Counted from the first letter of the stretch, positions 1-41,030 are shown. The stretch is 41,030 nt of DNA from Acidobacteriota bacterium (GCA_022616615.1 JAKEER010000648.1:1-41030); one strand, 5' to 3'. Numbers and translations: made by a program. Notes: generated by a model from the letters alone, not told the origin.

Positions 1-48
1 CGCGGGGCGAGGGGAACCGAGATCGTTCCATTTTGACAGCTCCAGGGC
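1..48. repeat. Partial copy of MITE-like repeat family A (right end only)
   Basis: The first bases of the window match the right-hand end of a repeat found near 10.5, 16.6 and 35.9 kb: a GGGGCGAGGGGAACCGA block, a short T-rich stretch and a terminal ACAGCTCCAGGG. The left part lies outside the window. It stops about 40 bases before the cupin start codon, so it forms part of that gene's upstream region. Confidence 0.7.
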
Positions 49-89
49 GCACAGGGCGCCGCCCGCCAACTCTGCTGGGGAAAACCGCC

Positions 90-437
90 ATGCAAGAATT
101 CGACTGGAATCGCCTCCCCCAGGAGCAAATGAACGAAAAGTTCTCGCGCAAATTTATCCACGGGGAGAAGATCATGGTGGCGCAGATCTTTCTCAAACAG
201 GGTTGTGTGGTTCCCGAGCACAGCCACGAGAGCGAGCAGATGACGGTGGTAGTCACCGGCTTGCTTCGGTTCCAGTTTGGCAGGGAGGAAAAGATCGTGG
301 CGTCGAACCAGGCAATGAACATTCCGTCCCACATGAAGCACGCTGTCGTGGCGCTGGAAGATACTTTGGCCTATGACATTTTCTCTCCCATTCGGCACGA
401 CTGGCTGGCAGGGGATGACGCGTACCTGCGGAAGTAA
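90..437 (+). CDS. Small cupin-domain protein
   Basis: Single-domain cupin of about 115 residues. The ATG at 90 is preferred over an upstream in-frame TTG at 33, because the upstream codons lie in a repeat end and a GGGG ribosome-binding stretch sits about 9 bases before the ATG. Cupin motif 1 is visible as PEHSHESEQ (two His and a Glu as metal ligands), and a later His-containing SHMKHAVV corresponds to motif 2. There is no signal peptide, so it is probably cytosolic. Members of this family include small metal-dependent isomerases, dioxygenases and sugar-binding sensors; the substrate cannot be read from sequence. The neighbouring DUF2911 gene is 72 bases downstream on the same strand. Confidence 0.75.
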   Translation: MQEFDWNRLPQEQMNEKFSRKFIHGEKIMVAQIFLKQGCVVPEHSHESEQMTVVVTGLLRFQFGREEKIVASNQAMNIPSHMKHAVVALEDTLAYDIFSPIRHDWLAGDDAYLRK

Positions 438-509
438 CGCTCGGCCGCTGCCATCACCGTGAAACTTTTCATCCCAATATTCCCATCCTGCAAGAACGGA
501 GGCGGTCTT

Positions 510-1034
510 ATGAACGGATTCATGCGCAAAGCCGCAGGCCTGTTGCTTTTCACGCTCGCCGCTAGCAGTTTTGCTCTCTCGCAGCGGAACCCACGAGCTA
601 CCAGCAAGCTCGACGTGAATGGCAAGTTTGTGATGATCGAGTATGGACGGCCTTCGCTGAAGGGACGCGACATCCTGGCGTTGATCGAGCCCGGCAAGGT
701 TTGGCGGATGGGCGCAGACAAGTCCACCACCTTCACCTCGGATGGCCGGTTGTCCTTTGGAAAGGTCGCAGTTCCCGAAGGGACCTACAGTCTCTGGCTG
801 AAGAAAGTGGGCGAGCGGTCGTTCGATTTGATTTTCAATAAACAGACTGGCCAATGGGGCACGCAGTACGGGTCGATTGACGACGTGGCTTCCGTGCCGA
901 TGGCATTTTCGGAGGGCGGCGAAGCCGTCGAAGTGTTCACTCTGAGCCTCGTGCGGGGAGCAAAAACCAACGCAGGCGAACTGGCGCTGCAGTGGGGCAA
1001 GGCCGTCCTCAAGGCGCCGTTTACCGTAAAGTAG
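510..1034 (+). CDS. Secreted DUF2911 family protein
   Basis: 174-residue exported protein. The ATG at 510 has a GGAGG ribosome-binding site at about 499-503 and gives a clean signal peptide (MNGFMRKAAGLLLFTLAASS followed by FALSQ); an earlier in-frame start at 459 would bury it. The mature part has the DUF2911 pattern: an early VNGKFVMIEYGRPSLKGRD segment, a VWRMGADKST core, an EGTYSLWL strand and a QWGTQYG motif. DUF2911 proteins are common in Acidobacteria and Bacteroidetes and have no established biochemical role. It probably acts in the periplasm. The strand and short spacing allow co-transcription with the cupin gene. Confidence 0.85.
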   Translation: MNGFMRKAAGLLLFTLAASSFALSQRNPRATSKLDVNGKFVMIEYGRPSLKGRDILALIEPGKVWRMGADKSTTFTSDGRLSFGKVAVPEGTYSLWLKKVGERSFDLIFNKQTGQWGTQYGSIDDVASVPMAFSEGGEAVEVFTLSLVRGAKTNAGELALQWGKAVLKAPFTVK

Positions 1035-1178
1035 CGTCATCGACGACTGGGAATAACCGGTCTCGAATGGAAGATTCCGATTGAAACGGTGAAAGGACAA
1101 TCGCCAATCCGCATCAAGCAATCTTCGGCGGCTTTTCGCCGCCACCGCTGCATTCATGCCACTACGGAGATCGTTTGA

Positions 1179-2159
1179 ATGGCACGTTACTTCATCACCG
1201 GAGCTCAGGGCTGCATCGGCGCCTGGGTTGTCAAGAATCTCGTAGATCGTGGGCAAGAGGTGTTTGTCTATGACCTCGATCTTGAACCGAAGCGGCTGGG
1301 GCTTCTGTTAAACCCTGGGGAGTTGTCGCGGGTTCAGTTTATTCGCGGCGATGTTTGCGATTCGGAGCAGCTGAACGCAGAGATCCAGCGGCGGCAGATC
1401 GCCTACATCATCCACCTGGCCGGACTGCAAGTGCCCACTTGCCGCGCAAATCCCAAGTTGGGCGCAATGGTCAACGTTGTGGGGACGATCAATGTTTTCG
1501 AAGCGGCGCGGGTCCGGGGAACAGAGCTTCAGGGGTTGGCTTATGCCAGCTCCGCCGCGGTCTTTGGTCCGGAGGAGGATTATGGCGCTAGCCCTTTGGA
1601 CGAGAGCGCTCCCCTGCTGCCCGAGACGCATTACGGGGTTTTCAAGCAGTGCAACGAGGGCAATGCGCGCGTTTACTTCAAGGATCACCAGCTCTCGAGC
1701 GCAGGTCTCCGTCCGTACGCCGTTTACGGGCCGGGCCGCGATTTTGGAATCACCTCGGGCCCGACCAAAGCCCTGAAAGCAGCCGTGGCTGGCCGGCCAT
1801 TCGAGATCAAATTCGGAGGCCCGGTCTCCATGCAGTTTGTGGATGACACGGCCAAGACCTTCATTGCCTGCGCCGAAAGCCGCAAACGAGGTGCGCGGGT
1901 CTACAACATCCGAGGCGCCGTCATTACCGTCGAAGCCTTCATTCAATCGGTCGAGGGGGTTTACCCTCGGTTCAAGGGCCTGATTCGCTGCACGTCCAAC
2001 CCTCTTGGAATAGCTTCGAACCTCGCGGAACACGGCCTGCAGGATGAGATCGGGACGGTTCCAACTACGGATCTCCAGCGGGGCATCCAAGCCACGGTCC
2101 AGATTTTTGAGAGGCTGCAGAAAGAAGGGCGTCTGGATCTTTCCGATCTGGACGGATGA
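1179..2159 (+). CDS. NAD-dependent epimerase/dehydratase (extended SDR)
   Basis: 326-residue Rossmann-fold enzyme of the extended short-chain dehydrogenase family. Visible are the GAQGCIG nucleotide-binding loop (residues 8-14), the GDVCD adenine-contact segment (57-61), an ASSAAVFG strand with the catalytic Ser/Thr region (123-130) and the Y-x3-K pair in HYGVFKQ (Tyr152, Lys156). The family acts on nucleotide sugars or other hydroxy/keto substrates; which one is not readable here. The ATG at 1179 has GGAG about nine bases upstream. The following zinc alcohol dehydrogenase gene, 265 bases downstream on the same strand, suggests a shared oxidative sugar or polyol pathway, which is inference. 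Confidence 0.88.
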   Translation: MARYFITGAQGCIGAWVVKNLVDRGQEVFVYDLDLEPKRLGLLLNPGELSRVQFIRGDVCDSEQLNAEIQRRQIAYIIHLAGLQVPTCRANPKLGAMVNVVGTINVFEAARVRGTELQGLAYASSAAVFGPEEDYGASPLDESAPLLPETHYGVFKQCNEGNARVYFKDHQLSSAGLRPYAVYGPGRDFGITSGPTKALKAAVAGRPFEIKFGGPVSMQFVDDTAKTFIACAESRKRGARVYNIRGAVITVEAFIQSVEGVYPRFKGLIRCTSNPLGIASNLAEHGLQDEIGTVPTTDLQRGIQATVQIFERLQKEGRLDLSDLDG

Positions 2160-2424
2160 CGAAGGAGCTCCGGGCTATCAGGAAGCCTCTCGCTGCCAGG
2201 CAGCACAGCAAACGGAAACCGGTAGGAAACGGCCGCCGTGCCGTTCCCCGTGGCGATCGGGAAGAAACAAACGGGGTACGCCGCGGCGGGCGTTCCCTAC
2301 GGCCGATATCGATGTCTTCAAGGGTCACCGCGTTTTCGTGCGCCAGTCCCTGTGGCCAACGGGTGATGCGCCAGGACGGCAGCGCACCCTGCGCAAGTTA
2401 TGTATTCACGGGAGAACTGAGCCG

Positions 2425-3567
2425 ATGCAAGCAGCCGTTTTGGAAGCACCTTCAAAGATTGTGATTCGAGACGTTCCTGCGCCCAGGCCGGGTCCGCATG
2501 AGCTTCTGGTCCGCGTGGCGGCCGTGGGGCTTTGCGGCACAGACATCCACATCTTTCGTGGCGAAGGAAATTACAACATGGACGCCTCGGGTCGAGTGGT
2601 CCCGCTGGAAGAGCAGCCGCAGATCCTCGGCCACGAGTTCTGTGGAGAGGTGGTCGAGGTGGGAGGCCAGGCGGGAGTGTTTCAGCCCGGGGACCGCGTG
2701 GTGGTGGATCAGGGACACAACTGCCACAGCGTGCTGCGCAGCCCTTTGTGCGAGTACTGCCAGACGGGAGACTCGCACCAGTGCGCCTACTACCGGGAGC
2801 ATGGCATCACCGGGCTGCAAGGCGCGATGGCGGAGTTCGTCGCGGTGCCAGCGAGGAATGCCGTCAGGATCCCCGGCAATCTGACTTTCCTCGAAGCCGC
2901 GATGACAGAGCCTTTGGGCTGCATTTTGCACTCGACCCAGATGCTCGAAAAGACGCCAGCTCGGTACACTTTCGGCGGTGAGCGCAGGATTCGTTCAATT
3001 CTGATTTGCGGCTCCGGCCCCGCCGGCTTGCTGTTTGCCCAGTGCTTCCGTAATGTCCGAGGATTTGACGGGCAGGTAATCGTGGCCGATGTCCAGGAGC
3101 GAAAACTCGATTTGGCGAAGCGTTTCGGCGCCGTGACCGTCAACCTGCGCCAGCAGCCTTTGATCGAAGCCGTTCGAGACTTAACAGGTGGCCAGCGTGT
3201 GGAATGTTTGATTGACGCCTGTGGAAATGCCGCCCTGTTTGAACAGGTCCCCTGGTTGCTTCGCAAGCAGGGAACCTTTGTGCTGTATGGGCACGGTCAC
3301 CGCGGTAAGGATGTCGGTATTCTGAACCTGGTGCAGTTTCTCGAACCTGTCCTGGTTTCGCCCATTGGAGCTTCCGGTGGCTTTAGCGCCGACGGAAGTC
3401 CATTGACATACCGTCGAGCAGTCGAAGCGATCAGTTCAGGAAAAGTCGATGCCGGTTCGATGATCACCCACGCATATCCAGGGCTGGATTGTGTGCAGAA
3501 AGCGCTGAGCGAAGACTGCCGTGAGCCCGGCTATGTCAAAGGCATCGTTCAGATGTTAAGGCAATGA
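2425..3567 (+). CDS. Zinc-dependent alcohol dehydrogenase (MDR superfamily)
   Basis: 380-residue medium-chain dehydrogenase of the sorbitol/threonine dehydrogenase type. Catalytic zinc ligands are Cys37 in LCGTDIH, His70-Glu71 in GHEFCGE and Glu162 in MTEPLGC. The structural zinc loop has Cys100, Cys109, Cys112 and Cys120. The Rossmann loop is GSGPAG (about 196-201). The frame is open well upstream, but homology begins at MQAAVLEAPSKIVIRDVP, so the ATG at 2425 is chosen; the preceding GGGAGAACTGAGCCG gives a modest ribosome-binding site. The 265-base gap before it contains no supportable gene. Probable reaction: NAD(P)-linked oxidation of a polyol, sugar alcohol or amino alcohol; the substrate is unknown. 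Confidence 0.88.
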   Translation: MQAAVLEAPSKIVIRDVPAPRPGPHELLVRVAAVGLCGTDIHIFRGEGNYNMDASGRVVPLEEQPQILGHEFCGEVVEVGGQAGVFQPGDRVVVDQGHNCHSVLRSPLCEYCQTGDSHQCAYYREHGITGLQGAMAEFVAVPARNAVRIPGNLTFLEAAMTEPLGCILHSTQMLEKTPARYTFGGERRIRSILICGSGPAGLLFAQCFRNVRGFDGQVIVADVQERKLDLAKRFGAVTVNLRQQPLIEAVRDLTGGQRVECLIDACGNAALFEQVPWLLRKQGTFVLYGHGHRGKDVGILNLVQFLEPVLVSPIGASGGFSADGSPLTYRRAVEAISSGKVDAGSMITHAYPGLDCVQKALSEDCREPGYVKGIVQMLRQ

Positions 3568-3569
3568 AC

Positions 3570-3821
3570 GAGCGCCCTGGAGGCGCCGGCAGCCGTGGCA
3601 GAAGATCACGGAAACGGCCTCTGCCGGGTGGGACGCCGGCGCCTGGAGTTTCTACATTTGTCCCCCTTTTCCAAGGGGGACGCCGCGTTTTTTGCGGCAG
3701 GGGTCTTCATTAGTTCGTAGCACACCCCCTGTAGTCCCCCTTGCCAAGGGGGACAAATCTCTGGCCTTCGGCCAGGCAGCGCGGGCGCGACGCCCGCGCT
3801 GCCTGGGGTAGCTGCAGTGGC
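3570..3821. repeat. Cluster of palindromic repeats between convergent genes
   Basis: This spacer between convergent genes holds three structures. First, a GC-rich inverted repeat (GAGGCGCCGGC near 3580 and GCCGGCGCCTGGAG near 3635). Second, an element at 3656-3758 whose ends ATTTGTCCCCCTT... and ...AAGGGGGACAAAT mirror each other, each arm being itself palindromic. Third, a perfect hairpin at 3775-3803 (13-base arms, starting GGCAGCGCGGGCG, with CGA loop). The centre of the second element (GGTCTTCATTAGTTCGTAGC) recurs near 26.2 kb. The hairpin could also terminate transcription from both sides. Confidence 0.8.
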
Positions 3822-4271
3822 TTAGTTAATTCGGCTATTTTTGCTGCTAATGCTGGCGAACGCTGCCAGAGCTTTGGCCTTCTCTTTGTCGAAGGGAATG
3901 ATGGTTCTTTCTTCAGAGGAGCGAGGCGACGCGGGACGCGCCGGCGGTTTGGTACTCAGCAGATTCTCCAGAGCCGCCTCGGCCTGGTCGAGCCGCTGGT
4001 TGATGTTGTTCAGGGCATTCGAATAAGACTGGATGGCGCCCTGGATGCGATCCAGCGATTTCCGGCTTTCCTCACGGCACGACTCCACCAGCACCTGGCG
4101 CTCGTAGGTCTCTCGCACTTTCCCAAGCAGGACTCGCACCTGCTCCGCAGGCAGATTCAATCCTTCCAAACGCTCGATCAATTGAGTCACTCGAGACTTG
4201 AACTCTTCCGATAGACTGTATTCCTTGTTCAACTGACCTATCAAGACGCGAAGCGGACTTTCCTTGGACAT
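3822..4271 (-). CDS. Predicted coiled-coil protein of unknown function
   Basis: 149-residue soluble protein. The ATG at 4271 (MSKESPLRVLIGQ) has an AGGAG six bases upstream, better than the in-frame start at 4304. Residues 20-105 are predicted mostly helical with heptad-like spacing of Leu, Ile and Val (for example RVTQLIERLEGLNL and INQRLDQAEAALENLL), followed by a Pro/Ser-rich linker and an Ala/Lys-rich tail. No enzyme motif, signal peptide or membrane segment is visible. I do not recognise a family. It is transcribed convergently to the alcohol dehydrogenase and divergently from the deoxyhypusine-synthase-like gene, so it is probably monocistronic. A cell-structure or adaptor role is possible but unsupported. 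Confidence 0.65.
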   Translation of the reverse strand: MSKESPLRVLIGQLNKEYSLSEEFKSRVTQLIERLEGLNLPAEQVRVLLGKVRETYERQVLVESCREESRKSLDRIQGAIQSYSNALNNINQRLDQAEAALENLLSTKPPARPASPRSSEERTIIPFDKEKAKALAAFASISSKNSRIN

Positions 4272-4740
4272 GAAAACTCCTGCCAGTAGAGATCCACGCT
4301 CCAACTGTGGTGCGATTTTAGATGCGAGTGATTGCCCGGATGGTCTAGGAAGACCCGCATTCTACGCAAGATATTCTTAAGATCGCAAGTGAATAACCAA
4401 AAATGTCACACTCTTTCTCAGGGGAGAAAACAACGGACGACTTGCCTGAATCGCCCAAGATTGCTTGAAGTTACGGAAACGCCGATTCAGTCTGCGTTGA
4501 ACTGAGCTGGACACAGAAAAAAGAAAATAATTCCACAAAGTGGTAAAGCCAGGGCAAACCGCGCCATGCCGTGGAGAGGCGCAGTCGAGCCTGCTTTGTG
4601 CTGCAATTGCAACGGCGCGCTGAGGACCCTGCTGTCCTCCCTCAACTCTTTTGCAAGACGAGCAGGGATCGTTTAATCTTAGCCGCGATTTCTAACCTGT
4701 GGTGAAAACCAGCCGGTTCGGCTGAAGAGAAAACGAACTC
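4272..4740. other. Divergent intergenic region
   Basis: 469 bases between divergently transcribed genes. It is locally A+T-rich (4370-4540) compared with its surroundings, as expected for two opposed promoters, but no confident -35/-10 pair, operator or hairpin could be assigned. No gene was found on either strand. Confidence 0.5.
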
Positions 4741-5850
4741 ATGAATCAGAAAAGTCAGTTTCTTAAAGGGAAAAAAATCGATCCGGCGGCCATCCACAGC
4801 GATCTCCGCATTCCAGAACTGATCGACCAGGTCTTTTGCGCTTACAACGCAGCCCGCTTGCGAGAGGCCTGTCACCTCTATGCAAGACAGATGCTCGGCG
4901 ACAGTGTCACGGTGGGCATGGCACTCTCGGGCGCTTTGTCTCCTGCCGGAATGGGCATCTCGACGTTCATTCCGCTGATCGAGAGCGGGTTTGTCGATTG
5001 GATTGTGACCACGGGCGCCAATCTCTACCATGACGCGCATTTTGGAATTGGCTTGGAGATGCATTTCGGCAATCCGCAGACCAGTGACGTCGTGCTGCGG
5101 GAGGAAGGCGTGGTGCGGGTCTACGATATCTTCTTCGACTACAACGTCCTGTTGTCTACTGACGCCTTTTTCCGGGAAGTGATCAGCACCCCGGAATTTC
5201 AGCAAGAGATGAGCACGGCGGAGTTTCATTACCGCATTGGCAAGTATGTCAACGAACGCGAGAAGGTGTTGGGGCTGAAGAACAAATCGCTCCTGGCTGC
5301 GGCTTACCGCTGCGGGCTGCCTGTTTACACTTCGTCACCGGGCGACAGCTCCATTGGGATGAACGTGGCAGCCAAGGCCCTGGAAGGCAACCAACTGCGG
5401 CTCGACGTGTGCGCGGATGTCAACGAGACGGCCGCCATTGTGCTGGAAGCCAAGCGCGCCGGAGGCAAGAGCGCCGTTTTCATTTGTGGCGGCGGTTCGC
5501 CTAAGAATTTCATTCTGCAGACCGAGCCGCAGCTTCAGGAAGTGCTGGGCATCGCCGAAAAGGGGCACGACTATTTCCTGCAGATTACGGATGCGCGCCC
5601 CGACACCGGCGGCCTGTCCGGCGCAACGCCCAGCGAAGCGGTCAGTTGGGGCAAAGTGGATCCTGATCAACTGCCCGGCACCGTGGTTTGCTACTGCGAC
5701 TCCACCATTGCCGTGCCGCTCATCGCGGCTTACGCCATTGCCACTCGCGCGCCTCGAAAACTGAGGCGCCTTTATGACCGGCGCGAGGATCTCATGCAGC
5801 GGCTGCGAGATGAGTATCAGAAGCCGAAATCGTCGTTGGTGCAAGAGTAA
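4741..5850 (+). CDS. Deoxyhypusine synthase-like protein
   Basis: 369-residue member of the deoxyhypusine synthase (DHS) fold. Family hallmarks: [16 protein letters not shown] near residues 57-72, the [14 protein letters not shown] segment (about 89-102), the [10 protein letters not shown] segment (198-207) and the active-site block [13 protein letters not shown], with Lys305 matching the lysine that carries the butylamine intermediate in eukaryotic DHS. Bacteria lack canonical eIF5A, so modification of that protein is unlikely. Some bacterial homologues are thought to transfer the aminobutyl group of spermidine to free polyamines (homospermidine formation), which is the most plausible role here. 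The start is ATG at 4741 with only a weak purine stretch upstream. An M17 aminopeptidase follows after 94 bases and may be co-transcribed. Confidence 0.85.
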
Positions 5851-5944
5851 GCACCGGCTTCGGCTGGACCTGAACGCAGTGCTACGAGCATAGGCGCAAT
5901 CCTGTTGCCTTGCCTTTGCTGTCATCAATGATAGGAGCAGAATT

Positions 5945-7432
5945 ATGAAACTGGAAGTGAACAGCGCACGCCTGCAGAAACTTTCGACAGACCTGCTGGT
6001 CATTATTCTCGATAGGGAGCTGCAACTATCTACAATTGAAGACCCTGAGCTCTTGGGGCTTCTGAAGAGCCTGGGCAAGGACTTTGAGGAGAAGATAGTT
6101 AAGAAGGAATATTTCAGTCGCTGGACTGGCGGAATAAAACACGTTCTCGTCTTTCACACCGCACTGAATACTTCCTACAACATCTGGGAACGGATCAAGA
6201 TCTATGCCTCGCGTGCTGTGTCCTGGGGCAGTGATTTGAACCTGAAGGAGGTGACGTTTCTACTGAACGGCGCCGACGCACCTACTTACTTTGGAAAGGT
6301 CGTCGAGGGCGTGATTATCGGCAGTTACGCCTTCGAGCGGTACAAGATCGAGAAGAACAAGTATCTGGGTGAGGCGAAGATTTCGCTGGTCACTAGCGAT
6401 GCCGGACGCGCCGTCTGTCGGAAGAAATTTGAGCGCTACGCCCTGGTTTCAAACGCCGTCAACGAGTGCCGGGAGATTGTTAATGAGCCGGGCTGCGCCG
6501 TTTACCCGGAAGTGCTTGGTAACCTGGCAAAGCAGATCGGCAAGCAGCACGGCCTGAAGGTGACCGTCTTGGATGAAAAGGAGCTGGAGAAGGGCGGTTA
6601 CACGGGCCTCAGTGGCGTAGGCAGAGGCAGTGCGCATCCGCCGCGGCTCATCAGCCTGGAGTATAAGGCGCCGAAGAAATCCTCCGTGCGGCTGGCCTTG
6701 GTCGGCAAGGGTATTACGTTTGACACTGGTGGCATCTCCATCAAGCCTGCCGACAAAATGCTGGAGATGAAAGGCGACATGGCCGGTGGCGCGGCGGTGT
6801 TGTACGCCATGAAGGCGATTGCCCAACTGAAGCCGGCGATCAACGTGGTGGGGATTATCCCATCAGCGGAAAACACGCCCGACGCCAATGCGCAGCGGCC
6901 CGGCGACATCTTCACTGCCAAAAACGGCAAATCCGTTCAGGTGGACAACACCGACGCTGAAGGCAGGCTGGTACTGATCGATGGTTTCGCGCGTGCAGGC
7001 GAGTTGGCAGCGACGCACCTTGTGGACATCGCCACGCTTACCGGCGCCGTTGTGCGCGCCCTAGGGCAGGGCTATGCCGGCATCATGGGCAACCATCCGG
7101 GGCTGATCCAGGCGGTGATTCGTTCCGGCAACAACCACGGCGAAAACTTCTGGCAGTTGCCGCTGCCGGAGGAGTACAAGGAACTGCTGAAGACGCCCTA
7201 TGCCGACATCAATAATGTCGGAGGCCCGAATGGGGGGGCAATTACCGCCGGGTTGTTCTTGCAGGAGTTCTTGCCGGAGAAAACAGCCTGGGCACATCTC
7301 GACATCGCGGGCCCGTTTCTGTTCGATAAACCCTGGAAACATTACGCCGCCGGCGCCACTGGTTTCGGGTTGAAGACTTTCGTAGATCTTTGCGAAAGGT
7401 TTGGGGAGTATTTTCCGGCGCAACAACCGTAA
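5945..7432 (+). CDS. pepA: Leucyl aminopeptidase (peptidase family M17)
   Basis: 495-residue cytosolic di-metal aminopeptidase that removes N-terminal residues from peptides. The C-terminal catalytic domain shows the full family set: Lys255 and Asp260 in VGKGITFDTGG, Asp278 in MKGDMAGGAAVL and the signature NTDAEGRL with Asp337, Glu339 and Arg341. The N-terminal macro-like domain (about 1-170) is more diverged, as is usual. The ATG at 5945 follows an AGGAG with good spacing. Length is normal for the family. The gene lies directly downstream of the DHS-like gene. Homologues also act as DNA-binding regulators in some bacteria, but nothing here supports that. Confidence 0.93.
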   Translation: MKLEVNSARLQKLSTDLLVIILDRELQLSTIEDPELLGLLKSLGKDFEEKIVKKEYFSRWTGGIKHVLVFHTALNTSYNIWERIKIYASRAVSWGSDLNLKEVTFLLNGADAPTYFGKVVEGVIIGSYAFERYKIEKNKYLGEAKISLVTSDAGRAVCRKKFERYALVSNAVNECREIVNEPGCAVYPEVLGNLAKQIGKQHGLKVTVLDEKELEKGGYTGLSGVGRGSAHPPRLISLEYKAPKKSSVRLALVGKGITFDTGGISIKPADKMLEMKGDMAGGAAVLYAMKAIAQLKPAINVVGIIPSAENTPDANAQRPGDIFTAKNGKSVQVDNTDAEGRLVLIDGFARAGELAATHLVDIATLTGAVVRALGQGYAGIMGNHPGLIQAVIRSGNNHGENFWQLPLPEEYKELLKTPYADINNVGGPNGGAITAGLFLQEFLPEKTAWAHLDIAGPFLFDKPWKHYAAGATGFGLKTFVDLCERFGEYFPAQQP

Positions 7433-7591
7433 GGCGTGTCGAGCAGATTTCAGCTTGAGCGGCTTTCAACGGTTGCGTCGCGGTGAGCTGACGTGGGGAT
7501 CAGGGCAAAACGCATCTGACGCCACGAAATGGCGCCGCCATTGTTCCCCTGCTCTGCGGGTGCTATATTGAAAAAAAGAACAGGAGCAATC

Positions 7592-7777
7592 ATGACAGCC
7601 AAGGAAGCAGTTCTTCAGATGATTCAAGACCTTCCAGCGGAAGCTACGACGGAAGATATTATGGTTCGTCTTTACTTTCGCTTGCAGGTGGAAGCTGGCT
7701 TAGCGCAGTTGGATGAAGGCCAGTGGATCAGCCACGAAGACGTGGAAAAACGGATGGCTCAATGGCTGGAGCCATGA
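7592..7777 (+). CDS. Antitoxin of a ParE/RelE-type toxin-antitoxin pair
   Basis: 61-residue acidic protein. The ATG at 7592 with an AGGAG six bases upstream is preferred over an in-frame start at 7529. Its sequence (TAKEAVLQMIQDLPAEATTEDI..., then a RLQVEAGLAQLDEG repeat-like helix and a SHEDVEKRMAQWL tail) resembles short antitoxins that accompany ParE toxins: an N-terminal region followed by a toxin-wrapping helix. Its stop overlaps the toxin start as ATGA (7774-7777), which implies translational coupling. It would be expected to bind and neutralise the toxin and to repress the operon. Confidence 0.8.
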   Translation: MTAKEAVLQMIQDLPAEATTEDIMVRLYFRLQVEAGLAQLDEGQWISHEDVEKRMAQWLEP

Positions 7778-8052
7778 GGTGGTCTCCCAAGGCTGCCGGA
7801 CAGTTCGAGCAGATTTGCAGCTACATCGCTTCTGACTCGCCCCATTACGCTCGCCTATTTGCAAGGAAAGTGAACGCCCTTATCAAAACCATTCCTCAGT
7901 TTCCCAAGTCCGGCAGAGTGGTTCCTGAGTTTAACAATGAAAACCTACGCGAACGAATCTTTCAGAATTACCGGATTGTTTATCGCGTGAAGCCCGGTGT
8001 CATTGAAATCGTTGCCATTACCCATGGCGCAGCCCTGTTGCAACTCCCGTGA
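7774..8052 (+). CDS. ParE/RelE-family toxin
   Basis: 92-residue basic protein of the ParE/RelE fold. Typical features are an N-terminal WSPKAAGQFEQICSYIA helix, the GRVVPEF strand, the LRERIFQNYRIVYRV block and the terminal VAITHGAALL. ParE members inhibit DNA gyrase and RelE members cleave mRNA on the ribosome; the ERIFQNYRIVYRV pattern is closer to ParE, but sequence alone does not settle the target. The ATG at 7774 overlaps the antitoxin stop codon. The coding frame is open further upstream, but that part belongs to the antitoxin gene in another frame. It appears intact. Confidence 0.85.
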   Translation: MRWSPKAAGQFEQICSYIASDSPHYARLFARKVNALIKTIPQFPKSGRVVPEFNNENLRERIFQNYRIVYRVKPGVIEIVAITHGAALLQLP

Positions 8053-8085
8053 CTCATATTGAACTGTAGTCCGGGGAGGCTCATC

Positions 8086-8898
8086 TCACGGCGAGGGTTT
8101 CGGTTTCTCGGCTGGTACCTCTTCTACGTTCGTTATCTTCACGTCGGCTTCGAAGCGCTTGTAGTTTTCGTATTTCACCACTTCCCGTATCCGCACCTTG
8201 TTACCTGGGAAGTCGAGCACATCATCGGCCTTGGTGTATACAGGGAACCAATACTTTCCATCGATGTTATTGCGATACGTTTCAAAACGTGGAAAGCGAG
8301 CATCCTTGTTCTTCTTTGTCACCACATAGATGGTCTTTCCATCGGTTTTAACAATCTGCAGGTCTTGATCGTCCACCCAGATCTTTCCTTCGAAATAGCG
8401 CTCATCTTTTTCCACTTTTTTGGGCGAAACGTCAAAAACATAGCTGTCGATTTCATCGATCTTTTCTTTCCCCAAGTAGGTGAGATTGTACTTGCCCACG
8501 TTGCTGGTGGTGAGAACGAACGGGAAGATGTTCTGAATATCGTGGAGGTCTTCCGGCGTCAGGATAACTCGTTGCAGCGTGCTAGGGGGGGAACGGACGA
8601 CCTTTTCAAGCCGGCGGCCTTTGTTGTCAAACAGGATGTCTGAGACCATGAAATACTCTTCGCCACTCCGCCTGCCATCCAGCTCGAGAACCTCAATCCG
8701 CACCGTCTGCCGGTAAATATAGTTCTCGCGCGCCCGCTGAAACTCCTGCTCTTTCTCAGCGAACTTGCGAATGATCTCCTCCACCACAATCGGTGGATTT
8801 TCCTTGCGGAGCCCCGATTTCCCTTTCTCCTGAGCCACCAGGAAGGCGGGGAGACAAAGCAGAGCCACGAAGCAAGCTACTAAATATCTTGGAATCAT
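8086..8898 (-). CDS. Secreted LolA-like (outer-membrane lipoprotein-sorting type) protein
   Basis: 270-residue exported protein. The ATG at 8898 has GGAGG four bases upstream and yields a signal peptide (MIPRYLVACFVALLCLPAFL, then VAQ cleavage), whereas in-frame codons back to 8997 lack a ribosome-binding site. The mature protein begins with a charged helix (EEIIRKFAEKEQEFQRARENY) and then alternates strands such as YIYRQTVRIEVLEL, YFMVSDILFD, YVFDVSPK and IWVDDQDLQIVKTDG, a pattern like LolA/LolB-type lipid-binding folds common in acidobacterial secreted proteins. It ends in a Lys/Pro-rich tail. The exact role is unknown; lipid or lipoprotein handling in the periplasm is inference. Confidence 0.75.
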   Translation of the reverse strand: MIPRYLVACFVALLCLPAFLVAQEKGKSGLRKENPPIVVEEIIRKFAEKEQEFQRARENYIYRQTVRIEVLELDGRRSGEEYFMVSDILFDNKGRRLEKVVRSPPSTLQRVILTPEDLHDIQNIFPFVLTTSNVGKYNLTYLGKEKIDEIDSYVFDVSPKKVEKDERYFEGKIWVDDQDLQIVKTDGKTIYVVTKKNKDARFPRFETYRNNIDGKYWFPVYTKADDVLDFPGNKVRIREVVKYENYKRFEADVKITNVEEVPAEKPKPSP

Positions 8899-9009
8899 GT
8901 TTCCTCCAGGTGCGAGTGTCAACCACGGCATTAGAAGTGAGGCGGGCAGATGAAGTTGCCCGGCTCCAGGAGTTCGTCTGACGTATGATCCCAACACCTT
9001 CGGTGCCGG

Positions 9010-9237
9010 GTCAAAGGAAAAGATTGGGGGAGGGGAGAGAGGATGGAAGATGGAAGATTGAAGATGGAAGATGGAAGATAGAGGATTGAAGATAGAAGCT
9101 AGACGGATTTCAGATGGGAGACCTCATACGTTTGGAAGTGTTCGTTTGGCGGGGGCGCACGAGTCTGCACTCCTCAATCTACAATCCTCAATCCTCTATC
9201 CTCGATCCGCATCTTCGATCCTCGATCCTCAAAATCC
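9010..9237. repeat. Degenerate GGAAGAT/ATCTTCC inverted low-complexity repeat
   Basis: The left arm (about 9040-9110) is built from near-tandem GGAAGATGGAAGATTGAAG-type heptamers; the right arm (about 9170-9237) is the complementary pattern, CTCAATC and CCTCGATC units. The two could fold on each other around a ~60-base centre. It lies between a start-proximal region and the DUF4097 remnant and encodes nothing recognisable. Similar arrays occur between genes in other acidobacterial genomes. Confidence 0.75.
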
Positions 9238-9981
9238 TCACTGCGGCTTCCTAGGGACTGCCTTGAGAATGTCGATGTTGCCGTTGGCGTTGGTTAAGTT
9301 GAGATCGCACTCACCAGTTCCTATCTTGCCCGTCAGCGAGTCATTGCCTAAAGATCCCGACACGGTCAAGGGCAGCTCGCTGTTGATTCTTCCAAACGAC
9401 GTTCTGGCTGTCACCGCGAAGCTCCCTCCTTCTGGGAGGTAAACACGGATGGGGGCGAACGAGGTCTTCAAGATCAGGCCGGGACAAGCCTGAGCCCCTA
9501 CCGGCTTGCCCTGCAAACCCGCCACTTCGATCGAGCCGTTTTGGTTGTAGACTTCAACGCCTCCCTGAATGCCGTCGAGATACACGGGAGAGAAAGAATT
9601 GCGCACGAAAACGCCGCCCTTGACCGTCTTCGCGGAGACGCTGCCGTTGTTGGTCTCCACCGTTAACTTTCCTCCGATGCGGTCGGCGCGGACCGAACCA
9701 AAGCTGCTTTTGACGTAGGTCTCACCTTCCGCACCGGAAACGGTCACCGCACCGTTTCCTGAGATGACCTTGGCGCTCTTACCTACTCCGCTCACAGTCA
9801 CGGCTCCGAATGAGCCGCGCACATCCGCAATTCCGGTCACCCGGCTCAGTTTGATAGCCGCATTGCTGTTGTTGAGCGTGGCATTGCCAGAAATACCCAC
9901 AGCCTCAATCTCTCCGAATCGGGTTTTCAACAAGGCATTGCCGCGAATGTCCTGCACCAGGATCTTGCCATTGCCGTTTTC
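9238..9981 (-). pseudogene. 5'-truncated DUF4097-family beta-strand repeat protein
   Basis: About 247 residues of right-handed beta-repeat sequence, with repeated motifs such as GSFGAVTVSGV, GNGAVTVSGA, SSFGSVRADRI and NNGSVSAKTV ending in a conventional stop. DUF4097 proteins are exported and normally start with a signal peptide and N-terminal domain. Here both are missing: homology begins abruptly with ENGNGKILVQDIRG, immediately next to the end of a sigma-factor fragment read in another frame. The only in-frame start nearby is a GTG at 9957, which has no good ribosome-binding site and no export signal. It is best read as a decapitated gene. Its product, if made, would be cytosolic and probably non-functional. 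Confidence 0.75.
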
Positions 9982-10214
9982 ACGAGAATGCGGTAAATCC
10001 AGGTGGACAATGACGATTGCCCTTGAAAGCTTTTCAAGCTTCGATACACCTTCAGAAAGGATTCCTGGACCGCATCCTCTGCATCAGAGGTGTTCCCCAT
10101 CAGATTGCAAGCGATACTCTTCATGCGTCCGCCATGCTGCTGGTACAGCCTCTCGAAGGCGGGCAGGCTGCCGCGGCTGCACTCTTCGATGAGTTGCCAA
10201 TCGTTGTCCGCCAT
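9978..10214 (-). pseudogene. 3'-truncated ECF sigma-70 factor (region 2 only)
   Basis: From the ATG at 10214 the frame gives DWQLIEECSRGSLPAFERLY, then GNTSDAEDAVQESFLKVYRSL and SFQGQSSLSTWIYRILV, which is a textbook sigma region 2 (core-binding and -10 recognition). It should continue into a linker and region 4 (-35 recognition), but after ILVK the sequence becomes unrelated and stops at 9927. The frame also extends upstream to a GTG at 10331, with no better ribosome-binding site. Missing are region 4 and any anti-sigma gene. The neighbouring DUF4097 remnant suggests an ancestral order sigma, anti-sigma, DUF4097. No active promoter recognition is expected. Confidence 0.8.
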
Positions 10215-10408
10215 TGCCGCGGGTTTGGGGGGAAGGCTCAAGCCTGTCTCCTGTGCAAGCGGTTGAAGGATCAATGCGTTTTCCAAGGAAGGTCCATTCT
10301 CCAAACCCAGAATGCCTGCTGTCAACGTCACTTCACTTAGACGATGGGAGAATGGTGAACGTTAAAAGAAAAACAGGAGGAGTACAGGGGAAGGGAATCG
10401 AAACAGGT

Positions 10409-10499
10409 AGTTTGAGAGTGGGAGCCGGCCTCCGGGCGGCGATTGCTGTGTCACTGCGGCTCCGGTCGTCCTCCAGAGGCCGACTCCCAGATTCAAAGT
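10409..10499. repeat. Inverted repeat of about 90 bp
   Basis: The left arm (GAGTGGGAGCCGGCCTCC, about 10412-10436) and the right arm (GAGGCCGACTCCCAGATTCAAA, about 10477-10498) are near-complementary and would form a long interrupted hairpin. It lies in the otherwise empty stretch between the sigma-factor fragment and the repeat copy at 10.5 kb. No gene is seen in this interval. Confidence 0.65.
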
Positions 10500-10525
10500 G
10501 TCCAAACTCCAGCATCCCTTACCTG

Positions 10526-10764
10526 AGGGAAGCTGTCAAAAAATTGAAATGTTTCGGCTCCCCTCTCCCCAACGCGGGAGAGGGGTTGGGGGTGAGGGGA
10601 AGTTCCGCAACGTGGCCAATGCTTGCCCTTTCACGCCTGGCAGGCCTCTTTGGTCTTTAGCAGCCAGACGCGACGGCGTGCACCACCCCCTCACCCCTGG
10701 CCTCTCTCCCCCTCACGGGGCGAGGGGAACCGAAGTTTTCAATTCTTTCACAGCTTCAGGGGAG
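10526..10764 (+). repeat. MITE-like repeat family A, full copy
   Basis: About 239 bases. The left end AAGCTGTCAAAAAATTGAAA and the right end TTCAATTCTTTCACAGCTTC are imperfect terminal inverted repeats that continue into a CGGCTCCCCTC/GAGGGGAACCG block. The interior contains CCAACGCGGGAGAGGGG and CAGCCAGACGC segments shared with the copy at 16.5 kb in the opposite orientation. It has no open frame of its own. It abuts the stop codon of the alpha/beta hydrolase gene (10766). Confidence 0.85.
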
Positions 10765-10765
10765 C

Positions 10766-11767
10766 TCACCGCAATGTTTGCTCGAGAAACCCTGCCAGCA
10801 GCGCGGCATACTCTTTTGGATGTAATCGGGCTGCAGCGCCGTGGCCAACGTCTCTGCCGAAGACTTCAATCTTCTTTACAGGTGAGCGCGACTCGTCGAA
10901 GAGCTGGCGTGCTACCTCCGCGCGCATGCGCCGGTCGCCCTCACTGGTAATCATCAGCATGGGAACAGGTTGTACTCGCGCCAGCGCGGTGTGGGAATTG
11001 ACCTGGTCGACGTCGAACCCAGCGAGCCTTTGAAACCAGAAGAGAAAGAGAGGCGGAAAGGTGAAGCGAGGCAGTTTGAAGAAGAGCCAGGAGTGATCCG
11101 TAATCGTCTCGCGAATGCTGGCAAACGGGCTATCGAGTATGAGGGCCGCGTAACCGCTTGTTTCTCCAGCCGCTCGCAGAGTTGCCACGGCCCCCATGGA
11201 AACCCCCATCAGCACAGTCTTTACTGGTGGAGACCCCGAAGACCCGCAGCGGCGCTGGATATAGGCCATGCCGCCGAGCACATCCTGCGTCTCGTAGAAT
11301 CCCAGCGAGACAAGACCTTTCTGGCTGGCTCCGTGGTTGCGCGAGTCGTAAAGCAAAGCGCCGTAGCCCGTCTTGGCCAGCGCCACTGCTCGCGACAACA
11401 TCTCGATGCGGGTGCGAAACAGACCGTGGCTCAACAAAACGACCGCGTTCTTCTGTGTCGGCGCAATCCACCAGCCCCTGAGACGCAACCCGTCTGCTGC
11501 TTCGAGCTGCACCTCTTCGAACGGGATGCCGAAATCCGCCGGCGTGTCTTTGAGCTTCAGATCGGGCGGGCGGGTTCCGGCGCGAACAACAAAGCGCGCT
11601 ATCAAGAAAGGCGCTACACCCAGCAGGAGCAAAGGGACGGCCAGCAGATAGGCGATGCCGGTCCGCCGGACAATAGTCTTCCGTTTAGCCTTCCAGAAAA
11701 GAGCAAGGCCGCCGCCAAGCAGCAGGAACAGCAGCAGCAGCGCGCCAAGCACGGTGAGAAGAAACAT
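10766..11767 (-). CDS. Membrane-anchored alpha/beta hydrolase
   Basis: 333 residues. The N-terminus has two hydrophobic segments (about 1-25 and 38-62), which should hold the enzyme at the inner membrane. The catalytic domain shows the oxyanion-side SHGL motif (113-116), the nucleophile elbow GVSMG with Ser190, a probable acid Asp278 in SEGDRRM and His309 in VGHG. This is the serine-hydrolase arrangement found in BAAT/prolyl-oligopeptidase-like esterases; the substrate is unknown. The ATG at 11767 has a GAGAG stretch upstream. Family A repeat DNA begins within two bases of the stop codon, so the original 3' end may have been altered, though the fold looks complete. Confidence 0.85.
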   Translation of the reverse strand: MFLLTVLGALLLLFLLLGGGLALFWKAKRKTIVRRTGIAYLLAVPLLLLGVAPFLIARFVVRAGTRPPDLKLKDTPADFGIPFEEVQLEAADGLRLRGWWIAPTQKNAVVLLSHGLFRTRIEMLSRAVALAKTGYGALLYDSRNHGASQKGLVSLGFYETQDVLGGMAYIQRRCGSSGSPPVKTVLMGVSMGAVATLRAAGETSGYAALILDSPFASIRETITDHSWLFFKLPRFTFPPLFLFWFQRLAGFDVDQVNSHTALARVQPVPMLMITSEGDRRMRAEVARQLFDESRSPVKKIEVFGRDVGHGAAARLHPKEYAALLAGFLEQTLR

Positions 11768-11910
11768 TCGAGGCTCTCTTCGATAGCCTGCCGGAGCAAA
11801 TCGCGCATGAGCCTACACGAGGCCTCGCGGGCAGTCAATCCAGAGCGGTTTCGTTTCCCGGGGAAGGGTTCCGTCAAGAGTCTCGCTCTGAGAGGCAACC
11901 AAAGCATTGG

Positions 11911-12354
11911 CTATTGTTTATTGACTATCGGCCATTTGCTATTTGTGAATGGTGTGCGTTTAGCCAATAGAGAACTGGAAGAGTCAACCTGTCCGATGCG
12001 GGGAAAGCGCAGCTCCAGATGCCACTCGCCTGGGGGCGCCGTGTTGTCCCGCACCCGAAACCGCGCCCAGATGGCAGCGTGGGTAAACCCAAAGTTGGAC
12101 AGTTCCTCGGAGTTGGCGACAAACCTTTCGTTCCAAGCGGGAGGCGAAACCTCCCGGATCGTCAGTTCGTGGGTAGGATCTTCCAGAATCTCCACATGCG
12201 TGCTCAGCGGATACTCTTCCTGACCGTCAACCAGCGTCACCACACTGGCGGAAAGCGCAGGCGGGCTATCTTGGAGCGTGCGAGCCGTCTGCTGACAGCC
12301 GTACCACAGCCCAAGAAAACCGCACGCCAAGATGATCTGGACTTTGCGTTTCGT
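11911..12354 (-). pseudogene. Remnant of a 7TMR-DISMED2 sensor protein (start codon and C-terminus lost)
   Basis: The frame encodes a lipoprotein-like leader (KRKVQIILACGFLGLWYGC, Cys in a lipobox) and then a domain resembling the extracellular 7TMR-DISMED2 sensor: VEILEDPTHELTIREV, FVANSEELSNFGFTHAAIWARFRVRD and WHLELRFPRIGQVD. Such domains normally precede seven membrane helices and a signalling domain; here they give way to ~20 residues of repeat-derived sequence and a stop. The expected start is ACG at 12352-12354 instead of ATG, with a GGAGG eight bases upstream at 12363-12367. Loss of both the start codon and the C-terminus points to a decayed gene. Confidence 0.7.
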
Positions 12355-12399
12355 GAGAGTACCCTCCCGGATTGACCCGAAGCAGAAGCGCGGAAGGCG

Positions 12400-12614
12400 G
12401 GCAAATAAGGCGTTGCAGGGCGGTGTCCTGCTTTCTCTGCGTCTATGTAGGGCAGGCTTTCGAGCCTGCCGGTTGGGGCGGCTTTCCAGGCCCGTGGAAT
12501 TTCTACATTGTCGAACAGCTCCGGCTGGAAGCAAGCGGCACGGCCAGTTGGAGGCACGCACTGCCAGGTGTGTTCCATCTGTAGTGACGCGTACAACCTT
12601 CGGTCTGGCTGCCA
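12400..12614. other. Repeat-rich spacer without genes
   Basis: This stretch includes a short palindrome GGCAGGCTTTCGAGCCTGCC at 12451-12470 and GC-rich remnants. No reading frame on either strand has recognisable protein features. Confidence 0.5.
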
Positions 12615-12881
12615 GCCGCGTTCACGCGGCTTCTTCCTAATTCAGGCCAGCCGTTATACGGCTGGTTAGCCAAGTCCGCCGATCTCCGGGCAGCCCGCTT
12701 CAGCAGGCTTCAGGGTCCGAGTTCAACCCCAATCCATTTCATCTGGAATCATTTGGCTTCATGGCTGAAGCCTGAAGAAAAGCCCGTTAGAAACGGGCTT
12801 GAGTTTTATCATTGCTCCCATCGACAAACCAGCCGTAAAACGACTGGCCTTTAATTTCGAAACAAGCCGCGTGAACGCGGC
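12615..12881. repeat. Nested inverted repeat made of smaller palindromes
   Basis: The left arm carries GCCGCGTTCACGCGGC (12615-12630), CCAGCCGTTATACGGCTGG (12647-12665) and GCAGCCCGCTTCAGCAGGCTTC; the right arm carries the same units in reverse order: CTTCATGGCTGAAGCCTGAAG, AAGCCCGTTAGAAACGGGCTT (12780-12800), CCAGCCGTAAAACGACTGG (12829-12847) and GCCGCGTGAACGCGGC (12866-12881). Each unit is itself palindromic, and the whole ~267 bases is a larger inverted repeat. It encodes no protein. Confidence 0.8.
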
Positions 12882-13092
12882 TCTTGGGCAGACCTTAGTT
12901 CCGCCTTCCCAGATTCCAATCTGCGCTGCCGAGAGCTTTGATTCCCGCTCTTTTTCGGCCCCGCAGGTGTAGAACCAGGGAGCGGCTTTCCAGCCGTGCC
13001 GGTGCGGAGCTGGAAAGCTTCGCCCCTCCCTGTTTCTCTCTGCGACTCCGCGTCTCTGCGGTTGTCTGAACTGCCGATGCACGCTCGTTTGC
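12882..13092. other. Gene-free spacer with a CTCTGCGxCTCCGCGTCTCTGCGG motif
   Basis: This spacer lies between the nested repeat and the beta-lactamase-fold remnant. It contains a CGACTCCGCGTCTCTGCGG motif (about 13043-13061) related to repeats at 14.70 and 14.87 kb. No gene is supported. Confidence 0.5.
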
Positions 13093-13518
13093 CTACTTGC
13101 CAATCGTCTTTTTCAATTCGGCGATCGCCACCAGCCGCCCGTGTAGTGGAGCGATCTGGTTCACATCGAGGTTAAGTCGCTGGATGTTCTCGTAGAGATT
13201 CACCATCGCGGGGTTCGGATTGGCTGGCGGCGGCGCGTTCGGCGCCAGCGGCGTATAGACGTCCACTTCCACCAAGAGCTTCTCCTTGGGCAGCCAGGCC
13301 ATGATGATTCCCGAGTTATGCGGATTGCCCTGGATATGGTGGATCTCCAGCGTTCGCGCGTTGTCAGACAACAAATGCTTTGCATCCATCACCAGGATCT
13401 TCGCCTTTCTTTTTTCGCGCGCCTGGCGATCAGGGTTGAGCTTGTGCGGGGCTTTGAAGGTTTTCTGATAGAACCCCCGATTGGCGTGCTTTTCGTCAAT
13501 CGTGGGCCCGGTCCTGCC
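13093..13518 (-). pseudogene. C-terminal half of a metallo-beta-lactamase-fold hydrolase
   Basis: The open frame after a TAG at 13519-13521 reads EKHANRGFYQKTFKAPHKLN, a linker, then HHIQGNPHNSGIIMAWLPKE, LLVEVDVYTPLAPNAPP and ending NQIAPLHGRLVAIAELKKTIG. This is the second half of an acidobacterial MBL-fold hydrolase type, including a late metal-ligand His region (HIQGNPHNSG), the conserved Asp strand (VEVDVYTP) and the C-terminal PLHGR His. The N-terminal HxHxDH motif and signal peptide are absent from this window. The only internal start is a GTG at 13392, mid-domain. It is therefore a fragment; an active enzyme is unlikely. Confidence 0.75.
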
Positions 13519-13611
13519 CTAAGTTGACATCAATGGGCAGCGCGTCCCTACCCTTGACTTTTTTCGCAGCTCCAGGTGCTGCGAAACAATTAAACCGCAC
13601 TGCAGCAAGCA

Positions 13612-14661
13612 TCAGTTTTTTACTGGCGGCCCCTTCGCTTCAGTCTGGGCTGCCGCGTCGCGAGTGAGCCAGGCCGGATACCAGCGGAAGATGTTGCCCG
13701 TAAGGCTTGCCACGAAAATCTCACCACTCTGCGCAACCGTGATCATGTGGCCGGGGCATTCCATGGCGCCCAGGACCCTGCCGGTCTCGAGATCGAGTTT
13801 CATGATCCGACCCGCCAATGTGTCGTAAGTGATGTTCTCAACGTTGTTGCGGTGGGTAATGACCCACATTTGGTCATTTGGTGTGATGAACAGACCCTGG
13901 GTCGCGCCCAAGTGAGTCCACTGCTTGAGAAATTCGCCGTGGGCGCTGAAGATTTGGATCCGGTTGTTTTCCCGGTCGCTGACGTAGACTCGTCCTTTGG
14001 AATCGACACCAACAGAATGGACGGTCTGGAATTCACTCGGCCCCTTTCCGGGCTTGCCCCAGGAGAGCAAATGCTTGCCCTCCTTGTTGAACTTCACGAC
14101 CCGTGAGTTGCCGTAACCATCCGATACGTAGAAGTCACCATTGGCTGCAAACGCGATGTCGGTAGGGCGGTTGAAGGTTTTGGCGTCGGTGGCTGCCTGT
14201 CCCTTGATTCCCCAGGTCTGCAGCAACTTGCCCTCGCGCGCGAACTTGTACACTTGGTGATTGCCGTTATCGACGGCCCAGATATTGTCGTCTTTATCCG
14301 CCCGCAGTCCATGCGGATTACCGAAGAATCCGCGGCCCCAGGAACGGATATAGTGGCCCTTGGAATCGAAGACAACGACTGCATCCGCCTTCTTTCCACG
14401 GTGAAAGACGTAGACGTCGCCTTTCGAGTCCGTCGTCACGGCGGACACCCTGCCGAACTTCCAGCCATCAGGCATCGTGTCAGGCTCTTCGCCGAAGCGA
14501 ATGGCGACTCGATACTTCAGCAGTCCGCCCTCATGCGGATGCCAGCCCTCGGGCACGTAACCCTGCTCCGGCGCCTTCGATTTGGGGTGCTCCGCCCAGC
14601 CAGGAACGGGGCCTACAATGACCGTCGCAGAAAGCAGGACGGCTAAAGCAAGGAGTTTCAT
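13612..14661 (-). CDS. Secreted NHL-repeat protein, peptidyl-hydroxyglycine lyase-like
   Basis: 349-residue exported beta-propeller. The ATG at 14661 has AAGGAAG upstream and a signal peptide (MKLLALAVLLSATVIVGPVP ending GWA); the longer in-frame extension to 14892 reads through repeat DNA. NHL-type blades are visible: FFGNPHGLRADKDDNIWAVD, FNRPTDIAFAANGDFYVSD, FQTVHSVGVDSKGRVYVSD and LFITPNDQMWVITH, each with the D-x-x-G-N/R-V/I-W/Y-V-x-D pattern. This is the fold of peptidylamidoglycolate lyase and related periplasmic hydrolases; whether the enzymatic activity is present is unknown. It lies last in the run of minus-strand genes encoding the DUF1553, DUF1501, cytochrome and PQQ dehydrogenase proteins. 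Confidence 0.85.
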   Translation of the reverse strand: MKLLALAVLLSATVIVGPVPGWAEHPKSKAPEQGYVPEGWHPHEGGLLKYRVAIRFGEEPDTMPDGWKFGRVSAVTTDSKGDVYVFHRGKKADAVVVFDSKGHYIRSWGRGFFGNPHGLRADKDDNIWAVDNGNHQVYKFAREGKLLQTWGIKGQAATDAKTFNRPTDIAFAANGDFYVSDGYGNSRVVKFNKEGKHLLSWGKPGKGPSEFQTVHSVGVDSKGRVYVSDRENNRIQIFSAHGEFLKQWTHLGATQGLFITPNDQMWVITHRNNVENITYDTLAGRIMKLDLETGRVLGAMECPGHMITVAQSGEIFVASLTGNIFRWYPAWLTRDAAAQTEAKGPPVKN

Positions 14662-14694
14662 CGATGCACTTCCTTTTATTCTAGAAACGAAATC

Positions 14695-14888
14695 AAAAGC
14701 CACCGCAGACGCGGGGACGCAGAGAGTTTTTCTCTTAGCACTGTCCAGGAACAACGGTTCAGAGCAGCTGCTCACAGCTTTCATTGGGTGGCCGCCTTTT
14801 GGTTCATTATTTCTCAGTGAGAACGAAAAACATCGGGATTTCAGGGCTTCTCCCAATTTTTCTCTGCGTCTCCGCGTCTCTGCGGTGA
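14695..14888. repeat. Short repeat with CCGCAGAGACGCGGAGACGCAGAG-type ends
   Basis: The left end CCACCGCAGACGCGGGGACG (about 14700-14719, continuing CAGAGAG) and the right end CTCTGCGTCTCCGCGTCTC (about 14863-14881, continuing TGCGGTG) are inverted copies around a ~140-base centre. Related single arms occur at about 13.04 kb and a diverged version at 19.35-19.42 kb. It fills the gap between the NHL-protein start and the PQQ dehydrogenase stop codon. Confidence 0.7.
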
Positions 14889-16817
14889 TCACTCAATCGC
14901 GAACACGAAGAGCGCCTGCCCCGCGGCGATTGCGACATGTTGCTTTTGGTCCACAAGAAAGCTGACAGGGTTCGCCGTAATCTGTCCGCCGGTCTGAAAA
15001 CGCCACAGTGGCTTGCCAGACTCTGCGTCAAGGCCAAAGAACCAACCTTCCCGGCTGCCGCTAAAGACCAAGCCGCCAGCAGTTGAGAGCACGCCGGCGG
15101 ATGATGGTGCGTGAAGCTTGAATTCCCAGCGCAGCTTTCCAGTCTCGGATTCCAGCGCCTTGACCGCCCCGTAAGGCTCGACGCCGGCGAGATTGCGCGT
15201 TCCGCCGCCTTCGAAGATGTTTCCGGGCTTGTACTCGGCTTTGAGCTTGTAATAAACCTGCCCGTAGTCTTCTTGAGCCGGAACATAAAAGAGCCGCGTG
15301 CTCGGGCTGTAGGACGGGCTGAACCAGTTGGTGCCTCCGCCCAGTCCTGGATACACCAGCGTGCCCTCAGGAGTCGGTTCCGTGTTCGGAAGCAGAATCG
15401 GACGGCCGCGCGCGTCGAGTCCGCTGGCCCAGGTTTGTTTTACAAAAGGCCTGCCGGATAGAAACTCTCCGGTCGCGCGATCCAGCACGTAGTAGAACGC
15501 ATTGCGATTGGCCTGAAGCACGAGTTTCCTGGCCCGTCCATGGACTACGCCGTCCATCAGCACGGGCACCTGGCTGGAGTCCCAGTCGTGGACGTCATGC
15601 GGAGTGAACTGAAAGTGCCAGCGCAGCTTTCCAGAATCGGCGTCTATGGCGAGAAGAGAGTCAGAGTACAGATTGTCTCCGGCGCGCACGTCTCCGTTGT
15701 AATCTGGTCCCGGATTGCCTGTGCCCCAGTAAATGAGATTCAATTCCGGATCGTAGGATCCAGTCACCCAGGTGGTGGCACCGCCCGTTTTCCAACTATC
15801 GCCCGCCCAGGTTTCGTTTCCCGGTTCGCCCGGTGCAGGCACCGTCCAAAGGCGCCAGCATCGTTTGCCTGTCTTGGCGTCGTAAGCGTCCAGAAACCCG
15901 CGAATGCCCCAGTCACCGCCCGCGATCCCGACGACGATCTTGTCTTTCACCGCCAGGGGAGCAACGGTAATCGTGTGGGAGATCTTGTAGTCGCCCACAG
16001 TCACATCCCAGCGCTCCGCGCCGGTTCGCAGGTCGAGCGCCACCAGATGCGCGTCATAGGTGCCAAGGAACAGCATGTCGTCAAGAATCGCCAGGCCACG
16101 ATTCACAGGCCCGCAGCATGCGGGGATGCCGGTCGGAAGGGCGCGGCGGTAGCTCCAGAGCGGTCTTCCGGTTCGCCCATCCAGAGCTGTGACGACATTT
16201 GGTTTTTCTGTGATGTAGAGGACTCCATCCAGAACAATTGGCGACGTCTCGACCTTTCCTGCGTCTCGTATTTGGTAAACCCAGGCAGGCTTGAGACGGG
16301 CGACATTGCCTGGGTTGATTTGCGCAAGCAGCGAGTGACGATGGCCTTGATAGTTGCCCGAATACGTCAACCAATTGCCCGGTTCAGATTCCGCTCGGCG
16401 GATTCTCTCGTAGGGCACCTGGCCCAAAGTGACCTGGGCAAGAAGGCACAGCAGAAGAGTCACCAATGTCACCGAAGCAGCGCCGCAATCGGCGAAGGCC
16501 GAAGACCCCCCGTAGTACCTCTGGAACTGTGAAAAAATTGAAAACTTCGGTTCCCCTCGCCCCCGTGAGGTGGAGAGGGCCAAGAGGTGAGGGGGCGGTG
16601 CACGATGTGGCGTCTGGCTGCTGAAACCGGAAGAATCCCGACAGACGCGGAGCGGCAGGCACTTAGCCATGTTGCGGAATTCCCCCTCAGCCCCTCCCCC
16701 GCGTTGGGTAGAGGGGAGCCGATTCTTTCGTTGAGTTTTGATTTCTTCGCAGCTCCCCTCGGCAAGGCGGACCACAGGGCGTCGATCCAAGCTGGCACTC
16801 ATTCTGATAGCACTCAT
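14889..16817 (-). CDS. PQQ-dependent dehydrogenase (quinoprotein), with repeat inserted near the 5' end
   Basis: Eight-bladed periplasmic quinoprotein that oxidises alcohols or sugars using pyrroloquinoline quinone. Seen: W-motif blades (for example ALDGRTGRPLWSYRRALP), a vicinal disulfide Cys234-Cys235 in GIPACCGPVNRG, Asn368 in YWGTGNPGP, and Asp411-Trp-Asp413 in HDVHDWDSSQ, where the second Asp is the position used by lanthanide-dependent enzymes. No haem domain is present; the partner cytochrome gene overlaps upstream as ATGA (16814-16817), which fixes the ancestral start at 16817. Codons ~19-99 are made of a family A repeat that keeps the frame open; the export signal (VTLVTLLLCLLAQVTLG) follows it. 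A GTG at 16472 might now serve as start. Confidence 0.85.
   Translation of the reverse strand: MSAIRMSASLDRRPVVRLAEGSCEEIKTQRKNRLPSTQRGGGAEGEFRNMAKCLPLRVCRDSSGFSSQTPHRAPPPHLLALSTSRGRGEPKFSIFSQFQRYYGGSSAFADCGAASVTLVTLLLCLLAQVTLGQVPYERIRRAESEPGNWLTYSGNYQGHRHSLLAQINPGNVARLKPAWVYQIRDAGKVETSPIVLDGVLYITEKPNVVTALDGRTGRPLWSYRRALPTGIPACCGPVNRGLAILDDMLFLGTYDAHLVALDLRTGAERWDVTVGDYKISHTITVAPLAVKDKIVVGIAGGDWGIRGFLDAYDAKTGKRCWRLWTVPAPGEPGNETWAGDSWKTGGATTWVTGSYDPELNLIYWGTGNPGPDYNGDVRAGDNLYSDSLLAIDADSGKLRWHFQFTPHDVHDWDSSQVPVLMDGVVHGRARKLVLQANRNAFYYVLDRATGEFLSGRPFVKQTWASGLDARGRPILLPNTEPTPEGTLVYPGLGGGTNWFSPSYSPSTRLFYVPAQEDYGQVYYKLKAEYKPGNIFEGGGTRNLAGVEPYGAVKALESETGKLRWEFKLHAPSSAGVLSTAGGLVFSGSREGWFFGLDAESGKPLWRFQTGGQITANPVSFLVDQKQHVAIAAGQALFVFAIE
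16519..16762 (-). repeat. MITE-like repeat family A, full copy inside the PQQ dehydrogenase gene
   Basis: Inverted relative to the 10.5 kb copy and clearly homologous to it along its whole length: AACTGTGAAAAAATTGAAAA at the low-coordinate end, TTCCGCAACATGGCTAAGTG and CAGCAGCCAGACGCC inside, and a GCAGCTCCCCTCGGC end. It is translated in frame as residues ~19-99 of the dehydrogenase without a stop codon. Confidence 0.85.
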
Positions 16818-17614
16818 CGTTCGCGGCCCAATGAAGCCAGAAAAGCCACGATGTCGTCCAGTTCCTTGTCTGAAAACAGCCCGCGGTAGCTTGGCATTGG
16901 AGACTTTCCCCAGTCTTTCCGCAGCTCGGTCAGCTCAGACTTGAAGAAGGAATGAACTCGGTCGGAGGAGTCGCGTAGTTGAATGGAGAACGTATCTTCG
17001 TTGACACGCACTCCTGTCAAGCGTTGGCCGTCCTTCGTGACCACTCTCACAAGCAGGAAGTTTTCCGGGATACTCGCCTGGCCAAACGGTAAGAAAGCCT
17101 TCGGCACGTCTGCCTCCGGATCGGTGAGCGCCGCTCGCAGGTACGCGGCGCCGCGACGCAGGCCAATCTCAGTAAGATCCGGACCGGAGGCACCGCCTCG
17201 TCCTTTCATGGCGTGACATGGCGCGCAGTTCCCCTTAGAAAAATAAAGTTGCTCGCCCCGCTGGGCATTGCCTGGAACCGGTTCGGGCGGTAATACGCCG
17301 AGCTGGCGCACAAAAGCAGCGACCCGTCTGATCTGGTCTTTATCGATGCGTGACGCCGGCATCTCGGTGCCGTCGATTCCTTGAGTGATCACCCTGACGA
17401 GTTCTTCTTCCGCGTTGGCCCGCGCCAGGCGTGACACCGCGAGATTGGGACCTTTGGCGCCTTCTCCTTTAGGGCCATGACAGCCGGCGCAGTGAAGTTG
17501 AAAGAGGCGTTCGCCCTGGGCAAGATCATCTGCAGGAAACACCCAGCGTGCCTGCAGGAGAAGCGCAGTTCCTATCCAAAGGAAAACAGGTTGCAGACGT
17601 CTCTGAAGATTCAC
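16814..17614 (-). CDS. Di-haem cytochrome c
   Basis: 266 residues from a GTG at 17614, which has GAGG eight bases upstream and puts a hydrophobic export signal (RLQPVFLWIGTALLLQARWV) at the N-terminus; the frame is open further upstream to 17719 without such a signal. Two class-I haem sites are present: CAGCH (Cys42, Cys45, His46) and CAPCH (Cys130, Cys133, His134), with probable distal Met ligands in GTEMPAS and in the C-terminal SPMPSYRG. Between the second site and the C-terminus there is a beta-rich insert (LLVRVVTKDGQRLTGVRVNE). It probably takes electrons from the PQQ dehydrogenase encoded immediately downstream, with which it overlaps by four bases. Confidence 0.85.
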   Translation of the reverse strand: MNLQRRLQPVFLWIGTALLLQARWVFPADDLAQGERLFQLHCAGCHGPKGEGAKGPNLAVSRLARANAEEELVRVITQGIDGTEMPASRIDKDQIRRVAAFVRQLGVLPPEPVPGNAQRGEQLYFSKGNCAPCHAMKGRGGASGPDLTEIGLRRGAAYLRAALTDPEADVPKAFLPFGQASIPENFLLVRVVTKDGQRLTGVRVNEDTFSIQLRDSSDRVHSFFKSELTELRKDWGKSPMPSYRGLFSDKELDDIVAFLASLGRER

Positions 17615-17789
17615 TCCAGAATCCTCTGACAATCGTCTTCGTCGTCCATCGTGCTCGTCCTCGACCAATGTCGGGTACGGCGACGCGGCGTCGCGCGGGA
17701 CCGCTGCTTGCCACCGCACTACACATGGGGCCGCCCGATGCTTCAGGTTGCCTCTTGAGAATGTATTACCAGGGATTCGCTGATGGAAT

Positions 17790-19295
17790 CTAGCCCGCCG
17801 GTCTGGACTCTCCGGCGATTTGCGGGATCAGTTCACCGTGGACGTCCGTGAGCCTCATGTGGCGGCCGTTAAAGTAGTAGGTCAGCCGTTTATGGTCCAT
17901 ACCCAGCAAGTGCAGCACCGTGGCGTGCAGGTCATGGCAGCTCACGACCTGCTGCTCGGCCTTGTAGCCAAACTCGTCGGTGGCGCCAATCTTCTGGCCG
18001 CCCTGGATGCCGGCTCCCGCTAAGAAGGTGGTCATCGCTCCAGGATTGTGGTCGCGACCGATGCCGCGCTGGGAAATGGGCATCCGTCCGAATTCCGAGT
18101 GCCAGATCACCAGCGTCTCATCCAGCAAACCCCGGCGTTTTAGATCCGCAATCAGGCCTGCGATCGGCTTGTCCACTTCGGGGGCGTGCTGGCCGTGATT
18201 GTCCACAATGCTGGCGTGCGCGTCCCACGTGTCCACATTCTGGTTGATGATTGAACCGCTGTAAAGTTGGACAAAGCGGACCCCTCTTTCGACCATGCGC
18301 CGTGCGAGCAGGCACTGCTTGCCAAACGGCTCCGTTACAGGATGGTCCAAGCCGTAGAGCCGCTTGGTTTCATCACTCTCCTGGGAAAGGTTCACCGCCT
18401 CGGGCGCGCACATCTGCATGCGATAGGCAAGCTCGTAGGAAGCAATCCGCGCTGCTAGCTCGGTGCTGCCCGGGTGCTTCGCAGCATGATGCTGGTTCAT
18501 CGCGTTGAGCTGCTCCAGCCGTGCTTTCTCTTGTTGGGGTGTCACGTACTCAGAGGGTGGAGAAAGATCCAGGATCGGGTCGCCCGTGGAACGAAAGACT
18601 GTTCCCTGATAGGCCGCCGGCAGAAAGCCGGCATTCCAGTTGGCCGGCCCTGAGAATGGCCCGCCACGCGCGTCGTAGATGACGACGAAGCCTGGCAGGT
18701 TCTGGTTTTCACTACCCAACCCGTAGGTCACCCAGGAACCGACGCTAGGAAAGCCCATGAGAATCGATCCGGTATTCCACTCGTAGTGGGATAACACATG
18801 ATCGCTGGACTTGCCCTGGCAGGAATAAATGAACGCCAAATCGTCCGCCATGCTTCCGACATGTGGAAAGAGCTCTGAAGCCCAGATGCCCGACTGCCCG
18901 CACTGTTTGAAGCTGTACGGGCTTTTCATCAGCGGCCCCGGAAAGCCTTGCCGGACGCGAATCTCGCCCTTTCCCTCAAGGGGCGTGCCGTGGCGCTTTG
19001 CCAGCGCCGGCTTGTAGTCGAACGTATCGACGTGGCTTACGCCGCCACTCATGAAAAGCGAGATTACGGACTTGGCACGCGGTTTGAAGTGAGGAGGTTT
19101 CGGAAGGTAGGGCGAGCCGGTAAAGCCTTGCGCGCTCGCGCAGGCTGAAGTTGCAGGCTCCGCCGCCAACAGCCCGTCCTGGTGCAGCAGGTGAAGCAGC
19201 GCCAGACCGCTGATTCCCGAGCCAGCTTCAAACAAGAAATCACGCCGGGATACGAAACGGCTCAAGTTCATTCTGCGATCACACAGGCCGGACAT
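17790..19295 (-). CDS. Tat-exported DUF1501 family protein
   Basis: 501 residues. The ATG at 19295 has a strong AGGAGG seven bases upstream. A twin-arginine signal SRRDFL (16-21) is followed by a hydrophobic stretch (GSGISGLALLHLLHQDGLLA). The mature protein shows DUF1501 features: SVISLFMSGGVSHVDTFDYK, SELFPHVGSMADDLAFIYSC, the LVIWHSEFGRMP motif and GRDHNPGAMTTFLAGAGIQG, giving it the look of an alkaline-phosphatase/sulfatase-like fold. DUF1501 genes are typically beside DUF1549/DUF1553 genes in Planctomycetes, Verrucomicrobia and Acidobacteria, as here. Proposed roles involve polysaccharide or sulfated glycan metabolism; the function is not established. Confidence 0.9.
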   Translation of the reverse strand: MSGLCDRRMNLSRFVSRRDFLFEAGSGISGLALLHLLHQDGLLAAEPATSACASAQGFTGSPYLPKPPHFKPRAKSVISLFMSGGVSHVDTFDYKPALAKRHGTPLEGKGEIRVRQGFPGPLMKSPYSFKQCGQSGIWASELFPHVGSMADDLAFIYSCQGKSSDHVLSHYEWNTGSILMGFPSVGSWVTYGLGSENQNLPGFVVIYDARGGPFSGPANWNAGFLPAAYQGTVFRSTGDPILDLSPPSEYVTPQQEKARLEQLNAMNQHHAAKHPGSTELAARIASYELAYRMQMCAPEAVNLSQESDETKRLYGLDHPVTEPFGKQCLLARRMVERGVRFVQLYSGSIINQNVDTWDAHASIVDNHGQHAPEVDKPIAGLIADLKRRGLLDETLVIWHSEFGRMPISQRGIGRDHNPGAMTTFLAGAGIQGGQKIGATDEFGYKAEQQVVSCHDLHATVLHLLGMDHKRLTYYFNGRHMRLTDVHGELIPQIAGESRPAG

Positions 19296-19344
19296 GAATG
19301 CTCCTCCTGTTCAAATCAGGGAATGATAGGCTGGCACACCCAGG

Positions 19345-19430
19345 AAAAGCCGCCACAGAGGGGTGACCTATAGGCGACACCTTAAGATCTCTCGTTTTCT
19401 CTGTGCCTCTGTGGTTGTCTCATCTGCCCC
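19345..19430. repeat. Small inverted repeat with CCACAGAGG/CCTCTGTGG ends
   Basis: It lies in the gap between the DUF1553 stop and the DUF1501 start. Ends GCCGCCACAGAGG (about 19350) and CCTCTGTGGTTG (about 19405) are inverted around a ~45-base centre. It resembles a diverged version of the 14.7 kb element. Confidence 0.65.
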
Positions 19431-19448
19431 AATTCCATGTGGTTCGAC

Positions 19449-22241
19449 TCAGTTAATGTACACGAACTCGTTCGAATTCAGCATGACGTGCACCAGGTCA
19501 GTTAGGGCGTCCAGCGCGACGCGGTCCGCCGAACTAGCTTCAGAACCAGAAGTGGACTCGCGTGTCAGATGGTAGTTCCGCTGCTTCTGGACGAAGGATC
19601 GGGCGCTCTCCAGTTCCTTCTGCTCCGGTTCACGGCTGAGGGCAACGCGATAAAGCGCCTGAATCTGCTTCACAGGTTCATCGCCCGCTGCACGGACGAC
19701 CCGCTCCGCAAAATAACGGGCCTGCATGAGGACAAACTCGTTATTCGACAGCGTGAGCGCCTGCGTGGGAACGGTCGTGGTGTTTCGGCTCTCGCAGGTC
19801 ACGTTTGGGTCGGGTTGGTCGTGAACTTCGAACATCGGATACTTGAGTCCGCGTTTCCAGTAAGCATAGATGCTGCGCCGCCAGTTTGAAGACTCTTCCT
19901 TGGTGAGCTCCCACTTGCCTGCCCGGTAACTCTCTCGCAACGCTTTCGGGATTGAGGGAAAGAACGGTTCTCCTCCTGCCTGAAGGTTGAGCTGGCCGCT
20001 CGCCGCCAGGATAATGTCGCGAATTGCCTCGCCCTCGAGCCGCCGTAATGGAAATCGCCACAGCGTTATGTTCGTGGGGTCCTTCTCCAGGTTAGTGGGA
20101 GGAGCAAAACTGGAGGCCATTTTGTAAGTTTCCGAAGTCATCATCAGCCGGTGCATCTGCTTCAAACTCCACTTTTGACGGACAAACTCGGTGGCGAGCC
20201 AATCCAGTAGCTCCTGGTGAGACGGCGGCAAACCCATCTTGCCAAAATTACCGGGTGTCGGAACGATGCCGCGGCCGAAGTGCCAGTGCCAGATGCGGTT
20301 GACCATAACCCGCGCGGTGAGCGGATTGTCGGGCGAGGCAATCCATTGGGCGAGTGCGCGGCGCCGTCCACTGGTGATGTACCCGTTGCCCGGCGGCTGA
20401 GAAACCGGTGGGCTCCCGCTAACCAGCACTTGCAGGTAGCCCGGTGGCACGACGGCTGATCTCTGGTCCTCGGCGACATCCATACCATTGGCCCCGAAAT
20501 ACACCGGTGGCACTTGATAGGGCTTTCCAGCTTCGGGGAGGAAACAGCATTCAACTCCGTAGTTAAAGCGGTCACCCTTACCGGGCAGCGGCTCATCGCC
20601 CGGCCCGTCGGGTGTCAGCCGATAATCGCCATCACGAATGCCTTCGGCTACCGGTAGCGGCGGCGGCAATTGCTTCTGAATCTCCTCGACCTGCTCCACC
20701 AGCTTCTGCCGGACGTCGTGGTCTACATCATTGACCTTGATCATGCTGCGATAATTCGCGGCCTGATTGGCGGCGGCGTCGGGATCAACGTCCAGCGACA
20801 CAATCTGGGCGGCCAGCAATCTCTGGCCCGGTGTCCTCTGTTCGTCAGGCGTCTTGACGGCAATCTGAATTTCTTCAGGGAACTTCGCCAGTCTTTTCTC
20901 GAAGTTTGCTTTCCGGTAAGGCGCCTCGATCTGCGCGATCTGTCGACGGAGCGGTTTGGTCTGCTCTTCCACTTCCCTCTTGATTCTCTCGTATTCGGTA
21001 ACTTTGTCTGGCGGCACTAGGGGTTGATCGATATCTACGTAGCCGAAAAGCATCGCCATCGTACGGTAATAGTCCTTGCGCGAGATGGGATCGAACTTGT
21101 GGTCGTGGCAGCGGGCACAGTTCACTGAAAGTCCCATAAAGCCCTGGAAGGTGGTTCGTATGATGTCGTCCAGGTATTCATAGCGGTAGTAGGGATTGTC
21201 CTTTTCGCGAAAACGTACTCTGGGCCCGATCCGATAGTAGCTGGTGGCAGTCAGGCTGTCGAAGTCCCTGTCTTCGAGTTCGTCACCCGCCAGTTGTTCA
21301 AGGATGAACCGGTCGTAGGGCTTGTCTTGGTTGAACGCCTTGATGACGTAATCGCGGTAGCGCCAGGCATTCGCCAGATCCTTATCGTGCTCGAAGCCGG
21401 AGCTGTCCGCATAACGGGCCACATCAAGCCAGAAGCGGCCCCAGCGTTCGCCATAATGTGTAGAAGAGAGCAGGCGCTCAATCAAGTTTTCATAAGCACG
21501 GGGCGAGGAGTCGTTGACAAAGGCAGCCACCTCCTGTGGAGTGGGCAGAAGCCCGGTCAGGTCGAGGGTGGCGCGCCGAATCAGAGTGTTCCGATCCGCC
21601 CGCGGCGCCGGCGCCAGGCCCTTCTGATCGAGAGTCTGCTTGATGAAGGCATCGATCGGATGGGCGCTCCAGCGGGCGTCGGTCACCTTCGGAATGGAAT
21701 AACGAATCGGCTTTTGGAAAGCCCACCACTTCCGATCCTGGTCTGTGACTGGCTTTTCCTCATAGTCTTTACCGTAACCGCCGGCGGTCGAATTCTTCTT
21801 TTTGGCATTTTGGTCCTGCGGCCCGGCTGCATTCGACGGGGGCAAGTTTCCAGCTTCCCACTTTGCGCCCTGGTCAATCCAAGACTTCAGAACAGCGATT
21901 TCCTCCGCAGACAGCGGAGACAGCGGGGCCATGGGCATCAAGGGGTGTTCTATCCCAGACACCCGCCGATACATCCGACTCGCCTCAGCATTTCCCGGAA
22001 CTAACGCCGGCCCTTTATCTCCTCCCTTGAGCATCGATTCCCGCGTGCGCACATCCAGGCCAGACATCTGGAGCGCTTCGCCGTGGCATTGCAGGCACTT
22101 CTGCTTCAGGATGGAAGAAGCCCGTTCCTCTGCAGTCTGGGCCTTTTGCGCAACGGCTTGCGACACGGCAAACGCCAGCGACACCAAGGCCAAGCCCAAC
22201 CGGAGTCTGACTCTTGGAGTAATGGGATGTGCCACGCTCAT
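19449..22241 (-). CDS. Planctomycete-type cytochrome c / DUF1549 / DUF1553 protein
   Basis: 930-residue exported protein with signal peptide (RLRLGLALVSLAFAVSQAVA). Domain order: PSCyt1 haem-like site CLQCHGE (Cys49, Cys52, His53); DUF1549 at about 185-400 including SAHPIDAFI, ATLDLTGLLPTPQEV, VARYADSSGFEHD and a second CxxCH in VNCARCHDHKFDPI; a charged helical linker; DUF1553 at about 620-890 with LAQWIASPDNPLTARVMVNR, WHWHFGRGIV, FGKMGLPPSHQELLDWLA, TSETYKMAS and the terminal HVMLNSNEFVYIN. Length and layout are normal. The two haem motifs suggest a redox role in the periplasm. Homologues are tied to polysaccharide degradation by genomic context only. Confidence 0.92.
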   Translation of the reverse strand: MSVAHPITPRVRLRLGLALVSLAFAVSQAVAQKAQTAEERASSILKQKCLQCHGEALQMSGLDVRTRESMLKGGDKGPALVPGNAEASRMYRRVSGIEHPLMPMAPLSPLSAEEIAVLKSWIDQGAKWEAGNLPPSNAAGPQDQNAKKKNSTAGGYGKDYEEKPVTDQDRKWWAFQKPIRYSIPKVTDARWSAHPIDAFIKQTLDQKGLAPAPRADRNTLIRRATLDLTGLLPTPQEVAAFVNDSSPRAYENLIERLLSSTHYGERWGRFWLDVARYADSSGFEHDKDLANAWRYRDYVIKAFNQDKPYDRFILEQLAGDELEDRDFDSLTATSYYRIGPRVRFREKDNPYYRYEYLDDIIRTTFQGFMGLSVNCARCHDHKFDPISRKDYYRTMAMLFGYVDIDQPLVPPDKVTEYERIKREVEEQTKPLRRQIAQIEAPYRKANFEKRLAKFPEEIQIAVKTPDEQRTPGQRLLAAQIVSLDVDPDAAANQAANYRSMIKVNDVDHDVRQKLVEQVEEIQKQLPPPLPVAEGIRDGDYRLTPDGPGDEPLPGKGDRFNYGVECCFLPEAGKPYQVPPVYFGANGMDVAEDQRSAVVPPGYLQVLVSGSPPVSQPPGNGYITSGRRRALAQWIASPDNPLTARVMVNRIWHWHFGRGIVPTPGNFGKMGLPPSHQELLDWLATEFVRQKWSLKQMHRLMMTSETYKMASSFAPPTNLEKDPTNITLWRFPLRRLEGEAIRDIILAASGQLNLQAGGEPFFPSIPKALRESYRAGKWELTKEESSNWRRSIYAYWKRGLKYPMFEVHDQPDPNVTCESRNTTTVPTQALTLSNNEFVLMQARYFAERVVRAAGDEPVKQIQALYRVALSREPEQKELESARSFVQKQRNYHLTRESTSGSEASSADRVALDALTDLVHVMLNSNEFVYIN

Positions 22242-22491
22242 TGCTTTCCCGCCAATCGAGGTTCGGACGAGATTGCTTCTCTTAACCCGAAAGTCTGATT
22301 TAATCGATGATACAGCAAGGATTATGGGCGGGCAAGATCAGATGTTGAGATCGAGTAGTCCCGCAGTTACATGTGGGTGCGAGCCGAAGGGTGATACTGA
22401 CGGCATTTGCATCTTGTCACCCCTGCGGTAGCGGGCGGAATGCCACAGTGCAGCAGGCCGGTCAAGGCGCCCCAACGGGAGGGTTCCCAGC
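22242..22491. other. Upstream region of the DUF1553 gene
   Basis: 250 bases between the DUF1553 start and the inverted-repeat element. It probably contains the promoter of the minus-strand cluster (AT-rich around 22270-22330). No confident promoter boxes or operators could be assigned and no gene was found. Confidence 0.4.
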
Positions 22492-22731
22492 TAGCTAGTT
22501 TCTGTCGCGAAACTCGGCACTAAGGCTCCCCTCCTTGGATAAGGTTTGGATAAGGAGGGGAAGCCACGGCCACAGGCCACGGCGGGGGTGGTTCGAACGG
22601 TTGCGGAAAAACCAAATCGGTAGCGGGATCGCAGCGACTCCCACCACCCCAGCGGCGCTGCGCGCCCCATCCCCTCCTCAGCCGAGGGGAATTGTCCTGC
22701 AATCTTCCAGTTTCGCGACAGAAACTAGCTA
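22492..22731. repeat. 240 bp element with perfect 23 bp terminal inverted repeats
   Basis: Ends at 22492-22514 (starting TAGCTAGTTTCTGTCGCG) and 22709-22731 (ending CGCGACAGAAACTAGCTA) are exact reverse complements over 23 bases. The interior is GC-rich with a CCTCCTTGGATAAGG motif and partly self-complementary blocks, with no coding capacity. The clean ends suggest a non-autonomous mobile element. No target-site duplication could be identified with certainty. Confidence 0.85.
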
Positions 22732-22806
22732 TCACGTGAAACTGATGGATTACAGATCGCGCCCTTCGGCAGCGGAGAGTGCTCTCCGCGGCCCAAAAGC
22801 TAAAGG

Positions 22807-25800
22807 CTAGAACAACACTTTCAAAGCGAACTGAATGATCCGGGGATCGCCCGCGCTCCTGTTGGTTCGGACGATCCTCCCAAAGTCGGAGCCCGAGAGA
22901 TTCGAGTTCGGATTGTCAAAGTTTGTCTGGTTGAAGATGTTGAACATCTCAGCGCGGAATTGGACGTTCACTCGTTCCGTGATCTGAGTGTTTTTGAAGA
23001 AGCCCATGTCGAAACTGAACAGGTGCGGGCCGTAGAAGGCTCCAGTACCGATACTGCCGAATGTCCCCGGGACGTTGAGTGCGAAAGCCGCTGGGTTAAA
23101 CCACACCTTTTTGTCCGAGCCAGCCGCCGGCTCTGGACTTACGCCAGTCAGCCTTGCGCGATCGTTGTTCCTGCCCGTGCCCGAGTTGTCTCGGCCGCTT
23201 CGGACGTTATAAGGCGAGCCAGTCTGGTACTGACCGATGCCGGTGGCCTGCCAGCCGTCGAGAAGCTTCTTGAGCACGCCGCTATCCGTATTCAACTTCG
23301 GCAGGTCCCAAACCCACGAGCCCACAACCCGGTGGCGGTGATCAAACTCCATCGGACCGTACATAAGGCGATCAGCGTCTGGGACGTTCCATGGGACTAC
23401 CTCGCCATAAGTGGTCCCCGACACCTGGGTCTCACCGAAATAAGTGCCCAATCCCTTTGCCCAAGTGTAGTTGGCCAAAATGGTGTAGTTCTGAGAAAAG
23501 CGCTTGGTCATCGAAAGCTGCATGGAATGATAATTGGCCCGGCGATCCTGATCAAAGAAGTCGATGTTGCCAAGCTCCGGCGCGAATAGCCGCCGGGCAT
23601 CGGAAAAGCCTGCCGTGCTGGGCAGTGCAGGATTTAACTGCTTGGTGATCCGCCCGTACATCGACGACGAGCCAACGTAGGCAGCCCGTGCCAGCCACTC
23701 CGGGAAGAACTCTCGCTCCAACGTCAAGTTCCAGTTGTAGGTCAGGGGTGTCTCATGCCGCTCGTCGTAAGTCGTCAGCAGCACGGGCCTCGGGAACGGC
23801 GCGTCCTTGCTGCCAATCGCCGCGATCGTAATCTGGTTGAAGTCCGTCCGACCACGATACGGGTCCGAGAACGGCCCTGGCGGCCGCGTCACGCTCAACC
23901 GAAGGCTCCAGGGCGGTGCGTTGACGCCGCCATTATTAAATTCGCCCAGCAAGTGCTGGTCGTAGAACATCCCGCCTCCGCCGCGCAGGCTCGTCTTGCC
24001 GTCGCCAAACAGGTCCCAGGCAAAACCGAACCGCCCGCCCAAGTTGTTGTAGTCCCCCAAGACACCATCTTCGGGCACGCCGGGATCTCCGCGGAACGTC
24101 ACTCCCGGAGGGGCGTTGGTGAACTGGGTCGTGCGCACGCCGTTCTTGAAGTCCTCAATCCTGAACCGCTCGATCCGGCCCCGCACTTCGTGCCACGGCG
24201 GCGTCGGCTCATATCGCATGCCCAGGTTCAGCGTCAGTCGCGGGTGCACTTTGAAGTCGTCCTGGAAAAACAGCGCCGAGTAGGTGGCTCGGTTGTTCTT
24301 GTACTCACCGGTCCCCTGGTCGAAACTATCCAACTGACCCAACAGGAAGTCGGCCAGGGCGTTTCCAGTCCCTAAGGTGGCATTCGGGCGGAATACGTAG
24401 TGGCCAGCCCGGCGGAACTCGTTCACGATATCCGCTCGATAGCGGGCGATCTCTCCGCCGAACTGCAGGCTGTGCTTCCCCCGAATCCAGCTCATGCGAT
24501 CGCTCCACTCAAACCCGTTGCGCACGAATTTGGCTTCCAAATTGTCTCCGATGTTGAAAAATCCGACCGCCTCAATCTGCGCAATGGACGCCAGTGTCGG
24601 ATAAACCGGCAGCCGCACCCCCAGTTCCTGCATGCTCGGCGTGCCGTCCGGCGGAGCGCGCCTCGAGTGGATGCGGTTGTAGCCGAACGCAAAATCGTTC
24701 AGCAGCGAGGGACTGAAAGTCTTCGACCAGGACAAGGCAACGTTCTGTGTCCGCACGCGCGACTGGTTGGAGCCCACGCCGCCGCTGCCAGCGCCCACGT
24801 ACGTCAGCAAATTGTCGTCGTTGTAAATCGAGGCATTGTCGAAGTGGTCGATGAAATAGCGGGCGCTCAGGCGGTCGTTGGACGTCAACTGGTGGTCGAT
24901 CTTGGAGACGAGTTGGTCCAGCTCCTGACCGATGTTGCGGCCGAAGACGATGCGACCGGTGCTACCCCCATCGGGGATAAGCTTGAGAACGTTCACCGAA
25001 GCCGGATCGAACCGGTTCATCGGAATCTGGTTATTCGGGAACGGCTGGCCTGTCGCCGGGTCTCGGACCGTGGTGCTGCCAAAGTCCCCGTTGCGTTGGG
25101 CAGTGGTCGGTGCGGACGCCGTCACGTCGTTAGAGCGATTCCGAATGCGCGTTCCCTGCCAGCCGGCGAAAAAGAATGTCTTGCTTCGTCCATCATAACC
25201 CGGCAGCCTCACCGGCCCGCCAACGAACGCCCCATACTGGTTGCGCTTCAAGAAGTCCGCCTCGCGGGCAAAGGTGTTCCTGGCGTTAAAGGCACGGTTG
25301 CGCAGGAACTCGAATATTCCACCGTGGAACTCGTTGGTCCCAGACCGCGTTACGACGTTGACCATGGCGCCGGCATTGTTTCCCTGCGCTGCTGTGTAAT
25401 TACTCGTTTGGATGCTGAACTCCTGCACAGCGTCGGGAAACGGAAAAGTCTGGTTGTCCTGGAAAAAAAAGTCGGTATTGCTGACTCCGTCTAGCTTGAA
25501 AGCGACTTGGCGGCTCTGCGTACCGTTGGAGGACAATCGCAAGCCTCCGGGAATTGACTTCCCCGTTTCCGTACTAACTGACGCCACCGCCATTCCAGGT
25601 ACGATAGTGGCCAGACTGGCCACGTCGCGACCGTTTAGCGGCAGGTCGACGATGCGCGCATTATCCACGACCTCGCTCAGCGCTGAATTCGTGGTATTGA
25701 CCTGAACGGCTGCCCCAGACACGTTCACCGTCTCGGTGACCGCGCCAACCTCCAGGTTGATATTCACGGTCAGATTCTGGTTGGCCAAGAGTTCGATGCC

Positions 25801-26070
25801 CACGCGGCGGAAGGTTCGAAAGCCAGAGGACTCGACCGATATTTCGTACTTCGTCGGACGCAATGAGGGAAAGACGTACCGCCCGTCTTCGCCCGTGGTG
25901 GTCGCATAAGCAAACGCGGTTCCGACTTCGGTGGCCGTTACCTTGACGCTCGGAACAACCCCCCCGCTGCTGTCTGTTACTACGCCGACAATCTGCCCCG
26001 CCTGCTGGCCGAACACAGAAGTGGCCAGCAGCATGAGGACTCCTGCTGTCCGAAGCAATCGATGTAGCAT
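22807..26070 (-). CDS. Oar-like TonB-dependent outer-membrane receptor 1
   Basis: 1087 residues. A signal peptide (LLRTAGVLMLLATSVFGQQ) is followed by a carboxypeptidase-regulatory-like domain (about 25-105: GQIVGVVTDSSGGVVPSVKV ... GEDGRYVFPSLRPTKYEISV), a plug region (about 115-230: VDNARIVDLPLNGRDVASLA, NTDFFFQDNQTFPFPDAVQE) and a large barrel with repeated aromatic strands, ending in ...IIQFALKVLF with a terminal Phe typical of Bam substrates. Oar-like receptors are abundant in Acidobacteria; the transported substrate is unknown, probably a carbohydrate or peptide. A second, clearly different paralogue follows upstream in the same orientation. Confidence 0.92.
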   Translation of the reverse strand: MLHRLLRTAGVLMLLATSVFGQQAGQIVGVVTDSSGGVVPSVKVTATEVGTAFAYATTTGEDGRYVFPSLRPTKYEISVESSGFRTFRRVGIELLANQNLTVNINLEVGAVTETVNVSGAAVQVNTTNSALSEVVDNARIVDLPLNGRDVASLATIVPGMAVASVSTETGKSIPGGLRLSSNGTQSRQVAFKLDGVSNTDFFFQDNQTFPFPDAVQEFSIQTSNYTAAQGNNAGAMVNVVTRSGTNEFHGGIFEFLRNRAFNARNTFAREADFLKRNQYGAFVGGPVRLPGYDGRSKTFFFAGWQGTRIRNRSNDVTASAPTTAQRNGDFGSTTVRDPATGQPFPNNQIPMNRFDPASVNVLKLIPDGGSTGRIVFGRNIGQELDQLVSKIDHQLTSNDRLSARYFIDHFDNASIYNDDNLLTYVGAGSGGVGSNQSRVRTQNVALSWSKTFSPSLLNDFAFGYNRIHSRRAPPDGTPSMQELGVRLPVYPTLASIAQIEAVGFFNIGDNLEAKFVRNGFEWSDRMSWIRGKHSLQFGGEIARYRADIVNEFRRAGHYVFRPNATLGTGNALADFLLGQLDSFDQGTGEYKNNRATYSALFFQDDFKVHPRLTLNLGMRYEPTPPWHEVRGRIERFRIEDFKNGVRTTQFTNAPPGVTFRGDPGVPEDGVLGDYNNLGGRFGFAWDLFGDGKTSLRGGGGMFYDQHLLGEFNNGGVNAPPWSLRLSVTRPPGPFSDPYRGRTDFNQITIAAIGSKDAPFPRPVLLTTYDERHETPLTYNWNLTLEREFFPEWLARAAYVGSSSMYGRITKQLNPALPSTAGFSDARRLFAPELGNIDFFDQDRRANYHSMQLSMTKRFSQNYTILANYTWAKGLGTYFGETQVSGTTYGEVVPWNVPDADRLMYGPMEFDHRHRVVGSWVWDLPKLNTDSGVLKKLLDGWQATGIGQYQTGSPYNVRSGRDNSGTGRNNDRARLTGVSPEPAAGSDKKVWFNPAAFALNVPGTFGSIGTGAFYGPHLFSFDMGFFKNTQITERVNVQFRAEMFNIFNQTNFDNPNSNLSGSDFGRIVRTNRSAGDPRIIQFALKVLF

Positions 26071-26499
26071 AAAGATGTCCCTCCTGATTTCTTTCCAGAG
26101 ATGATTGGTTTTCCTCGAAGCTCAGGGCCTCGGGGTTATTCTGACGGCAAACCGGATGGCTCCTTTCGAGAGCACGATGATCTCGCGGACTTGGGTCTTC
26201 AATAGTTCGTAGCACACCCCCTGCCGCAAGAAACGCGGGGTCCCCGTTGTAAAAGACCAAGAGAGCAAATCAATATTTCGTGCGTCATGCGCCCAAGGGT
26301 TGCAACGAAGCGGGGGCCTGCCCAGGCACCCTGGAGGGCCCTGGAGGGGCGCGGGAGAGTAGCCTGGGGCAAAGCGTCAGCGACGCCCCAGGCTGGCGTC
26401 CATCCACTTCGGTTACGCCCCGGCAGGGGCACCGGAATCCCATCTCCAGATCCCCCTTGTAAAAGGGGACAGATGCAGAAAGGGCATCGCCTTACCTGG
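26071..26499. repeat. Intergenic region with two repeat types
   Basis: It holds a copy of the core seen near 3.7 kb (GGTCTTCAATAGTTCGTAGC continuing with CACACCCCCTGCCGCAAG, about 26199-26235) and an element at about 26329-26430 with GTAGCCTGGGGCAAAGCG, GACGCCCCAGGC and CGCCCCGGCAGGGGC blocks that recur at the right edge of the window. A CCCCCTTGTAAAAGGGGAC palindrome lies at about 26454-26472. No gene was found; the promoter of receptor 1 must lie in the part nearest 26070. Confidence 0.7.
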
Positions 26500-29400
26500 T
26501 TAGAACACGAATTTCAATCCCAGCTGAATTTCTCGCGGCGTCAGGATCGTTCGGTCAATCTTGCCAAAGGTGCCGGTTCCCTGCGTCGTGGTCGGAGTCC
26601 CGAAACCGAAATGTGGATTATTGAACATGTTGAAGAACTCTGACCGAAACTCGATGGAACGTTTTTCATCGATTGCAAATCTTTTGAAAAGTGACAGATC
26701 GAAATTGACCAGCCCGGGTCCGCGGGCATGGCCCTTGCCTGAATTGCCAAACTGGAACTGCCCCGGAGCAGAAAAGCAACTCGTGTCAAACCACTGTTCA
26801 ACTTTCTTGGGGTGACTTACCTTTGAGCAGGTGATGTTGGCCCAGTTCTCAGTAGTGCCGGCGTTCAACTGAACCGTTGCCACTCTGATGTACATCGCCT
26901 GCCCACTGCGGAGCGTGGTGATTCCGTTGGTCTGCCAGCCGCCGAGAAGGAAATCGACAACCCGCGGAGCATTTGTGAGGAACTTCTTTCCTTTGCCAAA
27001 AGGAAACTCGTACAGATAGCTCGTCACAAAAATGTGCGGGACATCGAATGACTTGCTTCCATTCATCCCCGTTGATGGGCCCCGGTTGAGCTTGTTGTCA
27101 TAGGGCCAGATGACCGAAACGTCGTCAATCGTCTTAGAGAACGTGTAAGACCCAAGTGCCTGCAAACCGGCCGAGAACCGTTTTGAGTACTTGAGCTGCA
27201 GACTGTGATAGTGGGAGGACCCATCGGAGTTTCTTTGGTTGATGGTCTGATTGTTAGGCAACACGCTGAAGTAGGGTCTGCGCGGATCAACTGCTCCCGG
27301 CCCCGGTTGCGCAGCATTAATGTTGCGGTTGCCGCTGAAAAGGTGATAGCCATGATTCCCAACGTAAGCGGCTTCAACGACACCGGAAGAAGAGAGTTGC
27401 CGCTGGATGCTGAGCTGCCACATCGCCACCGTATCCTGGCGGAAATCCCTGGGGATGTAGAACAGCGATAAACCTGGCGGTGGAGTGATCGTGGGAGACA
27501 GCGCCTGAGGAACGTACCCAGGCAGTCCGTCCACACTCAAGCGGGCAAACGGTGCGAATCGGTTTGAGGCGGCCAGAGAGAAGGTCTGGAAGAAGGGATA
27601 GTTGCGCTCCAGCGTTCCCCCGTTGGCGCCGAAGTTACCGGTGAAATAGCCGATCCCAAATGAACCGCGAAAGGCGGTCTTGCCATCATCGGGACTGTAA
27701 GCGAATCCAAATCTCGGTCCAAAGTTTTTCTTTTCGGTATCGATGTTAGGTCCGGTATTGTCGTCGCTCGCAAGCACAAGCTTTCCGGTTGTCAGATCAA
27801 GATTGCTGTGGCGGTTGTGTCGCTCGTGCGGATGCGTGAAGAGGTCATAGCGAAGGCCCAGATTCAGCGTCAGGTTTCGCGTCACTCGCCAGTCGTCCTG
27901 GAGATAGAGTCCGCTGGTGAATATCCTGACCGCCGGCCGCGTGTCCACAATCGACCTGCCATAGTTGTCTGGATAACCCAGCAAGAAACTGGCGAAGGCA
28001 GCCCCGCCTGTTCCGTTGAGACTCGTGACGTTGGTATTGAAGTTGAAAAAGCCTCGAGGGTTCGATTCGGGATTGGTCAGCGTCGATTCGATCCGCTTCA
28101 GATCGGCCCCGAACTTGAGGGTATGAGCGGACTTCACCCAGGTCACGTTTTCGGTGATTTGGTAAGTATTGGAGAGGCGAACCGCGTTGGTGAAACCCGG
28201 CGAGCCCGTGCCCGTCAGGCCCGGAATCGAGAAATTTGCCACCCCTCGGGTTTCAGGAAATGCCGCCAGGTTGCCGTTCCTGATTCCGAATTCGTTGTTC
28301 TTGTCGAGGTTGGAATCAGGTCCGTAGTGATTGGTGTTGAAACGGTTGAAGCCCAGTCGCAGCTCGTTGAGGAGAGTGGGAGTGAATGAATAGGTATGGC
28401 CGATCACCGCGTTGTGATCGCGCGAGTCTGAGTTGATTTCATTGAAGGCGATGAAGGGCGCACCGGGAAGCGACGAACGCAAGGCACGTTTCGAATAGGA
28501 CTCGCGCACGAACAGACGCCCCAGCCGCACAAACTGATAGTCTCCGCGGATGTCAAACTGGTTTACATCCTGCGTTTGAGAGAGGTTTTCGACGTAATTG
28601 TTAGCCAGCCCTGGAAGATTCGGCAAAGGCCAGAGACTCAACGCTCTGACAGCGACCGGGTCCATACGGCCCGTTGGGATCTGGTTATTGGCGAATGCCG
28701 TTCTCTGAGTCGCATCGGCGTTAGAAAGAGGATCATAGATTGGGTTGGCAAATCCTTCACTGGCCAGGAATCTGCCGTCACGCATTGCCTGAGTTGGAAC
28801 GGAAGACACGATCGGCCGTCCGCCGCTCAGTCTCAGTCCCTGATAGTCTCCAAAGAAGAAAGCCTTGTTTTTGACAATTGGACCGCCGAAGGTCCCTCCA
28901 AACTGGTTTGTCTTGAAAGGGTTCTTCTTGATGGCAAAGAAGTCTTTGGCGTTGAGCGCCTCGTTGCGGAGGTATTCAAAAGCCGAGCCGTGGTATTCAT
29001 TGGTTCCTGATCGCAGCGTCAGGTTGACAACGCCTCCGCCAAAGGCGCCGTATTCCGCGCTGGCGCTGTTGGTCTGCACCTTGAACTCCTCAATCGCCTC
29101 GATCGGCGGCGACATGCTGATGAAGGCGTTCAGCGGTTCCTTATTTTCAACCCCATCCATGTAGTAGCTGGTGCCTGACCAAGGCAGGCCGTTAACGCTA
29201 GCCGAAGTGAAAGTGCGCGCGCCAGCCGTTGAACCGGCTTCTGGTGCGGCGCCAAAGCCGGCAGGCACTGCACCCGGCACAAGCTGGATCAGTTGCGAGA
29301 AGATTCTTCCATTCAGTGGCAGCGTTTGAATCTGACGCTGATCGACAACTTCGCCGAGGTCAGAAGTGGTGCTCTGAACCAGTGGCGCCGCGGCGCCCAC

Positions 29401-29778
29401 TACTTCGACGATCTCTTCAACCTTGCCGAGCTCCATCGTCACATCAACGCGCGTTGTTTGGGCTACGCTGACCACAACGTTGCCAGCCACCGCATTGCGA
29501 AATCCGGCTGCCGAAACCGAGACCTTGTAGTTACCCGAGGGAAGCGAGGGCGCCACGTAGTTTCCCTGAGCATCCGTCTGAACCTCCCGGGAAATTCCTG
29601 TCCCTTGGTTTGTGATAGTCACCTTGGCATCCGGGACAACTGCCTGGCTGCTGTCCTGGACTGTGCCAACCAACCTGCCCGTGATCGCTTGACCCCGAGC
29701 CAGCGAACCCAACGCCAGCATCAGTAGAGTGACTGAAACAGCTAAGAACCCGGAACGCTTCATTTGAACTTCAATCAT
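26500..29778 (-). CDS. Oar-like TonB-dependent outer-membrane receptor 2
   Basis: 1092 residues. The ATG at 29778 follows GGAGG at a spacing of about ten bases; a second in-frame ATG is at 29763. A signal peptide (FLAVSVTLLMLALGSLARGQ) precedes a carboxypeptidase-regulatory-like domain (about 34-115, SSQAVVPDAKVTITNQGTGI ... GNYVAPSLPSGNYKVSVSAA), the plug with VVDQRQIQTLPLNGRIFSQL and IEAIEEFKVQTNSASAEYGA, and a barrel ending ...IQLGLKFVF. It shares architecture but limited sequence with receptor 1, so it is an old paralogue rather than a recent duplication. The divergent regulator gene starts about 500 bases away. Confidence 0.92.
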   Translation of the reverse strand: MIEVQMKRSGFLAVSVTLLMLALGSLARGQAITGRLVGTVQDSSQAVVPDAKVTITNQGTGISREVQTDAQGNYVAPSLPSGNYKVSVSAAGFRNAVAGNVVVSVAQTTRVDVTMELGKVEEIVEVVGAAAPLVQSTTSDLGEVVDQRQIQTLPLNGRIFSQLIQLVPGAVPAGFGAAPEAGSTAGARTFTSASVNGLPWSGTSYYMDGVENKEPLNAFISMSPPIEAIEEFKVQTNSASAEYGAFGGGVVNLTLRSGTNEYHGSAFEYLRNEALNAKDFFAIKKNPFKTNQFGGTFGGPIVKNKAFFFGDYQGLRLSGGRPIVSSVPTQAMRDGRFLASEGFANPIYDPLSNADATQRTAFANNQIPTGRMDPVAVRALSLWPLPNLPGLANNYVENLSQTQDVNQFDIRGDYQFVRLGRLFVRESYSKRALRSSLPGAPFIAFNEINSDSRDHNAVIGHTYSFTPTLLNELRLGFNRFNTNHYGPDSNLDKNNEFGIRNGNLAAFPETRGVANFSIPGLTGTGSPGFTNAVRLSNTYQITENVTWVKSAHTLKFGADLKRIESTLTNPESNPRGFFNFNTNVTSLNGTGGAAFASFLLGYPDNYGRSIVDTRPAVRIFTSGLYLQDDWRVTRNLTLNLGLRYDLFTHPHERHNRHSNLDLTTGKLVLASDDNTGPNIDTEKKNFGPRFGFAYSPDDGKTAFRGSFGIGYFTGNFGANGGTLERNYPFFQTFSLAASNRFAPFARLSVDGLPGYVPQALSPTITPPPGLSLFYIPRDFRQDTVAMWQLSIQRQLSSSGVVEAAYVGNHGYHLFSGNRNINAAQPGPGAVDPRRPYFSVLPNNQTINQRNSDGSSHYHSLQLKYSKRFSAGLQALGSYTFSKTIDDVSVIWPYDNKLNRGPSTGMNGSKSFDVPHIFVTSYLYEFPFGKGKKFLTNAPRVVDFLLGGWQTNGITTLRSGQAMYIRVATVQLNAGTTENWANITCSKVSHPKKVEQWFDTSCFSAPGQFQFGNSGKGHARGPGLVNFDLSLFKRFAIDEKRSIEFRSEFFNMFNNPHFGFGTPTTTQGTGTFGKIDRTILTPREIQLGLKFVF

Positions 29779-30286
29779 GACGTTTTATCCTCCAAACTTT
29801 TGTTGTGACAGCTTTCTTTCCATTGCTTCCCAACCTGGACGAGCCCGAACCAAAGGGGCGTTGATAACCCCTCATTGACGGAGTTCTGTCATTCCCGCGA
29901 AGGGAGGAATCTCGTTGCACCCGACGGTGCTGGATTACCCCTTTCGCGGGAATGACAAGAGCATCAAGCTGGAAGTCAATCTGAATAGTCCGAACTCAAA
30001 CAACGCCCTTCCCCTTACGTGTCCCAGTCGTCTGCTTAAGTCGTTATTTCCGACCATTCAGGGCTTTCAGTTGCCCCGAAGCAACTCTTCCGTATAGAAT
30101 TGTTTTCATTCGCCCTTCGAGTAGCGTAGGTTAGCAACTCTGACTTCCCCAGGAGGCCGGCTTGTCTTCTTGGTTCGGATTTCATCCAGATGTTATGAGA
30201 GGGGCGACCAGGAAGTCTTTCCGAAGCCTTGAAAAAGTTTTGACGAAGTTTTGAACGAAGTTTCCCAAAGATCCTTCACCGTACTT
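29779..30286. other. Divergent intergenic region with a CATTCCCGCGAA palindrome
   Basis: 508 bases between receptor 2 and the regulator gene. It contains an inverted repeat with arms GTCATTCCCGCGAA (29888-29901) and TTCGCGGGAATGAC (about 29942-29955), a common intergenic type, and an AT-rich part (30000-30120) likely to hold promoters. Three evenly spaced GTTT-containing repeats lie just before the regulator start. No gene was found. Confidence 0.6.
30234..30263 (+). promoter_or_regulatory. Candidate operator: three direct GTTTTGAnCGAA-like repeats
   Basis: GTTTTGACGAA, GTTTTGAACGAA and GTTTCCC begin at 30237, 30248 and 30260, spaced 11 and 12 bases apart and ending about 24 bases before the regulator ATG. 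OmpR/PhoB-type winged-helix domains usually bind tandem direct repeats of about this period, so autoregulation is possible. This is inference from one copy. Confidence 0.35.
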
Positions 30287-32515
30287 ATGCATCAGCACGT
30301 CAAGCACTTCTATCAGTTCGGGCCTTTTCACCTGGAGTTAACCGATCGCACCTTGCTCCGTGATGGACAGTTTGTGCCACTCACCCCGAAAGCTTACGAA
30401 ACGCTGCTAGTTCTGGTTGAAAGTGGCGGGCGAATTCTGGACAAGGAGGAGTTGCTTCAGAAGATTTGGCCCGACACCTTCGTTGAAGAGGTGAGCCTGG
30501 CAAAGAAGATTTCTGTTCTGCGGAAGACACTGGGAGAAGACTTGGCCCATCCGTACATTGAGACTATTCCTCGGCGGGGCTATCGCTTTGTAGCCAGTGT
30601 TCAAGAGGTACGGCAAGAGGGAAAAGACCAATACCCAGGGATCGAAACCCCGAGCCTGCCGGAACTTGAAGCCCGACAGCCCTTGGAATCCGAAACCCGT
30701 CTGGCAAACCCAAGACCCTCTCCGGCGACCATATCGAGAGCCGCTTGGGGCGCGCAGCTCCTGAGAATTCGACGTTTTTGGCCAGCTGCCCTCCTGGGAG
30801 TGGCTTTCGTGGCCGCCGTGGCGTTCTGGCAATCAGTTTGGAGTCCGCGCTCTCAGTCCACGTCCCAGTTCAGGGCCGTGCCACTGACCAGCTTTCAAGG
30901 ACGCGAGTGGCAGGCCGCTTTCTCGCCCAGCGGGAACCAGATCGCCTTCATGTGGGACGGCCCGCAAGGTGATAACCCAGACATCTACATCAAGCTGCTT
31001 GGGGATGAAACGCCGTTGCGGCTGACCACAAACCCCAGCGCAGACAGCAAACCAGCCTGGTCGCCTGATGGGAACTTCATTGCATTCCTGCGCCAGTCTG
31101 CCGAAGGGAGCGCGTTCTATTTGATTCCCGCGCTGGGAGGAGCAGAGCGCAAGCTGGCCGATATTTCCCCTTATCGAATTCCGAGCTTGGGCAATAGCCC
31201 TTACTTTTCTCCCGATGGAAAATACCTCGCCATTCCGGACAAAAGCACCGCAGAGCAGCCCATGAGCCTTTTCCTACTTTCGCTTGAGACAGGAGAAAAG
31301 AGAAGGCTAACTTCGCCATCTGCGGGTAATGGCGACCACTACCCTGCCTTTTCACCGGATGGCAAGACACTGGCTTTCGTGCGGGTCGGCAGTTGGTCAA
31401 CCGGAGATCTTTACGTCGTGCCGGTCGCGGGCGGAGAATCCCGGCGCCTTACCTTCGACAGTCTGACGATCTCAGGTTTGGCCTGGACTTCGGACAGTCG
31501 TGAGATCCTTTTCTCCTCCAGGCGCGGCGGCAGCACGGTTAACCTCTGGCGAATGCCGGCCGCGGGTGGGCCCCCACGGCGGGTAGACACGATCGGCAAA
31601 GACGTGGTCAGCCCCGCAGTATCACTTCAAGGCGACCGGCTGGCCTACACCCAGACGCTAGACGACATGAATATCTGGCGAGTTGAGCTGGACTCCTCAA
31701 GGCGGGGAAAGCCTGCCGTGGAGCTGATTGCCTCCACGTTCTCCGACCATGGCCCGGACTACTCTCCGGATGGGAGCAGTATCGTTTTCGCCTCTGGCCG
31801 TTCCGGCGGCGATGGCATCTGGGTTTGCACGAGTGATGGTTCGGCGCCGAGGCTGTTGTTCGACTGCGGGCCTTACGTCACTGGCACCCCGCGCTGGTCT
31901 CCTGACGGCCGCTGGATCGCCTATGACTCTCGCTCCGGCTCGGCGGGCAATCCCGACATCTACCTCGTCAGCGCCAATGGCGGCCAGCCCCGGCGCCTCA
32001 CCACCGATACGGCTGAAGATGTTGTGCCTAGTTGGTCACGCGACGGACGATCGCTCTACTTCGGCTCAACGCGCAGCGGGAGTATGCAGATTTGGAAGGC
32101 GCCTATCGGAGGAGGCACGGCAGTGCAGATCACCCGAGATGGAGGCTTTGAGTGTTTTGAGTCGCCCGATGGGAAGCACCTGTACTATACGAAAGGCCGG
32201 GGCAGCCCGGGGATCTGGCGCGTCTCCCTCGATGGGGGCGAGGAAAGACTGATCACGGACCACCATCAGGCCGGATTGTGGCGCTACTGGCGGGTGGTGG
32301 ACGAAGGAATCTACTTCGACTCAGCCACCAAAGCAGGCTCGCTGCTGGAATTCTTCAGCTTTGCCACCGCACAGGTGAGCGACGTGGCCCGTCTGGCGAA
32401 GGGGTTGGGCCGGCATGCACCCGGGCTGGCTGTTTCACCCGATGGGCGTTCGATCCTTTACGCGCAAGTTGATCAGAGCGGCAGCGACCTGATCATGGCG
32501 GAGGGTTTTCGCTGA
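30287..32515 (+). CDS. Winged-helix DNA-binding protein with TM segment and TolB-like beta-propeller
   Basis: 742 residues from the ATG at 30287; a TTG at 30251 is a weaker alternative. Domain order: OmpR/PhoB/CadC-type winged helix (about 8-105, with FGPFHLELTDRTLLRDG, LTPKAYETLLVLVESGGRIL, VEEVSLAKKISVLRKTLGED and TIPRRGYRFVASV), a Pro-rich linker, a single membrane helix (about 165-186, RFWPAALLGVAFVAAVAFWQ) and a periplasmic beta-propeller of TolB/WD40-like (PD40) blades with repeated FSPDGKTLAFV-, WSPDGRWIAYDSRSG- and YSPDGSSIVFASGRSG-type motifs. The layout is that of CadC-like one-component membrane regulators, common in Acidobacteria. It may sense an extracellular signal and control the receptor genes; the target is unproven. 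Confidence 0.92.
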   Translation: MHQHVKHFYQFGPFHLELTDRTLLRDGQFVPLTPKAYETLLVLVESGGRILDKEELLQKIWPDTFVEEVSLAKKISVLRKTLGEDLAHPYIETIPRRGYRFVASVQEVRQEGKDQYPGIETPSLPELEARQPLESETRLANPRPSPATISRAAWGAQLLRIRRFWPAALLGVAFVAAVAFWQSVWSPRSQSTSQFRAVPLTSFQGREWQAAFSPSGNQIAFMWDGPQGDNPDIYIKLLGDETPLRLTTNPSADSKPAWSPDGNFIAFLRQSAEGSAFYLIPALGGAERKLADISPYRIPSLGNSPYFSPDGKYLAIPDKSTAEQPMSLFLLSLETGEKRRLTSPSAGNGDHYPAFSPDGKTLAFVRVGSWSTGDLYVVPVAGGESRRLTFDSLTISGLAWTSDSREILFSSRRGGSTVNLWRMPAAGGPPRRVDTIGKDVVSPAVSLQGDRLAYTQTLDDMNIWRVELDSSRRGKPAVELIASTFSDHGPDYSPDGSSIVFASGRSGGDGIWVCTSDGSAPRLLFDCGPYVTGTPRWSPDGRWIAYDSRSGSAGNPDIYLVSANGGQPRRLTTDTAEDVVPSWSRDGRSLYFGSTRSGSMQIWKAPIGGGTAVQITRDGGFECFESPDGKHLYYTKGRGSPGIWRVSLDGGEERLITDHHQAGLWRYWRVVDEGIYFDSATKAGSLLEFFSFATAQVSDVARLAKGLGRHAPGLAVSPDGRSILYAQVDQSGSDLIMAEGFR

Positions 32516-32691
32516 CGAGTTTTTGGGCCGCCGCTCGCGTAGGAGTAGAATGCTTTGGTGCTTTCGCCAACGCACCAGCAAGCCGGAGGCTTGCTGGTCA
32601 GGCTGGAAAGCTTGACGTACGTGTACGTCAGCCTTTCAGGCTGCCTGGGGAAGACAGGATTGTCCGCCCCAGGCAAGCCAGATGGTTGCTA
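32516..32691. repeat. Three small hairpins after the regulator gene
   Basis: ACCAGCAAGCC-GGA-GGCTTGCTGGT at 32574-32598 (11-base arms), TGACGTAC-GT-GTACGTCA at 32613-32630 inside a wider GCTGGAAAGCT/AGCCTTTCAGGC pair, and a GCCTGGGG/CCCCAGGC pair at 32643-32674. All are typical intergenic palindromes and do not overlap coding sequence. Confidence 0.75.
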
Positions 32692-32771
32692 GATCAGTAG
32701 CCCGACCGTAAGGGAGGGCATCTTGGCCGCGGGGTGACGCCCTCCCCTACGGTCGGGCTACTGATCTTTTT
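32692..32771. terminator. Long hairpin followed by T5, terminator between convergent genes
   Basis: Arms at 32692-32719 and 32739-32766 match at 27 of 28 positions (GATCAGTAGCCCGACCG... at the left), with a 19-base loop, and TTTTT follows at 32767-32771 on the plus strand. It sits between the convergent regulator and methyltransferase genes. It works best as a plus-strand terminator; there is no A-run on the left, so minus-strand termination is less certain. It may also be a mobile palindrome. Confidence 0.75.
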
Positions 32772-32774
32772 GTC

Positions 32775-33491
32775 TCAGTCCAGAGAACCTGTAAATGCGA
32801 CATTGGACCAGGGCAGCCACGGAGTGACAACACGAAATGGTCTAAGATTCCTAAATCCGGCCGTCTTCAGCGCCCTTCTCAGTTCCAGTGTCCCACGCAG
32901 TTTTTCCGCATGACAGCATTTCACAATCAGCCCTGTAATTCGTGCGGTTAGAACCGGGCTGAATTCCCAAAGGACCACTCGCCCCGCGGGCTTCAAGACT
33001 CTCTTGGCTTCCCACAAGACCTTGTTCAACTGTTCGTCTGTAAGATACTTGATGACGTGAGATAGCAAGACCACATCAAAACCAGAGTTACCTATAGGCA
33101 GAGACAGCCCGCTTGCAACAACGAGCGAAACCGGCTTCTGCCTGCCAGGCTCTAATGCCCTTGAGTGTCCTTGCCTAACCATTTGAATGGACAAGTCAAC
33201 GCCGAGATAAGTCGCCGTTGATCGGAGCCGGCGTCGAGTGGCTGTCAAAACTGATCCCATCCCGCAGCCAATTTCCAGGACACTGACGCCAGAAGCGAGG
33301 CCAGCAGCCCGAATGAAGGAACCTGAATAGACGACGCCACTCAATCTGAAGATGAAGCGACCCACCATTGAAACCAGCCTGGCCCCTCCGATCCACCTGT
33401 CATAGAACCTTCGGGTGTCAGATTCTGCCTTTGACAAGAGAGCAGGAAATAGCGGGCAGGGCCGCGATGGTTGATGGATTCTGGCTTTCAA
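32775..33491 (-). CDS. Class I SAM-dependent methyltransferase
   Basis: 238 residues. The likely start is TTG at 33491 with AAGGAG ten bases upstream. The SAM-binding glycine motif VLEIGCGMGS (71-80) is followed by the acidic-loop strand YLGVDLSIQMV and the LPIGNSGFDVVLLSHVIKYL segment, a standard Methyltransf_11-type core. Substrate (small molecule, lipid or peptide) is not readable. It lies 112 bases downstream of the ATP-grasp gene on the same strand, and an inverted repeat (GAGCCCCAG near 33513 and CTGGGGTGGGCTC near 33549) in that gap may attenuate or stabilise the transcript. It probably belongs to the same cassette. Confidence 0.85.
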   Translation of the reverse strand: MKARIHQPSRPCPLFPALLSKAESDTRRFYDRWIGGARLVSMVGRFIFRLSGVVYSGSFIRAAGLASGVSVLEIGCGMGSVLTATRRRLRSTATYLGVDLSIQMVRQGHSRALEPGRQKPVSLVVASGLSLPIGNSGFDVVLLSHVIKYLTDEQLNKVLWEAKRVLKPAGRVVLWEFSPVLTARITGLIVKCCHAEKLRGTLELRRALKTAGFRNLRPFRVVTPWLPWSNVAFTGSLD

Positions 33492-33603
33492 TTTTGATGG
33501 TCTCCTTATGCCTGAGCCCCAGGATACAGAGAATCAGATTTTGGCCGTCTGGGGTGGGCTCAGCCAGGGCTCAGCCCCCTGGACCGTTCCAAAGATTTCA
33601 CGA

Positions 33604-34635
33604 TCACTTGATCGGGTGATAATTCATCCCCAAGGTTATGATCTTTTTCAGCAGCGACTCATACTTCAGGCCGCAATGCTCGGCGGAGTCGGCAAAATCC
33701 TCGTTTTGCGCTATCTGCGGGTTGGGGTTCACTTCGAGCAGGTACATGAGACCATCCTCAGTCATGCGGTAATCCATCCTCGCGTATCCGCTGAGACCGA
33801 GTATCCGGTAGATGCGTTTCGAAAGCCGTTCGAATTCCTTTTTCTTTTGAGGCCCAAGCTCTGCGGGCTGCGTTATCAAGCCGATCTTCTTCTGATAGTT
33901 CACGTCCCATTTGGCTTTACCAGTCGCAATATTCAAAGCGCCGGCGGACAGGTTAGTCATCACCAGCTCCCAAGGCGTATAAGCTTGAAGCCTTTGATTC
34001 CCGATCACTCCAACATAAATCTCGCGCCCCTCAACATACTCTTCGGCAATCGCAGGCGTCTGGTTCTGACGGTGAATGAAATCCACACGCTCTTTCAGCT
34101 TTTCGTCATCGCGCACGACCGAAGCCTGGGCAATGCCGATTGAACCTTCGTCGCTCAAGGACTTGACGAACAGCGGAAATCTCAATCGATTGGGCCGCTG
34201 CCCATTGCGACCGAGCGGGTAAACCGCGAAGCGCGGCACGTGGATGCGATGGTATGCCATGACTTTCTTAGTCAAAGCCTTGTCGCGGCTCAGAGTCAAT
34301 CCCCGCGGATTACATCCCGTATACTTCTGCTTCATCAACTCAAGATAGCTAACCACGTGCTGGTCAAAGAGGGGGTACCCATCAAACTCCTCAAGCAGGT
34401 TGAATGCGACGTGCGGTTTGTGGTCATGAATAGCTTGTCGGATCACACCGAGTTCGCTTCGAACGCCGACGGGCTGGACTTCATGTCCCATTCCGCGCAG
34501 CGTTGAAACCACGTCGTACTCAGTCCGCCAAGGCTGGCTTTTTTTGTCATCCACGCCAGCCAAGGTCTCGGGCGGCAGCAATTCTTCCTGCGCCAGCACA
34601 ATGATGCGAAGCCTTCTCGTGCCCCTCTGACTCAT
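33604..34635 (-). CDS. ATP-grasp ligase, D-Ala-D-Ala ligase-like
   Basis: 343-residue soluble enzyme of the ATP-grasp superfamily, which forms an amide between a carboxylate (activated as acyl phosphate) and an amine. Visible: an N-terminal domain with VAFNLLEEFDG (77-85), Lys119 and Lys158 (FPLFVKSL) as ATP contacts, the flexible SDEGSIGI loop (161-168), EEYVEGREIYVGV (198-210), and metal-binding Asp288 (ARMDYR), Glu301 and Asn303 in LLEVNPNPQI. It is closer to Ddl-like ligases of secondary roles than to housekeeping Ddl: no peptidoglycan genes are near, and the gene overlaps a zinc metallopeptidase by four bases (ATGA at 34632-34635). Substrate is unknown. Confidence 0.88.
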   Translation of the reverse strand: MSQRGTRRLRIIVLAQEELLPPETLAGVDDKKSQPWRTEYDVVSTLRGMGHEVQPVGVRSELGVIRQAIHDHKPHVAFNLLEEFDGYPLFDQHVVSYLELMKQKYTGCNPRGLTLSRDKALTKKVMAYHRIHVPRFAVYPLGRNGQRPNRLRFPLFVKSLSDEGSIGIAQASVVRDDEKLKERVDFIHRQNQTPAIAEEYVEGREIYVGVIGNQRLQAYTPWELVMTNLSAGALNIATGKAKWDVNYQKKIGLITQPAELGPQKKKEFERLSKRIYRILGLSGYARMDYRMTEDGLMYLLEVNPNPQIAQNEDFADSAEHCGLKYESLLKKIITLGMNYHPIK

Positions 34636-35762
34636 AGGGCAATCCTGTGATAGCCCGAGTGAATCCCGTTCATGGTCTGAACCGTCAAGAGCACAAGCAG
34701 CCTATGCCTGGTATGCGCTTCTGTCAGGCCGAGCCGCAGCTTCAGTTCCCTGCAGCGGTTAATTATAGTGATAAACATTTGATGAATCGCGTAACTGTGC
34801 ACGCCGGTCCCTTCTGCAACGTCCTGGCAGAGTTCGCGGCGGTGACGTTGGAGGAAACTGACCGCACTCGAACAGTGTTTGTGGCGAGGCTCGGAGGAGA
34901 AGATGCGAAGCAAATCGCGATCATAGTCAGGCGGCCAGTGAAACGCATAATGCCGGCGCTTACTCCGATAATGCTCGCGCAGAGTCATGACAATGTCAGG
35001 CAATTCTTCGAACGTCTGGCGCGACTTATTGAATGAGGGATTTCCCGCGATTGCTTTCATGATTTGGTTGACATACTCCAGCTTGTTTAAGGCAGGCCAT
35101 CCCTCGTACTGTCTTCTCCATCTCGACCCGGCTGCAAGCCAAACGGCAAAGGTTTCGGCAAAATCTTCGGCGGGATGTGCTTGCGCATACCAGGCCGGGA
35201 GATGCAGAACATAGTTGCGGCTATGGGGTTCTGGTGTGTACCAGTCAGGATACCGGCGCGCGAATGAACCGAACAACCTACGGTAATGCGGCCTGATATG
35301 AAGGCGAAACGCATTGTCTATTGCATGACCAGCTTCGTGCCGCATAATCCGGAGACAATCCTTCTCAGTGCCGCCTTCGACTTCGAGCATCTGTTTGCGC
35401 TCCAGTTTAGACAAGCGAGGATGGGCAAGATAGAAGGGCATGGCGAAGCCGGGGATCTGGTCAGGTGTGAACCACTCTTTGGACAACCAGACATGAGGCT
35501 TAAAACAGAGGCCGCGTGCCTCCAGCTCTTTGTAAAGCCGGTCAAGACGGTGTTCCAACGGCGAGCCTTTGATGCTTAAGGGCAGGTCGCAAAGGCGCGT
35601 ATCGAGCAACTGCTCGTCGGTCATGGTATCCAACGCTCTTACCGGGAGCCCTATCCTGCAGCTCATCTGGAATTTTTTCAATCGCTTGCCCCGCAACACG
35701 GCGCCCCCACCCCTTATTAATGATTCAGCGCCTGACGCTATCGAGCTGCCTTCAGGAGTCAT
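34632..35762 (-). CDS. Putative zinc-binding metallopeptidase (Peptidase_Mx-like)
   Basis: 376 residues, or ~330 if translation starts at an internal ATG (Met33 or Met47); conservation seems to begin near DTMTDEQLLDTRLCDL, and no start has a strong ribosome-binding site. The core motif is RHEAGHAIDNAFRLH with the zinc HExxH at His142, Glu143, His146, and a downstream HPAEDFAETFAVWL (196-209) that should supply the third ligand (Glu199 or Glu203). Other conserved parts are PHVWLSKEWFTPDQIPGFAM and LEVEGGTEKDCLRI. No signal peptide is evident, so it is cytosolic. Coupling to the ATP-grasp ligase gene suggests that the two act on the same peptide-like substrate, which is inference. Confidence 0.82.
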   Translation of the reverse strand: MTPEGSSIASGAESLIRGGGAVLRGKRLKKFQMSCRIGLPVRALDTMTDEQLLDTRLCDLPLSIKGSPLEHRLDRLYKELEARGLCFKPHVWLSKEWFTPDQIPGFAMPFYLAHPRLSKLERKQMLEVEGGTEKDCLRIMRHEAGHAIDNAFRLHIRPHYRRLFGSFARRYPDWYTPEPHSRNYVLHLPAWYAQAHPAEDFAETFAVWLAAGSRWRRQYEGWPALNKLEYVNQIMKAIAGNPSFNKSRQTFEELPDIVMTLREHYRSKRRHYAFHWPPDYDRDLLRIFSSEPRHKHCSSAVSFLQRHRRELCQDVAEGTGVHSYAIHQMFITIINRCRELKLRLGLTEAHTRHRLLVLLTVQTMNGIHSGYHRIAL

Positions 35763-36535
35763 CCGACTCTAGCGCACATCACCAGTTTCGTTCTGTTTCA
35801 TGGCAAACGCAAGCTTTGGGGAGATCGCGATAAAAACAATTGAAAAATTTGGCTCCCCTCGCCTCCCGTGAGGGGGCCTGATCTTTACCCATTAAGTCGC
35901 CTTGCTGAACACAGGGGGCGTTTACGTCGCAGGAACTTGAGGGGGATAAGCGTCGGTTTCGAGCAGCTGCCTAAGCCCCCTTGTAGTCCCCCTGTTCAAA
36001 ACGTTGGGGAGAGAGGACCGACTTTTTCATTGAATTTCAATTTCTTCACAGCTCCGCTTTATTTGACGTGGCTCTGTTTTACGCAGGATCTTACTTTCGC
36101 TCAAGCGAAAGAGGTGCGTTCGTCCTTCTCGATTTTTCGCTTTGTTTTTCACTTCGCCGGGGACGATTCTTGTCCCGAAAACGGCGGGATGCCCTTAAAA
36201 TGAGTTCTGCGCTGAGTGTTTGCTCCTGTGCAACCGAACGGTTCTGTCCTGAGGCTTCCTTAGAGTGGTCCCATCCGGCTCAACACGAAGCGTAGTTTTT
36301 TCGTCCCGTTTGGCCAAACGATCCGGTTTGAGCCAAACACAGACCAGCCTGCAATTGTCAGATTCGTCGAAGTCCTTCACACAGCGGTAACTCCCTCTGA
36401 GCTTCCTCAGCGGTGAGTCCAGCCGGATATAAAGCAAGAATGGACTTCATTTTGTGTCGCAGCCCCCATCTCAAGGCCTGATCTTTACCGATCAGTCGCG
36501 TCGCTGAACACAGGGCAGTGTGCGTCCAACGGTAG
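35763..36535. repeat. Gene-free repeat region including family A copy 4
   Basis: Family A copy at about 35826-36055: CAATTGAAAAATTTGGCTCC at the left and TCAATTTCTTCACAGCTCCG at the right, with a diverged interior (CTGATCTTTACCCATTAAGT and CACAGGGGGCGTTTACGTCG). The interior motif is repeated at 36479-36530 (CTGATCTTTACCGATCAGTC ... CTGAACACAGGGCAGTG), apparently a fragment of another copy. No convincing gene on either strand; small frames here are repeat-derived. Confidence 0.65.
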
Positions 36536-36774
36536 GTCCCCGGAGGGGACCAATTTGAATAGCCCCGGGTGGCGCGTCAGGCTGCGCCACCCGGGGTAAA
36601 TGTCGCCAAAGACACCAACCCTGAAAGGGTCGAGCAGGAATGGTACCTTTGAAGATTGCCGAAGTTTGGTTCAACCCTTTCAGGGTTGGATCTGAAACGT
36701 TCTTGCTACCGTGGGTTTCGCTCTGCGCTGCTGCGCTCAACCCCCGGCTATTCATATTAGTCCCCTCCGGGGAC
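36536..36774. repeat. Nested inverted repeat with GTCCCCGGAGGGGAC ends
   Basis: Outer palindromes GTCCCCGGAGGGGAC (36536-36550) and GTCCCCTCCGGGGAC (36760-36774), each followed or preceded by a shared AATttGAATAGCC segment, enclose inverted copies of CAACCCTGAAAGGGT (about 36636) and ACCCTTTCAGGGTTG, and a GCCCCGGGTGGCGC/GCGCCACCCGGGG hairpin. It is a ~239-base structure without coding content. Confidence 0.75.
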
Positions 36775-37312
36775 AACAGAGAATCAAGCTCTGTGTCAAG
36801 CAAAGGACTTGTCGGACACGCCCCCCGTCTCAAGGCAGAGGCCATGAAGGTCATACCTCCGAGTCAGGGCGCTTGAGAGACGCGACTTTTCCACGAAAGG
36901 CCGCGAATGTTCTTACTGTGCCTCAACTCCAGCAGGGGTCCGTCTTCCCGTCTTTTGCCGCGTTTTGGGGCCGCGGCGCAGTTCCTGAAAGCCACAAAAA
37001 AACCCTGAGCGCGTTTAGAAAGGCGTCGTCCAAGGAACCAATTTCGTTTGTAGTCCTGGCTTTAGCCGGAAAACCGGCGCTCCGTGCCGCCTAAAGGACG
37101 GACTACGAAGTAGCGAGCACCCTCAGACCGCCGAGGGTAGCGTCTCCGTCGACCGCGGCCCCCTCACCCGGCCTTCGGCCACCCTCTCCCCACAAACGGG
37201 AGAGGGAGTTGCCTTCGAATTCGACCGAACTTTGAACTTGGTCGCCAGCAAGTGAAACTAGAGAGGCATCTTTAAACACTCCTCTGAGAAACCCTGAGAA
37301 ACGGAGGGTACG
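36775..37312. other. Gene-free upstream region of the gpgS operon
   Basis: It contains a GTAGTCCTGGCTTTAGCCGG/GGACGGACTAC inverted pair at about 37051-37108 and a CCTCACCCGGCCTTCGGCCA hairpin near 37161. The last ~80 bases (37230-37312) should hold the operon promoter; ACGGAGGGTACG just before 37313 gives the ribosome-binding site. No gene was found. Confidence 0.55.
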
Positions 37313-38530
37313 ATGGCGGACTTTTACCAAAACATCGTTCCGACCTTTACGCGACTCGAAAACGAAGATCTCATCGAGATGGAAGAATCGCTGACAAAAG
37401 CCGCTGTTCGCTTCCCGATTGGCGTGATCATTCCGGCGCTGTTCAAGGATCTTTCTTCTGCGGCAATGAAAAACATCATTCGCGAGCTCTCTACCATGGG
37501 CTTTATTAGCCGTGTTTACATCAGTCTGGATCGCGGAACTCCTGAGGAATATCGGGAAGCGCAGAAAATTGTACAGCCGCTGAAGAGCAGGGCTCGTGTC
37601 TTATGGAACGATTCACCGGCAGTGCAGTCGGTGATTGCCAGGATCAACGAGACCCTTCCGGTCGGCCCGCGGGGCAAGGGTCAGGCGATTTGGACGGCAT
37701 TAGGTTATGCCTTAGGGAAGAGCGAGGTCTCTGTAGTTGCCTTTCACGACGCAGACGTTCTTACATACGATCGAGGATTTCTGCTGCGACTGCTCTTTCC
37801 GGTGGTGCGGCTGCGTTACCAGTTTTCCAAAGGGTTCTACGCGCGCTATTCTGACCGTTTGCACGGGCGCGTCGTGCGGCTGTTTTACTTTCCTTTCGTC
37901 AAAGCGCTGCGAAAGATCCTGCAGAAGATCGAGTTTCTCGAATACATGTCTGACTTCCGCTATCCGCTTTCGGGCGAGATTGCCACGTTTGCCAGCATCG
38001 CCAACGAGCTTCGCTTTCCCTCCGACTGGGGGATTGAGGTTGGGATCCTGTCGGAGATGTATCGCATCGTGCGGCCCCATCGAATCTGCCAAGTAGAAAT
38101 CACACCGCGTTACGATCATAAGCATCAAGACGTCGGACATGACCCGGCTTCTGGTCTGGCCCGCATGGTCTCCGACATCGCGCGCACATTTTTCACCCAA
38201 CTCAGCTCCAGCGGATGCGTTCTGAATACGGATACTTTGCGCGCGCTGAAGCACACTTACATGGCCAACGCCCGGGCGTACGTGAAAACCTACGAAGATC
38301 ATTCCAAGATGAGCGCTCTAACCCAGTTTGATATGCATCAAGAGTTGGGTTCGATCGAGATGTTTGCCAGCGTTCTGGATAGTGCTTTCCAAGAATTCCA
38401 AAGCCATCCCTTTGGTTCGCCCCTTATCCCCGAGTGGCGGCGCATTGAAGTAGCCCTAGAGGGCATCTTGTCAGAATTGGCCGCCGCATTTGACAACCCG
38501 CGGTCAAAAGTCGCAGCGAGGCCGGTATGA
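37313..38530 (+). CDS. gpgS: Glucosyl-3-phosphoglycerate synthase-like glycosyltransferase (GT81)
   Basis: 405-residue cytosolic retaining glycosyltransferase. By family it transfers glucose from an NDP-glucose to 3-phosphoglycerate, the first step to glucosylglycerate, a compatible solute. Motifs: PIGVIIPALFKDL (35-47), VLWNDSPAVQ, the GKG loop (121-123), metal-binding Asp146-Ala-Asp148 in FHDADVLTYDR, FSKGFYARYSDRLHGRVVRL (171-190), the acceptor region YPLSGE (217-222), SDWGIEVG (237-244) and YDHKHQ (267-272). The ATG at 37313 has GGAGG upstream. It is followed by another glycosyltransferase and an MscS-like gene. No dedicated phosphatase (gpgP) is in the window. Confidence 0.85.
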   Translation: MADFYQNIVPTFTRLENEDLIEMEESLTKAAVRFPIGVIIPALFKDLSSAAMKNIIRELSTMGFISRVYISLDRGTPEEYREAQKIVQPLKSRARVLWNDSPAVQSVIARINETLPVGPRGKGQAIWTALGYALGKSEVSVVAFHDADVLTYDRGFLLRLLFPVVRLRYQFSKGFYARYSDRLHGRVVRLFYFPFVKALRKILQKIEFLEYMSDFRYPLSGEIATFASIANELRFPSDWGIEVGILSEMYRIVRPHRICQVEITPRYDHKHQDVGHDPASGLARMVSDIARTFFTQLSSSGCVLNTDTLRALKHTYMANARAYVKTYEDHSKMSALTQFDMHQELGSIEMFASVLDSAFQEFQSHPFGSPLIPEWRRIEVALEGILSELAAAFDNPRSKVAARPV

Positions 38531-38574
38531 ACTGGACAAGCGGCGTGCCTTAAAAGATGGGATGAAAAGAGTCA

Positions 38575-39882
38575 ATGAAAGAGAATGTCCAAAATAACCT
38601 TTCCAGTGAACTCCTCACTCGCCTGAACGAAATCGGTGAAGCCGAGATCGTTGTGGGGATCCCCAGCTACAACAATGCGCGCACCATCGGTCATGTCGTC
38701 CGAGCCGTCAACGCCGGCTTGGCGAAATACTTCCCGGAGCGGAAATCGCTCATTGTCAATTCGGACGGCGGCTCGAACGACGGCACACGCGAAGCCGTGC
38801 TTAGAGCCGAGTTAGACGTCGACTCGGTCTTGCTGGTTTCGCACCCGGTTCGCCTGGTTTCAAGGATCAGCACGCCTTATCATGGCATCCCAGGCAAAGG
38901 GAGTGCCTTCCGCACTATTTTTGCCGTAGCCAAGCACCTGAACGCTAAGGCTTGCGTGGTGGTCCATTCGGACCTGCGCAGCATAACCCCGCAATGGGTG
39001 GAGCTACTGGCAAAGCCAATCCTGGAGCGCGACCTGGATTACATCGCCCCTTACTACCTGCGCCACAAGTACGACGGCACAATCACCAATAGCATTATCT
39101 ATCCCATCACACGCAGTCTGTTTGGTAAGCACGTGCGGCAGCCCATCGGCGGTGAATTCGGTCTCTCCGGTCGATTGGCTGCTCACTACCTGGAGAAAGA
39201 GGTCTGGGGAACGGACGTGGCTCGTTTCGGGATTGATATTTGGATGACCGTTACCGCGATCGCCGAAGGATTCCGCGTGGCGCAATCCTATCTGGGCGCG
39301 AAGCTGCACGACGCCAAAGATCCCGGTTCAGATCTCACCAGCATGTTCCGGCAAGTTGTAGGTTCAGTCTTTGGATTAATGGAAACTTATTCTTCCGTGT
39401 GGCAGGCGGTGAACGGTTCGCAGCCGGTGCCAATGTTTGGCTTTCCCTTTGAAGTGGGAGTGGAGCCGATCTCGGTCAACGTTGAGCGGATGATCAAGAC
39501 CTACCGGCAGGGCGTTTCAGATCTTCGTGAGATTTTCCAAGATTTTCTCTCACCGCAGACCTTTCAGGCCTTGACCCCTTGTGCAGAAAGGAGCGGCGAG
39601 GATTTTCGAATCCCGGACCTGCTTTGGGTGCACCTGATTTATGAATTTGCGGCGGCGTACCATCACAAGGCGCTGGATCGCGATCACTTGATGCAGTCCC
39701 TGGTGCCGCTGTACCTGGGCCGCACGGCATCTTTCGTCTTGGAAGTGCGAGAAAGCAGTGCAAGCGAGGTCGAGCAACGCATCGAAAAGCTATGTAATGT
39801 CTTCGAAGCCGAGCGACCGTATCTGCATCACCACTGGAACGACAGATCCAGAAAGGAGAAAGACTATGCCAGGACTAATTGA
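38575..39882 (+). CDS. Second glycosyltransferase (GT-A fold, GT2/GT78-like)
   Basis: 435 residues. The GT-A core shows GIPSYNN (29-34), DGGSNDG (64-70), a GKG loop (107-109), a DxD-equivalent SDLRS (133-136 region; first Asp replaced by His-Ser), QPIGGEFGLS (189-198), GIDIWMTV (219-226) and KLHDAKDP (243-250). The QPxGGE/GIDIW/KxHxxKDP pattern resembles mannosylglycerate synthase-type (GT78) and related compatible-solute transferases. In the GpgS context it could add a second sugar (for example mannose to glucosylglycerate or its phosphate) or make glucosylglycerate directly; neither is proven. A helical C-terminal extension (about 260-435) follows. It overlaps the next gene by 17 bases. Confidence 0.8.
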   Translation: MKENVQNNLSSELLTRLNEIGEAEIVVGIPSYNNARTIGHVVRAVNAGLAKYFPERKSLIVNSDGGSNDGTREAVLRAELDVDSVLLVSHPVRLVSRISTPYHGIPGKGSAFRTIFAVAKHLNAKACVVVHSDLRSITPQWVELLAKPILERDLDYIAPYYLRHKYDGTITNSIIYPITRSLFGKHVRQPIGGEFGLSGRLAAHYLEKEVWGTDVARFGIDIWMTVTAIAEGFRVAQSYLGAKLHDAKDPGSDLTSMFRQVVGSVFGLMETYSSVWQAVNGSQPVPMFGFPFEVGVEPISVNVERMIKTYRQGVSDLREIFQDFLSPQTFQALTPCAERSGEDFRIPDLLWVHLIYEFAAAYHHKALDRDHLMQSLVPLYLGRTASFVLEVRESSASEVEQRIEKLCNVFEAERPYLHHHWNDRSRKEKDYARTN

Positions 39883-40570
39883 AAAAGCCGTTATCGAGCC
39901 TTTCCACCGGCTGGCCCAACAGCTGGCGCTGGTTGTTCCCGCCCTAATCACTGTGCTGGTGATCTTAGTCATCGGAGGCGCGCTCGCCTATGTGGCGCGG
40001 CTGCTGACTTACCGCTTGCTTGTGGCGACCCACTTTGACCGCCTGATGATCCAGACGGGCGTGGCGAGCACGATTGATCGGGCGCGTGTTTTTCGCTCAC
40101 CCAGCGATTTCGGTGCCAGGCTGGTTCAGGGGGTTTTGTGGATGTTTATCATCCTGCTTGCTCTGAGTGCGACCAACGCTCAGATGACTCAGGACCTGGT
40201 GGTCCGTTTTGTGAACTATGTGCCAGACATCATTGCGGCAACGCTGGTTCGATTGCTCGGCTCGGTGGTCAGCAAATTCCTGGCGCGCAGCGCGCTCCTG
40301 GCTGCTGTGAACTCACACTGGTCGGGAGCGCGTCTCATTGCGGGAGGAGTCCGGTTGCTGGTCATGAGCTTGGCCGTGGTCATTGCCCTCGAACAGCTCC
40401 GCATCGGGCGCACCGCGCTGCTCGTCAGTTTCGGGATACTGTTTGGAGGAGTCGTCATCGGAGGAGCCATCGCTTTCGGCTTTGTGGCCCGGGATCTGGC
40501 CCGTGAGTGGGTGCAATCGATTCTGAAGTCTCGTGCATCCGAGGATGAGGAAGTCTTCCGCCACCTGTGA
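39866..40570 (+). CDS. MscS-like membrane protein lacking the cytoplasmic beta domain
   Basis: 234 residues. The ATG at 39866 has AAGGAG eight bases upstream and lies inside the end of the preceding gene, so the frame open from 39758 is not used. About five hydrophobic segments (near 18-47, 83-107, 113-140, 157-178 and 184-212) resemble the conserved TM-helix repeat of small mechanosensitive channels; the last is Gly-rich and ends AIAFGFVARDLAREWVQ, like the pore-lining helix of MscS, but the protein stops soon after, without the beta domain and vestibule. Position at the end of a compatible-solute operon fits osmotic release or sensing; that role is inferred. Confidence 0.75.
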   Translation: MPGLIEKAVIEPFHRLAQQLALVVPALITVLVILVIGGALAYVARLLTYRLLVATHFDRLMIQTGVASTIDRARVFRSPSDFGARLVQGVLWMFIILLALSATNAQMTQDLVVRFVNYVPDIIAATLVRLLGSVVSKFLARSALLAAVNSHWSGARLIAGGVRLLVMSLAVVIALEQLRIGRTALLVSFGILFGGVVIGGAIAFGFVARDLAREWVQSILKSRASEDEEVFRHL

Positions 40571-41030
40571 GTTCTGTTCTTGATGGTATGGTAACAGAAT
40601 GCGAGGAACTTTTGCTCGGGCTCATCCTCCTCGTCGTCCTCGTCCTCGGCTTTGCGCGGCGGTCGGTCCAAGTGAAGGTTTAGCCTTCAATGCTGCTGCT
40701 CAGGCCGAGTACGAGGACGAGCCCAAAGTGCAAGCTGTTTTTGCAGGCACTTCGTAAGAGGAGCGACGGGTTCCGTGAGGCTGCCAAGCTTTGACTGAGG
40801 GCATGAGTCTGGAGACGGCTTGCGTCTTTGCAAGTCGGTGATTCTCCATTTGTCTGGAGACGGTATGACGACAAAGCGCGGAGAGGTCTGCGCCAAGAGC
40901 TCTGGAGATTGGACATTTTTGCCCCGGACGGGGCAATGGACGGTAGCCTGGGGCAGAGCGAGGGACAGCGGTCCCTCGCGACGCCCCAGGGATCCGGACC
41001 ATCGTGAACCTCTGCCGCCCCGGCAGGGGC
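40571..41030. repeat. Gene-free right edge with repeats
   Basis: It contains a CTCGTCCTCGGC/GCCGAGTACGAGGACGAG inverted pair (about 40637-40722), a duplicated GTCTGGAGACGG motif (40808 and 40853) and, from about 40921, a CCCCGGACGGGGC palindrome, then GTAGCCTGGGGCAGAGCGAG, a CGAGGGACAGCGGTCCCTCG hairpin and CCCCGGCAGGGGC. The last part matches the 26.33-26.43 kb element and is cut by the window edge. No gene was found. Confidence 0.7.

Follow-up and report, generated by a model that had tools for sequence, protein, structure and literature searches.

We found that a gene for a glycosyltransferase with the predicted fold of mannosylglycerate synthase (MgS) and a gene for a small protein that looks like an MscS-type pore domain form a pair kept across bacterial phyla, and that in Acidobacteriota the catalytic residues of this transferase are retained almost only in genomes that also encode a GpgS-like protein. 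In the genome studied here the pair follows a gene for such a GpgS-like protein. We hold with moderate confidence that the three genes make up an operon for a compatible solute of the glycosylglycerate type, in which the second transferase would act on an unphosphorylated glycerate compound with the membrane protein (Msc) as its partner.

The window, by which we mean the whole stretch of DNA analysed, is contig C24, 41030 bases long, from a draft assembly of 9.58 Mb that is 94% complete and has an estimated contamination of 8%. The three genes lie on the plus strand toward its right end, and the features used in the text are as follows.

37313–38530, plus strand: gene 1, GpgS-like (GT81-type) glycosyltransferase, predicted, 405 aa
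38575–39882, plus strand: gene 2, GT78-like glycosyltransferase (predicted mannosylglycerate-synthase fold), 435 aa
39866–40570, plus strand: gene 3, putative MscS-type pore-domain membrane protein (PF05552), 234 aa
38965–38973, plus strand: codons of H131-S132-D133 of gene 2, CAT TCG GAC
38500–38622, no strand: mosaic breakpoint zone, left side matching the GpgS of G038/G040, right side matching the GT-Msc of G123
40571–41030, no strand: downstream stretch without an MpgP-family phosphatase gene, the contig ending at 41030

The group is real. Genes 1 and 2 have unbroken reading frames that share a strand, and the preliminary description of a GpgS-like protein, a second transferase and an MscS-type protein lacking the beta domain was borne out by intact frames and domain matches for all three. 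The start of the third gene had been put at 39758, that of the mechanical open reading frame (39758–40570). The true start is almost certainly the ATG at 39866, which is preceded by AGAAAGGAGAAAGACT, because a strong ribosome site (AGAAAGGAGAAAGACTATG) serves it and the resulting protein of 234 aa fits the family length of about 229–239 aa. With this start gene 3 overlaps gene 2 by 17 nt, so that the overlap described earlier held. No tRNA was found near the three genes, and promoter and terminator scans around the operon gave nothing above chance.

Several other features were seen elsewhere on the contig. An inverted repeat at 36536–36774, with 41-nt arms that are 85% complementary, contains GTCCCCGGAGGGGAC and lies in a stretch without convincing genes. 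On the minus strand, a D-Ala-D-Ala-ligase-like ATP-grasp protein overlaps a putative zinc metallopeptidase (Peptidase_Mx, marginal) at 33604–35762, and the two look like a small peptide-ligase/peptidase pair. A deoxyhypusine-synthase family protein (PF01916, 241 bits), here in a bacterium, is encoded at 4741–5850 on the plus strand. Finally, a series of genes for PQQ propeller, DUF1501 and PSCyt1/PSCyt2/PSD1 proteins occupies 14889–22241 on the minus strand; these proteins form a combination known above all from Planctomycetes, and two large CarboxypepD_reg/OMP barrel proteins (22807–29778) lie next to them.

Gene 1 aligned end to end with the GpgS model NF040724 at 272 bits and did not reach the curated cut-off of 700, which canonical-looking relatives likewise failed to reach (372 bits for L003). 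It also matched PRK13915 and, at the level of sequence, solved structures of GpgS and MpgS. As in GpgS proper (GT81; M. tuberculosis GpgS, 3e25), the metal-binding DxD is kept: the DAD motif (D146-A-D148) is intact, and both of its Asp residues were invariant in 36 sequences. The acceptor motif at residues 185–188 differs, reading GRVV instead of GRVT, so that the acceptor Thr is absent; in M. tuberculosis GpgS, Thr187 of GRVT binds the carboxylate of 3-phosphoglycerate (PMC2581804). The GRVV form is common to the window gene, L148 and G038 and is confined to genomes of the same family, the other GpgS relatives shown having GRVT or a variant that retains Thr. Gene 1 is thus predicted to encode a GpgS-like protein of GT81 type that would transfer a glucosyl group from NDP-glucose to 3-phosphoglycerate, the GpgS label being less safe for it than for the others because of the missing Thr.

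Gene 2 scored marginally above the cut-off of the MgS model (PF21969 MGS_GT, 28.1 bits with a cut-off of 27) and gave a weak sequence match to the GpgS model PRK13915 (52 bits), while a profile comparison between genes 1 and 2 gave a probability of 95% over 162 columns. Structure prediction gave a model of high confidence (pLDDT 90, pTM 0.89), which Foldseek matched to MgS of Rhodothermus marinus (GT78; PDB 2bo4, 2y4j) with, for 2y4j, an E-value of 8e-16, a TM score to the target of 0.72–0.73 and 408–412 aligned columns. The full-length MgS fold is present in the model, its C-terminal helical domain included, whereas GpgS was matched over only about 280 columns as compared with about 410 for MgS. 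The acceptor motif GTIT (168–171) and H245 are kept, with Ile170 and Thr171 corresponding to the glycerate-binding pair Ile138/Thr139 of MgS. Sequence identity to MgS is about 20%, and gene 2 further differs from MgS in being tied to GpgS and to a minimal MscS protein. The model suggests a GT78-like enzyme with the fold of mannosylglycerate synthase, which may transfer a sugar to an unphosphorylated glycerate compound; its sequence would fit glucose or mannose as donor, and glycerate or glucosylglycerate as acceptor, without separating them.

The motif HSDLRS at residues 131–136 of gene 2, singled out as unusual in the preliminary description, is indeed present, with the first Asp of the DxD replaced by His so that HSD stands where MgS has DAD. 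It is a peculiarity of the window copy: Asp was found at both 131 and 133 in 80/80 external homologues, so that HSD as a family trait was rejected. Among 82 aligned copies H131 is unique, the only other altered DxD being the DAS of a paralogue on contig C176, and its CAT codon is one base from the Asp that the family has at this position. D133 and H245 are retained; in MgS and GpgS the second Asp and the His are metal ligands (PMC2581804). Internal stops that appeared in tblastn stretches of gene 2 relatives were taken as alignment run-on beyond the true stop.

Gene 3 matched PF05552 at 41.6 bits (cut-off 22) as its sole Pfam match. The MscS beta-domain model did not match it, and the C-terminal cage is also absent. 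The predicted structure of the 234 residues is all-helical and showed a weak match to the transmembrane part of MscS (86 columns, rmsd 3.5); a fold search of the PDB yielded no convincing full-length match, and a profile search retrieved MscS-type entries only, at marginal scores. We take gene 3, from its sequence, to encode a probable MscS-type pore domain without a beta domain, which might function as a channel. CmpX of Pseudomonas aeruginosa, which we presume to belong to PF05552, is by description also a small MscS-homologous membrane protein, but cmpX is found in cfrX-cmpX upstream of sigX and not beside a transferase. CmpX has been proposed to be a membrane sensor and not a plain osmotic valve (PMC10965496).

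The gene order was compared in an external set of 80 loci from other genomes, obtained by a scan of the collection and coming mainly from Nitrospirota, Acidobacteriota and delta-type lineages, with Zixibacteria also represented. Gene 3 lay directly behind gene 2 in all 80 (79 by tblastn, L036 by protein clustering). Among 101 relatives of the same class, Msc was found beside the gene 2 homologue in 39 of 40 cases, the exception (G087) being a short contig piece, and 39/39 proteins of the gene 3 Msc type adjoined a gene 2 homologue, one of them (G109) inferred across a contig break. The gene order is thus conserved across genomes to an extent that far exceeds chance. Fusions of gene 2 with gene 3 were not found in the loci examined.

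GpgS was encoded locally in 45 of the 80 external loci, and genomes without a local gene had a match elsewhere in 32/34 cases (E < 1e-70 in 31/34). In 297 Acidobacteriota genomes, gene 2 was present in 80 and GpgS in 54, with 49 genomes having both, 31 the transferase only, 5 GpgS only and 212 neither, a co-occurrence with a Fisher p of about 6e-29, uncorrected for phylogeny. An MpgP-family HAD phosphatase was present in 43 of the external loci, and two MpgP-like members that were tested both scored above the TIGR01486 cut-off. Some loci hold additional genes for glycerate kinase, trehalose or glycogen enzymes, or ABC sugar transporters. A 387-aa transferase-like protein with no Pfam or NCBIfam match is encoded between the phosphatase and gene 2 in L008 (6831–7991), and also in L009, L013, L015 and L031. 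In the 2.7 Mb genome G316, gene 2 occurs several times, in full or in part (C15, C57, C90, C176, C311), some of the copies being short frames.

No phosphatase gene was found in the 460 bp from gene 3 to the contig end, so that its reported absence holds for the operon itself, but neither for the genome nor for the relatives. An MpgP-family phosphatase gene lies directly downstream in the nearest relatives, and contig C764 of the same assembly encodes one at 224 bits (cut-off 165). Contigs C464 and C764 also hold additional GpgS genes, and both, like C176, resemble the window in tetranucleotide use (r 0.93–0.95); although the assembly is partly contaminated, the four contigs likely derive from one genome. 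The missing phosphatase is therefore a local matter only, and we rejected a pathway without this enzyme. The earlier suggestion that the second transferase might use the phosphorylated intermediate is unsupported for the same reasons, and because the acceptor of MgS is unphosphorylated glycerate.

A solute of the glycosylglycerate type is likely in view of the conserved gene order, the co-occurrence with GpgS and the phosphatase in the operons of relatives, and it would probably guard the cells under salt stress. In the proposed pathway, GpgS would produce glucosyl-3-phosphoglycerate, from which an MpgP-family phosphatase, encoded in the operon of relatives and in trans here, would strip the phosphate. 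The MgS-like transferase would then attach a sugar to an unphosphorylated glycerate compound, for which glucosylglycerate is the likeliest candidate, so that the product would be a di-glycosyl-glycerate of the mannosylglucosylglycerate (MGG) type. The PF05552 protein, as an obligate partner of this transferase, would probably gate solute release or sense turgor. Petrotoga mobilis has MGG pathways that use GpgS with MggA/MggB or MggS; by description the Petrotoga and Rhodopirellula systems share with the present one two transferases and a HAD phosphatase acting on glycerate glycosides, and we know of no Msc partner described for them. MGG is established as a solute in both Petrotoga and Rhodopirellula, and Rhodopirellula baltica accumulates it (PMC3694870).

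The relation between gene 2 and GpgS also extends to catalytic state. Four catalytic positions (D131, D133, T171 and H245) were scored in 111 Acidobacteriota copies of gene 2, leaving out the window's own genome, in which GpgS coexists with an HSD and a DAS copy, both altered. All four positions were intact in 62/62 copies from genomes with GpgS, whereas at least one was lost in 46/49 copies from genomes without it, G339, G249 and G263 having an intact gene 2 despite lacking GpgS. Altered motifs include DAS, SPD, GAE, GSE and ASN, and the altered gene was followed by Msc in all 43 copies with the flank present. Close pairs of altered copies had dN/dS values of 0.04–0.19 compared with 0.03–0.17 for catalytic ones; the altered copies are thus under purifying selection and are therefore functional proteins. 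A tree built without the motif columns needed three changes of catalytic state, two of them forced by well-supported branches. A phylogenetically corrected test was left with only 2–3 independent pairs; every one agreed with expectation, but their number does not suffice for corrected significance of the link between catalytic state and GpgS. There is also a clade of 40 catalytic gene 2 copies with no Msc adjoining, in several members of which the transferase gene lies beside GpgS and a HAD phosphatase gene; Msc is accordingly unnecessary for synthesis, since this large clade keeps intact catalysis.

The catalytic role of gene 2 thus accompanies GpgS, while the link to Msc is a feature of one half of the gene 2 family, catalytic or not. 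That the pair persists after catalytic loss points to the two proteins being directly linked in function, and suggests a second, non-catalytic and Msc-linked role for the gene 2 protein. The coupling of making and releasing a solute that was first proposed for these genes fits the catalytic operons, but release through Msc would not account for the survival of the pair in GpgS-lacking genomes. One rival to the solute operon is that the chief task of the gene 2 protein lies in the cytoplasm, where it would serve the minimal MscS-type protein as a partner or regulator; catalysis would be dispensable, and the protein a pseudoenzyme where GpgS is absent. We regard this as a serious possibility though not the probable one. 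The altered residues in genomes without GpgS (none of the 62 copies with it being altered), the constancy of Msc beside them, the constraint on their sequences, the roughly three separate losses and the tie of every protein of this Msc type in the class to a transferase all speak for it; the small number of independent losses, the lack of fusions, the catalytic clade without Msc and possible metal-independent catalysis by other residues speak against it. It is equally tentative that a compatible-solute transferase repeatedly became a conserved, non-catalytic partner, in the cytoplasm, of a minimal MscS-type membrane protein, the pair being the lasting unit and synthesis dispensable.

The window operon itself departs from this pattern. 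The second gene 2 copy of its genome, on C176, reads DAS and clusters with that of G035, a genome of the same genus with DAS and no GpgS, so that neither copy of the assembly has a full DxD. The window GpgS shared 83% identity with its unlinked counterpart in G038 and 84% with that in G040 (a partial match), both from the same family as the window genome, but only about 40% with GpgS from linked operons, whereas the transferase and Msc were each 76% identical to those of G123, from another family, with the gene order GpgS-GT-Msc-HAD. At the DNA level similarity to G038/G040 stops at 38499 and that to G123 starts at 38623. The window operon is thus a mosaic, with GpgS from one lineage and GT-Msc from another. 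A dispersed repeat lies upstream of the window GpgS (37110–37269), with copies directly downstream of Msc on C176 (L090:7048–7203) and near the unlinked GpgS of G040 (L149), and may have helped the exchange. With a replaced GpgS whose acceptor residue is changed, no local phosphatase and H131, the second transferase of the window may be weak or already moving to the non-catalytic, Msc-linked role of relatives that lack GpgS. We consider it rather doubtful that the operon is a decaying relic whose loss of function shows in D131H, a phosphatase encoded elsewhere and a divergent GpgS: H131 is unique, and both the paralogue and the same-genus G035 have DAS, but all three frames are intact, gene 3 has a good ribosome site, gene 1 keeps its DxD and its high identity to G038, and the metal ligands D133 and H245 are retained.

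The main biochemical alternative, which we consider unlikely, is that the second transferase works in one step, as MgS of Rhodothermus does, and makes mono-glycosylglycerate from D-glycerate in parallel to the GpgS/phosphatase route, the two routes yielding the same or two different solutes. The full-length fold match, the PF21969 score, the conserved Ile-Thr pair and the adjoining glycerate kinase genes of some operons would fit such an enzyme, but a parallel route needs no GpgS, yet intact copies occur almost only with it and catalytic residues are gone where it is absent.

MgS (GT78), GpgS (GT81), MpgP and PF05552 proteins are all known families. A literature search brought up no publication on the GT-Msc pair or on its form as a pseudoenzyme, which is weak evidence as most subscription journals lay outside the search, and none linking glucosylglycerate to Nitrospira physiology. 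So far as we found, little work exists on glycerate-glycoside solutes in Nitrospira, Acidobacteriota and further bacteria of soil or sediment, for which the solute-operon reading provides a testable genetic link between glycerate-glycoside synthesis and an MscS-type protein. That catalytic state divides so cleanly with the presence of GpgS suggests a pairing of a pseudo-glycosyltransferase and a channel-like protein, which, if true, would bear on the regulation of MscS-type pores without a cytoplasmic cage.
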